From Streptomyces sp. NBC_00289 (lineage in GTDB: Bacteria; Actinomycetota; Actinomycetes; Streptomycetales; Streptomycetaceae): a DNA stretch of 64,000 nt. The stretch spans positions 46,652-110,651 of the forward strand of contig NZ_CP108048.1 of NCBI RefSeq assembly GCF_041435115.1, in the 5' to 3' direction. The notes beneath the pieces are model-generated. The model made no database searches, had not been told where the DNA came from, and saw nothing but the letters and a program-made list of their open reading frames with translations. Positions 1 through 64,000 of the stretch are shown one piece after another. Both the position numbers and the translations under genes were made by a program. The stretch's first letter is position 1; each line of letters starts with the position of its first letter.

Positions 1-241
1 CCTAACGTCCCTTTTGTGGGCCCAGTTCGATGTAGTGCGCCGGGACTCGAAGTGCGCTACGTGATCGAGTAGCGTGAGGGCAACCCTCAGCATCAAGAGG
101 CTATTTGGCGGTCGTTAACGCGCTGACCAGCGAGAATGTCAGCGCCTAGTGACACGCCTTCTCGCTATGCCTCGCCACATCCTCCCTGGTCAGCTCACAT
201 TTTGTAGCTCTAGGTGACGGGAGTTCTGCGGAACTCAGGAT

Positions 242-592
242 GTTGACCGAGTCGATCGCGCACCGGGACCAGTCCAACTCGCCGCGGGATCCGAGTTCGT
301 CGAGGACCAGACGGTGGAGTTTGGCCCACACCCGGGCCTTCGTCCACTCGGTGAATCGCCGGTGAGCCGTCGCTCCGGACGGCCCGAACGACGCGGTCGG
401 CAACTGCTGCCACGTGCAGCCTGATGTCGCCACGAAGACGATTGCGGCCAGCACTTCGCGGTCGCCGTGCCGACGCCGGCCGCCACCCTGGGGCCGCGAT
501 GGCGCCTCCGGCACCACCCGCTGGAACAGCTCCCACAACTCATCCGGCACCAGCCGCTCAACGATCCTCGCCACGACTGGCAGCTTACCCAG
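242..592 (-). pseudogene. IS5-family transposase remnant, N-terminal half
   Basis: The minus strand encodes the N-terminal half of an IS5-type (DUF4096) transposase: a LVPDELWELFQRVVPE start, a GCTWQQLP motif and an RRFTEWTKARVWAKLH helix, ending at the first catalytic Asp region CAIDSVN. Family members continue for another 100 or more residues carrying the remaining catalytic Asp and Glu, which are absent here. The sequence beyond CAIDSVN is unrelated, so the element is 3'-truncated. No terminal inverted repeats were recognised. It is certainly non-functional as a transposase. Confidence 0.8.
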
Positions 593-600
593 CCAAATGA

Positions 601-853
601 GATGACTTCTAAGTCCGAGCTGGACCTGATGGAGGTCGCGGCCACGCTCGAAGTCGAAGGGTTCCGCCCGAAACGTGGGGAGCACTGGCATCCGGAGACC
701 GTCCGTCGGATGCTCGCGAACACGTCCGACCGGTCGCCGACCCTGCGTCGACGCGAGCGGACCGCTAGGGCAGCGCAGTTTGGGGCTGTCAGTGACTGGA
801 ACGGCGCAGCAAACGGCGGACATTATTCACAAAGATTCACCAAGCGGGCATAA
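601..853 (+). pseudogene. possible serine recombinase C-terminal fragment
   Basis: An open frame without a credible start contains residues resembling the helper region of serine recombinases or resolvases (pattern AATLEVEGFRP..RGE.WHPETVRRML). It follows directly on the IS5 remnant on the other strand, as expected in a patchwork of mobile-element debris. The similarity is short and recognised by eye only, so it may be coincidental. Confidence 0.3.
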
Positions 854-860
854 AGCTTTC

Positions 861-1154
861 ATGGCTGACGTTCAGCGCTGGGAGTACCTGTGGGTACGAG
901 TGGAGGAGAAGTGGTGGGAGAAGGAGAACGAGTGGCGCCCCGTTGAGGTATCACTTGACCGCTTCGGGCTAAACGGATGGGAGGTCGTGGGGGTATGCGG
1001 GCCCGCACTCCGAGAGCCTGTCTATGTCGCACAGCGCTCATTCCCCCGTAGCGACTGGGACGTAGAACAGGAGCGGCGAGAAAAGGAGCAAGGGCGCCTC
1101 TTCAGCTGGGCTCTCCTCAAGCGACCAACCAGCCGACCTGGTTCTCCGTGGTGA
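861..1154 (+). CDS. DUF4177-like small protein
   Basis: A 97-residue protein starting MADVQRWEYLWVRV. The pattern W-E-Y near the start followed by LDRFGLNGWEVVGV is that of the DUF4177 family, small proteins of unknown role found widely in bacteria and phages. The C-terminal third is charged (ERREKEQGR) and lacks the domain. The ATG is used because it begins the conserved WEY segment; no clear Shine-Dalgarno sequence precedes it. It lies between IS debris and a broken ligase gene, so it may be a passenger. Function unknown. Confidence 0.5.
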   Translation: MADVQRWEYLWVRVEEKWWEKENEWRPVEVSLDRFGLNGWEVVGVCGPALREPVYVAQRSFPRSDWDVEQERREKEQGRLFSWALLKRPTSRPGSPW

Positions 1155-1769
1155 CGCCGTGGCCGCGGTGAGGCCAGTTGGGGCGGAGTCGGGGACGGTG
1201 CAGGACTCGGGTGTGGCAATTCCGAAGGGGACGACCGAGCACAGTCGGATAGTTGTCGGCGGGAGGCGTGCTCAGTCGTGTCGGCGGGGCCACCGGGTGC
1301 CGCCGTCTGTGCGGCGGCGACCTCCGGTGGGGGTGAGGTCGGGGCGGGCGCGGTGGAAGCGTGCGGGGTGGCGCCACCGGCCGGCAGCATCGCGGGGGAC
1401 GTCGATGCTGACTTCGACCATCAGCTTGGGGTTCACCAGGGTGACGTCCAGTTTCTCGCGGCTGCCCCACCCGGCGGAGAAGGACCAGTCCGTCCAGGGA
1501 TGACCGGGTCCTGCCGGGGCGAGCAGTCCGCCGACTGCGCTGCCGGCCGCCTGGGTGAGCGTGGCAGTGCGGCCGGCGTACTGCAGGTGGCCGTTGTCGT
1601 CGTACCGGCCCAGCAGCAGGGTGCGGGGCGCGGTGAGGGTGCCGGTGACCGGCCGACGACTGCCTCGGTGGTCTCGCGCGGTTTGTACTTCAACCACCCT
1701 CTCGCTGACGGGTGGTAGAAATCCTCGAGCTGCTTGAAGACGCGCCTTCCATGCCGACCGACGACCAGG

Positions 1770-2651
1770 AGCCTTTTTCACGTGTAGATCATGAGGGTGA
1801 GGATCGCGGCAGCTACTGACGTGAGTCTGTTCGGACTGACGCGGGCATGCCGGAAGATCCGCCACTGCTTGATCCGGGAGATGGTTCGCTCGACGGGAGC
1901 ACGCAGTGCGGCGTGGACCTTGTTCGACGTCTTGTGCTTGTCGGGCAGTTCAGTTCCGGGCCGTCGTTTGATCGGGGTGATCACAGTGCCGCCGGCCCCG
2001 ACGTACCCTTTGTCCGCGAGGATCTCGAGGTCCAGTCGCGCGCAGGTGTCGACGATGGCGTGCTCGCGGGCGGCCGTCACATCGTGGGTGCCGCCCGGAA
2101 GGGCGGGTGACATCCACAGCAGTTTGCCCTCTTCTGCCGCAATGACCTGCAGATTCACGCCCTCGCGGCGGACCTTGCCGGAGAAGTGCCCCGGCGCCTG
2201 GACCCGGTCGGTCTCCGCGACGGTGCCATCCAGCAGCACGTAGCCGTCCGTGTGATGACTGGTGAGCGCCTCGGTCAACGACGGCGCGTGCTCCGCAAGT
2301 TGCCCGATCGTGTGGTTCACGTAGCGCCAGGCGGTGGCCGTGCTGATGCCGAAGCCTGCGGCGATCTGTTCGAGGGTGTCGTGCTTGCGCAGGTAGACCA
2401 GGGTGCACCGGGCCCGGTCGTACGGACGCAGTCTGCAGCGCCGGCCGGCTTCACAGGACGCGATCACCATCGTGACCAGCTCCAGGAGCTCCGGATCGAC
2501 ATCGCATCCGGCAGGATAGGAGAACACGGGGCATCTCCGCAGGTGAAGGTTATGCCTGGCGACTCTCCAAACCAACGGGATGCCCCGTTCGGCACGCCAC
2601 CGTCAACACTTCACCGACGCTCACCCGCAGGCCGTACAAGTGAAAAAGGCT
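1770..2651 (-). mobile_element. 882-bp IS5-family element, copy 1
   Basis: An intact element bounded by imperfect inverted repeats (AGCCTTTTTCACGTGTA at one end, AGCCTTTTTCACTTGTA at the other) and by a direct 5-bp duplication CCAGG (1765-1769 and 2652-2656). Two near-identical copies occur at 36371 and 52161. Size, single transposase and repeats resemble IS112 of Streptomyces albus, an ~880-bp IS5-group element; that match is from memory and not verified. It has split the ligase gene. Confidence 0.9.
1778..2527 (-). CDS. IS5-family transposase (DDE_Tnp_4), IS copy 1
   Basis: A 249-aa transposase with an N-terminal helix-turn-helix (LEQIAAGFGISTATAWRYVN) and a DDE_Tnp_4 catalytic domain: first Asp in VLLDGT, second in ADKGYVG, Glu in VERTISRIKQW. 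The start is a GTG encoding the V of CPVFSYPAG, preceded by GGAG at 7 bases; upstream in-frame codons run into the terminal repeat and are probably not translated. The stop codon lies inside the opposite terminal repeat. This copy reads GYVGAGG where copies 2 and 3 read GYVGTGG, so it is slightly diverged. All catalytic residues are present. Confidence 0.9.
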   Translation of the reverse strand: MFSYPAGCDVDPELLELVTMVIASCEAGRRCRLRPYDRARCTLVYLRKHDTLEQIAAGFGISTATAWRYVNHTIGQLAEHAPSLTEALTSHHTDGYVLLDGTVAETDRVQAPGHFSGKVRREGVNLQVIAAEEGKLLWMSPALPGGTHDVTAAREHAIVDTCARLDLEILADKGYVGAGGTVITPIKRRPGTELPDKHKTSNKVHAALRAPVERTISRIKQWRIFRHARVSPNRLTSVAAAILTLMIYT

Positions 2652-3375
2652 CCAGGTCAGCCACTCGCGGACGGTGTCGGCCTCGGTGGTCGACGGGCAC
2701 AGCACCCACGGCGCCGACAGCCGACGGTCGGCGAACACCGACTCCAGCGCGGCCCTGCGCCGCCGATAAGGCCAGCTGGTCGTATCGGTGCCCGACAGCC
2801 GCAGCAGATCGAAGGCAACGAAATGGGCCGGCCACTCGCCCGCGGCCCGGGCCGCCTGGGCGCCCCGGCGCTGGAGCCGGTGCTGCAGCTGCTCGAAGGC
2901 GAGCCGGCCCGCGGCGTCCCAGACGACCAACTCACCGTCCGGCGCGGTCGCGTCCGGCAGCTGCGCGGCCTCGGCCCCGATCTCCGGGAACGCCGACAGC
3001 ATCTCGGTGCCGCGCCTGGAGCGCAGCACGACCCGATCCGCGTCGATGGAGAGCAGGGCCCGGAAGCCGTCCCATTTCGGTTCTGCGGCCCATCCGGGCC
3101 GCAGAGTGGGGTTGGGCACGGGGGTGGCGAGCATCGGCCTCTGGCAGCGTCCAGGTCACAGGCCCATGTCTCACCAAGATCGTCCGTCCGCAATCCGGCG
3201 GCGCACGTACCCCGACCACGGGCCTGACCACGGTCTGGGCACCCCCGCCTGTCACCCCGACCACAGCAGGTCAGCGCGTTGGGGCACCTCACTGGCCTTG
3301 CGCATTATTCGCACATGCCCCTGGTCTCCTGACCGCCCGGGGCGGTGTCGTTCGCCCGGCCGGCGGGCCTGACGG

Positions 3376-3585
3376 CTATGTATCGGGCTGCTGGCGTAGA
3401 TCCAGGAAGAAGCGCAGCCGGATACCGATCTCGCCTGGCTCTCGCATGGTGGCGTCTGCCGGTGCGATGACGCATCGTGCGGCGAGCAGCTCCTGGACGG
3501 CGAAGGCGGTGGCATCGTCGGCGGCCGCGATCTCCACCACGGCCAGACCCGGCTCCGCCGGGTGCGCCTCATTGATCGGTCTCAT
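3376..3585 (-). CDS. DUF6207 family protein
   Basis: A 69-residue protein starting MRPINEAHPAEPGLAVVEIAAADDATAFAVQELLAAR and ending RLRFFLDLRQ. This is the pattern of DUF6207, a small Streptomyces-specific family of unknown function common on plasmids and chromosome arms. The ATG at MRPINE is chosen because family members begin there. It stands alone between the ligase remnant and a cysteine-rich ORF. Confidence 0.75.
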   Translation of the reverse strand: MRPINEAHPAEPGLAVVEIAAADDATAFAVQELLAARCVIAPADATMREPGEIGIRLRFFLDLRQQPDT

Positions 3586-3726
3586 GCCCGCCACAACGCG
3601 GCTGAAGCGACGGCAGTTCGCAGATCCGTGCTGCTTCACCCGACCGAGCTGGTGTAGCGCTGCGGGGGTGACGCACCAGCTGGATATGTACGTGGGCACA
3701 GCCGGGCCCCAGTTCCTCTACGGGCC

Positions 3727-3981
3727 TCACCCTGCCCGAAGTACGCGGGGGAGTGCTTCGGGTAGACATCGTTGGTTGCCGAGCGCGTCTACGGTCGGTT
3801 GCTGGTGAAGCGGACGTGGTGCCCCAGTTCTTCTGGACGGGTCCATGCACCACTGGCACAAGGACAGGCCGCTGGCGCCGTACTTGTGGGTGTGGCGCTG
3901 GCAGCCAGAGCACAGGCCGACCAGGCCGCTGGAGCAGGTGAAGGTGGAGGGGTCGGGCTCGCTGATCGGCGGTGGCGGGGG
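3727..3981 (-). CDS. small CxxC...CxxC protein, start uncertain
   Basis: A minus-strand frame encodes LCSGCQRHTHKYGASGLSLC then QWC, i.e. two CxxC pairs about 16 residues apart, typical of a small zinc ribbon, followed by a basic tail. A proline-rich stretch precedes the first pair and no convincing ATG or GTG was found, so the 5' end given is only the limit of the clearly coding frame. Zinc binding is inferred from Cys spacing only. It could be a truncated gene. Confidence 0.45.
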   Translation of the reverse strand, partial: PPPPPISEPDPSTFTCSSGLVGLCSGCQRHTHKYGASGLSLCQWCMDPSRRTGAPRPLHQQPTVDALGNQRCLPEALPRVLRAG

Positions 3982-4056
3982 AGCGGCGGTCAGCGGGGTG
4001 TCCTGTCGCGGGTGTCGGGCGGGTGGATCACCGCGACGGAAGGGGCGGGGTGCCGG

Positions 4057-4431
4057 TCAGTGCATCGCGGTGGGGGAGGCCGGGCCAGCGGGTAAGTCGG
4101 GGATGTCCAGGGCGTTGTCGGGCTGGCAGTGGCCGCAGGCGCGCACGTCGGCGGCCAGGAGTCGGCGTGCTTCGTCGCGGGGTATGGGGCGCCGGCGTTT
4201 GCCTGCCGCGTAGCAGCCGCCGATGTGGACTTCGATGGGCGGGCGGCCGGCGCCGATGCCGAGCTCCACGATCCAGTCTGGCTCTGCGGGCCGGTTCGTA
4301 CAGCCGTGTTCCTGTTCGGCCTCCCGCTGCTGGACAGCGGCGATTTGGCTGTCGATGCGCTGCAGCCACATGGTGTGCCACACCCGCAGGGTGAGCAGCC
4401 TGGCGAGGTCCGGCGGCAGGTCATCGAACAT
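4057..4431 (-). CDS. DUF6233 family protein
   Basis: A 124-aa protein beginning MFDDLPPDLARLLTLRVWH, with a helical Gln/Glu-rich segment (IDSQIAAVQQREAEQE), then PDWIVELGIGAGRPPIEVHIG and a C-terminal CGHCQPDNAL pair. This order matches the Streptomyces DUF6233 family, function unknown. The chosen ATG has GGAA five bases upstream and starts where family similarity begins; a longer frame extends to 4560. A second, more distant relative is at 41594-42040. Confidence 0.65.
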   Translation of the reverse strand: MFDDLPPDLARLLTLRVWHTMWLQRIDSQIAAVQQREAEQEHGCTNRPAEPDWIVELGIGAGRPPIEVHIGGCYAAGKRRRPIPRDEARRLLAADVRACGHCQPDNALDIPDLPAGPASPTAMH

Positions 4432-4918
4432 GTTTCCGATTCTAGGTGTATGGGCCACCACATGAGCCATCACCCGGCGCGTGTCCGCCGGTGTCGCTTC
4501 ACTGAGTGGCCGCCCTGCCGGCACAACACCCCGACGGGGCGAAACCGTGGTCGGGGTCATGGTCGGCCTCCAGCGTTCTCCCTGCGTTACTCCTGAGATG
4601 GGCAGAAACTGCGCATCGGTGCGCTGGGGCCGTGGTCGGTCAGCGGCGCGGCGAGGACGGAGATCTCGCGCTGGAAGCCGGAGGGGGCCAGGTGGCGGGC
4701 GGCCACGTGCAGGCCTGGATGCGGCTCTCCACTCCGGTGAGGCAGCTGCCCCGAGGATGAACAGGACTCTGGGGGAGGGGGGAGTGCCATCGCGGCCTGG
4801 GCAGACTGGTCCTTTCAGGTGAGGTCGGGTGGGTGTCGGCGACTCCTGAAAAGTGGTTCTGGATCACTTTCCGTGCCAGGGCCACGGAGGGTCACCGAAA
4901 CCGAGATCATGAACCCTC
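4432..4918. other. gene-free stretch
   Basis: About 490 bases between the DUF6233 gene and the ISL3 remnant. Open frames exist on both strands but none shows recognisable domains or a good start. No strong hairpin or repeat was noticed. Confidence 0.4.
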
Positions 4919-5450
4919 GTGACTGACGCGCTCCTCCAAGACCTTTGGTTCCACCACGCTGATGACGTCGTGCTCGACGCCATCGCCGTCCGCGGCGAGT
5001 TGGTGACCGTCCAAGCCGCCGCGAGGTCCGGCCGAGCGCCATGTCCGGGCTGCGGGACCAGCTCGACACGGGTACACAGTCGCTACGTACGCCGCCTGGA
5101 CGACACTGCAACTGGTCAACGTCGCGTGATCATCGAGTTACAGGTGCGCCGGTTCCGCTGCCACCAACAGGCCTGCTCCAAGGCGCCGAGTTGATGAACA
5201 ACCGCCACGGACACCGGCTCAAGGACTGGATCGCACAAGTGCAGGCCGACTCGATCCCGGCCCTGCGGACCTTCGCGACCGGCCTCGAACAAGACCTCGA
5301 CGCCGTCGTCGCCGGCCTGAGCCTGCGCTACAGCTCCGGCGCCGTCGAAGGCCACAATAACAAGATCAAGATGCTGAAGCGCCAGATGTTCGGCCGCGCC
5401 AACTTCGACCTCCTGCGCAAGCGCGTCCTGCACGCGTGGGCTTGGCGCAC
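4919..5450 (+). pseudogene. ISL3-family transposase with internal deletion
   Basis: Positions 4919-5190 encode the N-terminal zinc-finger part of an ISL3 transposase (CPGCGTSSTRVHSRYVRRL and RRFRCHQQAC). Positions ~5191-5450, in another frame, encode the extreme C-terminus: RHGHRLKDWIAQV, LSLRYSSGAVEGHNNKIKMLKRQMFGRANFDLLRKRVL, which includes the catalytic Glu segment. Roughly 250 residues of the middle are missing and the two ends are fused out of frame. The C-terminal piece abuts a truncated plasmid gene, so the deletion also cut the conjugation module. Confidence 0.85.
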
Positions 5451-5569
5451 AGCGCGCAGGGGCGGTCCTGCCAGCGGTCGAAGTGCCGACTGTCGCGCCA
5501 GTCCAGGAGGCTGCCGGGAGCCGGGACCAGTCCCGGCTCGAACAGCGGCTCCTTGCGGGGGTCGGTCAT
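5438..5569 (-). pseudogene. truncated small plasmid gene downstream of the GGDEF gene
   Basis: The frame MTDPRKEPLFEPGLVPAPGS, then RHFDRWQDRPCALCAKPTRAG, starts with an ATG overlapping the stop of the GGDEF gene (ATGA), so the two were translationally coupled. A single CxxC remains before the frame runs into the ISL3 remnant. Similar short Cys-containing proteins sit at the end of Streptomyces conjugative-element operons (recalled, not checked). The 3' part appears to have been lost with the ISL3 deletion. Confidence 0.5.
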
Positions 5570-6243
5570 CCGATGGTCAGGTGGGTGCCGGGGCGGCCGG
5601 GGCGGCGTCCGTGCACCGTGGGCGTGTAGGCGTCCTGCCGGGTCGCCGTGTAGCCGGCCGGCTTCTCGCGGGTCTTGACGCGGTACATGGCCATGTCGGC
5701 GCCGCGCAGCAGGCGGGCAGCGCCGGCCGTCTCGGGCAGGTCGATAGCGCGCGCGATGCCGATCGACACGGCCGGGTGCAGGGGGTGTCCGGCGTGGTCG
5801 AGGGGCTGCTCCAGCTGCTTGAGCAGCGCGGCGATCTCCCGCGCGGTCGCGGTGGGCGGCAGCAGAACAGCGGCGGCGAATTCGTCGCCTCCCAGGCGTG
5901 CGGCGATGCCTCCGCGGGCGGCGGCCCATGCGCCGATGCGATGGCCGGTGGCGGCGATGAGGGTGTCGCCGGCTGCGTGTCCGAGGCTGTCGTTGACGGC
6001 CTTCAGTCCGTCGGCGTCGGCGACCAGGACGTGCAGCTGCTCGCGGCGTGTGCGGGCGAGGCGTTCGGTGCGGTCGGTGAGGGCGTCGCGGCCGGGCAGT
6101 CCGGTCAGCGGGTCCTTGCGGGCGGCGTCCAGCTGGCGGCGCACGCGGACGTTGTCGGCGAGCAGCGCGGTCAGCGCGAGCGGCACGGTGGCCGCGATGA
6201 TCAGTGTGCGGGACCGCTGACGTAATGCAGTGGGGGCGGGCAT
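5566..6243 (-). CDS. GGDEF-domain protein with N-terminal membrane anchor
   Basis: A 225-aa protein. Residues ~11-30 form a hydrophobic helix (TLIIAATVPLALTALLA), followed by a short basic linker and a GGDEF domain starting at DPLTGLPGRD, with LGGDEFAAA at 118-124. GGDEF domains with an intact motif can make cyclic di-GMP from two GTP. The RxxD inhibitory site normally five residues before the motif is absent. Later residues (SIGIARAID, RADMAMYRVK-type pattern) fit the domain end. It is preceded by a strong hairpin and overlaps a truncated gene downstream. It is the distal gene of the conjugation region; enzymatic activity is inferred, not shown. Confidence 0.85.
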   Translation of the reverse strand: MPAPTALRQRSRTLIIAATVPLALTALLADNVRVRRQLDAARKDPLTGLPGRDALTDRTERLARTRREQLHVLVADADGLKAVNDSLGHAAGDTLIAATGHRIGAWAAARGGIAARLGGDEFAAAVLLPPTATAREIAALLKQLEQPLDHAGHPLHPAVSIGIARAIDLPETAGAARLLRGADMAMYRVKTREKPAGYTATRQDAYTPTVHGRRPGRPGTHLTIG

Positions 6244-6282
6244 GATGGCTCCTGTTCTCGCCCTTCGGGGCGGGGCATGAGG

Positions 6283-6321
6283 AAGGCGCACCCGGTGCTG
6301 TGCAGGCGGAGGGTGCGCCTT
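6283..6321 (-). terminator. strong hairpin upstream of the GGDEF gene
   Basis: A perfect 11-bp inverted repeat, AAGGCGCACCC (6283-6293) and GGGTGCGCCTT (6311-6321), with a 17-base loop. It lies between the end of the 6454-6966 gene and the GGDEF start, so it probably terminates leftward transcription. No U-tract follows, as is usual in Streptomyces. Confidence 0.6.
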
Positions 6322-6453
6322 TCGCGTTGATCATTCGATTCCGGTCCGACCGCAGGTCGGGCATGCTGGATGGTGCTTCTGTCTTGTGATGGGGATGGGA
6401 GCGCCCGGGGCGGTCGATGCGCCTTGCCGATGCTGCGGCCGTCCCGGGTCCCG

Positions 6454-6966
6454 CTACCGCCAGGAGCTGGCGGGGCCGATGTGCGGCACGGTTTTCACGC
6501 TGGCGCAGTCGAGCGGGTCCCGGTCGTCGTGCGGGGAGCGGCCGCAGGTGGGCCGGAGCTCCGTGAGGATGTCCATGAGGACGTCCTCGGAGTCGAGGCC
6601 GATGTCGACGTAGCCACGGCCGCACGTACACGGCACGATCAGGGTGAGCACGTCACTCGCACCGTCGGCCTCGCTGATGCGCAGCGTGTGGTGCAGCCAC
6701 AGGCCGCCGTCCAGCCACGCCACCGCCGACGCCTCCCACCCGCGGCGACCGGCCTCGAGGACAGCCGGATACCCGTGCCACGCCACCGCGTCGACGACCT
6801 GCTCGAGGGAGTAGGCGTAGACGTGGTGCGCGGCCGCAGTCTCGGCGTCGTCGCGCTGCTCCTGATCGGTGGGGGCGCCACCCTCCTGGTCGGCGAGATC
6901 CAGCAGGTAGGCGAGCGGGGAGTCCGCGCCGTACGCGCGGGCTGGGCTGTGCAGGGTGTCCGTCAT
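6454..6966 (-). CDS. conserved hypothetical protein of the conjugative module
   Basis: A 170-aa acidic protein starting MTDTLHSPARAYG, with GGGAG seven bases upstream of the ATG. The centre reads HHVYAYSLEQVVDAVAWHGYPAVLEAGRR and the C-terminal half contains CTCGRGYVDIGLDSEDVL, a possible single metal knuckle. There is no membrane segment. No domain was recognised, but its position between the Pycsar-like and GGDEF genes suggests an accessory role in the element. Function unknown. Confidence 0.6.
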   Translation of the reverse strand: MTDTLHSPARAYGADSPLAYLLDLADQEGGAPTDQEQRDDAETAAAHHVYAYSLEQVVDAVAWHGYPAVLEAGRRGWEASAVAWLDGGLWLHHTLRISEADGASDVLTLIVPCTCGRGYVDIGLDSEDVLMDILTELRPTCGRSPHDDRDPLDCASVKTVPHIGPASSWR

Positions 6967-7075
6967 TCGGGTCTCCCAGTCGGTTCGTTGTGCCGGGCCG
7001 GACTGTCCGGTCCACCGCCCGGCCCCGCCCACGCCAGTGACAGCACTGGATAGAGCGAGGCGGGAGGGAGGACCG

Positions 7076-7581
7076 TCAGATCAGGGCACTGGCGCCAGCC
7101 AGCAGGAGCAGGGCGAGAGCGGCGAGACTCAGGTCGACCGCGCGCAGCTGGCGGTACTTGCCGACCGCAATCCGGGACAACACCCGGATACGGGCGGCAC
7201 GAGTGTCGCCCTGCATGCAGGCGACGATCTCGTGGTCGTCGTCCAGGCCGGCCCACGGAAACGATGCGCGTCCATCGCCGCCCAGGCGGGGCCGGACCAC
7301 CAGGAGCAGCAGGACAGCGGCCGCGGCCAGAGCCAGGACAGCGACCTCACCTAAGGCCCGGGGAGCGGCGGCAGGTGCGGGTCGGCAACGGACGCGAGGC
7401 CGGCCAGGACGGCGCCGTTGAAAGCGAGCAGCAGGGAGGCCTTGCCGTCGGTGCGGGCGGAAACGCCCGCCACCGTAGCGCAGGCGGCGTCCAGGTTCTG
7501 GTCCGCGTCGACGGTGGCCGTGTCGAGGCCCGCCGTGGCGGTGGGCGCGGATGGGGTGCGGGAAGACCAGGCAAGAGCCAT
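7076..7581 (-). pseudogene. Pycsar-effector-like (DUF5706) membrane protein, frameshifted
   Basis: Two frames together encode one protein. The first (7581-7351) reads MALAWSSRTP, then DADQNLDAACATVAGVSARTDGKASLLLAFNGAVLAGLAS. The second (from ~7360 to 7076) reads RALGEVAVLALAAAAVLLLL, then RPRLGGD, the DDHEIVACMQGDTRAARIRVLSRIAVGKYRQLR segment and a last hydrophobic helix. This combination, with three or more membrane helices and the ARTDxKASLLL motif, is the pattern of proteins annotated as Pycsar system effectors (PycTM). The frame changes in a CCCCGGG run near 7358-7364, consistent with a one-base indel or a sequencing error. GGAG precedes the start. No uridylate or cytidylate cyclase gene is nearby. 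Confidence 0.7.
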
Positions 7582-7611
7582 GGGTGACTACTCCTTCGGC
7601 CAGCTCGTTGA

Positions 7612-8043
7612 TCAGGCGGCGAGGTGATGGGTGGTGTCAGCGGGGAGGGTGTAGGTGCCGGGGGCGGCGGGGGTTCCGTCGAAACACTCCAAGCACATGC
7701 CGAGGGTGCGCAGCGGCAAGCACGCGTCATAGCGTCGGCGGCACCGGGGACAGGTCTGTCTCGCTGCCATCGCGCGATCGAGCGCTGCTTCCTTGGCCAG
7801 CGTCATCGGCCGTACCGGCTTCGCCAGGTCGATGCGGTAGAAGTAGGCCACCCTGCGGCCACCGCGCCAGGTGACCTCCACGACGGGGTCCTGGCCGCCG
7901 GGGCGCAAAGACCCAAAGCACGTAACTGGCGGCGCGTGGCTAGCCCTTTCGGGGCCTGGCCCCAGTCGTAACGGGAACCGGTCGATTCCGTCGTCGTAGA
8001 CGTCGACGTCGACCAGTTCCTCCTTCGGCCGGCTACCCATCAC
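7612..8043 (-). CDS. RRQRL-type zinc-binding protein with a scrambled motif
   Basis: A 143-aa protein starting MGSRPKEELVDVDVYDDGID, with LRPGGQDPVVEVTWRGGRRVAYFYRIDLAKPVRPMT in the middle and CPRCRRRYD and CLPL..GMCLEC cysteine pairs at the C-terminus. This is the layout of Streptomyces RRQRL-motif zinc-binding proteins found in integrative and conjugative elements. The diagnostic motif is missing from the reading frame, but the next frame over the same DNA (~7945-7975) reads LATRRQLRALGL, so two compensating indels seem to flank it. Zinc binding is inferred from the Cys pairs. Confidence 0.65.
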   Translation of the reverse strand: MMGSRPKEELVDVDVYDDGIDRFPLRLGPGPERASHAPPVTCFGSLRPGGQDPVVEVTWRGGRRVAYFYRIDLAKPVRPMTLAKEAALDRAMAARQTCPRCRRRYDACLPLRTLGMCLECFDGTPAAPGTYTLPADTTHHLAA

Positions 8044-8359
8044 GCACTCCAGGTGCCGGGCAGGCGGTCGGGGCGGTGCGGGTAGCGGGGGCCGGCCGAT
8101 CCGGCGGCGCGGGCGGGAAATGAGCACGCGTGATCTCCTCCAACAGGTTGGGCGGGGCAGCACTGCGCCCGCCGGCGTTTTCGTCGGCGGGCGCGGAAGG
8201 CGGGTGGGGCAGGTGGCCGGGCGGCCTGTTCGGTCCTCGCAAAACCGCGCCGATCGGGGCAGGGCGGGAGCCAGGCGGAGCACCTGGAAGGTGAGAGGAC
8301 AGGCTGACGGCCCGCACCCGGGAAGGGGGCGGGCCGTCGCCGCTAGAAGGGAGATTGCG
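8044..8359. terminator. intergenic region with terminator at 8307-8337
   Basis: No gene was recognised here. A perfect 9-bp stem, ACGGCCCGC (8307-8315) and GCGGGCCGT (8329-8337), with a 13-base loop lies just past the stop of the VirB4-like gene and probably ends the transfer operon transcript. Confidence 0.6.
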
Positions 8360-10462
8360 TCAGTCAGGAGGCAGCTCGTCTCCGGTTTCTGCGTCGTAGG
8401 CAATCCCGCTCGGAGACAATCGGACGCTACGGAAGTCTGCCCGCGAGCCTTCCTTCCAGCTTTTTCCGCCGATCGCGATTCGCACTGTCACGTCCGCGAG
8501 CGGGTCCTCTACCGGAAGCGAAAGCTCAGGGGTCTTGGGGTACCACCTGTCATCCCCTCGAGCACTTTGAGCGCTTTTCCCTGAGGCATCGATCCGCAGA
8601 TACTTGGCGTTGCGGTCGAAGTAGGAGCGCAGTTCCACTACGACGTGGTCCCTGGCGCTGTTCCATTGCGCCACCACGTCCGCGTGAACGCCGTCGATGC
8701 GGACTGCCGCTCCGGACCGTCCCTTGTACGCGGCGGCTTTCTGCTGGCGCTCCTGGGTGTGCTGTTCATCATTGGCGTGCTGCCACACGCCGACTGCCGT
8801 GATGGACAACGCCGCGATAGCAGCGACGTAGGGCCAAGCCCGCCGACGCGTCGGTGCGGGCTGCCTCTCGTCAGGAGTCAGCAGGGCGGGTGCGGGCGGC
8901 TGCGGCACGCTATGCCAGGCCGGGGACGTGCTGTCGCCGCTCTTGTCGAACCAGTCCGCCTCGTTGCCCATGCGGGCGACGGTAGCGCGCAGTTGCGCTG
9001 CCTGTCCGGGGTCACCGCGCAGTTCTGCCACTTGCGCACGGGTCTCCAACCACGCAAGTGCCTGGGTGGAGTTGAGGCCGTGGGAGGTGATGTCCTCTCG
9101 CTCGCCGACGGCAGCCAGTTGAGCGGCCTCGTCGAACCGGCCGGCCAGCGCGGCCTTCAAAACTGTCTCGTGTCGGGCAAGGCCGAAGTGGCAGATGTCG
9201 ATGACGTTGGACGGCATGTCCCAGTCCCAGGCGACGGCGCCACCGATCTCCGTCTGTGTCTCATCGTCCTGCTCGATCTCGATGCTCAGGGCCTGCTGCG
9301 CCTTGCGGCGGCGCGAGGATGTGTCGGTGAGTGTGGCTTCCTCTTCGCTGAGGACGGTCTGGATGATGTCGACGTGGTCCGGACCGACCTTCCATACGGC
9401 CTGTCCCGGATCGAGCGCCGGGATCTTTTCGACAGCCCAGGCGGGCAGACCGAGCAGTGAACCGACGATGGCCGCCTCTTCGGGACCGAGGCGTCCGACG
9501 TGGGCGATCTCGCACAGCCGCGCCAGGTCCTGCGCCCTGCCCTCACCGAGGTCGGACAGCGTGTGCATCACCACGTCCAAACTCAGCGCGGCCTTGCGGG
9601 AGTTCTTCAGCAGCCGCTGGATCAGCTCGCTCGTGGCTGGGGACAGCAGAATCTGCCACGCCTCCTCGAGGACCAGGTGCCGGTGCACGGCGGTCGACTG
9701 GCGCAGCCACACCTGCTCTGCCCAGCACGACACCGCGGCCATCAGCGACGGAATCGCCGGGGAGTTGCGGTCCAGGGCGGAGAAGTCGAAGGACAGGATC
9801 GGAAGGTTCGTCTCGGGGAGGCTCGCGTCCTGGCCGTCAAACAGGCCGCGGAGCGAGCCCTCCGTGTAGCGGGACAGGGCGATCGCTGCGCCCTCGCCCC
9901 ACTCACTGAGCTTGGTGGCGGGCCACCGGCCGTTTTCAGGGGTGACCAGGGCGTCCACCAGACCGGTCAGCGATGTCGCCTTCGGGTGGGTCAGCGCGTG
10001 CTGGAGTGCGTGAGTGGCCTGGTGGGTGAGGGCGCCGGGCTCAACAGCCAGGATCAGCGAGCGGATCAGCTGCTCGCGGACCCCCGGCGGGAAGAGCGTG
10101 CTGACCGGGTTGAGGGTGAAAGTGCCGGCCTCGATGACTCTGCCTCCTAGGGAGCGGACCAGCGGCGCCCATTCGCCGCCGGCACTGTCCTCGCCGAAGG
10201 AGTCGATGATGACGGCCTGGTGGGCATGGTGGAGGATCTCGCGTCGGATCCGCGCCTTCGCCGTCGAGGACTTGCCGGAGCCGAGACCACCCAGGGCCAG
10301 GCTGTTCGTGGCGGGCAGGACGGCCGTGTCGGTCAGCACGGGGGAGAGGTGGAAGAGGCGCCCGTCCAGCAGCGACCGGCCGATCGGAACGCCGGGAAAC
10401 CGGGTGCTGGACGCGACAAGCGGCGCCGTGATCGCGGCGTGGTTGGAGGGCAGGCGGATCAT
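8360..10462 (-). CDS. VirB4/TraC-like conjugation ATPase
   Basis: A 700-aa protein. Walker A is GGLGSGKSS at residues 58-66, and Walker B is in HLVLEEAWQILL near residue 270, followed by LLKNSRKAALSLDVVMHTLSDL as in VirB4-type ATPases. After the ATPase domain (to ~400) come a helical region, a Pro-rich linker and a membrane helix (WPYVAAIAALSITAVGVW, ~540-560), then an extracytoplasmic C-terminal domain. VirB4 proteins energise assembly of type IV secretion channels at the membrane. The start overlaps the preceding gene stop (TGATG), showing translational coupling. The C-terminal membrane-anchored tail is longer than in typical VirB4 and is specific to actinobacterial versions. Confidence 0.8.
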   Translation of the reverse strand: MIRLPSNHAAITAPLVASSTRFPGVPIGRSLLDGRLFHLSPVLTDTAVLPATNSLALGGLGSGKSSTAKARIRREILHHAHQAVIIDSFGEDSAGGEWAPLVRSLGGRVIEAGTFTLNPVSTLFPPGVREQLIRSLILAVEPGALTHQATHALQHALTHPKATSLTGLVDALVTPENGRWPATKLSEWGEGAAIALSRYTEGSLRGLFDGQDASLPETNLPILSFDFSALDRNSPAIPSLMAAVSCWAEQVWLRQSTAVHRHLVLEEAWQILLSPATSELIQRLLKNSRKAALSLDVVMHTLSDLGEGRAQDLARLCEIAHVGRLGPEEAAIVGSLLGLPAWAVEKIPALDPGQAVWKVGPDHVDIIQTVLSEEEATLTDTSSRRRKAQQALSIEIEQDDETQTEIGGAVAWDWDMPSNVIDICHFGLARHETVLKAALAGRFDEAAQLAAVGEREDITSHGLNSTQALAWLETRAQVAELRGDPGQAAQLRATVARMGNEADWFDKSGDSTSPAWHSVPQPPAPALLTPDERQPAPTRRRAWPYVAAIAALSITAVGVWQHANDEQHTQERQQKAAAYKGRSGAAVRIDGVHADVVAQWNSARDHVVVELRSYFDRNAKYLRIDASGKSAQSARGDDRWYPKTPELSLPVEDPLADVTVRIAIGGKSWKEGSRADFRSVRLSPSGIAYDAETGDELPPD

Positions 10463-11535
10463 CAGAGGATCGCCCCTTTCCTGGTGGAGGCCCCGTGCGG
10501 GGTGGTCATCACGTGAGCGCGGTGCTGCTGGCCAGCGAGCCAGTCGAGACGGATGCGGTGCCGGTCGGCGGCGAGAGAGGCCTGCCAGCGGGCGTCGGTG
10601 ACAGCCTCAGGGCTGTCGCCCCACACCGTCAGGTAGGCGTCGATGTCCACGAGCGTCGCGCCCTGGACCAGGGCGCCATGGGTGGTCCCGCTGGCCAGAT
10701 CGTGGGCGTCCTGCTTGACCTTGTCGGTGGTGAACGCCTCGCTCGCGGCGCGCTGCCACTTTGCGGATCGGCGGGACTGGCCTACCGGCAGCGGCCGGTA
10801 GAGGACGGCGAACGAGCGGTCTGCGTCTGTGCCGAGCAGCATCTTCGGCATGAGGTCGCCGTCGGTTTCCTCGGGCCAGGACGTGATCCGGGCCGTGGCA
10901 GCGAACCGTCCGTCGTCCAACGCGACCCAGCCCGCGCCGCGATCGGCGATAGCAGGGATTGGATCCGGCGTGATGGGCATGAGGGCGCCGAGCGCGGCGA
11001 ACTCACCCGCGAGCGTGTCCAGGACACGGTCCGGCTGACCGGCCAGGCCCTTGGGCACGTGGACGGAGACCGTCTGCGTGTGGGCGGTGTGATCGCCGTT
11101 CGCCGCGTGATGGGTGACGTGGACCTGGACGCCTGCGCTGCGGGCCTGGCCGCCGGCGAACGCCAGCGCCCGGGAGAACTGGTCGTGGAACGCGGTCCGG
11201 CGCTGTTCGTCCTGCATGGTGCCGTGGTCCGGGTACACGGCCCACGTCGCGGTGGCGCCGGGGCGTCCCGTCATCGTGTTGGGCACCGTGCGTTCGCGCA
11301 GGTGCCGATAGCCGACAGCCGCCCATCGGCTGAGCGAACGCGGGCCCGGCGCGATGTTGAGCAGCGCGGCGGCCGCGCCGACCGCGCCGAACGTCCACAC
11401 GGGTGGTGGGGTGAGCATTGCCGACATCAGGACGGCGCTCCCGAGTCCGGCGTTCGCCTTCGTCAGCAGCGTCTCGGAAGGGCTGAGTCCGCGCTGTACA
11501 GCGGGGATCCGGTAGCCGGGAGTCAGGGAGTACAC
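10462..11535 (-). CDS. SCO6880-like conjugation-associated membrane protein
   Basis: A 357-aa protein starting from GTG with GAAGGAGAG upstream. Two hydrophobic stretches near residues 30-65 (AVLMSAMLTPPPVWTFGAVG, then AAALLNIAPG) suggest a membrane hairpin. The rest is a soluble domain with HVTHHAANGDHTAHTQTVSVHVP and MPKMLLGTDADRSFAVLYRP. It sits directly before the VirB4-like gene with a 1-base overlap. The pattern matches proteins named SCO6880 family in Streptomyces transfer clusters, likely playing the part of VirB3 or the VirB4 N-terminal domain. Assignment is by context and recall. Confidence 0.65.
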   Translation of the reverse strand: MYSLTPGYRIPAVQRGLSPSETLLTKANAGLGSAVLMSAMLTPPPVWTFGAVGAAAALLNIAPGPRSLSRWAAVGYRHLRERTVPNTMTGRPGATATWAVYPDHGTMQDEQRRTAFHDQFSRALAFAGGQARSAGVQVHVTHHAANGDHTAHTQTVSVHVPKGLAGQPDRVLDTLAGEFAALGALMPITPDPIPAIADRGAGWVALDDGRFAATARITSWPEETDGDLMPKMLLGTDADRSFAVLYRPLPVGQSRRSAKWQRAASEAFTTDKVKQDAHDLASGTTHGALVQGATLVDIDAYLTVWGDSPEAVTDARWQASLAADRHRIRLDWLAGQQHRAHVMTTPHGASTRKGAIL

Positions 11536-11625
11536 GAGCTCTCCTTCGAGGTTGGACCATCCGGGTTCCGGCCTCGGCGCCCACCCGGATAGGCGGGCGG
11601 GCGTCGGGCCCGGGAGACGGACGGG

Positions 11626-12903
11626 CTACGGGTTGGTTGTCTGGCCCGGACCTGGTGGCGGGTTCGGGGCAGCACGCCGGGGGCCCGGCGTGCGGGGTGG
11701 GGTGGTCCCGGCCGCCGGGGCGGCGGGTCCGGGGGTCTGCGGCTGGACAGCTGTGCGGGCCTGCTGGCGTGCGCGGGTGATCTCCGCTGTGCGGGCTGCG
11801 CGTTCACGGACCTGGGTGATGGTGGATGCCGTGGTCAGCTGGCCCTCGCGCTTGCGCTGGGTGACGCCGTACGCGGCGAACAGCACACCCCGGTCCTGAT
11901 GGACCGCACGGCCCGGCGTGTCCACCGTGCGCAGTCCACGCGGCGCGTTCTCGCGCTCGTAGACGTCCGGGGCGCCGGCCCGCACGACCACCCGGGCGAG
12001 CCGGTTGTCCGTGCGGCGTTCCACCAGCGACCGGGCGCCGCGGGCGACCTTGGGACCGAAGTAGGGCACCCCATGGAAAATCATCCGCAGCATCAACGCG
12101 TCCGCAGCAACCAGCAGGACAGAGTCGACTACGAGCGAGCCCTGGGCCAGCTTCACGAACGGTGCGAGGAGTAGCAGCGCGAACGGGGCGAACATGAGCC
12201 CCAGCAGCCTCCCCGCCCATGCCTTGACCGCGGATGTGTCGCCCCCTCGTGCCAGCGACGCCAGCACGAGGGGAGCCATGCACACGAACACCAGGATGCC
12301 GAGCTGGCGGGTCATGAACACCAGCGCAGCCAACGCCAGGGCGACGACCAGAGCACTGAAGATGATCAGGAGTGCGAGGGGGTTCCCCGCGTCCGCTCCA
12401 TGCTCCATGTCGGTGCTGATCGCGCCGAACAGGGTGGATTCGTCGCTGGCGAACGCGGCCGTGAACGCGGCACTCACGGCCCGGTTCAGCAGCATCACCA
12501 CCCCTGGGATCGACGCCATGCCGGCCACGGCGGCCAGAGACCACCCGGTGGAAGCGCCCATCTGCTTCAGGCGGGGTGCGCCCTGCCAGGCGGTCAGGGC
12601 GCACACAACGACCACGCACACGAAGATCGCAACGGCCAGATGCTGACCGAGCCAGAGGAACTGCGCGTACACGCCGCTGTCGGCCTTCGTCGGCGCCCAC
12701 GCGTCCTTCGGTGCAACCAGGCCGTTGATCTTCTTGATCAAGCTGTCAGCGAGACGTCTGACGTGGTCGGAGGCGCCGTCGGTGAGGCCACTGCTCCCGC
12801 CGGCGCCGGGAGAGCCGCCCCCGCCGCTGTGGTCGCTGACGCAGTATTCGTAGCCGGGCGTGCCCTTGAGGGCGTCGCATGGGTCCTCTTGCAGGTACGC
12901 CAT
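11626..12903 (-). CDS. VirB6/TrbL-like multi-spanning conjugation protein
   Basis: A 425-aa protein with a Gly/Ser-rich N-terminal segment, then about six hydrophobic helices between residues ~85 and ~290 (for example HLAVAIFVCVVVVCAL, LALLIIFSALVVALALAALV and GLMFAPFALLLLAPFV). The C-terminus is a long Arg/Pro-rich cytoplasmic tail ending PPPGPGQTTNP. This topology is that of VirB6/TrbL inner-membrane channel components. It lies between the small two-helix protein and the SCO6880-like gene in the same operon. No catalytic motif is expected. Confidence 0.7.
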   Translation of the reverse strand: MAYLQEDPCDALKGTPGYEYCVSDHSGGGGSPGAGGSSGLTDGASDHVRRLADSLIKKINGLVAPKDAWAPTKADSGVYAQFLWLGQHLAVAIFVCVVVVCALTAWQGAPRLKQMGASTGWSLAAVAGMASIPGVVMLLNRAVSAAFTAAFASDESTLFGAISTDMEHGADAGNPLALLIIFSALVVALALAALVFMTRQLGILVFVCMAPLVLASLARGGDTSAVKAWAGRLLGLMFAPFALLLLAPFVKLAQGSLVVDSVLLVAADALMLRMIFHGVPYFGPKVARGARSLVERRTDNRLARVVVRAGAPDVYERENAPRGLRTVDTPGRAVHQDRGVLFAAYGVTQRKREGQLTTASTITQVRERAARTAEITRARQQARTAVQPQTPGPAAPAAGTTPPRTPGPRRAAPNPPPGPGQTTNP

Positions 12904-12908
12904 GCGCG

Positions 12909-13184
12909 TCAGCCCTTGGCTTCGGTGACGGTGGAGAACAGGGTGTCGCCGTAGAGCGCGAGGATCACGGCGACGAACAGGGTGCCGATCGCCATGGACC
13001 CCTTCCTCAGGGCGCCCTTGGGGTCGTTGGACAGCTGCAGCAGCATCCTGACCGCGATCACGGCGATCACGGCGGCGATGCCCTTGGTGACCAGACCACC
13101 GCCGGTCAGGCCGATCGTGTCGAAGAAGTCCTTGAACCCGCCGCTCATGTCGACGGGCTTGGCGAGGGTCGTGAACTTAGGCAT
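12909..13184 (-). CDS. small two-helix membrane protein (pilin-like)
   Basis: A 91-aa protein with two hydrophobic helices (GIAAVIAVIAVRMLLQL at ~35-51 and SMAIGTLFVAVILALYGDTL at ~63-82) joined by a short charged loop. Size, topology and position before the VirB6-like gene resemble VirB2/TrbC pilins, but no signal peptide cleavage site is evident. It is spaced 5 bases from the next gene, so it is co-transcribed. The pilin role is inference. Confidence 0.6.
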   Translation of the reverse strand: MPKFTTLAKPVDMSGGFKDFFDTIGLTGGGLVTKGIAAVIAVIAVRMLLQLSNDPKGALRKGSMAIGTLFVAVILALYGDTLFSTVTEAKG

Positions 13185-13187
13185 GGG

Positions 13188-14186
13188 TCAGATCTCCCTG
13201 TTGTGGTGGGGTACGGGGCGGGCGACGGCGTAGAGGTCGGTCATCGTGTCCATGGGGTCGATGCGGACGTTCGTGCCGGGCCGGGGGGCGTCGATAATCC
13301 ATCCGCCCCCGATGGCAATTCCGACGTGGTGAATGCTGGTGGGACTGGCGCCGTAAAAGACGAGGTCTCCGGGGCGTACATCTCCCGGCTTGACGGGTTC
13401 GGATGCGGCGTACTGCTGGGCTGCCGTGCGGGGCAGGCTGATGCCTGCTTTCGCGTAGGCGTAGAGCGTGAGTCCGGAGCAGTCGAACCCGGCAATTTTC
13501 TTTCCGGAGTGCCCATTGGGGGAGCAGCAGATTCCCGTGCTGGGCCCGCTTGGATTGCCGCCACCCCATGAATACGGTGTGCCGAGCATTCCGCTGGCCG
13601 CACTGATGGCAGCGGCGGCCTGATTTGTGGTCGCGGTCGCTCCGCCACCTGCGGTTTTACCGGCCAGTGCGGAGATCGACCTGACGTAGTTCTGTGTCTC
13701 TTTGTAGGGAGGCACGCCACCATATTTTTTGACGGCGCCGGATCCAGCGTTGTAGGCGGCGAGCATGTTGCTCTGCGCATTGCCGGGAACGCCTTTGACA
13801 TCTTTGGCGATGTCGCAGAGATATTTCGCGGCGGAGGGGATCGCGTCTCCGGGATCCCACACGTCGCGTTTACCGTCGCTGTTTCCGTCGATGCCGTGGT
13901 TTTCCCACGTGGACGGCATGAACTGCGCGACACCCTCGGCACCCACAGGAGAGCTGGCTTTCGGATTGAAGCCGCTTTCCTGTGTGAGCAGGGCGCCGAG
14001 CAGGTTGGGTGTGACTTCGGGGCAGGTATTTCCTGCGTCCTGCACGAGGGACCGGTATTGGGCGGGGATGGACAGGCTGAGAGCGGCTCCCATGACGGGG
14101 TCGTCGCCGGCGGCCTGGACGAGCGCGGCCGCGACGACGGCCACGATTGCCCCGATGCCGATCGTGGTGGCTACAGAGGCTCGCAA
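13188..14186 (-). CDS. bifunctional lytic transglycosylase / NlpC-P60 peptidase
   Basis: A 332-aa protein with an N-terminal membrane anchor or signal (TTIGIGAIVAVVAAALVQAA). The SLT domain (~45-165) has the catalytic Glu in LLTQESGFNP, plus GVAQFMPSTW and NMLAAYNAGSG motifs. The NlpC/P60 domain (~190-330) has the catalytic Cys in FDCSGLTLYAYA, His in HHVGIAIG, and GDLVFYG. Such proteins open the peptidoglycan to let the transfer channel cross the wall, as VirB1-type enzymes do. It lies downstream of the FtsK-like gene across a repeat-rich intergenic region, and 3 bases before the pilin-like gene. Confidence 0.85.
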   Translation of the reverse strand: MRASVATTIGIGAIVAVVAAALVQAAGDDPVMGAALSLSIPAQYRSLVQDAGNTCPEVTPNLLGALLTQESGFNPKASSPVGAEGVAQFMPSTWENHGIDGNSDGKRDVWDPGDAIPSAAKYLCDIAKDVKGVPGNAQSNMLAAYNAGSGAVKKYGGVPPYKETQNYVRSISALAGKTAGGGATATTNQAAAAISAASGMLGTPYSWGGGNPSGPSTGICCSPNGHSGKKIAGFDCSGLTLYAYAKAGISLPRTAAQQYAASEPVKPGDVRPGDLVFYGASPTSIHHVGIAIGGGWIIDAPRPGTNVRIDPMDTMTDLYAVARPVPHHNREI

Positions 14187-14233
14187 CGCGGTTTCCCTCC
14201 TTCCTGACGTTTTTGATCATTTGCACTGGTCAA

Positions 14234-14354
14234 GACCGTCACGAGGGACCGCCGGGGGACCGTCATGGCACCGGCATGCGCGAGGCGGCATGCCGGTGCC
14301 ATGACGGTGGTTGACGGTGCTGTGACGGTGGTCTGCCGGTGCCTCGTGACGGTC
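14234..14354. repeat. nested inverted repeats with six TGACGGT motifs (candidate clt or operator)
   Basis: Between the translocase and wall-hydrolase genes lie two nested perfect inverted repeats. The outer arms are GACCGTCACGAGG (14234-14246) and CCTCGTGACGGTC (14342-14354). The inner arms are 21 bp (14259-14279 and 14288-14308) with an 8-base loop. The heptamer TGACGGT occurs four times on the plus strand (from 14302, 14312, 14323, 14347) and twice inverted (14235, 14259). The right outer arm overlaps the translocase stop. It may be a transfer site, a regulator site or a transcription barrier. Confidence 0.6.
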
Positions 14355-15993
14355 ACGAGCCGGATTTGGCGGCCTTGATGAGGTCGGCCAGCAGGTAGCC
14401 GCGGCCCTTCCCTGTGCGGCTGGCGGAAACACCGAGCAAATTGCTCAGTTGCTTTCCGCGCTCGGTGGCGTCGTCCTCATGGATGCCGAGTGCGGGCGCC
14501 AGTTCTGCCGTGGTCATGAAATCTGCCTCGTTGCTCCGCAGCAAGGCGATTGCCTTGGTGAGCGGAGATTCCGGGATCGCTTCGATCGCCTGTTTCTGCC
14601 TGTCGATCACTTCGTCGACTACGTCCCAGATGAACTGATCCTCGAAGTTGAATCCGCGGAGCAGCGTGGAGCGTCCCTGGGTGAACAGGACGGCCTGGCC
14701 CTTGATGTCCGGGTCCAGGAGCGCCGGATTGATCGGCGCGACCGTCTCGAAGTAGGTGTCCCCGAGGGCGACTTTGGCCGTTCCGGACGATGCCACGTAC
14801 AGGCACAGCCGGTAGAGGAACTGATCGCGGACCATGACCGGAATGGCGTTCGTAGACGGACGCTGGGTCATGAGAATCGTGGAGATCCCCGATTCCAAGG
14901 ATTTCGCGACCAACGAGCGGGTCTTTTCCGCGATCCGCCGGGCGTCTTCCTTTCCCTCCTTGGATTCATCGCTGGTGAAAAAGTCGGCCGCCTCATCCAC
15001 GATGAAGATGACCGGCTTGAACTTCGGCAACGGCTTCCGGTCCTGGACGGCTTCCTTGATTTCCGCGTAACGCCTGTCCGAGCGGCCGTTCAGCTCATCG
15101 ACCATGTCCTCGTAGACGGCAGGATCGTCGGACGACTCGTAGCGGAAGGCGGCTTTTTCGAACCGGGTCAGTCCGCAGAACTTTCCGTCCAGCAGATACA
15201 GTTCGAAGTCGCCGTAGGCGATCAGCAGGCAGGTGATGAGCCCGTTGATCAGGGTGGTCTTGCCCATCTGGGTCATGCCGGCGACCAGCATGGACGCCTT
15301 GTCGAACGTGGGCACACCGGCCAGCTGGCCGGTGACGTCATGCCCGAGCGGCACCCCCGCGAACGTCACGATCTCCTGCCGGGTCGGGGCAGGGAACGGG
15401 TGGGTGAACGGCGGTTCGTGCAGCTTGAGGAGCTTGACGCGCCGTTCGTTGTCCCGGCTGCGCTCCATTTTCAGATGCAGGCGGGTCACGCCGAACATGC
15501 CGGCCACCGTGCCCAACTTCTTCTCGACGTCCTCATAGGTACGCCCCTTGGGCACGAGGAAGTCGTAGAGGCTGCCGGTCTGGACGTCGGTGACGGTGGC
15601 TTCGTCCTGCCGGATGACCTGGTCCCGGCCGATCGCACCAGCCGTGGTCAGCGCAGCCGTCAACTCCGGATGTACCGGGACGTTTTCCACGGCCGCCTCA
15701 GCCTCACCGGCCGATGCCGTGGACGATGACGATTCCTGCTTCAGAGCTGCCGCCGGCGCCTTCTCTCTCGCCCACATCGCCTTGAAGAGGGCCTTGGTCC
15801 GCCAGGCGGTGTAGCCGAGCGCGACCAGCGCGCCGGCGGTGAGCAGGACGGTGGCCGGCCAGGACAGACCGAGCTTGTCCTTGATGGCGGCGAGGATGCC
15901 GAACGCGATCGCGAGGGTGCCGATCGCGCCTGCCGCCTGCCCGTACCCATCGTCAGCGGCCATGGCGCTGGCCTGCTGTTTCTTCCTTCCCAC
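14353..15993 (-). CDS. FtsK/SpoIIIE-type conjugal DNA translocase (TraB-like)
   Basis: A 546-aa protein. Two membrane helices lie at ~22-65, then a linker, then the FtsK motor with Walker A AGMTQMGKTTL (~238-248), LYLLDGKFCGL, Walker B VIFIVDEAADFF and the ILMTQRPSTNAIP segment. A C-terminal winged-helix region (TTAELAPALGIHEDDATERG, then LSNLLGVSASRTGKGRGYLL) corresponds to the gamma domain that in Streptomyces TraB reads 8-bp transfer sites. TraB proteins move double-stranded plasmid DNA between mycelial cells as hexamers. GACCCGGC repeats lie just upstream and TGACGGT repeats overlap its 3' end, fitting a local transfer origin. Confidence 0.85.
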   Translation of the reverse strand: MGRKKQQASAMAADDGYGQAAGAIGTLAIAFGILAAIKDKLGLSWPATVLLTAGALVALGYTAWRTKALFKAMWAREKAPAAALKQESSSSTASAGEAEAAVENVPVHPELTAALTTAGAIGRDQVIRQDEATVTDVQTGSLYDFLVPKGRTYEDVEKKLGTVAGMFGVTRLHLKMERSRDNERRVKLLKLHEPPFTHPFPAPTRQEIVTFAGVPLGHDVTGQLAGVPTFDKASMLVAGMTQMGKTTLINGLITCLLIAYGDFELYLLDGKFCGLTRFEKAAFRYESSDDPAVYEDMVDELNGRSDRRYAEIKEAVQDRKPLPKFKPVIFIVDEAADFFTSDESKEGKEDARRIAEKTRSLVAKSLESGISTILMTQRPSTNAIPVMVRDQFLYRLCLYVASSGTAKVALGDTYFETVAPINPALLDPDIKGQAVLFTQGRSTLLRGFNFEDQFIWDVVDEVIDRQKQAIEAIPESPLTKAIALLRSNEADFMTTAELAPALGIHEDDATERGKQLSNLLGVSASRTGKGRGYLLADLIKAAKSGS

Positions 15994-16065
15994 ATGCTCT
16001 CCGTGGTGGTCGTGAACACGGGCGCCCCCGCCACGTGTTCGGCTTCTGCGGGTGGTGTGGTGCTC

Positions 16066-16128
16066 GCCGGGTCTGCTTGCCGGGTCTGCGGACGGTTCCG
16101 TCTCGCTCGCCGGGTCACTCGCCGGGTC
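16066..16128. repeat. four GCCGGGTC repeats (GACCCGGC on the minus strand), candidate TraB recognition sites
   Basis: GCCGGGTC occurs at 16066, 16079, 16109 and 16121, all in the same orientation, within 63 bases of the 237-base gap between the DUF2637 and FtsK-like genes. Read on the coding strand this is GACCCGGC. The TraB recognition sequence I recall from pSVH1 is GACCCGGA, also in direct repeats inside clt; seven of eight bases match. Function is inferred from position and similarity. Confidence 0.55.
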
Positions 16129-16175
16129 TGCACCAGGTCGACTGCGGTCGTGCGTGCTTCCGGCAGTCGCAGCAA

Positions 16176-16204
16176 GGGCCAGCCCGCAGGCTGCGGGCTG
16201 GCCC
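16176..16204 (-). terminator. hairpin after the DUF2637 gene
   Basis: Perfect 14-bp arms GGGCCAGCCCGCAG (16176-16189) and CTGCGGGCTGGCCC (16191-16204) around one base. It lies 27 bases past the DUF2637 stop and likely separates it from the FtsK-like gene transcript. Confidence 0.65.
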
Positions 16205-16230
16205 TCACTGGTGGTGCCGGACAGGGATGC

Positions 16231-17487
16231 TCAGGCTGCGTCTTCGGGCTCTTCCTCCTTGGCCTCTTCCGTCTCGGTGTCAGCCGGGACGTCGGCCTGG
16301 GCGTCGCTCTCCTCCTTGGACAGCAGGGCTCCCCAGGCATGGCGAATGCGCTTCTCGCTGCCGACGAAACCGGCCTCGCGGTAGTCACCGACGGCCTGGC
16401 GGTAGGAGGCCGGCGGATCGTCGCGGTAGCGCAGGTGCCGCAGCACGACGTCCATCTGGGCGTCGGTCAGCGTCTCGCCGGGCTCCGGCGTGGGCACGCC
16501 CGTGACGGTTGCGAGCTGCGCGAGCGTGACGGCGTCACGGCCTGCGCCACGGCCACCGTGACCCTCACCGTGACGGTTTCCGCCCGTATCGCCCTGACCT
16601 GCGTGACTGCCCTCCGCATCCGTGCCGGATGCGTCACGGCCGCCCGGCAGAGCGAGGGGGTGAGGGCCGGATCCGTCACGGTCGGCCGTGACGGGCAGGG
16701 CGGGCGCCGTGGGCGTCCACGTACCGAGCTCCGGCAGTTGGATCGCCGCGACCGAGGTCGGCAGGATCTTCTCGGCGGCAGTGGTCGCGGTGGCCTCCGC
16801 CTGCTTGTGCAGCTTCTCGGTCATGGTCTGCTGCGTCTTGAGCTGCGACTTGCGGTAGGCCGTCTCCGCCTTGGCCACTCGCTCTTCCAGCTCGGTCGCG
16901 AGCGCCAGCAGCTCGATCCGGTGCGCGGCTTCCGCCTCCATCTCCTCCAGGCGGTCGGCGACCTCCTGCCGCTTGGACTCGATGTGCTCCCGCGTGCCCG
17001 CGGACGCCTTCCGGCCCAGGGAGGGCAGCGCAATCCACCACGCGAGCTTGGTCGCGACGATGGCGATCGGCGTGAGCACCATGGCCAGGTCGAAACCGCC
17101 GCGCGCGGACATGATCAAGTCGATGGTGGGGATGGCTGCGTTGACGGCCGTGAGCGCGAGTCCGGCGTACTGCACGCGCCGGACACGGCGGGCGTTGTTG
17201 CCGGCCAGGATCTCCGTCGCCTGAAAAACACACCACAGGGCGTCCAGAGCGCCCACGGTCGGCACCGCCCACGCCCCGAACTTCGGCTCGAGGATCTGGT
17301 AGCTGACAGCCATCGACAGGACGGCCACCCCCAGGGTGACGAACCCCAGAATGCTGAGCACCACCCCGCGCGGGGTGAACTCCACACGCAAGCCTTCCTT
17401 TTCCGCCTCTTCCTTCTTTTTCATGGCGTCTCCGTTGTCTGTGCGAGGTGCGTGAGTGTTCGGCTGCCGTGATCCGGGCTCACTCAT
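16231..17487 (-). CDS. DUF2637 (Spd-like) membrane protein
   Basis: A 418-aa protein. Four hydrophobic helices fill residues ~40-155 (GVVLSILGFVTLGVAVLSMA, VPTVGALDALWCVFQATEIL, YAGLALTAVNAAIPTIDLIM, LAMVLTPIAIVATKLAWWIA), the DUF2637 layout. A coiled coil follows (~165-240, rich in Glu/Arg), then a Gly/Asp/His-rich linker whose DNA carries several GTGACGG motifs, and a C-terminal domain with LTDAQMDVVLRHLRY and an acidic tail. DUF2637 proteins accompany TraB in Streptomyces plasmids and are linked to intramycelial spread. The ATG lies inside the end of the 42-aa upstream gene, indicating coupling. Confidence 0.75.
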   Translation of the reverse strand: MSEPGSRQPNTHAPRTDNGDAMKKKEEAEKEGLRVEFTPRGVVLSILGFVTLGVAVLSMAVSYQILEPKFGAWAVPTVGALDALWCVFQATEILAGNNARRVRRVQYAGLALTAVNAAIPTIDLIMSARGGFDLAMVLTPIAIVATKLAWWIALPSLGRKASAGTREHIESKRQEVADRLEEMEAEAAHRIELLALATELEERVAKAETAYRKSQLKTQQTMTEKLHKQAEATATTAAEKILPTSVAAIQLPELGTWTPTAPALPVTADRDGSGPHPLALPGGRDASGTDAEGSHAGQGDTGGNRHGEGHGGRGAGRDAVTLAQLATVTGVPTPEPGETLTDAQMDVVLRHLRYRDDPPASYRQAVGDYREAGFVGSEKRIRHAWGALLSKEESDAQADVPADTETEEAKEEEPEDAA

Positions 17488-17608
17488 CGGATGCCTCGAA
17501 CTGGGCCTTCAGCAGTTCGGCCTCAACGTCGCGGACCTCGCCGCGCTCGATGGCCTCGTAGACGGCCTCACTGGCCTTGAACATGCGGTCCTGGAAGTCG
17601 TCAGACAC
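17480..17608 (-). CDS. 42-aa acidic protein upstream of the DUF2637 gene
   Basis: The frame starts at GTG with MSDDFQDRMFKASEAVYEAI and continues ERGEVRDVEAELLKAQFEASDE. Its start overlaps the end of the DUF5999 gene and its stop overlaps the DUF2637 start (ATGAGTGAG), so the three genes form a tightly coupled chain. It is predicted wholly helical. No family was recognised; the overlap on both sides is the main evidence that it is real. Confidence 0.6.
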   Translation of the reverse strand: MSDDFQDRMFKASEAVYEAIERGEVRDVEAELLKAQFEASDE

Positions 17609-17882
17609 GACGCACCCCACAGCCGTGCGCGTTGGCGGAGGCGGGCCGGTGCGGCGCGACGATCTGGCCGTCGGGCAGCAGCTCGCCGGTGTCGTCGAAG
17701 ACGATCGCGCCGTTGCAGAGCAGGTTCCAGCCCTGCTCCAGGTGACTGGCGACGACGCGGGCGGCCTCCCGGTCCGGGCTGTCGGCCGTCGGGCACTTCG
17801 GGGTGTGCGTGCACAGCGAGGCCGGCAGGCGGGTCGTGCCGGTGGCGGTCGTCGCGGTATCGAACTGGGTGTTGCTACGCAT
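17601..17882 (-). CDS. DUF5999 family protein
   Basis: A 93-aa protein. The core CTHTPKCPTADSPDREAARV, then VASHLEQGWNLLCNGAIVFDDTGELLPDG and QIVAPHRP, matches the Streptomyces DUF5999 family, function unknown. It has three Cys. The ATG is preceded by GGAGAG. The N-terminal 23 residues are extra compared with the usual CQHxPPCP start. It is the first gene of the coupled chain leading to the DUF2637 gene. Confidence 0.75.
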   Translation of the reverse strand: MRSNTQFDTATTATGTTRLPASLCTHTPKCPTADSPDREAARVVASHLEQGWNLLCNGAIVFDDTGELLPDGQIVAPHRPASANAHGCGVRRV

Positions 17883-18022
17883 GGGCTCTCCTGCGGGGTG
17901 CGGGCCCGAACTCTTCCGGGCTGGAGGCGTGCGAAGGACCGGCCGCCCGTAGCGTGGGCGGCCGTTCGTGACGGTGCTGCAGGGCGGGCGGGGAGTTGCC
18001 CGCCGCTCCGGTCCGGCGGGAG

Positions 18023-18331
18023 TCAGGCGGAGGCGGCCGCGGCGTGCTTGCGGGCGGCGCGGCGCTTCAGGGAGCGGCGCTCCTTCTCGGACAGCCCGCC
18101 CCACACGCCCGCGTCCTCGCCCCGCTCCAGCGCACCCTGAAGGCAGCTTTCGATCAGCGGGCAGCGGCGGCAGACGGCCTTGGCCTCCTCGATCTGGAGC
18201 AGCGCCGGGCCGGTGTCGCCGATCGGGAAGAACAGGTCGGGGTCCTCATCACGGCAGGCCGGGCGGGGGCGCTCGACAGTGGCCGGAGCTACGGCGCCGT
18301 AGTAGGTGATGCGTACGATGGAGCGGTTCAT
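18023..18331 (-). CDS. WhiB-family transcriptional regulator
   Basis: A 102-aa protein with the four iron-sulfur ligands of the Wbl family: C26 (ACRDEDPDLFF), C54, C57 and C63 (AVCRRCPLIESC), then the GVWGG turn (75-79) and a basic C-terminal helix (RRSLKRRAARKH). Wbl proteins bind a 4Fe-4S cluster and act with the principal sigma factor. GGGAGG precedes the ATG at six bases. Position at the head of the leftward transfer genes suggests it regulates the element; plasmid-borne Wbl genes are common in actinobacteria. Confidence 0.9.
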   Translation of the reverse strand: MNRSIVRITYYGAVAPATVERPRPACRDEDPDLFFPIGDTGPALLQIEEAKAVCRRCPLIESCLQGALERGEDAGVWGGLSEKERRSLKRRAARKHAAAASA

Positions 18332-18356
18332 CAGGGCCTCCCAGAAGGTCCGTTCG

Positions 18357-18489
18357 ACAGCCCGGGGATTGCGCCCCCGGGGCTGTTCGCGTGTCTGCGG
18401 CCTTATGGCCGCAGAGGTGCGCGGCTGCGCGGCTCCCCTGGACGCCGCCCGGCCCGACTCCGCACGAGGTGCGGGGCCGGGCCGGGCGT
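18357..18489. terminator. three consecutive hairpins upstream of the WhiB gene
   Basis: Nearly perfect CAGCCCGGGG...CCCCGGGGCTG (18358-18385), then CTGCGGCC (18395-18402) with GGCCGCAG (18407-18414) around TTAT, then a longer GCCCGGCCC...GGGCCGGGC stem (to ~18489). They separate the WhiB gene from the small genes further right and probably end the upstream leftward transcript. Confidence 0.5.
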
Positions 18490-18549
18490 GTCAGGCAACC
18501 GACAGAGGTGGCGGTGTCGGCTGAGCGGAAATGGCTCAGCGGAACGGGG

Positions 18550-18666
18550 TCAGCTACAGGCGCCGCAGACCCCGCCGTTCCATCCCTCCAGCCAGGCCCC
18601 GCACACGGAGCACTGACCGCACGGAGCAGACGTGAGCCGCGCTAACGCGGCGATCAGACGACGCAT
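18550..18666 (-). CDS. 38-aa CxxCxxC zinc-knuckle-like protein
   Basis: The frame reads MRRLIAALARLTSAPCGQCS, then VCGAWLEGWNGGVCGACS, with Cys at CxxCxxC and a terminal CxxC, a likely single zinc site. The ATG overlaps the stop of the upstream gene by one base (TGATG), a strong sign of coupled translation. The family is not recognised. Function unknown. Confidence 0.55.
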   Translation of the reverse strand: MRRLIAALARLTSAPCGQCSVCGAWLEGWNGGVCGACS

Positions 18667-19079
18667 CAGCCGGCCGCCTCACGTACGAGGTAGTCAGAAG
18701 TCGTCCACGCGCTGCCGACCGGGAACGGTTCGGCGTCTGGACGCAGGACGTCCTTCACGACCAGGGCCCACTGCGCGCAGCGGCGCCGGAGGAGACCGCG
18801 GGCGCGCTCGGGGTCACGGATGACGGAGAGGACCTCGAAAGCCCCGTCAACGTTCTGGTAGATCGCTCCCACGTGGCGGGGGCCGATCTGACCGTCGACC
18901 ACACGGCGGAGGGCTTCGAGCACCATCGGGTCGCCGGGGGTGTGTGCCATCGGCGGGTGTGGCCGGCCACCGGCCGGAGCCGGCTGGTCCGGGGTCCGCT
19001 CATGCGGGAGCGGACGCTTCGGCAGCGGAGGCTGGGAGGCAGCCTCGGCAGGAAAGATCAGGGCTGTCATGCTGGGCAT
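18666..19079 (-). CDS. conserved hypothetical protein of the transfer region
   Basis: A 137-aa protein. A Pro-rich N-terminal third precedes a compact domain MVLEALRRVVDGQIGPRHVG, IYQNVDGAFEVLSVIRDPERARGLLRRRCAQWALVVKDV, ending SAWTTSDYLVREAAG. The start shown has GAAAGGA nine bases upstream; a downstream Met at MAHTPGDP would give only the conserved domain. No catalytic motif or membrane segment is visible. Similar proteins occur on Streptomyces plasmids to my recollection, function unknown. Confidence 0.5.
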   Translation of the reverse strand: MPSMTALIFPAEAASQPPLPKRPLPHERTPDQPAPAGGRPHPPMAHTPGDPMVLEALRRVVDGQIGPRHVGAIYQNVDGAFEVLSVIRDPERARGLLRRRCAQWALVVKDVLRPDAEPFPVGSAWTTSDYLVREAAG

Positions 19080-19114
19080 GCAGGTCGTCCTTTCGCGAGA
19101 GAGACCTGCGACAA

Positions 19115-19144
19115 GAACCCCCGGGGAGGCACCCCCGGGGGTTC
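19115..19144. terminator. 12-bp GC-rich hairpin
   Basis: A perfect stem GAACCCCCGGGG (19115-19126) and CCCCGGGGGTTC (19133-19144) with a six-base loop, upstream of the leftward genes. It marks the border between the leftward transfer module and the rightward regulatory module. Confidence 0.55.
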
Positions 19145-19668
19145 GTCGCATTGAGCCCGCCGTCAGGCGGGAAGTGCGCCCTGCGCACTCCGCTGCTGAC
19201 CGCGCCCCAAGGACTCGGTCAGCAGCAGGCAGCGCAGGCTGCTGAAGTTGGCGCGGCGCCGTGGGCGCCAGATCTCAACGGGACGCGGACCGCTCGCCAC
19301 CGGGAGATCCGTCCGGGCGGGTCAGCGGTACAGGTGTGCCGCGTCGTTCTTTAGCGTCGTGGGGATGTCAGCCCTCCGGGCTCTCCGCCAGTAATGAGCA
19401 CCTGATGGGTCATCGCACGTGCCGACTGCCACCACCAGTGGTGATGACGCCTCACGACGGGTCTCCACTCACATCAGCTGGTGTGGTCACGGCTGTTGTA
19501 GCTGTGGTGGATCACGCTATGGAGTTCTCAATCAACGAGCGCTTTCAGACCAGGAACTTCCGAGCGCCACTTAATCGACTTACGCAACTTAACTGATACA
19601 GTGCACTGCTCCGCGCGCCGTGTCAACTAAGTTGGTGAAGCTGTCTAAATCAACGAGGGAGCTCTACG
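19145..19668 (+). promoter_or_regulatory. intergenic control region before the GntR gene
   Basis: No gene was seen here. The last ~100 bases become AT-rich, and contain the palindrome CAACTAAGTTG (19624-19634), a related CAACTTAACTG (19585-19595) and CACCACCAGTGGTG (19430-19443). CAACT half-sites just upstream of a GntR-type gene suggest autoregulation. The promoter itself could not be fixed. Confidence 0.4.
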
Positions 19669-20016
19669 ATGTGGCTCATGACGGCCGAAGACCTGCAGCC
19701 CTATCAGCGAATCGTGCAAGACGTGAAAGACCAGGTCAGGCTCGGCCGACTGCAGAGCAACGACAAGCTGCCCAGCACCCGGGAACTCGCAGACCACTAC
19801 GGCGTTGCCCCGGGCACTGTGCAGCGAGCACTCGCGGATCTCCGCACAGAGGGCGTCGTCTACTCCCATCAAGGCCGTGGGTCCTTCATCCGGGAGTCGG
19901 CCCTCGATGCCGTGGCCGATCCCACTTCCCAGGCGATCAAGCGATTGGAAGAGAAGGTGGCTGACCTGAGTGAGCGGCTGGAGCGACTTGAAGCGGGTGA
20001 CGGTACGAGAAGCTGA
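19669..20016 (+). CDS. GntR-family transcriptional regulator
   Basis: A 115-aa protein with a winged helix at residues ~10-75 (QRIVQDVKDQVRLGRL, DKLPSTRELADHYGVAPGTV, QRALADLRTEGVVYSHQGRG), as in GntR/YtrA-type plasmid regulators such as KorSA. The C-terminus is a short coiled coil (IKRLEEKVADLSERLERLE) rather than an effector-binding domain. GAGGGAG lies eight bases before the ATG. It is the first rightward gene after the divergent transfer module, so it may repress transfer genes and itself through CAACT palindromes. Confidence 0.85.
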   Translation: MWLMTAEDLQPYQRIVQDVKDQVRLGRLQSNDKLPSTRELADHYGVAPGTVQRALADLRTEGVVYSHQGRGSFIRESALDAVADPTSQAIKRLEEKVADLSERLERLEAGDGTRS

Positions 20017-20044
20017 CTCGGCGTCACTGTGTCAGGCACAGCCC

Positions 20045-20350
20045 TCATCGCTCTCGCCTGCCGGAAGGCAGCAATAGAGGCTTCACGATCAGTCCGGTTG
20101 CACTGGTGCTGGCCACGGTGGTGACGATGTCGCGGATGACCACGAGGAGCACCGATATGACCAGGCCGACGGTTAAGACTGCGGCCACCCGTATGGCTAC
20201 GACGCCGGGTCGGCCGCGCGGCCGAGGTCCTGCAGTGGGGCTCGTGCAGGAGCAGTGGTGTCTCAGGGGCGGTCCGGTGAGCGTGAGGTCGACGTGCCGG
20301 CCATGCGCGTCGGCCACAGTGTGGGATACGGCGTGCGGAAGCTTGTTCAT
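20045..20350 (-). CDS. small single-pass membrane protein
   Basis: A 101-aa protein with an N-terminal soluble part, including HHCSCTSPTAGPRPRGRPG, and one strong hydrophobic helix (VAAVLTVGLVISVLLVVIRD, ~52-71). The start has AGGGCGAG upstream. It is divergent from the HTH-regulator operon, with operator-like repeats between them. Small membrane proteins of this type (SpdD-like) occur in Streptomyces transfer regions, but no specific family is recognised. Confidence 0.45.
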   Translation of the reverse strand: MNKLPHAVSHTVADAHGRHVDLTLTGPPLRHHCSCTSPTAGPRPRGRPGVVAIRVAAVLTVGLVISVLLVVIRDIVTTVASTSATGLIVKPLLLPSGRRER

Positions 20351-20423
20351 CTCGCCCTCCTGGGGGTTCCGACTGGTGCCACTCCAGGTGTAGGCGTGAT
20401 CTTCAGTGACTTCTACGGTTGTC

Positions 20424-20459
20424 CTGTATCCGTCCGCCGGATACAGGGACTTGGATACA
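20424..20459. promoter_or_regulatory. TGTATCC operator repeats
   Basis: A perfect inverted repeat CTGTATCCG (20424-20432) and CGGATACAG (20438-20446) with a five-base spacer, followed by a third half-site GGATACA (20453-20459). The same motif recurs inside the regulator gene at 20746-20757 and as a 15-bp palindrome at 20767-20781. It is probably the binding site of the HTH protein encoded next. Confidence 0.55.
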
Positions 20460-20474
20460 TGGAGGGGGCTCGAA

Positions 20475-22172
20475 GTGGGGCAGCAGCCGAATGCGCTGAC
20501 GCCGGATCAGTCGCCTCAGCACCGTCTTGGTTACGTGATCCGAGAGTTACGCGAGGCACATGGTCTGTCCATGCGGGAGCTGGCCGCTAGGACGTTCGTT
20601 TCGCACTCCAAGGTGCAGCGATGGGAAAACGGCGACCGCCCTCCCAAGGACCTGGGAGAGGTGGAGCTCATCGACCGGGCGCTTGACGCTGGCGGGTTTC
20701 TGATCGAGCTGTGGCAGGAGATCGGCCGGGATTCCCAACTCGGCCATGTATCCGATGCGGCGTCCCATGTATCCGATACATCGCTGGACCTGGTCACGGC
20801 CCTGTCCCAGGCGGCAGCGTCGGACGGCAAGGGGATCTTCGTCCCTCGACGTCTCGATGATGGAACGGTGGTGCTCGTGGCACTCGATCGACGCGCACTC
20901 CTGCGCGCCGGCGCGGGGATTGGTGCAGCAGCAGTGGCTGGCATTCCCATGCCAGCGTCCGCAGCAGCTGCGGAAGATCCCTTCGGGTTCGCGAAAAGCC
21001 TCACCGCGAGCTGGCCCGGACTTCGGTTGTCCCGCCCGTCCCCCGAGTTCGGTGTCGACTGGCACGCACTCCTCCCGGGAGGCCGCTCCATGCTCGGCTC
21101 CCAGCTCTCACTCCAGGTCCACCCCGCGCGCATCGACGGACGCCGGGTGATCGTTTCTGTACCTGACCAGCGGCGTGCAGAAGAGTTCCTGACGCGGCCC
21201 CATCGCGGTCTGCTTGTCGGAGCAGTCAACACCGCAGGTCCCCCGACCTTCTATGCCCTGGACGGCCGCGCTGCCCGCACAAAGCTCACGAGAAGCGGCG
21301 GCGTGTACGAAGTCACCGCGCCCACTGCCTACGAACTAGACGACCTCACCTACGGCATCTTGTGGGCCGTCAGCAACTACGACGACGCGCTGCAGGCAGA
21401 TGACCAGGCCCTTTCCGAGACGCGCAGCGACCTACGGGCGTATGAGCGGCTGTCTGCCTCTGCGGTCAGCCGCGAGGCGGCACCCGGGCTGAACACCGTC
21501 GCCCACATGTGGCTCGGCTCAGACTTCTGCGCTCGCCACATCCTGCGCGCACTGCCGGATCTGCCGACGCTACCCGCGTTCTGGACGCGTGAGCAGCGAG
21601 GGGAGGAGGCCAGCTCATGGCTGATCTTCGATCACAAATTTCCGTACCTGCGGGAGACCACCACGGCTCTCGGCAGCACAAGCACCCGGGCTTTCTGTAT
21701 CCCGGAGGAAGTCGTCCGCTCCTCCCCGCGGTATGAACGGATCCTGTTGTTCCTGGCCGTGGCGCTGATGGAATCGCTGGGGATTCATGCCCAGTTCACA
21801 GCCGATCCCGCATACGAAGCCGTCGAAGGGTTCGTAGTCGCTCCCGACAAGGAAGCGGTGATCGCCAACTGGGTCCGCGGGGACGGAATGTGGCACGTCG
21901 ACGTGACAGCCCGGTCCTCCGTCGTCCGGGAGTTCACGATCGCAGCACGCGACGTCAACGCGGACTCGATTACCGCCGCGCCAACAGCCGCTGGACGGCT
22001 CCGCGCGCTTGCGCAGTACCTCGAGCTGCCATGGTCCTGGCTGATCGACCGATGCGGCCAGCTCGCCCGGTACGGATCGTCTGGGCTGGTCCAGTCCCGC
22101 AGTCGACTGGTCTCAGCAGCTGGCATTGACGCCGCGTGCGCATACGTCGGATCCCTCCCCACCGACCACTGA
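20475..22172 (+). CDS. large XRE-family HTH regulator
   Basis: A 565-aa protein if started at the GTG preceded by GGAGGGGG. An XRE helix-turn-helix occupies residues ~18-75 (YVIRELREAHGLSMRELAAR, TFVSHSKVQRWENGDRPP). The middle has a signal-like Arg/Ala-rich helix (RRALLRAGAGIGAAAVAGIP) common in Streptomyces XRE regulators. The C-terminal ~350 residues form an unrecognised domain with DFCARHILRALPDLP and FDHKFPYLRETTTALG. Upstream and internal TGTATCC repeats suggest autoregulation. The asparaginase-like gene begins 41 bases downstream, so this is probably its regulator. Confidence 0.7.
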   Translation: MGQQPNALTPDQSPQHRLGYVIRELREAHGLSMRELAARTFVSHSKVQRWENGDRPPKDLGEVELIDRALDAGGFLIELWQEIGRDSQLGHVSDAASHVSDTSLDLVTALSQAAASDGKGIFVPRRLDDGTVVLVALDRRALLRAGAGIGAAAVAGIPMPASAAAAEDPFGFAKSLTASWPGLRLSRPSPEFGVDWHALLPGGRSMLGSQLSLQVHPARIDGRRVIVSVPDQRRAEEFLTRPHRGLLVGAVNTAGPPTFYALDGRAARTKLTRSGGVYEVTAPTAYELDDLTYGILWAVSNYDDALQADDQALSETRSDLRAYERLSASAVSREAAPGLNTVAHMWLGSDFCARHILRALPDLPTLPAFWTREQRGEEASSWLIFDHKFPYLRETTTALGSTSTRAFCIPEEVVRSSPRYERILLFLAVALMESLGIHAQFTADPAYEAVEGFVVAPDKEAVIANWVRGDGMWHVDVTARSSVVREFTIAARDVNADSITAAPTAAGRLRALAQYLELPWSWLIDRCGQLARYGSSGLVQSRSRLVSAAGIDAACAYVGSLPTDH

Positions 22173-22213
22173 CCCAGAGCACAACCCGACGGACCCCGAA
22201 GGGAAGACAGACC

Positions 22214-23191
22214 ATGGCCGACAAGGCCCGCCGCGTCGCGGTGATCTCACTTGGCGGCACCATCGCGATGACCCAAGCGGACAGCGGCGCAACGCCGACA
22301 CTGTCAGCTGACGATCTCATCGCGGCCGTACCTGGCCTCGCCGAGACGGGCATCGACGTCGAGGTTCGCGACTTCCGCAGGCTTCCCGGCGCCTCACTGG
22401 CCTTCTCCGACCTGCTCGAACTCGCCATCATGGTGGAGACGCTCGCGGTCGACGGCGTGGTCGTCACACAGGGGACGGACACGATCGAGGAGACCGCGTA
22501 TTTGCTGGACCTCGTCACCAGCAGTGACACGCCGATCGTGGTGACCGGCGCCATGCGCAACGCGAGCATGGCAGGGGCAGACGGCCCAGCGAACGTGCTG
22601 GCCGCCATCCGCGTCGCGGCCAGCACCGAGGTACTCGGTATGGGGTGCATGGTGGTGTTCGCTGAGGAGATTCACTCCGCGCGTTGGGCCCGTAAGACCC
22701 ACGCCACCAGTCCCATGGCCTTTACCTCGTACCCCGGGCCAATCGGCTACGTCGCCGAGGACCGTGTGCGGATCACGGCACGCCCCAGCACATCCCCTGC
22801 GATCAACCCGCGCGATACCACCCTGCCTGCGCGCACGGCGATTTTCACGGTCGGTCTCGGAGACGACGGAACGCTCCTTCCCGTCCTGGGGGACCACGTT
22901 GACGGCCTAGTCGTTGCTGCGTTCGGCGCCGGCCATGTCCCGATGACGTGCGTGGACGCGCTCGGCGATCTTGCGAAACGCAAGCCTGTCGTCCTCACCA
23001 CTCGCACCGGATCGGGCCCCGTGCTCCGACAGACCTACGGCTTCCCCGGCTCTGAATCCGACCTGCTTGGACGTGGACTGATCTCGGGCAGCACGCTGGA
23101 CCCGATCAAGGCACGCATCCTTCTGCAGCTGCTACTGATGACCTCCGCCGACAGGGACCAGATCGCCGAGGCCTTCAGCAGCGTCCCGTAA
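22214..23191 (+). CDS. L-asparaginase-like amidohydrolase
   Basis: A 325-aa protein with the type-I asparaginase signatures: AVISLGGTIAM (first catalytic Thr, ~residue 15) and VVTQGTDTIEETAYLLDL (second Thr with Asp). Later motifs are PIVVTGAMRNASMAGADGPAN and the C-terminal VLTTRTGSGPVLRQTYG. No signal peptide is present, so it is cytoplasmic. Expected reaction: L-asparagine (or a related amide) to aspartate and ammonia; the exact substrate cannot be read from sequence. The ATG has GAAGGGAAG upstream. It lies between the HTH regulator and a PPC-domain gene, all co-directional and closely spaced. Confidence 0.85.
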   Translation: MADKARRVAVISLGGTIAMTQADSGATPTLSADDLIAAVPGLAETGIDVEVRDFRRLPGASLAFSDLLELAIMVETLAVDGVVVTQGTDTIEETAYLLDLVTSSDTPIVVTGAMRNASMAGADGPANVLAAIRVAASTEVLGMGCMVVFAEEIHSARWARKTHATSPMAFTSYPGPIGYVAEDRVRITARPSTSPAINPRDTTLPARTAIFTVGLGDDGTLLPVLGDHVDGLVVAAFGAGHVPMTCVDALGDLAKRKPVVLTTRTGSGPVLRQTYGFPGSESDLLGRGLISGSTLDPIKARILLQLLLMTSADRDQIAEAFSSVP

Positions 23192-23207
23192 CTGTCCCAG
23201 CCACCTC

Positions 23208-23693
23208 TTGGAACCCATCTTGCGTAGCCACGAACTGACGACCGGTCGGACCTTCGCCGTGAACTTCGACCACGGCGACGACTTCTTTCCCACCCTTGAC
23301 GCATTCTGCCGCCAGAACAACGTCCGGCACGGCTACATCCCGATGTTCATCGCCGGCTTCGCTGAAGCGGAGATCGTTGGTGCATGCGAGAAACTGGAGG
23401 ACCCTGAGGCCCCGGTTTGGAGCAAGGTCCACTTGTCCGGCGTCGAAGCGATGGGGTGCGGAACGCTCGCCTACGACGCAGAGACGGACTCCGTCCTACC
23501 GCACATCCATACCTCGCTGGGGGAGAAGGCCCGCTCAGCCACTGGTCACACCAGCCATCTACTCAGTGCCCGCGTCCAGTTTCTTGTCGAGATGCTCGTG
23601 GTCGAGATCACTGCGCCCGTGATGACGCGACCCAGGAACCCTGACCTCTACGACGTACCCCTATTGACCTTCGGGGCGGGAAACGGTGCGTGA
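23208..23693 (+). CDS. PPC/DUF296-domain protein
   Basis: A 161-aa protein probably starting from TTG. Residues ~14-140 match the PPC (DUF296) fold: GRTFAVNFDHGDDFFPTLDA, VRHGYIPMFIAGFAEAEIV, and the His-rich HIHTSLGEKARSATGHTSHL, which supplies likely metal ligands. In plants this domain is fused to AT-hooks; bacterial stand-alone versions are trimeric and poorly understood. It starts 16 bases after the asparaginase stop, so they form one operon. The start is uncertain; a second TTG lies 12 bases on. Confidence 0.75.
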   Translation: MEPILRSHELTTGRTFAVNFDHGDDFFPTLDAFCRQNNVRHGYIPMFIAGFAEAEIVGACEKLEDPEAPVWSKVHLSGVEAMGCGTLAYDAETDSVLPHIHTSLGEKARSATGHTSHLLSARVQFLVEMLVVEITAPVMTRPRNPDLYDVPLLTFGAGNGA

Positions 23694-23775
23694 CCGAAAA
23701 ACTGACAGTGCCTCAATGCACCACTGAACGCAGCAATCCATGTACAGTTCCGATCACACGTGGGAAGGAGGAGTG

Positions 23776-24054
23776 ATGACCAACCTTTTCGAGGCCGTGG
23801 ACGACCTACTCAGCCGGCCAGCTGACGTCCTGCCTTCTCCTGAGGTCAGGGCCAAGCTTCGCAAAGCTTCCGGCTTGACTCAGGAAGAAGTCGCCGAAGC
23901 TTTCGGCGTACATCGCATGGCTTTCCTGCGCTGGGAGAATGGCCAGTCCATGCCACGCCCCAAAGCCCGTGCCGCCTACCTGCGCCTCCTCAAGGGCTGG
24001 GCCCAGCAACACCCGGAGGCTGCTGAAGGCTTCACGCTAGCGGAGGCCGGCTGA
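23776..24054 (+). CDS. small XRE-family HTH protein
   Basis: A 92-aa protein with GGAAGGAGGAG immediately upstream of the ATG. It starts MTNLFEAVDDLLSRPADVLP and has an XRE helix-turn-helix (LTQEEVAEAFGVHRMAFLRW, then ENGQSMPRPKARAAY). The arrangement parallels the N-terminus of the Tap protein encoded at 25796 (MTNFQAIDALL..., LSRAQLASALGVSPSTIGGW), suggesting a common origin. Its place before rep, tap and tpg makes it a candidate regulator or accessory factor of replication. Confidence 0.8.
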   Translation: MTNLFEAVDDLLSRPADVLPSPEVRAKLRKASGLTQEEVAEAFGVHRMAFLRWENGQSMPRPKARAAYLRLLKGWAQQHPEAAEGFTLAEAG

Positions 24055-24330
24055 CGTGGGCGTGTCTAGCCGCCCCCCGTAAACGCGAAGCGGCCCCCGT
24101 CGCCACAACGGAAGCCGCTTCCCAACGTTTCGACTCTTGACCCTGCAAAGCTCTCGAGTCGTGAGCAGCGAGGTGACCTCGTCTGCCGGGTGATGCCCGT
24201 AGGCCCGTGGGCCTGCGTGGTCACCTATACCCAGAGTATGCGCTCTCGATTGCGCGCCGCCACTACTCCGGGGTCCTGCTAGGTCACATTTGCTGGTCAT
24301 GGCTCCCCTACCTGGGGAGATGACCCACCC
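24055..24330 (+). promoter_or_regulatory. region upstream of rep
   Basis: No gene was seen. A near-perfect palindrome AGGCCCGTGGGCCT (24201-24214) is followed by a locally AT-rich stretch (24225-24260) that could contain the rep promoter. GGGGAG (24314-24319) may be the Shine-Dalgarno sequence for the TTG start of rep. Confidence 0.35.
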
Positions 24331-25773
24331 TTGCAAGGCCGTAAAGATCCTTCCGCCGGACCCGATCTGTTCGGGTACGACGCGGGCTCCGACACCAGTC
24401 AGCGTGCGGAACTCCTAGGTCCTGATGACGATGACGGTTTCTACACCAGCCAGCTGCACGACTGGATTCCGTTGTGCCCGCAGCTGCGGGACAGTGGTGT
24501 GCGTCTGTACTGGATCATGCGTGCGCTGGTGATCGAGAAGCGCGGACCGGTGCGGAAGCTGACGCTGCTGCAGCTGTGCCACTTGTTGCCGTCCAAGCAG
24601 ATGAAGCCGGGCGAGCAGGCGCAGCCGTCGAGTCTGGCCCGTCTGCGATCGCTGCTGTCGGAGCTGTCCCAGCTGGGGCTGATCAGTACTCCGGAAGGCG
24701 GGTTGATCAAAACGTCGAGCCGTGCGAGCGCGTCGGGGGCGCCGCTGCGGATTCGTATCAACGACAGGCCTCGCCGAGGCTATGACGGCCCGCGGAACGC
24801 TTTCGCACTCCTTGATGAGGTGCGTCAGCCTGCCGCGGAGGCCGCGGAGCGTGCTGTTCGTAAAGAGCGTGAGCGGGCCGCGCGCAAGCGGGCGCTGAGG
24901 GCTGACTGTGCGGGCCAGATTTCTGGCCCGCCCGATGAAACGGGCCAGATTTCTAGCCCGCGGGGCCAGATTTCTAGCCCGCGGGGCCAGATTTCTAGCC
25001 CGGATTCGGGGTCTGACCTGCAGACTCCCGACCCCCCGTTCAGACTTTCCGCTAAGACTTCCCGTTCAGAGAGTGGGGGTTCCGTCCATCCGTCCGTGTC
25101 TGTAGGTGAAAGCGCGGATCCCGGCACGGACGGAGGGAGGGACGGAAGCGGCGGCGTCATCGAGGACCAGGAGCAGAAAGCACCCGCGCCTCGGAGGACG
25201 GTGAAGGCGAAAGCGGCCGACAGCGCAGCGGCCTCTCCCGGAGAGCGGCTACTGCGCCGTATCGGAAGGCACCACCCAGAGATCGCAGCGGGTCTGGCCA
25301 TGGGGGCCACGTTGGCCGACCAGGCGCGCGTGGTGACCGGTTTGCTGGCCTCGGGGGTCTCGAGTGAGGAGATCCGCGCCGTGCTCATCGACCGGCCCTA
25401 CCCGGAGCCGTCCGAGCGCACCCACTCGATGGCCGCGCTGATCGCCGCACGGTTGTCCGCCATCACTCCTCCCCCTCCCCTTCTCAGCGGACAGCTTCCC
25501 GCCCAAGCTTTTGCGCCTGCCGCGGACGCCTGGGTAACGGTCAGCCGCGTACTCGAGGCACCGACACCACCCGCGCCGCATCGGTCGTGCGAGGGGGAGA
25601 TCGGCACCGCGTTCTGTGACCGGCTCGCGCTGCCCGGTTCCCATCTCTGCGCCCGCTGCACCCAGCAGACCGAAGCATCTGCTGAACCCACCGGCCACCC
25701 GGACGGCCCGGAAGACTGGCAGCAGGCCGTAGCGGCGGCTGTGTCCGCTGTACAGACCGTCGACGCACCGTGA
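24331..25773 (+). CDS. linear-plasmid replication initiator (Rep-like, wHTH)
   Basis: A 480-aa protein starting at TTG. Residues ~55-165 form a winged-helix region (RLYWIMRALVIEKRGPVRKL, LARLRSLLSELSQLGLIS, LRIRINDRPRRGYDGPRNAF), like helix-turn-helix initiators of Streptomyces plasmids. Residues ~195-230 are the tandem peptide GQISSPR, whose DNA is a set of iterons. After a charged, disordered linker, the C-terminal part contains CEGEIGTAFCDRLALPGSHL then CARC, a possible four-Cys zinc site. In pSLA2-type linear plasmids origin iterons lie inside rep, as here. The tap-tpg pair follows 22 bases downstream. Rep assignment is strong by context, weaker by sequence. Confidence 0.7.
   Translation: MQGRKDPSAGPDLFGYDAGSDTSQRAELLGPDDDDGFYTSQLHDWIPLCPQLRDSGVRLYWIMRALVIEKRGPVRKLTLLQLCHLLPSKQMKPGEQAQPSSLARLRSLLSELSQLGLISTPEGGLIKTSSRASASGAPLRIRINDRPRRGYDGPRNAFALLDEVRQPAAEAAERAVRKERERAARKRALRADCAGQISGPPDETGQISSPRGQISSPRGQISSPDSGSDLQTPDPPFRLSAKTSRSESGGSVHPSVSVGESADPGTDGGRDGSGGVIEDQEQKAPAPRRTVKAKAADSAAASPGERLLRRIGRHHPEIAAGLAMGATLADQARVVTGLLASGVSSEEIRAVLIDRPYPEPSERTHSMAALIAARLSAITPPPPLLSGQLPAQAFAPAADAWVTVSRVLEAPTPPAPHRSCEGEIGTAFCDRLALPGSHLCARCTQQTEASAEPTGHPDGPEDWQQAVAAAVSAVQTVDAP
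24911..25002. repeat. four iterons inside rep, candidate replication origin
   Basis: Copy 1, CGGGCCAGATTTCTGGCCCG (24911-24930), is a perfect palindrome. Copies 2-4 (24941-24960, 24962-24981, 24983-25002) read GGGCCAGATTTCTAGCCCG, with one base breaking the symmetry. The start-to-start spacing is 30, 21 and 21 bases, close to whole helical turns. They encode the repeated GQISSP peptide in the rep frame. This is typical of a plasmid origin bound by its initiator. Confidence 0.7.
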
Positions 25774-25795
25774 CCTGTCGCAGAAGGGACAGACA

Positions 25796-27352
25796 ATGAC
25801 GAATTTCCAGGCCATTGACGCCCTGCTCGCGGCCACGGCGCCCAACCTGGCTCCACTGCCGCCTGCCCAGGAGCGGCGCCGGCTGCGCGAGGAGCTGCAC
25901 CTCTCGCGCGCCCAGCTCGCATCGGCCCTAGGAGTCAGCCCGTCCACGATCGGGGGCTGGGAATCCGGGCGCGACCCGGCAGGCGAGACCCGCGAGAAGT
26001 ACGCGTACTTCCTCGAAGGAGCCCGCACCAAGCTGGACACGGCCGAAACACAGGCGCCGGCCCCCGCCGACAAACCCGCAGACGCACCGGCGCAAACAGA
26101 CCAGGCCGTCGACACAGACGACGTCGGCGAACTGACCGCGCCGCAGCCGTGCGTGCTGTGCGGGCAGCCGGCCCGCCACCAGGTCGAAGGATTCCCCCAG
26201 CACCTGGACCCCGCCGAGTGCGGCACAGACGAGCCACCCCAGACCGCCACGCCCGCACAGCCGGAGACACCCGCCCCGCAGCACAAGACTCGGCAGCCGG
26301 CGGCCGACGCGCGTACCAACAGGGCGGCGCGCGGCGGCGTCAAGGTCGTGGCGGCCGGCCGCCGGGTACAGGCGGCCTCCGACACCGGAGCGGACCCGAT
26401 CGGCTCCGCCGTGGCGGCCGTCCTCGCGGAGCACGCCGGTGACGTGGAGGCGGCGACGGCCGCGCTGGTGAAGCGGGCGATCCCCGACGCGATGGCCCTG
26501 CTCGACCACACGCGTAAGGGCGGCCGCTACGACGTCGTCGCCCATCCGTGGCTACCGGACATCCTGCGCAAGCAGACCGCCCGCGGCGCCGACCAGATCT
26601 GGGAAGCCCGCCCCAAATGGACGCGGGGCGAACTCCCGGCCGGCCGCCACGAGGTGACCGCCCTCGACATCAACGGCGCCTACTTGTCCGCCCTCAAGAC
26701 GCACCTGCCGCTGGGACAGCTCGAACACTCCACCGGCAACGCGCACGACAAGAAGCGCTCCGGCTTGCACCTGATCGCCCCGCCCGTGTGGGAGCACAAC
26801 GCGGTCCTGCCCAACCCGGTCGGCCAGCGCGACGAACCCGGCCCGCTGTGGGTCACCGAACCGACGCTGCGGCTGCTGCTGCGCCTGGCCGGCCCGAAGT
26901 ACGGGCTGTGCGACCCGCCCGAGATCCACGAATCGTGGACGTCCGGCTCCACCGAGGGCCTGCTGGAGAAGTTCCGGACCACGCTCCGCGACGCCCGCGA
27001 CCGCGCGATCAGCCAGGGCGACGAGGTGACGCTGGAGTACGTGAAGGCCATGTACTCCAAGTTCGTGTCCACGCTGGGGGAGTCGAACTACAACAGGGCC
27101 CTGTACCGCACCGACTGGATGCACCTCATCCGCTCCCAGGCGTTCGCGAACCTGTGGACCAAAGCGTTCAAGGCCTACGACGAAGGCCTCATGGTCGTCC
27201 GCGCCATGGGCACCGACGAACTCCACGTCGTGGGTGACTGGCGGGCGGTCTTCCCCGAGGGCCGCGGCGTCACCGAGGTGAAGGTCAAGGACGTCTACAC
27301 CATCGGCAGTGATCCACAGCAGCCCGAGAACACCCCTGACGGCACCTCCTAG
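25796..27352 (+). CDS. tap: telomere-associated protein Tap
   Basis: A 518-aa protein with AGAAGGGA before the ATG. An N-terminal XRE helix-turn-helix (RRLREELHLSRAQLASALGV, SPSTIGGWESGRDPAGETRE) matches the start of Streptomyces Tap. A Pro/Ala-rich linker with CVLCGQPARH follows. The C-terminal half has RHEVTALDINGAYLSALKTH, which resembles the D-x-N-x-x-Y-L core of polymerase/exonuclease folds, and ESNYNRALYRTDWMHLIRSQ. Tap binds telomeric single-stranded 3' ends and recruits the terminal protein Tpg, encoded just downstream. It is shorter than the ~740 aa I recall for the chromosomal protein. Confidence 0.85.
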   Translation: MTNFQAIDALLAATAPNLAPLPPAQERRRLREELHLSRAQLASALGVSPSTIGGWESGRDPAGETREKYAYFLEGARTKLDTAETQAPAPADKPADAPAQTDQAVDTDDVGELTAPQPCVLCGQPARHQVEGFPQHLDPAECGTDEPPQTATPAQPETPAPQHKTRQPAADARTNRAARGGVKVVAAGRRVQAASDTGADPIGSAVAAVLAEHAGDVEAATAALVKRAIPDAMALLDHTRKGGRYDVVAHPWLPDILRKQTARGADQIWEARPKWTRGELPAGRHEVTALDINGAYLSALKTHLPLGQLEHSTGNAHDKKRSGLHLIAPPVWEHNAVLPNPVGQRDEPGPLWVTEPTLRLLLRLAGPKYGLCDPPEIHESWTSGSTEGLLEKFRTTLRDARDRAISQGDEVTLEYVKAMYSKFVSTLGESNYNRALYRTDWMHLIRSQAFANLWTKAFKAYDEGLMVVRAMGTDELHVVGDWRAVFPEGRGVTEVKVKDVYTIGSDPQQPENTPDGTS

Positions 27353-27449
27353 CGCCGATCACCCGTTCCGGCGTCAATGCCCCCGCCGGGACGGCTGATC
27401 GGCCCGCACAAGCCCGTACAGTGATCGCAGACTTGAGGGACCGGAGACC

Positions 27450-28022
27450 ATGCCAGAGCGCAACATCGAGTTCGGGAAGTACGGGGCCCGCGGCATCAAA
27501 GGCCACGAGGCCGTCGCCCGCCAGCTGGACAACCTCGCCGGCTACATCGCCACCCCCATCACCGCCCGCCGCGGCCTCACCGCCCGCCTCAACTACCTGA
27601 CCCGCACCACCCACGCCCGCACCGCCGCCGCGGCCGCCGGCTTCACCCCCAGCAAGGCGCAGCTCAAAGGCTGGCGCGACGGCACCATCACCCCGCGCCG
27701 CGCCACGCTGGAGAAGATCGAGCAGGCCTACCGCACGGTGCGGCGCGAGAACGTCGCCCGCTACCTGCTCGCCCGCCTCAACCGGGAAGGCCGCGGAACC
27801 CGGGTCGAGATTCACCCGCTCAACCAGTCCCAAGTAGACCGGCCCCACCAACGGGCGGTGGAATTCCGGCACATGAACGTCCGCCGCTGGGACCGGATCG
27901 TCGCCGCCTGGGCCACCGGCGACGACCAAGAACTCGATGAAGCGTGGGTCGACCAGGTCATCGACCTCGGCTCGCAATGGGGCCAGTACGAGTACGTCAC
28001 GAACGTCGGCTTCGCCGCGTAA
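27450..28022 (+). CDS. tpg: telomere terminal protein Tpg
   Basis: A 190-aa basic protein, close to the ~185 aa typical of Tpg. It has the helix-turn-helix-like segment TAAAAAGFTPSKAQLKGWRD, preceded by GLTARLNYLTRTTHARTAAA, and ends with WVDQVIDLGSQWGQYEYVTN. Tpg becomes covalently attached to the 5' ends of Streptomyces linear replicons and primes end patching; the linking residue cannot be identified here. It follows tap by 97 bases with GGAG before the ATG. Together with the hairpin-rich right end it shows that the replicon is linear. Confidence 0.85.
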   Translation: MPERNIEFGKYGARGIKGHEAVARQLDNLAGYIATPITARRGLTARLNYLTRTTHARTAAAAAGFTPSKAQLKGWRDGTITPRRATLEKIEQAYRTVRRENVARYLLARLNREGRGTRVEIHPLNQSQVDRPHQRAVEFRHMNVRRWDRIVAAWATGDDQELDEAWVDQVIDLGSQWGQYEYVTNVGFAA

Positions 28023-28059
28023 ATGCGTTCCAAAAGAGATCAGAGGAAGGATAAGAACG

Positions 28060-28596
28060 GTGAAGGACCCATACGAAGTGGCCGGTCACAATCTTCGCGC
28101 GTTCGTGGCGGACTGGCTTGAGGGACTGGAGGACCCGTCAAACGTTCTTCTGGTGGAAGCCGCTCGAGAGTCAGACCCGATAGAAGCCTGCTCGTATGGT
28201 GCCGCTTACGTCATGTCGAATATTGCACCAAAGGTATGGGGAGAAAATGGCTCCGAAAAGGAACTCCTGCTATTTGCTGCCATCTCCGTATACCAAGACA
28301 GCAAGCCTTCCGGTTGGACAAACTGCGCGACTTTCGTCGAAGCCGCTTTCGGATATCTGCACACCATTAGCGAAGCCGAAGCCGCGCAGCAATTGCGGCA
28401 ATGGGTAGAGCGTCGTGGAAGCGAGGAACACAGGCAGGGCCGACGGGAGATGTATGAGGCTCTAGGCCGCCCCCTTGACGCCGACCCGGCCCGTACGGCC
28501 GCGCAGGACCGAGAACTTGCCCAGGCAGATCACCGCGCTCTACGCGCCGCGGCAGTCCTTGACCCTGCAGGCAACGTAGCCCCATGGAACCGCTAA
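28060..28596 (+). CDS. hypothetical protein downstream of tpg
   Basis: A 178-aa acidic, mostly helical protein. The GTG start is preceded by AGAGGAAGG and reads MKDPYEVAGHNLRAFVADWL. No domain was recognised; YGAAYVMSNIAPKVWGENGS and WTNCATFVEAAFGYLHTISE are the most distinctive stretches. The stop codon TAA falls at the very edge of the repeated unit beginning at 28593, so the original C-terminus may have been cut by that insertion. G+C is lower than in the flanking tap-tpg genes. Confidence 0.5.
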   Translation: MKDPYEVAGHNLRAFVADWLEGLEDPSNVLLVEAARESDPIEACSYGAAYVMSNIAPKVWGENGSEKELLLFAAISVYQDSKPSGWTNCATFVEAAFGYLHTISEAEAAQQLRQWVERRGSEEHRQGRREMYEALGRPLDADPARTAAQDRELAQADHRALRAAAVLDPAGNVAPWNR

Positions 28597-28634
28597 GAGG
28601 TCACGCAGATTGGTGGCGGTGCAGTTTGGCGGGT

Positions 28635-29177
28635 TCAGTTCTCCCAGCGCAGATACCAAGTCGGCTTGGTCACTGTGCGTGCTGAGAATCCGTCGCGGGT
28701 GGCTTCCGCCTCGGTCGTACTGACGTAACGCAGCCAGTCGAGTTGCCAGCCGAGTTCTTCCTGTACTGCCCTGTCCTGATCGTCGTTGCATGCGTGAGCT
28801 GCGCGGGCGATGCCGCCCGTCGCGAAGTTCGCGGCCGCTTCAGCGTCTTTGGGGTCGCCGAAGAAGGCGGCCTTGAGCGCGTGGCCGACGGCGGTGATCA
28901 CCTCAAAGGGAATGTCGATGCTCTCATCTAGATCGTCGCAGTAGCTGGCTGCTTCTTGATCGAGGGCTTCTGCCAGACGAGCGGCGGTCTCGCCAGGTAT
29001 GGTCTCGCCGGATGCCCGGCCCCATGCAGCTGTGATCGCTTCCCAAACGTTGCTGCGGTACGGCCGTGCGCAGTCCATGTACAGGTCGAAGACCCGCTCG
29101 GCTACCCCTGCGACGAAGGCCGCACGCTGTTCGGGGGACATCCCGAGGATGACGGCGAATTCCGACTCTGGCAGCAT
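28635..29177 (-). CDS. 180-aa companion protein of the IS unit, copy 1
   Basis: An acidic helical protein: MLPESEFAVILGMSPEQRAA, then FVAGVAERVFDLYMDCARPY, a central DDLDESIDIPFEVITAVGHA and a tail WYLRWEN. The translation is identical to the product at 44532-45074. It lies tail-side of the IS5-type transposase in both copies. There are no membrane segments or catalytic motifs. The size and acidity are reminiscent of toxin-immunity proteins, but no family could be assigned. It is either IS cargo or a passenger of a segmental duplication. Confidence 0.55.
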   Translation of the reverse strand: MLPESEFAVILGMSPEQRAAFVAGVAERVFDLYMDCARPYRSNVWEAITAAWGRASGETIPGETAARLAEALDQEAASYCDDLDESIDIPFEVITAVGHALKAAFFGDPKDAEAAANFATGGIARAAHACNDDQDRAVQEELGWQLDWLRYVSTTEAEATRDGFSARTVTKPTWYLRWEN

Positions 29178-29271
29178 GCCGACTTCTTTCTACGGCGGTT
29201 GGCCGTCTTCTTCGGGTCACCCATCCTGTGCTGGCGGCTTCGGCCTCATGGTAGGCGCGCAGGGCGGGTAC

Positions 29272-30114
29272 TCAAGGGCGACGGTGGGGGCGTTCGTCCC
29301 AGCGATGGGTGGCCCAGGCTCGACGGATCAGGCTACGGATGGTGATGATCGTGTCCGCGAGATCGAAGAAGGCGTTGACGACGGTAGCGCGGCGTTCGTA
29401 GCAGCGGGAAAGGCGGTAGAAGGCGTTCTGCCAGGCGTGCGTACGCTCGACATGCCACCGCCGGCTCGCCTGGATCGGCGCCTTCTCACCCTTGTGCGCG
29501 ATGCGTCCGCGCAGGTCGCGGGCCGCCAGTTCAGCGCGGGTCTTGTCCGAGTCGTAGCCGGCGTCCAGGTGCACCATGATGTCGTTGGGCAGCGGCCCGA
29601 GGTCGTCCAGCAGGTCCAGGGTCGGCGAGAGCAGCGGCGAGTCGTGGCGGTTCGCTCCGGCCAGGACCCGGCCGAGCGGGATCCCGTAACCATCCGTCAT
29701 GCCCGAGCGTTTCAAGCCCTGTTTGCCGCGATCGACCGGTGAGCGCCCGGCGACCTCGCCGCCGCCGGGGGCCTTGGTGATGGAGCCGTCGACGGCGATC
29801 TGGTCGAGCACGAGCCCGACGATCCGGTCGTAGGACTCCAGCGTGATCTGCTTGAGTCGGCCAAAGACGCCGAGCCGGATCCATTCGTCGCGGCGGTTGC
29901 GGATGGTGGTCGCCGAGCAGGTCGTGTCGGAGATCGCCTGGTAGGAGCAGCCGAACCGCAGGAGTTGCAGCAACTTGTCGAACACGATCCGGTCGCTGAT
30001 ACGGCGCCGGTGGCACCCCAGCGGGTGGGACGGATCGACCGTAGGGCGCTCGGGCAGCAGCGCCGCGAATTGTTCCCAGAGCGGGTCAGTCAGCCATGAT
30101 GGAAGCACGGGCAC
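29272..30114 (-). CDS. IS5-family transposase, unit copy 1
   Basis: A 280-aa protein starting GTG within MPVLPSWLTDPLWEQFAALL. The N-terminal DUF4096-type region (LLRFGCSYQAISDTTCSATT) is followed by the DDE domain: QIAVDGSITKAP (Asp), MVHLDAGYDSDKTRAELAAR (Asp) and the C-terminal WHVERTHAWQNAFYRLSRCY (Glu). All three acidic residues are present. The translation equals the copy at 43595-44437. Full length for an IS5/IS427-type transposase read in one frame. Confidence 0.85.
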   Translation of the reverse strand: MPVLPSWLTDPLWEQFAALLPERPTVDPSHPLGCHRRRISDRIVFDKLLQLLRFGCSYQAISDTTCSATTIRNRRDEWIRLGVFGRLKQITLESYDRIVGLVLDQIAVDGSITKAPGGGEVAGRSPVDRGKQGLKRSGMTDGYGIPLGRVLAGANRHDSPLLSPTLDLLDDLGPLPNDIMVHLDAGYDSDKTRAELAARDLRGRIAHKGEKAPIQASRRWHVERTHAWQNAFYRLSRCYERRATVVNAFFDLADTIITIRSLIRRAWATHRWDERPHRRP

Positions 30115-30228
30115 AGGTCCCAGACCTCCGGTAGTGACCTGTGGATAACCTCGCTGACCTGCGTGCTTTCTGCGGTGCTGATTGTGTGAAAGTTGTTGAG
30201 ATGGCTGGCGAATGGATAGGGTCTCCTG

Positions 30229-32436
<2,208 letters not shown>

Positions 32437-32661
32437 TCAAGAACCCGATTCCGGAGGTCTGGGTCCCCCCAGTAATCACAGAGCGTCGCAACTCCATGAT
32501 CACCGGGACCTGTGCCCACCTTGTCGCTGGGGGCTCCCCACGACGTCTATCTGCGCGAGCTCTAAATCCAACAATGCGCGAGCATCCCGGACCGGCGCAG
32601 ACAACGACACATCGCCAGCGGCACACTGAGAGAACCGCTCGAACTGGAGGAGGTGGAGTCG

Positions 32662-33225
32662 ATGAGCGTTGCTACTGATCACACAGGCCCGTGGACCGTC
32701 GATGACGTCCTGGCGCTACCGGAAGATCGTACGACCCGCTATGAGCTGCTGGGAGAGTCCCTGGTGATGTCGCCCGCTCCCGGAGTCCGTCACCAGCGGG
32801 CGTCATTCCGGCTCCACGTCATCCTGGATGCCGCGGCCCGCGCGGCCGGCGCCCCGGTGGAAGTCCTGGAAGCCATCAACGTCGTCCTGCCGTCCGGCCT
32901 GGTCGTGCCCGACCTGGTGGTCACCGACGCGGGCGCCACCGCCGAGGACACCGTGAGCGTGGACGCCGACGCCGTCCAGCTCATAGTCGAACTCGTCTCC
33001 CCGGGCAACAAGACGATGGACCGCAAGTTCAAGCCCCTGCTCTACGCCGAGGCCGCGATCCCGCACTTCTGGCGCCTGGAGTTCGAGCCCGCTCCGCGCC
33101 TGATCGTCAGCGAGCTCCACGGCGGCCGGTACGTCGAAACGGTCACCGCCCTCGCCGGCACCACCACCCGCATCGACGCGCCGTTCCCGGTGGACATCGA
33201 CCCGGCGGGCCTGGCCCGCCAGTAG
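32662..33225 (+). CDS. Uma2-family (PD-(D/E)XK) protein
   Basis: A 187-aa protein whose ATG follows GGAGGAGGTGGAG. It starts with WTVDDVLALPEDRTTRYELL and contains the Uma2 nuclease pattern: GLVVPDLVVTDA (Asp), VQLIVELVSPGNKTMDRKFK (Glu plus Lys) and YAEAAIPHFWRLEFEP. Uma2 proteins have a restriction-endonuclease fold of unknown physiological role and are expanded in Streptomyces and cyanobacteria. The C-terminal ~75 residues are duplicated at 42151-42390. The gene appears intact. Confidence 0.85.
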   Translation: MSVATDHTGPWTVDDVLALPEDRTTRYELLGESLVMSPAPGVRHQRASFRLHVILDAAARAAGAPVEVLEAINVVLPSGLVVPDLVVTDAGATAEDTVSVDADAVQLIVELVSPGNKTMDRKFKPLLYAEAAIPHFWRLEFEPAPRLIVSELHGGRYVETVTALAGTTTRIDAPFPVDIDPAGLARQ

Positions 33226-33598
33226 CGAACAGGCCCGCCAATCCCCCTACCAGCATCCCTACCGCACCCCCTACCGGCACCCTCGCGGGCGTGCTCACGA
33301 GGTACGCAGGTCAGACCCCTTGACCAGGCCCCCCGACAACCCTTTTCCCTCTCCCTCCGTTCCTGCCTGCGCCCTTGTGATGGTTGGTGGTGGGTGGGGC
33401 GCAGACACAGAAGCACGGCGGGGCTCGGGAAAAGGGCCGGGCCCGGCCCTTTTGGCATCGCGCGTCGGGCGGCGGCCCTCCGCGCGCCGCCCGGAGGCCG
33501 GCACCCCGCCCAGGGTGCGGAGCAGTGAGGCGACAACCGTCAGGGCGACGCGTCCCCGGTCGACGTCTGCTCGCTCACGTACGCCGCGAGAGCCTCGG
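32987..33598 (+). repeat. direct repeat with 42151-42779 (Uma2 3' part and downstream)
   Basis: From CGAACTCGTCTCC to GAGAGCCTCGG the sequence is nearly the same as at 42151-42779, with a few short indels. It covers the Uma2 3' end, a block of CCCCTACC-like repeats and a G+C-rich spacer. It shows an earlier segmental duplication of this locus. Confidence 0.8.
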
Positions 33599-33966
33599 CG
33601 AGGTCTTGGGAGGAGATACGCCCGAGACCGGCGGCCTGCCGAATGCTCACGATGAGTGATGGATGAGCGGTGGGTGGCGTTCGACGTGTCGAGGAAGGTC
33701 TGGGCTCGCATCGCGCTTGCGATGCCCCCGTGCGCGTCGATGCGCCGGCATCTTTGAAGATGCCGGCGCATCGGGGATGAGGCGGGGCCTGGGGGCGGCA
33801 GGCTCTGGTCCGCCGGGCGGTGTGGTTGTCAGGTACCGGCCCGTTTTCTCATCTGGTGGGCCCGGCGGGGCGGGGAAAGCTCCCCAGCTCCCATCCCGCG
33901 TCCCGTCGGCCGTTTCTGTCGCGTCGCTCGCTGTGTGGCTGGAGATCCGCGAAGTGATGCCTGTGA
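33226..33966. other. gene-poor stretch with a 17-bp hairpin
   Basis: No complete gene was recognised. A minus-strand fragment near 33544-33660 (GLGRISSQDLAEALAAYVSE) could be the tail of a lost gene. At 33738-33773 is a perfect 17-bp hairpin, CGATGCGCCGGCATCTT with its complement around TG, probably a bidirectional terminator. Confidence 0.5.
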
Positions 33967-34494
33967 TCAGTAGCGGGTGTTGGCCACCCAGAAGTCAATG
34001 TTCACCGCGTCCTTGCTGCCCTCGTTCGACGGGTTGGTCTTGAACTTCAGATGGGTGTTTCCGGGGCGGACGTAGAAGGTCTTCGAGGCCAGACTGTCCA
34101 CGTCAGGGTTGTAGCAGTAGTTGCCTTCGTGCAGTTCGAAGTAGACGGTCACCCTGACGTCACCGGCAGTGCCGGGAACCTGCTCGATCTCTGTGTTGAC
34201 GACGCCGTCGACCTCGTTGCCAGCACAGACCGACCTGATGCCCTCGTTATCGTAGACGCTCGTCTGGCCAGGGCCGATGAGGAAGGTCTTCTGCGCGGCC
34301 CAGCCGGAGGCGTACTCGAAGCTCGATCCGAAGATGGTGCTGTCGTCGTCGACCGCAGAGAACCAGACGTTGTTCAGCGTCACCCGGTTGCTCTGCAGGG
34401 TCGCCGCGGAGGCGGACGAGGCGGGCAGCGCGACGAGCGTGGCCGCTGCGGCACCGGTGCCTACCAGGGCGAGTGCCTTGCGAAGAAATGACAT
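33967..34494 (-). CDS. secreted protein of unknown function
   Basis: A 175-aa protein with a Sec signal peptide: MSFLRKALALVGTGAAAATL, then VALPASSASA with likely cleavage before ATLQSN. The mature part has two cysteines (SVCAGNE; NYCYNPD) that could form a disulfide, and a C-terminal HLKFKTNPSNEGSKDAVNID. AGAGGA lies nine bases before the ATG. No domain was recognised. It lies directly beside an IS701-type element. Confidence 0.7.
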   Translation of the reverse strand: MSFLRKALALVGTGAAAATLVALPASSASAATLQSNRVTLNNVWFSAVDDDSTIFGSSFEYASGWAAQKTFLIGPGQTSVYDNEGIRSVCAGNEVDGVVNTEIEQVPGTAGDVRVTVYFELHEGNYCYNPDVDSLASKTFYVRPGNTHLKFKTNPSNEGSKDAVNIDFWVANTRY

Positions 34495-34578
34495 GCTGGT
34501 CCTCTTTTTCCGGGACCCCATGAGCTGGGGAGTGGGTCCACCAGCCGTGCTGGCTGGTTACATCAATGAGGACGCGCC

Positions 34579-36077
34579 CCGGTACTACAGCCGGTGTTGT
34601 TACGGTGGGTGGTCTCGTTGGCGGTAGTGGCTGATGCGGGCTTGTGTCTGGTGGCGGCGTCGCCAGCGGTTCCAGTGCAGGGCGAGCCAGGTCCTGGCGG
34701 CGCGGGCGGGGGCCAGGACGATCCGGTCGTACATGCGGCGGATCTCGTTCAGGGACAGCGGAACGGCGGCCTCCTCGTGCTCGTCGGCTGGATCGGTGCG
34801 CTCAGGGGGTGGTTCGGTGGGGGCGTATGCGTCGGCTCCGCACGTCGGCGAGGAAGGCCAGGGCGAGCATGCACACGGTGGTCTGCCGGTACCAGGAGAT
34901 CCACTTGCGCACTTCGTGCTGGTCGAAGCCGGCCTCGTTCTTCGCGGCCTGGAAGGTCTCCTCGACCATCCATCGCTGACCAGCGGCGATCACCAGCTCG
35001 GCCGGAGTGGTGCCGGGGGCGTGGTGACACAGGAAGTAGGCCGCCTCGCAGACGAGTTCACCGTTGTTGTTCTTTTTGTTCGGCACGGTGGAGCGGCGGA
35101 TCAGCAGGGTCCGTGCCAGGCCGTGTGGGGTGTCGGCCAGGTGGACGGCTGCGAAGTCGTAGGCGCGCGGGCCTTTGGCGCCGTCCGCGCACGAGCGGCG
35201 CTCCAGCACCGTTTCGGGCACCCTCGCCCACAGCTGCCGGGCTTCTTGGGCACGGCCGTCGGCGAGCGGCAGGACCTCGTTCTTCGGGATCGCCATCACG
35301 TAGCGGACCTGGTGGTCTTCCAGCCAGGCACGCAGGGACCGCGATCCGCCGTAGAGCTCGTCGGCCAGGAAGTAGGTGAAGGGCACCCCCGCGGCGAGGG
35401 CGCGCTCGACCATGCGCCGGGCCAGCTCCGGCTTGGTGACCACGGTGCGGGCCCGTTCCTCGGGCACCCCGGCCTCCTCGCAGCGCCGGCGGTGTTCCTC
35501 GCCATGGCCCGCCCAGTGCTGCCCGGCATACAATTCCCGGTCGATGATCGCCCGCCCGCGCGAGGATCCGTAGGAGAGGTGCACGCTGACCTGGGCGTTC
35601 TCGACCTGTCCAGTGACACCCGTGTACTGGCGGGCCACGCCGGCACTCTTGGTGCCCTTCTTGATGTCACCGGTCTCGTCCGCGATCAGCACGGCATCCT
35701 GGTCCCGCAGCGAGTCCACCACGAACTCCCGCACCCGGTCCCGCAGTTCATCCGCGTCCCAGGACGCACGGGCCAGGAAGTCCTGCAGCCGGTCCGGCGA
35801 GGCATGCCCGGCCGCCTCCGCAACCTGCCACATGTTCTTGCGCGGCACATCCGACAACAGCCCACGCACCACCGCCCGCAGATTCTCCCGCGAAGCCGGC
35901 CGACAGAACACATCGTCCACCGACGCACACAACGCCTCCAGATCCGCGTCCCAGCACCGGACCTCGTCCGCGGTCAACTCATCACGCCGGACCAGACCCG
36001 GCGGCAGCATCAGCCCCATACACCACCAACGAGACCGATCACCATCACGTCACGTGAACGACCGGCTGTAGTACCGG
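34579..36077 (-). mobile_element. IS701-family element
   Basis: The inverted ends CCGGTACTACAGCCGGT (34579-34595) and ACCGGCTGTAGTACCGG (36061-36077) bracket one transposase gene. GGACGCG and CGCGTCC lie just outside and may extend the repeats. No clear target duplication was found. A lone copy of the end, CCGGCTGTAGTACCGG, is at 52079-52094. Confidence 0.75.
34600..36019 (-). pseudogene. IS701-family transposase, frameshifted near the C-terminus
   Basis: Residues 1-405 (36019-34802) show the IS701 pattern: NMWQVAEAAGHASPDRLQDF, VLIADETGDIKKGTKSAGVA (Asp), FTYFLADELYGGSRSLRAWL (Asp) and QRWMVEETFQAAKNEAGFDQ (Glu). The frame then ends RRIRPHRTTP. The neighbouring frame continues DAYAPTEPPPERTDPADEHE, then VPLSLNEIRRMYDRIVLAPA and HWNRWRRRHQTQARISHYRQ, the normal IS701 C-terminus, stopping at 34600. 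One extra base near 34840 explains both. The catalytic core is intact, so activity is not ruled out. Confidence 0.75.
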
Positions 36078-36090
36078 ACGGCCACGCGTC

Positions 36091-36370
36091 CAAGTAATCG
36101 CTGCTCAACCCGGATGGGCATCGGGTGGGCTCTTGGCAGGCAAGATCACGATCTTGATGGAAGTACTTCGCTCCAGTCGGCATGGATTGCCGAACGCCCA
36201 CCGTTGGGAGGCTCAGCGCTGTGGTTCGGGTTTGTGCAGGTCGAGTCGGGGGTCGAAGGGTCCGGGCGGGATGTGGAGATTGTCGGTGGAAATCGTCGAC
36301 TTCGCCATAAAAAATGTCGAAACGCGGCATTCCGCCTACCTGTGGCCGCTATGGGGAGCCGCGTACCTGG
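36091..36370. other. short gene-free gap between two IS elements
   Basis: No gene was recognised. A run of A residues near 36309-36313 makes it locally AT-rich. Confidence 0.4.
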
Positions 36371-37252
36371 AGCCTTTTTCACTTGTACGGCCTGCGGGTG
36401 AGCGTCGGTGAAGTGTTGACGGTGGCGTGCCGAACGGGGCATCCCGTTGGTTTGGAGAGTCGCCAGACATAACCTTCACCTGCGGAGATGCCCCGTGTTC
36501 TCCTATCCTGCCGGATGCGATGTCGATCCGGAGCTCCTGGAGCTGGTCACGATGGTGATCGCGTCCTGTGAAGCCGGCCGGCGCTGCAGACTGCGTCCGT
36601 ACGACCGGGCCCGGTGCACCCTGGTCTACCTGCGCAAGCACGACACCCTCGAACAGATCGCCGCAGGCTTCGGCATCAGCACGGCCACCGCCTGGCGCTA
36701 CGTGAACCACACGATCGGGCAACTTGCGGAGCACGCGCCGTCGTTGACCGAGGCGCTCACCAGTCATCACACGGACGGCTACGTGCTGCTGGATGGCACC
36801 GTCGCGGAGACCGACCGGGTCCAGGCGCCGGGGCACTTCTCCGGCAAGGTCCGCCGCGAGGGCGTGAATCTGCAGGTCATTGCGGCAGAAGAGGGCAAAC
36901 TGCTGTGGATGTCACCCGCCCTTCCGGGCGGCACCCACGATGTGACGGCCGCCCGCGAGCACGCCATCGTCGACACCTGCGCGCGACTGGACCTCGAGAT
37001 CCTCGCGGACAAAGGGTACGTCGGGACCGGCGGCACTGTGATCACCCCGATCAAACGACGGCCCGGAACCGAACTGCCCGACAAGCACAAGACGTCGAAC
37101 AAGGTCCACGCCGCACTGCGTGCTCCCGTCGAGCGAACCATCTCCCGGATCAAGCAGTGGCGGATCTTCCGGCATGCCCGCGTCAGTCCGAACAGACTCA
37201 CGTCAGTAGCTGCCGCGATCCTCACCCTCATGATCTACACGTGAAAAAGGCT
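36371..37252 (+). mobile_element. 882-bp IS5-family element, copy 2
   Basis: Same element as at 1770, in the opposite orientation, flanked by the 5-bp duplication CCTGG (36366-36370 and 37253-37257). Confidence 0.9.
36495..37244 (+). CDS. IS5-family transposase (DDE_Tnp_4), IS copy 2
   Basis: A 249-aa protein from the GTG at 36495 with GGAG at 36484-36487. Catalytic residues are as in copy 1; it reads GYVGTGG, as does copy 3, so copies 2 and 3 are closer to each other than to copy 1. The gene is intact. Confidence 0.9.
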   Translation: MFSYPAGCDVDPELLELVTMVIASCEAGRRCRLRPYDRARCTLVYLRKHDTLEQIAAGFGISTATAWRYVNHTIGQLAEHAPSLTEALTSHHTDGYVLLDGTVAETDRVQAPGHFSGKVRREGVNLQVIAAEEGKLLWMSPALPGGTHDVTAAREHAIVDTCARLDLEILADKGYVGTGGTVITPIKRRPGTELPDKHKTSNKVHAALRAPVERTISRIKQWRIFRHARVSPNRLTSVAAAILTLMIYT

Positions 37253-37369
37253 CCTGGTTGAGGGCGGGTGCAGCGACGACGGCTTCATAGACTTTCGCGA
37301 CGGGCTCATCCTCCTCGGACGTGACACATTCAGACACGGGAATATCGGCCGGGGAAGCCGCATGGCGGG

Positions 37370-37603
37370 TCAGCCGAACAGGTCCCGCACCCGGATCGTG
37401 TGGATCCTTCGCCAGGTCAACCGGCGCGGAGGCAGCCGGTCACCCGAGGCTGCCGGCAGTCCGTCTGTGGGCGGCGGCGTCCAGCTCGCCCGCGCCGCAG
37501 CCCAGAAATCCCGCCACGCGTCCGACTCGGTTGGCCCGCGCCCGACCACATCCGACCCGGGGCACGAGATCACATATCCGTCCGGTGTCAGCTCCACCGA
37601 CAT
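37370..37603 (-). CDS. small hypothetical protein
   Basis: A 77-aa protein starting MSVELTPDGYVISCPGSDVV, with an Ala/Trp-rich middle (WRDFWAAARASW) and a basic C-terminus. It follows the DUF1918 gene closely in the same direction, so they may be co-expressed. No family was recognised. Confidence 0.4.
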   Translation of the reverse strand: MSVELTPDGYVISCPGSDVVGRGPTESDAWRDFWAAARASWTPPPTDGLPAASGDRLPPRRLTWRRIHTIRVRDLFG

Positions 37604-37632
37604 CAGCCGCCGCGGCATGCCGCACCACCCTG

Positions 37633-37845
37633 TCAGTCCCCGCGCGGGGAGACCCGGTGGGCCTCACCGGTCTCGACACAGCAGCCCGGGCCGGGGAAGA
37701 TCTCTGTCTGGCGGCCGTCTTCATACTGCACCCGGTACGGCGGCTGCCCGTCTGAGCCCAGCACGACGGTCACCACCGCCCGCTGCTCGGCCATCCCGAC
37801 CCTGCGGCCGGCGAACCGCAGCACCTCACCCACCTGAGCCCGCAT
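37633..37845 (-). CDS. DUF1918 domain protein
   Basis: A 70-aa protein starting MRAQVGEVLRFAGRRVGMAE, then VTVVLGSDGQPPYRVQYEDG and TEIFPGPGCCVE. The PPYRV...DG...FPGP pattern is that of DUF1918, small actinobacterial beta-barrel proteins of unknown function. No signal peptide is present. It is separated from the next leftward gene by only 29 bases. Confidence 0.75.
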   Translation of the reverse strand: MRAQVGEVLRFAGRRVGMAEQRAVVTVVLGSDGQPPYRVQYEDGRQTEIFPGPGCCVETGEAHRVSPRGD

Positions 37846-38313
37846 CACAGGCCCCCTTGTCTGTTGCCCGGCCGGGGCCGGAAAACCAGTCCAGCATGGG
37901 CAGTGTCCCGCCCCCGCGACCATGTCGCACCCCCAGACGCGCGAAGCCCCCGAGCCCGACCAGAGCGCGGAGCGCCGCACAGTTCGGCAACAGGCCTGGT
38001 CCAGGGGCGTGGACCGGCACCCGTCGACCCGGTTATGCCAGCCCGGGGCTGTGGCCCGGCGCCGTCAGACACGAAGACGGCCTCGGGGTCTTTGTCCCGG
38101 GGCCGCCGCGTCACCCGGCCGGTGCGCCGGGTGATAGCGCGGCCCGACCCGCCACCGGGCAGAGACAGATCGAGACCGCCAACACGTTGCACGCGTCGTG
38201 TCGCCTGCTCAACGCGCCCGGCCTCGTCAAGGACACGCGGGGTGTCAACACGACTCGTGCGGTCACATCACCCACGTCCGACACGACCGCACCAGCCCCA
38301 ACGAGGCAACCCG
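37846..38313. other. divergent intergenic region
   Basis: About 470 bases between the leftward DUF1918 gene and the rightward membrane-protein gene. No coding sequence is recognised; promoters for both directions are expected here but could not be located. Confidence 0.35.
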
Positions 38314-39012
38314 ATGACTTCCCGGCCCGACACCGAGCGGCTGCGTGAGGTGTTCGCCGACGCCGCCTACGACATCACACCGTCTCCCGTCCCGCTGGCC
38401 GCCATCGAGAAGGCCAGCCACGCACGACGCCGCCGTCGGGCCGCAGGACTGGCGGTCGGCTGTGGCCTGCTGCTGGCGCCCCTGGCGATCACCGCCCCTC
38501 ACATCGCCGCGCCGGTACAGACCCACACCGCAGCGCGTCCGGCAACCACGATCCCGTCGGCTTCGGCGGTGCGGGTGGTGGCGCCGGGTGAGCGGGTGCA
38601 GGCCGCCCCGGGGGTGAAGCTGTGGCTGACCAAGGACGGCAAGCACTGGTCCACCCCGGATATGCCGGAGGGCCAGTTCCGTAGCGCGGTCGACGGCAAC
38701 ATGGGTGGCCAGGGTGCCAGCATGCAGCAGGAACCCGTGGGCAAGAACTACTTCCTGTCCGGGCTCTACCTGGGCAAGGGCGACGCGGCCCGGGTCAAGG
38801 TCGTCACCCAGGACGGCACCATCGCCGGCACCGTGGTGAAGCTCGCCGGCAAGCCCGGCTGGGGCGCCTGGTACGCCACCAGCAAGCTCCCTAAGCTTCC
38901 GCATCTGAGCGTGTCAGACAAGAAGCAGGTACACAGCTTCGTCCGCAGCGTCACCGTCTACGACACCGCGGGTCACATCGTCGCCCAGACCATCCTTCCC
39001 AAGTACATGTGA
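38314..39012 (+). CDS. single-pass membrane protein of unknown function
   Basis: A 232-aa protein with GAGG seven bases before the ATG. The N-terminal 35 residues are cytoplasmic (MTSRPDTERLREVFADAAYD), then a basic patch HARRRRRAAG and one hydrophobic helix (LAVGCGLLLAPLAITAPHIA), then an extracellular domain with KLWLTKDGKHWSTPDMPEGQ and repeated YLGKGDAARVKV-type strands. The layout resembles proteins encoded next to ECF sigma factors in Streptomyces. An ECF sigma fragment exists at 45668 but is not adjacent. No conserved domain was identified. Confidence 0.6.
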   Translation: MTSRPDTERLREVFADAAYDITPSPVPLAAIEKASHARRRRRAAGLAVGCGLLLAPLAITAPHIAAPVQTHTAARPATTIPSASAVRVVAPGERVQAAPGVKLWLTKDGKHWSTPDMPEGQFRSAVDGNMGGQGASMQQEPVGKNYFLSGLYLGKGDAARVKVVTQDGTIAGTVVKLAGKPGWGAWYATSKLPKLPHLSVSDKKQVHSFVRSVTVYDTAGHIVAQTILPKYM

Positions 39013-39202
39013 CGTTCCCCTGTTCTTGAACGGCGGGTTTCTACGCTGCGTGAGTAGGCGGTATCCCCCCGCCCGTAACCACGGCGTACTACCGAAAAGT
39101 GAGCTCTGCGGGGATAAGGTGCCTCCACCCCCTTGGGTCACCGAGCCGCGCACGACTCGGCGGCCCGAGGGACCTCAAGCAGCGGAACAAGAGGAGAAGC
39201 TG

Positions 39203-40045
39203 GTGCGGGCGGCGGGAGTGCAGGTGGCAGGCGGTGTGCGGGTACGGCTGATGGAACCGGCTGATCAGCCTTTGGTGCTCGCGCTGATCGCAGGCGACCG
39301 GCTGCCCGGCCGCCCCGCGCCCGACCCGCGCCTGGTCACCGGGCCGGGACGGGACGGCCTGGCAGAAACGGTCACCTTGGTCCTGACCGGAGCCGACGGC
39401 GCGATCGGCGGCGTGGTGCACAGCACGGTGCGCACGTACGACGGTGCCGGACTGATCGGCTGGCTGCACGCGCGCGAGGACTTCGACACGCTGGCCGCAT
39501 TGATCGCCGCGGCGCGGGCCCGCCTCGGCCCGGTGCGCACCCTGTACGCCGGCACCGGCCCCACCCAACCGCCCGATACGGTCGCCTTCGCCCTGCCGGG
39601 CATCGCCGAGCGCCGCCGCCCGGCCACCACCCGCGCCCTGCGCGCGGCCGGGTTCACCCCCGCCAGCAGCCACCTCTACTTCCACCACCCGCTGGCCCCC
39701 GCCCCGCCCCGGCCGGTCTTCCCCCTCGCCGAGCTGCGCCCGCTGACCAATCCGTCCGGCGTGCAGCTGACGCTGACCGAGACCGACGGCAGCGCGCTGG
39801 CCACCGCCATCCTGCACACCAGCAACGACCACTGGCTGCTGTGGCACCTGGCCGTCCGCGCCGACCGCCGCCGCCGGGGCATCGGCTCCCACCTGCTGGC
39901 CCTGTGCCTGCACACCGCCCACACCCGCGGCGCCACCAGCCTCATCGCCCACACCGACGAAGACGACCAGGCCGCCGCCCACCTCCTGACCCGCGGCGGC
40001 TTCACCGCCCTCGACACCCTGACCATCCACCACCGCCGCCCCTAG
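39203..40045 (+). CDS. GNAT-family N-acetyltransferase
   Basis: A 280-aa protein from GTG with GAGGAGAAG upstream. The C-terminal GNAT domain (~residues 180-280) has the acetyl-CoA loop LAVRADRRRRGIGSHLLALC, fitting the R/Q-x-x-G-x-G/A rule, and the alpha-4/beta-7 segment DDQAAAHLLTRGGFTALDTL. The N-terminal half (VRLMEPADQPLVLALIAGDR) looks like a degenerate second GNAT fold. The substrate is unknown. It is a stand-alone gene. Confidence 0.75.
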   Translation: MRAAGVQVAGGVRVRLMEPADQPLVLALIAGDRLPGRPAPDPRLVTGPGRDGLAETVTLVLTGADGAIGGVVHSTVRTYDGAGLIGWLHAREDFDTLAALIAAARARLGPVRTLYAGTGPTQPPDTVAFALPGIAERRRPATTRALRAAGFTPASSHLYFHHPLAPAPPRPVFPLAELRPLTNPSGVQLTLTETDGSALATAILHTSNDHWLLWHLAVRADRRRRGIGSHLLALCLHTAHTRGATSLIAHTDEDDQAAAHLLTRGGFTALDTLTIHHRRP

Positions 40046-40179
40046 CCAGCGCGGCTCCCGGTCCGGGCCAGAGCGGGCCGGTCGCCTGGCCGAGCGACAC
40101 AGACACGGGACACCGGCAGTGCGCCAGCACCGTGGCTCCACGCTGCACTACGGTGCCAGCATCCCCTCCCCTCCCCGCC

Positions 40180-40480
40180 AAAGCTCCACCCTGTGCGCCG
40201 GGCTGCGCTTTCGGCGGGGCCTCGCCGTCGTTCCCGGCCGCGGTCAGCACGCGGGCGAGCCCGGCTCCGTAGGCGCCGGTGCCCTCAACTCCCACCGCGA
40301 CGAGCTCACCACATGAGAGCGCATCCAGTCCAGAAGGTCTCGGTAACCGCGGATGGAGGCGGGGAACTCCCGGTCGGCCAGGTGCCGGCCGATGGAGTCG
40401 ATCACCGCCCCGTGGTGCGTCAGACCATGGGTCGACTCCGCCGGTGATCTCCGGGCCGTCGTGCGTCATGCTGGTCATGT
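40180..40480 (-). pseudogene. IS110-family transposase N-terminal remnant
   Basis: Pieces in different minus-strand frames read ITGGVD, GLTHHGAVIDSIGRHLADRE, FPASIRGYRDLLDWMRSH and ELVAVGVEGTGAYGAGLARVL, the order found in the DEDD domain of IS110 transposases. At least two frameshifts separate them, and the rest of the protein is missing. Dead fragment. Confidence 0.7.
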
Positions 40481-40700
40481 CCGTCCTTGTGAGTCCGTTC
40501 CGAGGGCGGCACGCGCCGGCCGGGCGGGTGGACAAGACAGTGACGGGGCTTCTCGACCAAGCTATGAAGTCACAAGCGCCCGTCCGCCGCGTGCATGGAG
40601 GCCCCGCCGACGCGCCGACAATCCCAAACAGGACAGTCCAAGACGTCAGTCAGGTGGCGAGTCAGACGCATCAGCAGAACCACCACTCACATCCTCACTG

Positions 40701-41180
40701 TCAGGTGGGGTTCAGCGGGGTGATGCCGGTGCCCGCATACAGCTCGGGGTCCAGTGACAGGACCGTGATCGGATCCCCCGCCTTCACTGCCTGCCAGGCG
40801 ATGGCAGCCGCGTGAGCCACCGGCCAATCCGTATCTCTCCAGTCCATCGCATCCACCGCATGAGCGGCGGTGAACGGGACGCTCTCCGCGAACCGCAGCG
40901 ATGCCGCGTGCCTGCCCGCGCCGGCGTCCTGCCGCTCAGCAGCAACGATGGAAAGCGACGGGATGAGAACGCGGCCGGCGCCGCGCGAGGCTTCGACGTA
41001 GAGGCCGGTGAAGAAGGGATCGCGCGATACAGAGCGGTCAGAACGGTATGGTCCAGGACGGCCGTCAGGTTCACGCGGCGGCGCCGCTCTGATGGGAGCG
41101 GATCTTCGCCCAGGCGTCCTGGCCGACCTGCTGGACCTGCTTGCTGTACTCGATGCCAAGCTCACGGGCCGCCTCGACGG
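40701..41180 (-). pseudogene. degenerate PIN-domain toxin with antitoxin tail
   Basis: One frame reads VNLTAVLDHTVLTALYR, with the first PIN Asp in VLDHT. After a shift near 41030 another reads DPFFTGLYVEASRGAGRVLI, PSLSIVAAERQDAG and VDAMDWRDTDWPVAHAAAIA, ending TPLNPT. Together they make a VapC-like PIN protein. Upstream, ARELGIEYSKQVQQVGQDAW resembles an antitoxin C-terminus but has no start. The module looks decayed. Confidence 0.55.
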
Positions 41181-41199
41181 CGCGCTACTCACGCTCAGA

Positions 41200-41593
41200 T
41201 TACATACCCCGATTCTACCGCCGGTAGAACTCCGGAAGAAGCGTTCGAACGCCTCCGAGCCCTGCTTGCTGCCAGGGCCTGTGCGGGCGTCGGTGTAGGG
41301 GCGTTCGGTCCTCCTGAGACGCACTGAAGGAGAGCTGCAGCGCCACACGGCGCGCGTCGTCGCCTCGCCTTTTCCCTTCCGGGGTACAGCGTGGCACTGG
41401 CCCCGCTAGGTTCATGATCAGTCCGCGCCGACACGGGTGCGCGGGCCAGGACCGGTTTCCCGCGCTCTGGGTACAGCCGGACCGCATCCGGGCCTCGGCA
41501 TCCGAAAGGATGCCGAGGCCCGCACGCCCTCCCCGCCGGTGACGCCTACCGGATCCGGCGAAACGATGTGACCTACTTGTCGGAGTTCCGGCG
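41200..41593. other. gene-free stretch
   Basis: Between the PIN remnant and a DUF6233-like gene. Fragments such as QGSEAFERFFRSS hint at a lost gene, but nothing can be assigned. Confidence 0.3.
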
Positions 41594-42040
41594 TCAGGGA
41601 AGTGAGGAGGCGGCGTTGCACTCGCGGCAGGTGACGGCGCGCGGCTGCTTGAGGGCGTCGAGGGTCTGGTCGAGGTCGAGGGGTATCCCGCCGGGCTGGC
41701 ATCCGATGACGTGGATCAGGGTCGCCCCGGGGTGGCCGGGCCGGTGGGGCAGCTGCTGCACCGTCCACGCCTGCCGGCCGGCAGCGAAGGCAGCGGGCGT
41801 GCCGGCCGGTCGGGTCGGCACCCTGCTGTAGTCGCCGCTTTCCAGGGGACGCACATGGTCGGCTCCCAGCCACACGCGGTGCTCGACCGGCTCCGGACGG
41901 CCTCCGTTCCCTGTCCCCCAGACGGTGATCCCGACCCGGTACTCCCAGCCTGCAGAGGTCTGACGACGTTCATACAGGGAGGCCCGCAGTTCCTGACCGT
42001 CGGGCATGACCGCGATCACCCGCGCACCGGCTCCCGTCAT
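41594..42040 (-). CDS. DUF6233-like protein
   Basis: A 148-aa protein starting MTGAGARVIAVMPDGQELRA, then WEYRVGITVWGTGNGGRPEP and HRVWLGADHVRPLESGDYSR, and a C-terminal HVIGCQPGGIPLDLDQTLDA followed by CRECNAASSLP. The two halves match the layout of the C-terminal part of DUF6233-type Streptomyces proteins, with possible Cys metal ligands. Function unknown. It sits next to the duplicated Uma2 fragment. Confidence 0.55.
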   Translation of the reverse strand: MTGAGARVIAVMPDGQELRASLYERRQTSAGWEYRVGITVWGTGNGGRPEPVEHRVWLGADHVRPLESGDYSRVPTRPAGTPAAFAAGRQAWTVQQLPHRPGHPGATLIHVIGCQPGGIPLDLDQTLDALKQPRAVTCRECNAASSLP

Positions 42041-42150
42041 CCGCGCTCCCTCTCTCATCACATGGTTCTCGAAGATGCGGCCCTGCGGTGCTGCTGCATT
42101 CTCGCCGGCTGCGACACGGCACGCGATCTCAGGGCTGCGGGGCTGATCAG

Positions 42151-42390
42151 GACGAACTCGTCTCCCCGGGCAACAAGACGATGGACCGCAAGTTCAAGCC
42201 CCTGCTCTACGCCGAGGCCGCGATCCCGCACTTCTGGCGCCTGGAGTTCGAGCCCGCTCCGCGCCTGATCGTCAGCGAGCTCCACGGCGGCCGGTACGTC
42301 GAAACGGTCACCGCCCTCGCCGGCACCACCACCCGCATCGACGCGCCGTTCCTGGTGGACATCGACCCGGCGGGCCTGGCCCGCCAGTAG
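42151..42390 (+). pseudogene. Uma2 C-terminal fragment (duplicate)
   Basis: Encodes ELVSPGNKTMDRKFKPLLYA through VDIDPAGLARQ, the last ~75 residues of the Uma2 protein at 32662. It carries one change (APFLVDI for APFPVDI). The N-terminus with the first catalytic Asp is missing. It arose by the segmental duplication. Confidence 0.85.
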
Positions 42391-42946
42391 CGAACAGGCC
42401 CGCCAATCCCCCTACCAGCATCCCTACCGTACCCCCTACCAGGTCCCCTACCGGCACCCTCGCGGGCGTGCTCACGAGGTACGCAGGTCAGACCCCTTGA
42501 CCAGGCCCCCCCGACAACCCTTTTCCCTCTCCCTCCGTTCCTGCCTGCGCCCTTGTGATGGTTGGTGGTGGGTGGGGCGCAGACACAGAAGCACGGCGGG
42601 GCTCGGGAAAAGGGCCGGGCCCGCCTGGTGGCCATCGCGCGTCGGGCGGCGGCCCTCCGCGCTCGCGCCGCCCGGAGGCCGGCACCCCGCCCAGGGTGCG
42701 GAGCAGTGAGGCGACAACCGTCAGGGCGACACGTCCCCGTCGACGTCTGCTCGCTCGCGCACGCCGCGAGAGCCTCGGTGACGGCTCCTGCCAACTGCGC
42801 GCCACGCCCCCGTGCTCACGCGCCAGTTCAGCAGCCAGGCCACGCCGGGGCCCTCCCGCCAGGCGAGAGCGCGGTCAGATTTTCGTTCCCCCTGCGGCCC
42901 CCTGGGCAGGCGTCGGCCCGTACGGATCGATACCAGGGAGTTGTGC
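42391..42946. other. duplicated spacer
   Basis: Up to 42779 this repeats the region downstream of Uma2 at 33226-33598, including CCCCTACC-like repeats. From 42780 unrelated sequence leads into the IS110-type gene. Confidence 0.6.
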
Positions 42947-43440
42947 ATGGCGGACACCGACGACGGTGGCGTCGAGGAGATCGAGCAGGCCGAGGAGCTC
43001 GTGGCCCGTGTCGTGGCGATCGATATCGCCAAGGCGTCAGGCATGGTCTGTGTGCGGGTGCCGCACGAGGACAAGCCCGGCAAGCGCGTGCAGCGGGTCT
43101 CCAACACCGTCGCGACCAGAGGCGCGATTCTGGACCTGGCCGACCACCTGATCTGCCAGGGCGTCACCCGGGTGGTGATGGAGGCGACGTCGACCTACTG
43201 GAAGCCGTACTTCTTTCTCCTGGAATCGCGTGGCCTGGAGTGCTGGCTGGTCAACGCCCGTGACGTCAAGAACGTCCCGGGCCGGCCCAAAACCGACCGC
43301 CTGGACGCGGTCTGGCTGGCCAATCTCACCGAACGCGGCATGCTCCGGCCCTCGTTCGTACCCCCGAAGCCGGTCCGTGAACTGCGCGATCTGACCCGGG
43401 CCCGGGCCGTCATGACCCAGGCTCTTGCAAGGTCTGTTTT
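42947..43440 (+). pseudogene. IS110-family transposase, 3'-truncated
   Basis: An ATG start reads MADTDDGGVEEIEQAEELVA, then RVVAIDIAKASGMVCVRVPH (first Asp of the DEDD domain), VVMEATSTYWKPYFFLLESR (Glu) and VKNVPGRPKTDRLDAVWLAN (Asp pair). It stops being IS110-like after LRDLTRARAVMTQ, where the duplicated 43490 unit begins. The C-terminal Ser-containing transposase_20 domain is lost, so it is inactive. Confidence 0.8.
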
Positions 43441-43594
43441 ATCCGACGTTCGCCCTGGTCAGCGGGGGATGTCGGGGAGGTCGAGGGGCTTAGAGCTCGC
43501 GCAGATAGACGTCGTGGGGAGCCCCCAGCGACAAGGTGGGCACAGGTCCCGGTGATCATGGAGTTGCGACGCTCTGTGATTACTGGGGGGACCT

Positions 43595-44437
43595 GTGCCC
43601 GTGCTTCCATCATGGCTGACTGACCCGCTCTGGGAACAATTCGCGGCGCTGCTGCCCGAGCGCCCTACGGTCGATCCGTCCCACCCGCTGGGGTGCCACC
43701 GGCGCCGTATCAGCGACCGGATCGTGTTCGACAAGTTGCTGCAACTCCTGCGGTTCGGCTGCTCCTACCAGGCGATCTCCGACACGACCTGCTCGGCGAC
43801 CACCATCCGCAACCGCCGCGACGAATGGATCCGGCTCGGCGTCTTTGGCCGACTCAAGCAGATCACGCTGGAGTCCTACGACCGGATCGTCGGGCTCGTG
43901 CTCGACCAGATCGCCGTCGACGGCTCCATCACCAAGGCCCCCGGCGGCGGCGAGGTCGCCGGGCGCTCACCGGTCGATCGCGGCAAACAGGGCTTGAAAC
44001 GCTCGGGCATGACGGATGGTTACGGGATCCCGCTCGGCCGGGTCCTGGCCGGAGCGAACCGCCACGACTCGCCGCTGCTCTCGCCGACCCTGGACCTGCT
44101 GGACGACCTCGGGCCGCTGCCCAACGACATCATGGTGCACCTGGACGCCGGCTACGACTCGGACAAGACCCGCGCTGAACTGGCGGCCCGCGACCTGCGC
44201 GGACGCATCGCGCACAAGGGTGAGAAGGCGCCGATCCAGGCGAGCCGGCGGTGGCATGTCGAGCGTACGCACGCCTGGCAGAACGCCTTCTACCGCCTTT
44301 CCCGCTGCTACGAACGCCGCGCTACCGTCGTCAACGCCTTCTTCGATCTCGCGGACACGATCATCACCATCCGTAGCCTGATCCGTCGAGCCTGGGCCAC
44401 CCATCGCTGGGACGAACGCCCCCACCGTCGCCCTTGA
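43595..44437 (+). CDS. IS5-family transposase, unit copy 2
   Basis: A 280-aa protein with the same translation as the gene at 29272-30114; all DDE residues are present (VDGSI, LDAGYDSD, HVERTHAW). Its GTG start lies in the GGGACCTGTGCCC arm. Confidence 0.85.
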   Translation: MPVLPSWLTDPLWEQFAALLPERPTVDPSHPLGCHRRRISDRIVFDKLLQLLRFGCSYQAISDTTCSATTIRNRRDEWIRLGVFGRLKQITLESYDRIVGLVLDQIAVDGSITKAPGGGEVAGRSPVDRGKQGLKRSGMTDGYGIPLGRVLAGANRHDSPLLSPTLDLLDDLGPLPNDIMVHLDAGYDSDKTRAELAARDLRGRIAHKGEKAPIQASRRWHVERTHAWQNAFYRLSRCYERRATVVNAFFDLADTIITIRSLIRRAWATHRWDERPHRRP

Positions 44438-44531
44438 GTACCCGCCCTGCGCGCCTACCATGAGGCCGAAGCCGCCAGCACAGGATGGGTGACCCGAAGA
44501 AGACGGCCAACCGCCGTAGAAAGAAGTCGGC

Positions 44532-45074
44532 ATGCTGCCAGAGTCGGAATTCGCCGTCATCCTCGGGATGTCCCCCGAACAGCGTGCGGCCTTCGTCGCA
44601 GGGGTAGCCGAGCGGGTCTTCGACCTGTACATGGACTGCGCACGGCCGTACCGCAGCAACGTTTGGGAAGCGATCACAGCTGCATGGGGCCGGGCATCCG
44701 GCGAGACCATACCTGGCGAGACCGCCGCTCGTCTGGCAGAAGCCCTCGATCAAGAAGCAGCCAGCTACTGCGACGATCTAGATGAGAGCATCGACATTCC
44801 CTTTGAGGTGATCACCGCCGTCGGCCACGCGCTCAAGGCCGCCTTCTTCGGCGACCCCAAAGACGCTGAAGCGGCCGCGAACTTCGCGACGGGCGGCATC
44901 GCCCGCGCAGCTCACGCATGCAACGACGATCAGGACAGGGCAGTACAGGAAGAACTCGGCTGGCAACTCGACTGGCTGCGTTACGTCAGTACGACCGAGG
45001 CGGAAGCCACCCGCGACGGATTCTCAGCACGCACAGTGACCAAGCCGACTTGGTATCTGCGCTGGGAGAACTGA
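44532..45074 (+). CDS. 180-aa companion protein of the IS unit, copy 2
   Basis: Same translation as the gene at 28635-29177. It begins 94 bases after the transposase stop in the same direction. Lack of any change between the copies suggests recent duplication. Function unknown. Confidence 0.55.
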   Translation: MLPESEFAVILGMSPEQRAAFVAGVAERVFDLYMDCARPYRSNVWEAITAAWGRASGETIPGETAARLAEALDQEAASYCDDLDESIDIPFEVITAVGHALKAAFFGDPKDAEAAANFATGGIARAAHACNDDQDRAVQEELGWQLDWLRYVSTTEAEATRDGFSARTVTKPTWYLRWEN

Positions 45075-45111
45075 ACCCGCCAAACTGCACCGCCACCAAT
45101 CTGCGTGACCT

Positions 45112-45595
45112 CTTAGACGAGGTCTTCGTGAAGATCAACGGCGAGCGGCAGTACCTGTGGCGGGCCGTTGACCAGCACGGGAACGTGCTCGACATCCTGG
45201 TCCAGTCCCGGCGGAACGCGAAGGCCGCCAAGCGGTTCCTGGCCAAGCTGATGAAGCAGCGGCGCGTGCCCAGGGTGCTGGTCACCGACAAGATGAAGAG
45301 CTACCCGGTCGCGCACCGCGAGCTCATGGCCTCGGTGGAGCACCGCTCGCACAAGGGACTGAACAACCGGGCCGAGAACAGCCACCAGCCCACTCGCCAG
45401 CGCGAACGCGCGATGAAGTACTTCCGCTCACCGGGCGCCGCCCAACGGTTCCTGTCCGCGTTCAGCGGCATCTCACCCCACTTCCGGCCCCGCCGCCACC
45501 TGATGACCGCCGCTCAGCACCGCCTCGAGATGACCGTCCGCTTCACCATCTGGGACCACATCACCGAGAGCATCGGCCTGCCCACCACGGCCTGA
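45112..45595 (+). pseudogene. IS6-family transposase, N-terminally truncated
   Basis: The frame reads DEVFVKINGERQYLWRAVDQ (first catalytic Asp), VLVTDKMKSYPVAHRELM (second Asp) and NNRAENSHQPTRQRERAMKY (Glu), then FRSPGAAQRFLSAF. It covers the IS6 DDE core and C-terminus. The N-terminal helix-turn-helix is replaced by the 43490 unit, leaving no start codon of its own. Inactive unless read through from the companion gene. Confidence 0.85.
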
Positions 45596-45667
45596 CCCAA
45601 CACTCGAAACCGGGCCGCACCACACCCTCACCACACCCCGACACACCGCCAGACGATCACACACCCG

Positions 45668-45820
45668 TTAACGTGACAACGCCGTCCAGCGCACCGCGTG
45701 CCGGTACACGACACGGGCGTGCGCATCAAAGATCTGCCCGAATGCGGCCGGGTCCCCGGCCCGTACCCGGGCGCGTAGTGATATGTCCACGCACAGTCCT
45801 GTCCGACCAGCCGCACGCAT
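45668..45820 (-). pseudogene. ECF sigma factor N-terminal fragment
   Basis: From the ATG at 45820 the frame reads SLRARVRAGDPAAFGQIFDA, then HARVVYRHAVRWTALSR and a stop. RAGDPAAF..(L/I)FDAHAR.VY.HA is the region 2.1 signature of Streptomyces ECF sigma factors, which normally continue for >150 residues. The remainder is lost at the border with the IS6 remnant. Confidence 0.65.
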
Positions 45821-46583
45821 TGCAGTGATCCCTATCACAAAGGCGGGGACCGGGCGCCCTCAGCGGTCCCAGAGACCCCCTACCAATCTCAACCAGCTTG
45901 CGCGAGCGAATTCGGATCACACTTGAGTACGCACTGCTTCCCGGCCGACGCCCTGTCAAAAGCTGATCACGCAGAACGCCAGAGCAGTGTCAGGGACGGA
46001 ACTCTTTGTGGACGATCACAAAGATCCATCTCACTGTCCGATTCCCGCCGTCAGCGGCAGGTCAGCGGCCTGCTCTGCTCCCAAGCGGACCGAGTTCGAG
46101 CCGGTTGCTCATATCCAGCTCGAACCGGCCGTAGATCTCCTTATCTGGACACCTTCGAGTGCAATCATTCAGCAGGGCTGCGCTGTGTGACGGTTTTGGG
46201 CGTGCGGTGACGGCCGGTGACCGGTGGTCAGCGGCTGTTGGGTGGGTGGGTGATCAAGCGGGTGCGGTGGCTGCTGGGGGGATGGACAATCCGCCCCTGC
46301 CCCGAAACCAACCCGCACCGGCAACAACCCGGACACCACCGGCACTTGACCAGCCCCACCCCTTCAGAGATGACAACGCCGCCGAACATGACCAGATCAT
46401 CAAACGCGACGTCAAAGATCAGTATCTACAGCTGCCGTATTCCTGCTGCGCGGCACTGCGACACGCAGACGGTGGAGGGTGCTGGGGCTTCAGGCAGACA
46501 GCGACTAACTTACGGACATCTCGGACATCAGCCAAAGTAAGGGAACACCTTGCGCCGGTCCCTGATTCATACGGTGGGTGATC
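45821..46583. other. gene-poor stretch before the ABC operon
   Basis: About 760 bases of mixed composition, becoming AT-richer to the right. A short frame at 45987-46190 has no recognisable domain. The promoter of the ABC operon is expected near its end but no clear -10/-35 pair was fixed. Confidence 0.4.
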
Positions 46584-47462
46584 ATGACTCTGGGATGGAA
46601 TCGCAAGCGACCTGCGCCACGACCGGCACAGAGTCGAGGACGCCGCGCTGGCTGGACTGGCCTGCTCATGACGCTCCCGGCTGTCGCATTCCTAGGGCTA
46701 TTCTTCTTCTACCCAGTATTTGAGATCCTGCTGAGAAGCTTTACCGAACCTAGAGTAGGTTTCGGGAACTATTCAAACTTCTTGGGTAACGAAATCTACC
46801 GGACGGTGCTGCGCCGCACAGTGACCGTGTCAGCTATTGTTACCCTACTGGTTCTGACAATGGGATACCCTTACGCATATCTCGCGATTGTGGCATCTCC
46901 AGGGTGGCGCCTTACCCTCCTAATTATCGTCACACTGCCGCTATGGATCAGTCTACTGGTGAGAAACTACGCTTGGCTCGTACTTCTGCAGGACGGCGGA
47001 GTGGTAACCAACGCCTTGACGGCAGTTGGCCTCGGGCATGTTCAGCTAATTGGAAGCAACGTAGGTGTTGCGATCGGCATGACGCAAGTCATGCTGCCTT
47101 TTGCTGTGCTCCCGCTGTTCTCTTCAATGCTGCGGATCGATCGCAAGCTTCTACTGGCTGCCGCGAGTCTCGGTGCTACTCCGCGAGTTGCGTTTGCCCG
47201 CGTGTATCTACCGTTGACGATTCCTGGGGTGGTAGCTGCTTCGACTCTAGTCTTTGTACTTTGCCTTGGATTTTATATCACTCCGGCCATGCTTGGATCA
47301 CCGCAGAATTCGTTTCTGTCCCAACTGGTCTTCTTGCAAGTTTCTCAGCTACTGAACTGGGGAATAGGGGGTGCCATGGCAGGTGTCCTAGTCTGCGTAG
47401 CTGCTGTCATTCTCGGCAGTTGCACATGGGTCCTCAAGCGTTCGCGCATGGAGAAGGTATGA
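46584..47462 (+). CDS. ABC permease 1, spermidine/putrescine type (PotB-like)
   Basis: A 292-aa membrane protein with six hydrophobic helices: GLLMTLPAVAFLGLFFFYPV, VSAIVTLLVLTMGYPYAYLA, LTLLIIVTLPLWISLLVRNY and later ones. The permease EAA loop is LLAAASLGATPRVAFARVYL. LVRNYAWLVLLQDGG is typical of PotB-like permeases for polyamine-type substrates. G+C is clearly below the flanking DNA and rare Streptomyces codons (TTA, ATA) occur. The stop overlaps the next ATG. The ATG at 46584 is taken; a GTG two codons earlier is possible. Confidence 0.9.
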   Translation: MTLGWNRKRPAPRPAQSRGRRAGWTGLLMTLPAVAFLGLFFFYPVFEILLRSFTEPRVGFGNYSNFLGNEIYRTVLRRTVTVSAIVTLLVLTMGYPYAYLAIVASPGWRLTLLIIVTLPLWISLLVRNYAWLVLLQDGGVVTNALTAVGLGHVQLIGSNVGVAIGMTQVMLPFAVLPLFSSMLRIDRKLLLAAASLGATPRVAFARVYLPLTIPGVVAASTLVFVLCLGFYITPAMLGSPQNSFLSQLVFLQVSQLLNWGIGGAMAGVLVCVAAVILGSCTWVLKRSRMEKV

Positions 47463-48235
47463 TGCGGATATGTCGGGCATTTTTGGTACTCTGGGGGGTG
47501 GCGATTTCCCTGCTTCTGGTGGCACCAGCTTTTGTTGTTATTCCGCTGAGTTTCACCGGAAAAAGGTCACTTCAATTTCCTCCAGAGATCTGGTCACTTC
47601 GCTGGTATCGGGAGTTTCTCGATAATCCAGAATGGGGCAGATCACTCGCAACCTCCATCGAGCTTGCGCTCGCCGTTACCGCCATTGCAACAGTTATGGG
47701 CGTCTCGCTGGCGTTCGCACTGGACCGTGAGTTCGCCGGGAAGATCCTCCTGTGGGTGATCGTCTTGGCTCCACTGGCGATCCCACTAATTGCCTCGGCG
47801 GTCGGGATCTATGCGGTATACATTGAGTGGGGACTTGCCGGAACATTTCTAGGACTGATGCTTGCTCATTCCTGTCTCGCTACCCCGCTGGTCACGGTAA
47901 CAGTATTCTCCGGCCTCATCGGCCTGGATAGGCAGCTCTTGCTAGCCGCAACAAGTCTTGGGGCAACCCCGTGGCGAGCCTTTAGGAAAGTCACGCTTCC
48001 GATCCTCCTGCCATCCGTTGCGGGCGGCGCCGTCCTGGCGTTTGCCACATCATTTGATGAGTTGGTTGTCTCGCTGCTCTTGCAGAATTCTGACGTTCGA
48101 CCCTTGCCCGTGGTGATGTTCAGCAGCCTAAGCTTTAATATCGACCCGACCGTTGCAGTAGCTTCCACCTTCACGATGCTTATCACCATCTCGGCAGCCT
48201 TGGCAGTGGCCCTTGCTCGGAAGGTTACAAGATGA
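47459..48235 (+). CDS. ABC permease 2, spermidine/putrescine type (PotC-like)
   Basis: A 258-aa protein with six membrane helices (FLVLWGVAISLLLVAPAFVV, IELALAVTAIATVMGVSLAF, ILLWVIVLAPLAIPLIASAV and others) and the EAA motif LLAATSLGATPWRAFRKVTL. ATSFDELVVSLLLQNSDVRP is the PotC-type C-terminal signature. It overlaps both neighbours by four bases (ATGA), so the four importer genes form one coupled operon. With permease 1 it forms the heterodimeric channel. Confidence 0.9.
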   Translation: MMRICRAFLVLWGVAISLLLVAPAFVVIPLSFTGKRSLQFPPEIWSLRWYREFLDNPEWGRSLATSIELALAVTAIATVMGVSLAFALDREFAGKILLWVIVLAPLAIPLIASAVGIYAVYIEWGLAGTFLGLMLAHSCLATPLVTVTVFSGLIGLDRQLLLAATSLGATPWRAFRKVTLPILLPSVAGGAVLAFATSFDELVVSLLLQNSDVRPLPVVMFSSLSFNIDPTVAVASTFTMLITISAALAVALARKVTR

Positions 48236-49383
48236 TCAGTTCACCTGAGGTCGAGCATCAGGGTCGGCCAGTTGACGGCGTGGCGGCCTTGGAGCTGCGC
48301 GACATCAAGAAAGATTTTTCGGACACCCATGTGCTGCGGTCAATCAACCTGCGAGTTGACCGGGGGGAATTTGTGACTCTTCTCGGCCCAAGCGGCTCTG
48401 GGAAGACAACGACGCTTAATGTGATTGCGGGGTTCATCCTGCCAGATGCGGGAGGCGTCTTCGTCAATGGCATTCCTGTGCATAGCCTTCCCGCTCACCG
48501 CCGGAACATTGGCGTGGTGTTTCAGAACTATGCCCTATTCCCGCACATGACCGTGTTCGATAATATCGCATTTCCCTTGCGCCAGAGGAAGGTCGGCAGA
48601 GCAGAAACAAAGAAAAAAGTCGCGCGAGCGCTGGATCTTGTTCTCCTTCGCGGGCATGACAGTCGCTATCCACGTGAACTGTCAGGAGGTCAGCAGCAGC
48701 GGGTAGCCCTAGCCAGGGCTCTGGTGTTCTCCCCTCAGATCCTTCTGATGGACGAACCACTGGGTGCACTTGACAAGAGGCTTCGAGACCAGATGCAAAT
48801 CGAGATCCGGCGAATTCACCACGACCTAGCTGTTACGGTCGTACACGTTACGCACGACCAAGAGGAAGCCCTTGCACTGTCCGACCGGATCGCAGTGCTG
48901 TCAGAGGGATCGATCGAGCAGCAGGGAACGCCGCGAGATCTGTATCAGCATCCGCGGAGTACATTTGTGGCCGAGTTTCTCGGCGAGGCAAATTGCTTCA
49001 ACGGCGATCTGACAAGAAGCGGTGAATATGTCATCGTCAACGGAAGAGGCTTCGAGTTTCGAGCGCCCGCATTAATCGGTGACTTCCCAGCCCGGGGAAC
49101 GCTGGTCGTGAGACCAGAACATCTGCGGCTTACACCCGGTGATGCAGGTTTCACTCAGTCAGAACCTCACGCTATGAACCATACCGAGGCCGTCGTCGCC
49201 GAGATCGCATATCTCGGCGCAAGCACCAAAATCAAGCTCATCTACCTCGATGGTAGAGCCGGCTACGCAAGAGACGACTGGGATCGAATCTCATGGATTC
49301 GGCGAGGCGAGCGAGTCACAGTCAGCTGGCAGGCCGACAGCGGAGTCATTGTCCCAGAGAAGGAGATGGACGCGCATGCCTAA
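48232..49383 (+). CDS. ABC ATPase, PotA-like
   Basis: A 383-aa protein with Walker A LGPSGSGKTTTLN (~52-64), Q-loop VFQNYALFPHMTV, signature LSGGQQQRVALARAL, Walker B ILLMDEPLGALD and H-loop VTHDQEEA, all intact. The C-terminal ~120 residues are a TOBE-2 domain (GTLVVRPEHLRL). This is the MalK/PotA class of importer ATPases. It drives uptake of the ligand delivered by the binding protein encoded next, whose gene overlaps its end by eight bases. Confidence 0.95.
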   Translation: MISSPEVEHQGRPVDGVAALELRDIKKDFSDTHVLRSINLRVDRGEFVTLLGPSGSGKTTTLNVIAGFILPDAGGVFVNGIPVHSLPAHRRNIGVVFQNYALFPHMTVFDNIAFPLRQRKVGRAETKKKVARALDLVLLRGHDSRYPRELSGGQQQRVALARALVFSPQILLMDEPLGALDKRLRDQMQIEIRRIHHDLAVTVVHVTHDQEEALALSDRIAVLSEGSIEQQGTPRDLYQHPRSTFVAEFLGEANCFNGDLTRSGEYVIVNGRGFEFRAPALIGDFPARGTLVVRPEHLRLTPGDAGFTQSEPHAMNHTEAVVAEIAYLGASTKIKLIYLDGRAGYARDDWDRISWIRRGERVTVSWQADSGVIVPEKEMDAHA

Positions 49384-50527
49384 CATCACCCCTAAGCACG
49401 AAGAACAGCAGTGGCCGAGGCGCACGTTTCTGCGCCAAGCCGCCGGAGCGGTGACCGGCCTCAGCTTGATGAGCCTCGCTGGCTGCAGCGACAACGACGG
49501 GAACAGCACAGCCACCCAACCCGAATCCAGCGAGGCCACTTCGACGGGCACATTGCCGAACCTCACCGGGACGACGCTCACGTTCGCATCTTCAGGCGGG
49601 GCTTATCAACAGGCTGAGAACACGGCCTGGTGTAAGCCCTTCGCGGCGGCGACCGGAGCCACAATCCGGCAAGACGGTCCTGCATACGAGGACGCCAAAA
49701 TCAAGGTCCAGATCGACAGCGGGAACGTAACATGGGACGTTGTGGACCAGACCACATGGTGGGCGCTGGCGCACGAAGACTGGCTCGAGCCGATCAATAC
49801 GTCAGTGGTAGACATCAGCCAACTCGCGCCAGAATTTAGATCCCAGGCGACGAAGTTCGCGGTGCCAAATCTCGTGTACTCGATGATCCAAATGTACGAC
49901 AACAAGTTTGCGGCAGACCCGCCGAAATCCTGGGTCGATTTCTTCGACTTGGAAAAGTACCCGGGCAAGCGTGGATTCCCCACCTATGCTGCGATCGCCC
50001 CGCTGGAAGTTGCCCTGCTCGGAACGGGAACTGCTCCAGATGAACTCTACCCAATGAACATCGACGAAGCACTGACTAAGCTCCAACCCCTCAAGGAGCA
50101 CATTGTCTTCTATGACGACTTTGCCAAGTCGTCGCAGCAACTCGAGTCGAAACAGGTAGCACTGAGCCTGATCCCATCAGGCCGCGGATACGACGCGGTG
50201 AAGAATGGTGCCCAGTTTGGGGCGCAGTGGAACCAGAGCTTCACCTACACCATCTGCTCGCTCGCCCTAAAAGGAGGGAAAAACATTGATGCAGCCATGG
50301 AATTCATCAACTTCACCTTGACGCCTGAGGCGCAGGCGCCGATTCCTGAACTCATCGCCTATGGCATTGTCAATCCCAAGGCAGAGCCCAAGCTAGACAA
50401 GCTTCAAACGTCGTTTCTGCCGACCACGAAGGAGCATGCAGGCCAGGCGATCATTGCCGACCCGGAGTGGTGGTCAAAAAACTACGTTGCCGCGTTTGAG
50501 AAATATACGGCTTGGCAGGTCGGCTAG
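49376..50527 (+). CDS. ABC substrate-binding lipoprotein, PotD-like
   Basis: A 383-aa protein. The N-terminus has a twin-arginine signal (WPRRTFLRQAAGAVTGLSLM) and a lipobox SLAGC, so it is exported folded and lipid-anchored. The mature part fits the SBP_bac_8/PotD fold: LTFASSGGAYQQAENTAWCK, VQIDSGNVTWDVVDQTTWWA, PKSWVDFFDLEKYPGKRGFP and PEAQAPIPELIAYGIVNPKA. These proteins bind polyamines, opines or other small charged compounds; the ligand here cannot be read. Linkage to a monooxygenase suggests a xenobiotic or chelator-like amine. Confidence 0.9.
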   Translation: MPNITPKHEEQQWPRRTFLRQAAGAVTGLSLMSLAGCSDNDGNSTATQPESSEATSTGTLPNLTGTTLTFASSGGAYQQAENTAWCKPFAAATGATIRQDGPAYEDAKIKVQIDSGNVTWDVVDQTTWWALAHEDWLEPINTSVVDISQLAPEFRSQATKFAVPNLVYSMIQMYDNKFAADPPKSWVDFFDLEKYPGKRGFPTYAAIAPLEVALLGTGTAPDELYPMNIDEALTKLQPLKEHIVFYDDFAKSSQQLESKQVALSLIPSGRGYDAVKNGAQFGAQWNQSFTYTICSLALKGGKNIDAAMEFINFTLTPEAQAPIPELIAYGIVNPKAEPKLDKLQTSFLPTTKEHAGQAIIADPEWWSKNYVAAFEKYTAWQVG

Positions 50528-50622
50528 CGGATTCGCCGACTGATCTTAGGGCCATGAGACCTCGATCAGGAGAAGACTCGAATTCGGCAGGGCTGTAGAG
50601 CCGTCGAAAGCAAGGAATCGCA

Positions 50623-51936
50623 GTGACCAAGAGAATGCATCTCGGGGTCGTTCTCGTGAACGGCCCCACACAACACATCGTAGGTGAATGGTCACTTCCA
50701 CGCCAGATCACTGGGCATGACTGGAGAAGCCCTGCTTTTTGGGAAGATATCGCACGCACCCTCGAACGGGGAAAATTCGACATGGTATTCCTTGGGGATA
50801 CCATGGCGGCGAACGACAACTACGCTGGTTCCCCCGATGCGGCGATCAAGTACTCACTTCAGTTTCCAGCACACGACCCAATGCCACTCCTCCCCTACAT
50901 GGCGGCTGTGACCAGTCGGATTGGCCTGGTGGCAACCGCGTCCACCACTTATACGCATCCCTACACGACCGCCCGCACGTTCGCGACACTCGCCAACCTG
51001 ACCTCAGGCCGTGTCGGTTGGAATGCAGTCGCGAGCTCACACCGTGCAGAGAGTGAGAATTTCGGGCGCGATAGTGTCATGCCGAGCGCCGAGCGCTATG
51101 ACAGAGCGGATGAGTATGTGGAAGTCTGCAAAAAGCTCTGGGAAAGCTGGGACCGAGGCGCCATGGTGCTGGACAAGGAGGAACGAATCTGGGGAGATCC
51201 CACCAAAATTCGACCGATCAACCATGAGGGTCGTTTCTTCAAAAGCAAGGGCCCTCTGAATGTATCGCCAGCCCCTGAAGGATCACCCGTGATTGCTGGA
51301 GCCGGGCAGTCCGACCGGGGCCTTGAATTTTGTGCACGCCACAGCGAGGTCGTTTTCGCGATCCAGTTCACCGGCGATGCCATGAGAAGGCAACGAGAAA
51401 AGTTCAGGGAGAAACTGGTAGCGCAAGGGCGCGACCCGAACAGTGTGAGTATCTTGTGGGGTGTTCTCCCGATCATCGGCGAGACGTCAGAGGCGGCACA
51501 CGCGAAAGAGCAAATGATCTTTAATTCGGTGCCAGCAGAAGGTGGTCTCGCCTTCATGTCGGCACATTTCGGAATTGACGGCTCGATCTTCGAGCTCGAT
51601 GATCCGTTGGAAAGTGCTGGGACGGATACCGGAAGTCGAGGACTGTTGGATACCCTTGCGAAGAATTACGGTCGCGCGGTGACCGTCGGCGAAGCCGGAA
51701 AGCTCTATGGCTGCGGCATCAGTCCACATGTAGTCGGAACTGCCGAGCAAGTCGCCGACCAGCTGGAGCACCTCTACGATGAGGCAGGCGGTGACGGATT
51801 TCTGTTGATGACACACTACCTCCCCGGGTCGCTCCACGAGTTCGTAGAACTCGTAATTCCCGTCCTTCAAGATCGCGGTCGGTTCCGGCAAGAATACAAA
51901 GGATCCACTCTTCGCGAACATCTCTCTGACGATTGA
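50623..51936 (+). CDS. NtaA/SnaA/DszA-type flavin-dependent monooxygenase
   Basis: A 437-aa luciferase-like (LLM) protein from GTG. Signatures of the NtaA/DszA group: LGVVLVNGPTQHIVGEW, FDMVFLGDTMA, ATASTTYTHPYTTARTFATL, LTSGRVGWNAVASSHRAESE and SPVIAGAGQSDRGLEFCARH. Relatives oxidise nitrilotriacetate, EDTA, sulfones or pristinamycin precursors using FMNH2 supplied by a separate reductase. A flavin reductase gene is at 53673, across an IS. It follows the importer by 95 bases in the same low-G+C block, so uptake and oxidation of one compound is the simplest reading. Confidence 0.9.
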   Translation: MTKRMHLGVVLVNGPTQHIVGEWSLPRQITGHDWRSPAFWEDIARTLERGKFDMVFLGDTMAANDNYAGSPDAAIKYSLQFPAHDPMPLLPYMAAVTSRIGLVATASTTYTHPYTTARTFATLANLTSGRVGWNAVASSHRAESENFGRDSVMPSAERYDRADEYVEVCKKLWESWDRGAMVLDKEERIWGDPTKIRPINHEGRFFKSKGPLNVSPAPEGSPVIAGAGQSDRGLEFCARHSEVVFAIQFTGDAMRRQREKFREKLVAQGRDPNSVSILWGVLPIIGETSEAAHAKEQMIFNSVPAEGGLAFMSAHFGIDGSIFELDDPLESAGTDTGSRGLLDTLAKNYGRAVTVGEAGKLYGCGISPHVVGTAEQVADQLEHLYDEAGGDGFLLMTHYLPGSLHEFVELVIPVLQDRGRFRQEYKGSTLREHLSDD

Positions 51937-52160
51937 CCTGTGGGTTATTGAGGTGAATCGGGTGTTGTCAGGTTGAGTGGGGGCCTTCTCGGCTTGCGTG
52001 ATCATCCGTCTCAAATCTCACAGACCGTCAGTAACTTGCCGTCACCTACAGGGCGCCGACCTGCGGTACCGCCGAAGTCCGGCTGTAGTACCGGCAGCAG
52101 GACATCACTGATGGATTCTACCTGCGAAGCATACCTATGTCCGATTTTCCCGCATCTGGG
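51937..52160. other. gap with a solitary IS701-type end
   Basis: CCGGCTGTAGTACCGG at 52079-52094 equals the inner part of the right end of the IS701-family element (36062-36077). No transposase is attached, so it is a relic end or an old recombination point. No gene was seen. Confidence 0.6.
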
Positions 52161-53042
52161 AGCCTTTTTCACGTGTAGATCATGAGGGTGAGGATCGCGG
52201 CAGCTACTGACGTGAGTCTGTTCGGACTGACGCGGGCATGCCGGAAGATCCGCCACTGCTTGATCCGGGAGATGGTTCGCTCGACGGGAGCACGCAGTGC
52301 GGCGTGGACCTTGTTCGACGTCTTGTGCTTGTCGGGCAGTTCGGTTCCGGGCCGTCGTTTGATCGGGGTGATCACAGTGCCGCCGGTCCCGACGTACCCT
52401 TTGTCCGCGAGGATCTCGAGGTCCAGTCGCGCGCAGGTGTCGACGATGGCGTGCTCGCGGGCGGCCGTCACATCGTGGGTGCCGCCCGGAAGGGCGGGTG
52501 ACATCCACAGCAGTTTGCCCTCTTCTGCCGCAATGACCTGCAGATTCACGCCCTCGCGGCGGACCTTGCCGGAGAAGTGCCCCGGCGCCTGGACCCGGTC
52601 GGTCTCCGCGACGGTGCCATCCAGCAGCACGTAGCCGTCCGTGTGATGACTGGTGAGCGCCTCGGTCAACGACGGCGCGTGCTCCGCAAGTTGCCCGATC
52701 GTGTGGTTCACGTAGCGCCAGGCGGTGGCCGTGCTGATGCCGAAGCCTGCGGCGATCTGTTCGAGGGTGTCGTGCTTGCGCAGGTAGACCAGGGTGCACC
52801 GGGCCCGGTCGTACGGACGCAGTCTGCAGCGCCGGCCGGCTTCACAGGACGCGATCACCATCGTGACCAGCTCCAGGAGCTCCGGATCGACATCGCATCC
52901 GGCAGGATAGGAGAACACGGGGCATCTCCGCAGGTGAAGGTTATGTCTGGCGACTCTCCAAACCAACGGGATGCCCCGTTCGGCACGCCACCGTCAACAC
53001 TTCACCGACGCTCACCCGCAGGCCGTACAAGTGAAAAAGGCT
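52161..53042 (-). mobile_element. 882-bp IS5-family element, copy 3
   Basis: Flanked by the 5-bp duplication CTGGG (52156-52160 and 53043-53047). Same orientation as copy 1, opposite to copy 2. It separates the monooxygenase gene from the flavin reductase region. Confidence 0.9.
52169..52918 (-). CDS. IS5-family transposase (DDE_Tnp_4), IS copy 3
   Basis: A 249-aa protein, GTG start and GGAG as in the other copies; the translation equals copy 2 (GYVGTGG). Intact catalytic residues. Confidence 0.9.
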   Translation of the reverse strand: MFSYPAGCDVDPELLELVTMVIASCEAGRRCRLRPYDRARCTLVYLRKHDTLEQIAAGFGISTATAWRYVNHTIGQLAEHAPSLTEALTSHHTDGYVLLDGTVAETDRVQAPGHFSGKVRREGVNLQVIAAEEGKLLWMSPALPGGTHDVTAAREHAIVDTCARLDLEILADKGYVGTGGTVITPIKRRPGTELPDKHKTSNKVHAALRAPVERTISRIKQWRIFRHARVSPNRLTSVAAAILTLMIYT

Positions 53043-53140
53043 CTGGGTATTGATTGCTCAGGGTCATCTGTACCCTCTGGGGTGTGCTGGAAGTAGCCAG
53101 AAAAAGCATTCCGGCCCCCTCCCGCCAGGCAGTGATCCCG

Positions 53141-53605
53141 ATGACGACCACCACGATCTCCCCCACTCGGCAGCCGCGCCGGTCGCTGCATGCCATGCCA
53201 GCCGGTGACCACGTGTTCGGCCTGCCGCTGGAACACGGGCCGCTTGCACCCGCCACCGCCCGCCACGAAGCCCGCCCGATCCTGGCCGGCTGGGGACTCG
53301 ACGAAGACTAGATCTACGACACCCTCCTGATCATCTCCGAACTGGTCACCAACGCTGTGACCCACGCCCTGCCGACCGTCGTCCTGCACCTGCACGCCGC
53401 AGCGGACCGCTCCGGCTGTGTCCAGGTCCACGTCGGCGACGGCGGCCCCCAGCCCGCCTCAGCCGCCACCAGCTGGGCCGCCACCCGCGCCGACGACGAA
53501 CACGGCCGCGGCGACATGATTATCACCGCACTCGCCGACCACACCGGGAACCAACTCCGATACCGACGGACTCATCGACCACTGGGCCAACCTCGACGCC
53601 GCCTA
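53141..53605 (+). pseudogene. RsbW-like HATPase (anti-sigma type) pseudogene
   Basis: From MTTTTISPTRQPRRSLHAMP the frame runs to GWGLDED and meets TAG at 53309-53311. It then continues IYDTLLIISELVTNAVTHAL (the N-box of Streptomyces HATPase_c_2 proteins) and VHVGDGGPQPASA to MIITALADHTG. The natural C-terminus SDTDGLIDHWANLDAA lies in another frame, ending at 53605. A nonsense codon plus a frameshift make this a pseudogene. Confidence 0.75.
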
Positions 53606-53672
53606 ACCCGTCCAGCATTTGAAAGAACCAGAACCAGCACAGGCTGACCCGCCCTCAAGGATCCTCACGGAG

Positions 53673-54305
53673 ATGACCGTGCGAGCAAACGAAACCCTGG
53701 AGCAGGCGGCACGTCGTGACAGCCGGACCGAGGAGTGTGATCCCGCCGGTGCCGTGCGCATGACTGCGACCAACAATGACCGTCAGGCCCACCGCATGCC
53801 CCACCCGAGCGCCGAACCCCCGTGCCCTGACCCGCCCGACCTGCTGCGCTCCGTCTTCCGCCGACACGCGGCCGGCGTCGCCGTCATCACCGCCCACGGC
53901 GACCGGGGCCCCGTCGGATTCACGGCCACCTCGCTCACCTCGGTCGCCGCCCAACCGCCCCTGATCTCGTTCGGCATCGGCACCCGCTCCTCCAGCTGGC
54001 CGGCCGTGTCCCGGGCCGAATACGTCGGCGTGCACATACTCAGCGAGCACCAGAGCGACCTGGCCGCCACCTTCGCCCGCAGCGGCACCGACCGTTTCGC
54101 CCTCCCCACTCACTGGCGCCGGGGACCACAGGGCGTACCAGTACTGGACGACGTCCTCGCCTGGCTGGTGTGCCATATCGTGCAGCACATACCGGCAGGC
54201 GACCACTGCATCGTCATCGCCGAAACCGTCTCCGGCGAGGCGACTGGAAACAGCCGCCCACTACTCCACCACCAAGGACGCTTCCACACTCTCAGCGACT
54301 ACTGA
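53673..54305 (+). CDS. flavin reductase (HpaC/ActVB-like)
   Basis: A 210-aa protein as drawn; the conserved domain starts near residue 55 with LLRSVFRRHAAGVAVITAHG, then GPVGFTATSLTSVAAQPPLI, SFGIGTRSSSW and YVGVHILSEHQSDLAATFAR, ending VVIAETVSGEA-like and PLLHHQGRFHTLSDY. This is the flavin_reduct fold that reduces FMN or FAD with NAD(P)H and hands the reduced flavin to a partner monooxygenase. The start is uncertain; ATGs at 53760 and 53796 are alternatives. The partner may be the NtaA-type enzyme at 50623. Confidence 0.8.
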   Translation: MTVRANETLEQAARRDSRTEECDPAGAVRMTATNNDRQAHRMPHPSAEPPCPDPPDLLRSVFRRHAAGVAVITAHGDRGPVGFTATSLTSVAAQPPLISFGIGTRSSSWPAVSRAEYVGVHILSEHQSDLAATFARSGTDRFALPTHWRRGPQGVPVLDDVLAWLVCHIVQHIPAGDHCIVIAETVSGEATGNSRPLLHHQGRFHTLSDY

Positions 54306-54615
54306 CTTCGGCTCGTAAGAGACGCCAGCTGAGTGAGTCCGTTGTCGAGACGGAGTGTGTGCAGGAGTCGGCCGCGGGGGCGGTGTCGGACCAGCAGCTG
54401 ATCGCGATGCTCGTGGACCGTGCACGTTCGGACGGGCTGCAACTGACCGGTGAGGGCGGGCTGTTGCAGCAGCTGACCAAGCGGGTGCTCGAGTCTGCTC
54501 TGGAGGGCGAGATCACCGACCACGTCGGGTATGAAAAGCACGACGCGGTGGGCAGGAACAGCGGGAACAGCCGCAACGGGACCCGGACGAAGACCGTGCT
54601 GACCGATGTCGGGCC
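54306..54615 (+). pseudogene. IS256/Mutator-family transposase N-terminal remnant
   Basis: Encodes SDQQLIAMLVDRARSDGLQL, LTGEGGLLQQLTKRVLESAL, EGEITDHVGYEKHDAVGRNS and GNSRNGTRTKTVLTDVGP, the N-terminus of Mutator-type transposases. It is cut at 54616 by the end of a large-IS relic preceded by GGGCC. The catalytic domain is missing. Confidence 0.85.
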
Positions 54616-54843
54616 CAGACCTCCGGAATCGGGTTCTTGATCACTGTTGAGTCGGGGTGAGGTGGTAGGTGATCGGGCGGGGGTCGCCGGGGAGGTGGGG
54701 TGGGGTCTGGTTGATTTCGTCGATCAGCAGGGTCAGGGCGTGGGTCAGGCGGGGGCTGCCGGGTGGGTCGAGGGTGACGGTGATCTTCTTCGGCTGGTAG
54801 TCGAGGGTGCCGTGGAGGTGGAAGAGGCTGCGGGTCAGGGTCC
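54616..54843 (-). mobile_element. large-IS end fragment D (228 bp)
   Basis: The right-end 228 bp of the 2.3-kb IS in minus orientation, starting CAGACCTCCGGAATCGGG and ending at GGTCC, where the next fragment begins. The base preceding block is GGGCC (54611-54615). Confidence 0.85.
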
Positions 54844-55071
54844 CAGACCTCCGGAATCGGGTTCTTGATCACTGTTGAGTCGGGGTGAGGTGGTAGGTGA
54901 TCGGGCGGGGGTCGCCGGGGAGGTGGGGTGGGGTCTGGTTGATTTCGTCGATCAGCAGGGTCAGGGCGTGGGTCAGGCGGGGGCTGCCGGGTGGGTCGAG
55001 GGTGACGGTGATCTTCTTCGGCTGGTAGTCGAGGGTGCCGTGGAGGTGGAAGAGGCTGCGGGTCAGGGTCC
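54844..55071 (-). mobile_element. large-IS end fragment C (228 bp)
   Basis: A second right-end fragment of the same length and orientation as D, directly following it and also ending at GGTCC (55067-55071), where complete copy B begins. Confidence 0.85.
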
Positions 55072-57370
<2,299 letters not shown>

Positions 57371-58042
57371 GGTCCGGTACTCGTTGTTGTCGCGCAGGTA
57401 GTTGTTGAGGCGGTCGGCGAGCCAGAGTTCGGTGTTGTAGGCCAGCATCCGCAGCACCATCTGGAGGGTGCGCCGCCCGATCGCGGGCAGGGCACGCTGC
57501 CGGCCGGGGTGGAGCTGGTTGGCGGGGATCTTGACCGGGATCTGCTTCAGCTCGGTCTTGGCGGTGGTCAGGGCCTTTTTGGCCTCGTCCACGTCGGTGC
57601 GGGCGGCGGGGATCTGCTGGTTGATCTTCGCGACGGGGCGGAGCGGGGACTCGATGAGGCGGGCCAGGCGGCGTTCGGCGGCGGCGAGGTCCTTTTCCCG
57701 GTCGCGGACGGTCTGCAGGGCGGCGGCGCGGGCGGGGTTGTCGACCGGTGTGGTGTCATCGGTTTCGGTCATGCGGTAGTCGCACAGCCAGTCGATGCCG
57801 TGCAGGCGGGCCAGGTCCTTGATGGCGTTCTCGATCCGCCAGCGCGAGCGCAGCCAGGCAAGCAGCGACGCGGCGCCCGCGGTCATGTCACTGGTCAGCA
57901 CCTGCAGTCGCAGCACCCCGTCCTCGAACAGGGAAAGCTGCCGGCACACTCCGTAGCCGTCGAACTCCACCAGCTCATCCGCCAGATACACCACCTCGCC
58001 CGATCCGGCTTCGGCTCCGGCTTCGGCTTCGGCTCCGGCTCC
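57371..58042 (-). pseudogene. large-IS transposase remnant (C-terminal half)
   Basis: The minus frame runs from the GGAGCC/GAAGCC repeat (58042) through [20 protein letters not shown] and RWRIENAIKDLARLHGIDWL to NNEYR, where copy B interrupts it. It differs from copies A and B by, for example, QIPVK for QISVK and PAIGRR for PATGRR, and its repeat tract is much shorter. The upstream half is missing; the break lies in the hexanucleotide repeat. Confidence 0.85.
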
Positions 58043-58829
58043 CGGCACCCGCGCGATCCTGGCCGCCGCCTTCGGTCCGAATCCGATGGTGAACTCACCT
58101 ACGCCGGCCGCCTGCTGGGCGCCCTGGACCGCTCCATGCTGCTGCTGGCCGATGCCGCCTTCGACGCCAACGAGTTCCTGCGCGACGTGCAGGCCAGCGG
58201 TGCACAGTTCCTCATTCGTTCCTCCGCGTGCGGGTCATCGAAGCCCAGATCACCGTGCGCCTGGCCGACGGAACGGTCCGCCACGAGCAGTGGCGCCTGC
58301 TCACAAGCCTGCTCGACCCCATCCGCTACCCGGCTGACGAGTTGGTACGGCTCTACCATGATCGGGGGCAGGCGGAGACGACGTATTTCTCGATCAAGGC
58401 CACGATGCTGGACGGCCGTGTCCTGCGCTCCCGCAGCCTGCCCGGCCTCGACCAGGAGGTCTACGCCCTGCTCACCACCTACCAGGCACTCATCCGCACC
58501 GCTTCGGACGCGGCCGGCACCCGCCGGGTCTGGACATGGACCGGATCAGCTTCACCGTCCTGCTCCAGAGCGCCGCCGACCAGGTGATCACCGCGGGCAA
58601 CATCCTCACCCACGGTCCGGCCGACCTGGTCGGCGCGATCGGACGGGCCGTCCTGGACGCACTCCTGCCCGCCTGGCGCCGTCCCCGAATCAAGGCCCGC
58701 ACCCGCAAGAGCCCCACCAGCAAGTACGGCCCGAACGCCGGACAACACCCCACGACCAGCCAGAACTACACCTTCCACGCCGACGTCATGTTCCTCGAAC
58801 ACGGACTTGCATCCCGCCCGCGACGATAA
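58043..58829 (+). pseudogene. IS4-family transposase remnant
   Basis: Successive frames give TRAILAAAFGPNP, then ELTYAGRLLGALDRSMLLLA, DAAFDANEFLRDVQASGAQF, then QITVRLADGTVRHEQWRLLT, YHDRGQAETTYFSIKATMLD (Glu region) and MDRISFTVLLQSAADQVITA to HGLASRPRR. This is the order of an IS4-type transposase from its central Asp onward. The N-terminus is lost at the large-IS junction and at least two frameshifts are present. Confidence 0.8.
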
Positions 58830-59101
58830 ACGCAACGGTGTTGGCGTTGTGTGGAGTACGTGATCATCGACAGCAGCCAGGAGGCCGCATCGTCCGCGGT
58901 GCCCGGGGCGGGGTGCCGCATCCCCGAGCGGCACAGTGCGGGCGGTGCTGTTCGACGCGAAGATGCTGCGGCTGTAGATACCAGCCTGATCGATGTGCGT
59001 TTTCGGGACCCTCTGGGGTGCTCGCGTCAGGTCCCGTGGCTTGAGGCTGCTCAGGACGTCGTTCTTCGAGGAGAGTCCTGCGGTACGGCCTTTAAAGGGC
59101 G

Positions 59102-59495
59102 CTGGAGCAACGGGAGGAGTACCACGCACGTTTCGTGGTGCTTAAAACCCCCGCCATGGACACCATCTCCACCGCGGTACGCCGCCTGCAGCTGCTCAAC
59201 CGTGGCCAGCAGGGCGGAGCCAGACGCGGCCTGATCATCTCCGGGCCAGCCACCACCGAGAAGACCAACTCGCCGACCGGCGCCGCCACCCGAACCAGGA
59301 CCGGCGTCTGCCGGTCCTGTTCATCACCGTGCCGCCGTCCTCCACCCCGAAGATGCTCATCAGCGAGTTCGCCCGCTTCCTCGGCCTGCCGATGCTGGAG
59401 CGGATGAACCAAATCCAGATCACCAACGCCGTATGCGAGCTGCTGTGCGAGATGGGCACCCAGCTGGTCCTGGTCGACGACGTACATTTTCGTTG
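59102..59495 (+). pseudogene. TniB-like AAA ATPase fragment
   Basis: Frames read LEQREEYHARFVVLKTPAMD, TISTAVRRLQLLNRGQQGGA, GLIISGPATTEKTN (Walker A with Glu in place of the expected Gly) and, after a shift, LPVLFITVPPSSTPKMLISE, FARFLGLPMLERMNQIQITN and TQLVLVDDVHF (Walker B). This is the layout of TniB-type transposition ATPases. It is broken by indels and cut at ~59495 before the sensor regions. No TniA-like transposase is nearby. Confidence 0.6.
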
Positions 59496-59502
59496 AGAAG
59501 CG

Positions 59503-59991
59503 TCACTGCAGGTAGCCGTGCATATTCACGAACGCCCCTTGGCTTCCTGAGCTGTTAGTGCAGATTTTCGTTCCAGCAGGAAAAGCCTTCCCGACTCCCA
59601 GATGTTCCGAAACCGTCTCGTCCTGATTGCCGGCCGCAGTGGAGATCAGGCCGCTTTCCTCGGATCCGCAGATGCGCACATTTACTCCTGAAATCTGCCC
59701 ATTGAAGGGGGCGACGTGAGAAGTTACATCGGTTACCACTAGCTTTGACCCTGTCGGCACCACGTAGATTTGCTTCTCCGAGCCAGGAGAGACGCTGAAT
59801 ACGTGAACAGCCTTCGCCTCATCTGCTGAACTGGTCAAAAGCCTGTGCGCACTCGTGACGTTGGCATTGAAACCGTTCGCGCCCTGGATCGTGAAGAATG
59901 TGGCGGCCGTAGCAGCGGTCGGGGCAAGTAGCAACCCGGCCACCAGTCCGACCATCGCCATTCGAGAGGACTGAAAATTGACTTTGCGCAT
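59503..59991 (-). CDS. secreted protein of unknown function
   Basis: A 162-aa protein with a Sec signal peptide (MRKVNFQSSRMAMVGLVAGL, then LLAPTAATAATFF; cleavage likely after the second ATA). The mature part is beta-rich, with EKQIYVVPTGSKLVVTDVTS and two Cys (VRICGSE; TKICTNS). AAGGAAAAAAG precedes the ATG. G+C is lower than the core of the element. No domain was recognised. Confidence 0.65.
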   Translation of the reverse strand: MRKVNFQSSRMAMVGLVAGLLLAPTAATAATFFTIQGANGFNANVTSAHRLLTSSADEAKAVHVFSVSPGSEKQIYVVPTGSKLVVTDVTSHVAPFNGQISGVNVRICGSEESGLISTAAGNQDETVSEHLGVGKAFPAGTKICTNSSGSQGAFVNMHGYLQ

Positions 59992-60099
59992 CTTTTTTCC
60001 TTTGCACGCTAGTGGCTTTAAAAGAGTAGACGTTCACGGGGAACGGAAAGGGGTGGGTAATGTTTGCTCATTTTCCCGAACCGTGGCAGGGGCGTTGTC

Positions 60100-60830
60100 G
60101 GGGGTGGAGGCGTCTGGCGGTGTGTCAGGACGTGGTCGAGGCGGCAGTCGGCTCTCGGTCAGGCCGCGGCGGCCGGTGATCTGGTCTCGGATGGAGAAGC
60201 GGACAGTCATCTACGGACTGTCGTGCCGGTGCCCGGCAGTGATCAGCAGCGACAGTGGCCTTTGCCCCTGCTCGGTCGCGAGGTGGATCTTTGTAGTCAG
60301 GCCGGCTCGGGAGCGTCCGAGGCCATGGTCGTCCGGCTCGGTGTCGATCCCGCCGGGCGGCTCGCGCTGCAGATCCCTTTTTTACGCGCACCGGAGGCGT
60401 GCTGTGGGCACGGCAGACAGTCGAATCCACGCTCACATCCCCAGGTGATCAGACCCTGCGCGTCGGCCTGGGCATGTAGTTGCTCCAGGATCCGCCTCCA
60501 GGTGCCGTCGAGCTGCCACCGCGCTTTCCCCCCAGCACCCGGACGCTGAGATCATCCTCAGCTTCCCCGGCCTCGGCACCAGTCGGAGCCCGGGTGCTCG
60601 CCGAGATCGGAGACGACCGCATCCGCCGACGCCCGCGGCCTGAAGGCATACGCCGGCGGGTCGAGTCCTGCGAGGCTGCTGGTGTGGCATCGGTTCGAGT
60701 TTGTCGTGCCACCAGGCCAGCCGGAAGATGTTGAGGGCGACGGCGGCACTATAGACGTGTTCGAGGTGGGTCTCGGCACGTCCTCGGTAGCGGGCGCGTC
60801 GGTATCGGTCAATCTGATCTGAGCAATTTT
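60100..60830 (-). pseudogene. patchwork of IS remnants (IS6-, IS5- and IS1182-like)
   Basis: Minus-strand pieces include MTVRFSIRDQITGRRGLTES (like the IS6 transposase end at 45535), VDSTVCRAH and KKGICSASRPAGSTPSRTTM (IS5-type first Asp and RKKG region), and RARYRGRAETHLEHVYSAAV (IS1182/IS5-like C-terminus). They lie in several frames with no complete gene. Assignments of individual pieces are tentative. Confidence 0.5.
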
Positions 60831-60992
60831 TACTCGCCTATTATCGTGTCGTCATTGAGACGATCGAGCGGCAATCGATCTTTCGCATATTCTGAAGCCC
60901 CTATCGCCATCAGTGCAACCGATGCGACCGCAACCCTCTATATTAACGTCTGCGACTGAGCCCAAATGACTCATGAAAGTGGAAATGAGCGC

Positions 60993-61413
60993 ATGAAGTA
61001 TAAAATACGCAGGAAGTCGACTATCGCGGCTGGTTCGCTTGCGGTAGCACTTACAGGTCTCATCTGGTCCCCTGGGACTGCTTTTGCGCTCCAAAGTGGC
61101 ACATTCTGTGGTAACTGGAGTGCGAGCTCTGGCCCCGGCTTTGCTGTCATGTATAGAACGCTCAGGTACCATGGTCCGTCCGATTACGTACGTTCGGAAC
61201 ACGGTGTCCACCATGACCGCGACCGTCACACAGAGGCTTACTGTCCCAAATGCTCCAGTAACTGGTTGCGTTTCTCTGAGTGTCCCGAAGGGCAGCTCGC
61301 CGACAGCCTGTATCGGGCCGTTCACTAACCCCTCCGGCGGGCAGTTTGCGAACAACAGTCAAATCACCCTGAGTAACGGCACATATTTTACCGCAGGCTC
61401 ACCTGTGGCTTGA
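60993..61413 (+). pseudogene. secreted protein, probably frameshifted
   Basis: A start MKYKIRRKSTIAAGSLAVAL continues TGLIWSPGTAFALQSGTFCG, a clear signal peptide with cleavage after AFA. This frame ends at 61328 in a His/Arg-rich, unlikely tail. The neighbouring frame from ~61160 reads STMTATVTQRLTVPNAPVTG, CVSLSVPKGSS and NNSQITLSNGTYFTAGSPVA to 61413 and looks like a normal secreted domain. A one-base shift near 61150 would join them. Either a pseudogene or a sequencing error. Confidence 0.5.
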
Positions 61414-62010
61414 TGCTAAAAGCAGCTGAACCGTCGCAGCATGTCCTGATTCCCGTAGAGTGGGTCGCCTTTGACTTGCACCCGGGCGGAGTGACGCCAA
61501 AATGTAGGGGCACATTCCAGCGAACGTTGCAATACATGATCACTTCAGTGTTGCGACGAGCTTAGCCTCGATCGTTCATGAGTCCTCGTCGATTTGTTGA
61601 CGGGGACTCTGCGTTTGTGTGGTGGGGTCTTTTCGGGGCTGGGGCAGGCCGAGGGCCCGGCTCTCGCGTCGGGTGGGCGCCGGGTTCCACTTCACCGGTG
61701 TGGTGGTGCGTGTTGTCGGGACGGGCGATGTGGCTGGTCAACCGGGGTTCGGCAGGGCGTGGAGCCTGACGATCACATGGCTGATGACAGCGGTCCAAGG
61801 CCTCGGGCGTACGGGTGTGGTCTGCCGCGCTGGCAGGTGGGGCAGGTGATCCTTGCGCGCGAACGGCTCGAACACCTCCGCCGCGAACGCCTCCAACTCA
61901 CCACGCACCACAGCAATCCCGTCCGGAGTCACACGCCCTCAACGCAACACCCGGCCCAAAGGACACGCACCACAAAAACCGACCTGATCAAGCCCTAGCT
62001 AGGAGAAAAC
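61414..62010. other. gene-poor stretch with a possible IS701-like start fragment
   Basis: A minus-strand frame at 61850-61932 reads MTPDGIAVVRGELEAFAAEV then FEPFARKD, resembling the N-terminus of IS701-type transposases. The rest shows nothing recognisable. Confidence 0.35.
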
Positions 62011-62904
62011 ATGAACCTCGCGTGGCTGTCCCGTTCCCGCGGCGCCGTCGTTACCGGAGTTATAGTCATGGCAACACTGGCTGGGACTGGCGCATGTAGC
62101 AGCAACCTACCCGACACTGACGCAGTGGGTCACAAGGAAACACGAGCCGCGAAACTCACCCGTACTGAAAAGCAGCGGCTGAACTGGGTGAACATAGCAC
62201 TGGATAGCCCTGAATCTGAGCACCTTTTTCCCCAAGCTCGCAAGCTCGGGATGCTGGCTGGTGTGAACCGGCAAGGACCATTGCGCGCAAAATACCACAG
62301 CCAACTCCAGCCAGGCGAGACGGTAGAAGTCGATCTCGCCTGTACTGGTGGTAGAACCGCCTCGCTCACCGTCACGTCCAGCCACCGCAGCAAAACCATC
62401 ATAGACACGTGTCCCAACGACACCGCCTCGGTAGAGCCACACTTTTTCACTGCGATGGGAAGTGTTATAGACGTTTTTATCACAGGGCGCAGCGGGGGCG
62501 CCGTTGCAGCCATCACCCATCAGATCAATACAGCCACCGCCCCTGCCCAAGACCGAATGATGGCTAGTCAAGCACAGGCTACACTGTTCGACGATGGTGA
62601 AAAAGAATATATAGGCGGAGGAATCCTTGGTGTGCGCGAGCTCACAGACCTCTCCCCGATAACCGTCAAGAAGAGGCAAGCAATTAAAATTCAGGCTGCA
62701 TGCAAAGGCGTCGGATCGGTCACCATCTCGGCTGTTTCCGGAAAGGCCATGGCCAGCAAGAAGTACCCCTGTTGGAATGATGGATCCATTGCAACGGCGG
62801 ACTTCGGGATTACGTCTGACAGCCGAGCTCTCGAAGTGCGTTTCGAAGCAGATAAGGGCACCACCGGCGGGATCGCATACGGTATCTACGCGGAGCAGCC
62901 GTAG
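62011..62904 (+). CDS. lipoprotein of unknown function
   Basis: A 297-aa protein with AGGAG nine bases before the ATG. The signal region SRGAVVTGVIVMATLAGTGA is followed by a lipobox LAGTGAC, so the Cys (~29) is likely acylated and the protein surface-anchored. The mature part contains two similar beta-type halves (TVEVDLACTGGRTASLTVTS; AIKIQAACKGVGSVTISAVS), suggesting an internal duplication, each with a partner Cys (IIDTCPND; KYPCWND). No catalytic motif is visible. Confidence 0.75.
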   Translation: MNLAWLSRSRGAVVTGVIVMATLAGTGACSSNLPDTDAVGHKETRAAKLTRTEKQRLNWVNIALDSPESEHLFPQARKLGMLAGVNRQGPLRAKYHSQLQPGETVEVDLACTGGRTASLTVTSSHRSKTIIDTCPNDTASVEPHFFTAMGSVIDVFITGRSGGAVAAITHQINTATAPAQDRMMASQAQATLFDDGEKEYIGGGILGVRELTDLSPITVKKRQAIKIQAACKGVGSVTISAVSGKAMASKKYPCWNDGSIATADFGITSDSRALEVRFEADKGTTGGIAYGIYAEQP

Positions 62905-63169
62905 TCAGCCTCGATCCGTCGTGAGCTCCAGTGGCCAATCGGGGGGTGGTTCTCTCCGAGTGCGTGTCGCTGCGGGCTCCATCAGGGGTCCAGTCACCAG
63001 GTAGTGGATGCGCCGTTTCCTGCTCCCTCAGGCGGACACGCTCACTGAGCCTCTTCAGCGGCCACTCCCCAAGGTGAATGGGTGCCGAAGGTTGACCGCG
63101 GCACGGCCTGCAGTGATCGGCAACTTTGCGGAGACGGCCGTCACCCGATCGGTGCCAAGCTGAACAAGC
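62905..63169. other. gene-free gap
   Basis: No complete gene was recognised between the lipoprotein and the helicase fragment. Confidence 0.4.
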
Positions 63170-63592
63170 TCACTGATCGCAAGACCGCTTTCCGCGTCGG
63201 GCCTGCAACACGCCCTGCCCGACCGAGGCATACGTCGCAAACACCGTCACCAGATCCGGCCCCGCCGTCCACGCCACCAACTCGCCGGGATCCGTCGTAC
63301 ACGGCACACCCTGACTCTCCTCAGCACGCAGAGAACACACCCCAACCATCGCCCCACGCCGACCACCACCACGCCACGCGCCGGCCATCTGCACCAGCAG
63401 ATCCAACGTCGGCACCAAAACCAGCACCCGGCGCGCCGAAAGACGGTTCGCAGACTCCACACCGATCAGCGTCTTACCGGACCCAGTCGCAGCAATTACC
63501 TGCGCCCGCAACCCCTCCGGCGGCTCAGAGAGAACCCTCAGAACCGAATCAACGGCCTCAACCTGATGCGGACGCAACGTCACAGGTGACAT
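63170..63592 (-). pseudogene. truncated telomere-linked helicase (N-terminal part)
   Basis: A 140-aa product with GGAG before the ATG: MSPVTLRPHQVEAVDSVLRV (Q-like motif), then AQVIAATGSGKTLIGVESAN (Walker A of superfamily-2 helicases), RRVLVLVPTLDLLVQMAGAW (motif Ia) and LVTVFATYASVGQGVLQARR. It stops before the DEAH box. Streptomyces linear replicons commonly carry such a helicase gene (ttrA-type) next to the telomere. Here only the N-terminal third is left, so it is probably non-functional. Confidence 0.65.
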
Positions 63593-63856
63593 TCTTTACT
63601 CCTTCTCTCGCTTCTTTCCACGAGGCGAATCGAGGGCTGCTCAGTTCAAGGAACTCAGATACTGGAATCCATCCAGTCCCTCACCGCTCCGACCCAAAAT
63701 TACCTGGAGAGGTACCTACCTAACATCCCAGACTCTATCTACCCAGCAGAAGTGACGCACGCCGTTTGTTCTGGAAGTGTGGAGATGTGATGAGTCGACC
63801 TAGAGTCAGCGGTCAGAGATACGAGCGAGCCCCTCTCCTTACTGCCGCCTTTTTGG
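63593..63856. other. subtelomeric spacer
   Basis: No gene was seen between the helicase start and the terminal hairpins. It is somewhat AT-richer than the hairpin block. Confidence 0.5.
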
Positions 63857-64000
63857 GCCGCCCGGAGGGTGCGTCAGGTCCCGTACTGGACTGCGGAGCA
63901 GGCCGGTACGGGACTGATCCGGCGTCAGCCGGATCGCCGTATCGCGGAGCGATACGGCCAGGCAGAACGGAGTTCCGCCCTCCCGCGCGGAGCGCGGGAA
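63857..64000. repeat. linear-replicon telomere with GGA-loop hairpins
   Basis: Six successive hairpins. CCC-GGA-GGG (63861-63869). GTCCCGTAC...GTACGGGAC (63878-63914) with inner TGC-GGA-GCA. GATCCGGC-GTCA-GCCGGATC (63916-63935). GCCGTATCGC-GGA-GCGATACGGC (63936-63958). GAAC-GGA-GTTC with GGC/GCC flanks (63961-63979). TCCCGCGC-GGA-GCGCGGGA (63981-63999). Three-base purine-rich loops closed by C-G pairs are the hallmark of Streptomyces telomere 3' overhangs. The actual bases differ from the archetypal CCCGCGGAGCGGG start I recall. Confidence 0.85.

Follow-up and report, generated by a model that had tools for sequence, protein, structure and literature searches.

The locus analysed here raises the question of how a linear Streptomyces plasmid ends, to which class its telomere belongs and which proteins complete it. 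The window, i.e., the whole stretch of DNA studied, comprises 64,000 nucleotides of Streptomyces sp. NBC_00289 and corresponds to positions 46652-110651 of the contig called C3 below (NZ_CP108048.1), one of the six contigs of a genome of 11.0 Mb. As C3 is 110,651 bp long, base 64000 of the window is the final base of the contig. A preliminary description of this DNA had seen six tandem hairpins, five of them with a GGA loop, in its last ~145 bases and had taken them for the telomere of a linear replicon. Folding of positions 63857..64000 (+ strand) returns the same arrangement, with hairpins at 63857-63874 (GGA), 63877-63915 (GGA), 63916-63935 (GTCA loop), 63936-63958, 63961-63979 and 63981-63999 (all GGA), giving the loop order GGA, GGA, GTCA, GGA, GGA, GGA under RNA parameters. 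Under DNA parameters, which draw the innermost hairpin with a 4-nt loop, unlike the RNA-parameter fold, the minimum free energy of the block is -57.2 kcal/mol (z = -7.7), and none of 200 dinucleotide shuffles is as stable; five or more GNA triloops appear in none of 500 such shuffles. The GGA loops sit on the + strand, the one whose 3' terminus lies at the right end of C3. The left end of C3 folds even more strongly (-77 kcal/mol over 180 nt, z = -9.0).

A search of all contigs with the last 401 bp of the window (E<=0.001) found matches at the two ends of C3 and the two ends of a second contig, C2, the three copies other than the query's own being 95% identical to it, and none at internal sites of the genome, where the preliminary description had held that the presence of the hairpin block would speak against a telomere. 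The right copy of the terminal inverted repeat of C3 extends over 63203..64000 (798 bp) and is 94.6% identical to C3:35-852, the C2 ends being 94.5% identical to the same stretch. Next to the hairpins, on the minus strand at 63170..63592, a 140-aa ORF with ResIII and DEAD matches is the truncated remnant of a terminal DEAD/DEAH-type helicase gene; it is 94.9% identical to the intact protein over residues 1-136 only, and the intact 838-aa ORF is located at C3:445-2961. The right end of C3 has the features by which Streptomyces telomeres are recognized, namely a terminal position (at the contig level), an inverted copy at the opposite end and tandem GNA-loop palindromes on the 3' strand, and the window end is the right-hand telomere of this linear Streptomyces plasmid of 110.7 kb.

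The left end of C3 and both ends of C2 run 33-34 nt further outward, with (C)CCGCAGACGCGACGCGGTGTCGCTACGCGACAC, so the molecule itself probably does not stop at base 64000. Complete relatives have exactly 23 bases, GCGCGCGGTCTGCTCCGCAGACR or a variant of it, ahead of the core motif; the left end of C3 has 10. Taken together, these comparisons suggest that the right end of C3 is about 47 nt short in the assembly, 34 of them shown by the other ends and ~13 deduced from the complete relatives, and that the real terminus would lie ~47 nt past base 64000, in GCGCGCGGTCTGCTCCGCAGAC-like sequence. The outer palindrome I, present in complete relatives, is cut at the left end of C3 and missing at the window end. 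What the preliminary description had read inwards from base 64000 as the terminal sequence is actually an inner hairpin.

The telomere had further been described as non-archetypal and perhaps of a rarer class. It shares GNA-looped hairpins on the 3' strand with the archetypal telomere of S. coelicolor, of S. lividans and of the left end of contig C4, but the archetypal palindrome II, TACCACATCGCTGCGCGATGTG, allowing up to two mismatches, is absent from C3 and C2 and has its sole copy in the strain at the left end of C4. The class is indeed a rarer, non-archetypal one; it is not new, however, since comparison with the known telomere classes leads to the Sg2247 type, already described in PMC8743542, where the available text names S. 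griseus 2247, S. rimosus ATCC 10970, S. albidoflavus J1074, pSCAT and pSHJG1 among the members. The left end of C3, used as query against 72,556 plasmid records, matched 19 of them, within 15 nt of the record end in 17; the two records with a non-terminal match, NBC_00028 and CLI2509, were excluded from the counts. The 17 terminal matches include pSCAT, pSHJG1 and pRLB1-9.2, the last reported to have GGA loops (PMC7205883, in the part available), and the best-covered are those of NBC_01558, RLB1-9, S. canus NBC_00022 and NBC_01462. Identity amounts to 72.0% over query positions 2-142 for pSHJG1 and to 81.8% over 2-52 for pSCAT, and C3 shares with both the outer sequence CCGCAGAC.CGACGCG..G.CGCTACGCG, which places its telomere in the Sg2247 type; the idea of a new telomere class was dropped after these two matches. 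As elsewhere in the class, the tandem hairpins are replicon-terminal, have mostly GGA or GTA loops and sit on the 3' strand. By contrast, the inner hairpins of C3 are of other sequence, its assembled right end is truncated, and the telomere is here tied to a candidate protein pair that is absent from the available text of PMC8743542. Another named member, pSGZL, starts with GCGCGCG, and its layout resembles that of C3 by eye only. In named genome contigs, the motif CGACGCGNNGNCGCTACGCG was found in at least 120 stretches; among the matches listed, 32 of the 38 from Streptomyces are no more than 38 nt away from a contig end (10 of these after exactly 23 nt), and a single one of the 82 from elsewhere is close to such an end (40 nt). 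A scan of viral_contigs with the motif gave eight stretches.

Which proteins serve such an end is a separate matter, and one on which the open PMC literature yielded no protein named for Sg2247-type telomeres; the accessible part of PMC8743542 calls these proteins elusive, and that of PMC7205883 suggests GtpA-GtpB or a type II Tap-alt/Tpg for GGA-loop ends. The preliminary description had stated that tap and tpg are present. The canonical pair is not on C3, where the Tpg model NF047541 (cut-off 90 bits) has no match at any position, and the canonical pairs of the strain are found on C2 (one) and C4 (two). What C3 does carry is a broken tap remnant, an N-terminal part with two stops at 23785..24126 (+; C3:70436-70777; 83.5 bits), and, downstream on the same strand, a divergent Tap relative beside a second candidate gene. 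The first, A2 (25796..27352, +), encodes a candidate telomere-associated protein or polymerase of 518 aa with an N-terminal XRE-type HTH and a C-terminal domain like that of Tap and of proteins of pRL2 and contig C5; it scores 80.5 bits against the Tap model NF047542, over its N-terminal part only and below the curated cut-off of 600. The second, A1 (27450..28022, +), encodes a candidate terminal protein of 190 aa, possibly a very divergent Tpg relative, which matches no Pfam or NCBIfam model. The gene order, with the Tap-like gene before the terminal protein gene, and the size of the small protein (~185-190 aa) are those of archetypal Tap/Tpg, but A2 is 518 aa long against 695 in the Tap model, and the Tpg model misses A1. 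In the genome, the A1 family has one match, on C3, among the best 8 of 91 first-look candidates scored. Protein searches at E<=1e-3 gave 904 homologues of A1 and, with the 8,000 best candidates scored, at least 1,753 of A2; the best 120 of each were inspected, and where named they are mostly called 'transcriptional regulator' or 'helix-turn-helix domain-containing protein'. A2 has no match in the phage collection. The AlphaFold2 model of A1 reaches a pLDDT of 75.9 and has no PDB match, and that of A2 reaches 48.5, its alignment of near-identical sequences being probably too shallow.

The main evidence for a role of these genes at the telomere comes from their distribution in 392 Streptomyces genomes, including this strain, in which the A1 and Tpg searches scored, for each genome, the 8 top first-look candidates and for which the sets used in the co-occurrence tests were compiled by hand from the scans for the motif, A1, Tpg and the archetypal pattern. 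The outer motif is present in 35 of them: in 26 it lies 84 nt or less from a contig end, in 7 it is non-terminal and in 2 (G300, G377) its position is unknown. All 26 genomes with a terminal motif have a strong A1 match (E<1e-60), compared with 64 of the 366 others (Fisher 1e-18, kinship ignored); these 64 speak against our proposal, though the strictness of the motif and the loss of ends from drafts may be the reason for them. At E<=1e-3, the corresponding counts are 26/26 and 140/366, or, if all 35 motif genomes are kept, 33/35 and 133/357. The two motif genomes that are devoid of A1, G174 and G252, had all their candidates scored, and in both the motif is non-terminal. Among the 47 genomes with the archetypal palindrome II at any position, 9 have an A1 match and one a strong match, the latter being the present strain, which has both. 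Tpg (E<=1e-3, best 8 candidates per genome) behaves differently: it is found in 47/47 archetypal genomes and in 298 of the 366 without a terminal motif vs 10 of the 26 with one, the remaining 16 giving no match among the 8 candidates scored in each. A1 tracks the Sg2247-type telomere, and the association is reversed for the archetypal telomere.

The plasmids point the same way. A full A1 is located on the same record in 14 of the 17 plasmids with a terminal telomere match, and Tpg exceeds its cut-off on 3 of the 17, including pSHJG1 and pSHJGH1; at E<=1e-3, some Tpg match exists on 9, and two of these weak matches overlap the A1 gene. Several observations made on these records and on the strain itself are counted against our proposal: besides the Tpg matches on 9 records, A1 is absent from the records of pSHJG1 and pSHJGH1, which are hybrids with one archetypal end, NBC_01592 CP109325 has A1 fragments only, and C2 (144,807 bp), with the same telomere as C3, carries canonical tap/tpg and gives no A1 match. 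The A1 of pSGZL is more distant (E 4e-52). On pRLB1-9.2, A1 (NZ_CP041652.2 78131-78700) is 91.6% identical to that of C3 and directly preceded by A2; according to the available text of PMC7205883, a linear plasmid of the same strain, there printed as pRLB1-9.1, has no Tap/Tpg homologue. In three single-contig genomes (G015, G065, G207), A1 lies within ~1.2 kb of the contig end.

The link between A2 and A1 is looser. With flanks of 1.5 kb, or up to the contig end, taken into account, A2 directly precedes A1 on the same strand at 23 of 44 A1 loci (15/30 from the genus search and 8/14 from plasmids), with a gap of about 21-163 nt, and it is absent from this position at the other 21, which counts against A2 as the partner. 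Both situations occur among the single-contig genomes in which each end bears the motif and Tpg gave no match. In G051, an A2-like gene and A1 occupy 7554091-7556873, at a distance of 17 kb from the right end; in G208, A1 stands on its own 9 kb from the left end, and the first 100 kb, the part searched, contain no A2, which likewise counts against A2.

Considering all these data, we regard the divergent A2/A1 pair as most likely the cognate machinery of the C3 telomere, and A1, together with A2, as a strong candidate for the completion of Sg2247-type ends in general. We think it likely that the telomere of C3, an Sg2247-type end lacking ~47 nt in the assembly, most likely works in the manner of Tap/Tpg ends, with A1 as the candidate terminal protein and A2 as its partner, and that the pair serves C3 and, in trans, C2. 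Replication from the inside would leave the + strand as a 3' overhang, which would fold into the GNA-looped hairpins; the Tap-like A2 would bind this fold, and the small A1 would act as the primer for gap filling and stay covalently attached to the 5' end. These roles are modelled on Tap/Tpg and Tac/Tpc, where, according to the part of PMC4513846 available, the associated protein is by itself sufficient to nucleotidylate the terminal protein and to synthesize a short primer. C2, which ends in a C3-type telomere and gives no A1 match, would be served in trans by the A2 and A1 of C3. New in this is the strong link of a known telomere class to a divergent candidate terminal protein with a Tap-like partner on the same plasmid. 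The specificity of Tap/Tpg, to which the preliminary description had drawn attention, is a question worth asking; C3 now provides a candidate pair to set against archetypal Tap/Tpg and makes Sg2247-type completion testable with minimal linear plasmids. As two or more telomere classes, each with its own set of proteins, coexist in the strain, cross-specificity is testable in one cell.

Other explanations have to be weighed against this one. One could take the right end of C3 for a pseudo-telomere, or for a break left by the assembly within a longer molecule, because it is without the outer 34 nt and adjoins the truncated helicase gene; the right end of C4, where no telomere is visible by eye, indicates that the assembly does have incomplete ends. 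Such an origin is scarcely credible, however, for a block which is identical to the C3 left end at 152 of 156 positions and whose inverted copies, also at both ends of C2, are nowhere internal. Another explanation is that the canonical Tap and Tpg of C2, or those of C4, patch the ends of C3 and C2 in trans and that A2 and A1 serve something else. The tap and tpg of C2 are well over their cut-offs, its ends are copies of the left end of C3, and pSHJG1 is a member of the class with Tpg and no A1. This possibility appears improbable in view of the 16 of 26 terminal-motif genomes without a Tpg match among the best 8 candidates, two of them single-contig with the motif at both ends, of the predominance of full A1 over Tpg on the terminal-match plasmids, and of the statement in the accessible part of PMC8743542 that neither tap nor tpg was found in S. 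albidoflavus J1074 or S. rimosus ATCC 10970.

The database names of the homologues would agree with A2 and A1 being ordinary HTH regulators that merely travel on linear plasmids, but the resemblance of the A2 C-terminal domain to that of Tap and the fact that A1 is associated with one telomere type in particular and shows the opposite trend with the archetypal type make this very improbable. A milder departure from our proposal keeps A1 as the terminal protein and gives it, in many cases, another partner, either a Tap-like protein encoded on the chromosome or one member of a different pair, A2 being one of several. It would account for the 21 loci where A2 does not directly precede A1 and for the lone A1 near the end of G208, and lone tpg genes are known on archetypal linear plasmids (PMC3572947, in the part available); still, the closeness of A2 and A1 where they are paired and the combination of a Tap-like N-terminus with the apparently shared C-terminal domain in A2 render it rather unlikely.

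Profile comparison with hhalign relates A2 to the C-terminal part of a 1,226-aa ORF of C5 (E 1.8e-6, prob 90%) and, modestly, to Tap (E 7e-4, prob 26%). In hmmsearch over ten sequences, the A2 profile scores 32.8 bits with Tap of C2 (HTH included), 27.8 with the pRL2 protein, 21.3 with Tap L265, 15.0 with the C5 protein and 4.0 with Tap L028, and the Tap profile scores 37.3 bits with C5, 35.8 with pRL2 and 15.8 with A2, remoter A2 members falling below threshold; the Tap model also picks up the C5 protein in a scan of the genome (E 3.6e-9). In the alignment, the domain that A2, Tap and the pRL2 and C5 proteins appear to share contains D-x-N, E-x-W, a K...G stretch, RPD[WI] and a final D. For the small proteins, direct comparison of the A1 and Tpg profiles is weak (prob 3%), and the link between them runs only through the HTH protein of pRL2, which matches both profiles (32.8 bits Tpg, 18.9 bits A1). 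The sequence links of A1 and A2 to Tpg and Tap are weak to moderate. At position 127 of A1, Ser is present in 21 of the 22 members aligned, the other having Tyr; this position is some nine alignment columns away from T114 of Tpg, to which priming has been mapped and where Ser is tolerated (PMC3572947, available part); Ser127 would be our guess for the priming residue of A1. By a similar guess, D291, K417 and D474 of A2, invariant in 24/24 sequences, are candidate catalytic residues.

Whether A2 resembles a family B polymerase was examined with phi29 and 120 homologues. The best alignment has motifs A and B, together with the stretch that follows B, in register, but its score (E 0.06) merely equals that of the top one among 40 column-shuffled profiles, and we treat it as a lead only. 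Searches of Pfam and PDB gave no polymerase match for A2. It may nevertheless be proposed, tentatively and as less likely than not, that Tap, A2 and the pRL2 and C5 proteins belong to a single superfamily of protein-primed polymerases whose family-B-like core is reduced (motif A D-x-N, B K...G, C D), and that Tpg, A1 and the pRL2 HTH protein form one primer superfamily. If true, Streptomyces would possess a single end-patching machinery that diverged beyond recognition along with the telomere classes, as opposed to independently arisen systems. Contrary to this, Tap and Tac are described, in the part of PMC4513846 available, as having neither a DNA polymerase motif nor homology to other proteins. 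The plasmid pRL2 (NC_007927) offers a parallel in its DUF927 protein with a Tap-like C-terminus and its adjoining HTH protein, but there the Tap-like part is fused to a helicase-like part, and pRL2 has a telomere class of its own according to the available text of PMC8743542. The GtpB-GtpA system of S. griseus is likewise an atypical two-gene system tied to GGA-loop telomeres, in which GtpA is far from Tpg (18% identity; PMC7205883, part available); A1 and A2 may be distant members of the GtpA/GtpB group.

The other replicons of the strain show a variety of ends. Both ends of C2 and the left end of C3 have 3.2-3.3 kb in common at 99.0-99.7% identity, including the terminal helicase gene, and C2, with its canonical tap/tpg, and C3 look as though they had recently exchanged ends. 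C4, with its archetypal telomere at the left contig end and none recognizable by eye at the right, has two further tpg genes over the cut-off besides its two tap/tpg pairs. The smaller C5 (17,963 bp), a relative of the linear plasmid pRL2, has inverted repeats at its ends; its 1,226-aa ORF (6461-10141, minus) combines a DUF927 part with the Tap-like C-terminus and adjoins a 192-aa ORF (5876-6454, minus) without a clear match to A1 or Tpg. The ends of the chromosome, C1, have a common inverted repeat and GGA-loop hairpins of different sequence; their telomere was considered as a relative of that of C3 and, by eye, is a different GGA-loop type. Among the best candidates scored, C1 has neither A1 nor a full Tpg, with weak partial matches at C1:741897-742170, and broken Tap-like frames lie ~140 kb from both of its ends. 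Within the window, three ORFs of 265 aa, at 1778-2575, 36447-37244 and 52169-52966, have an identical start (LVWRVARHNLHLRRCPVF...) and represent a repeated element, and the ORFs at 55180-57345 and 57326-58048 match Transposase_29. A block of minus-strand ORFs at 8360-17487, one of them with weak matches to VirB4-like transfer ATPases, is possibly a transfer region.
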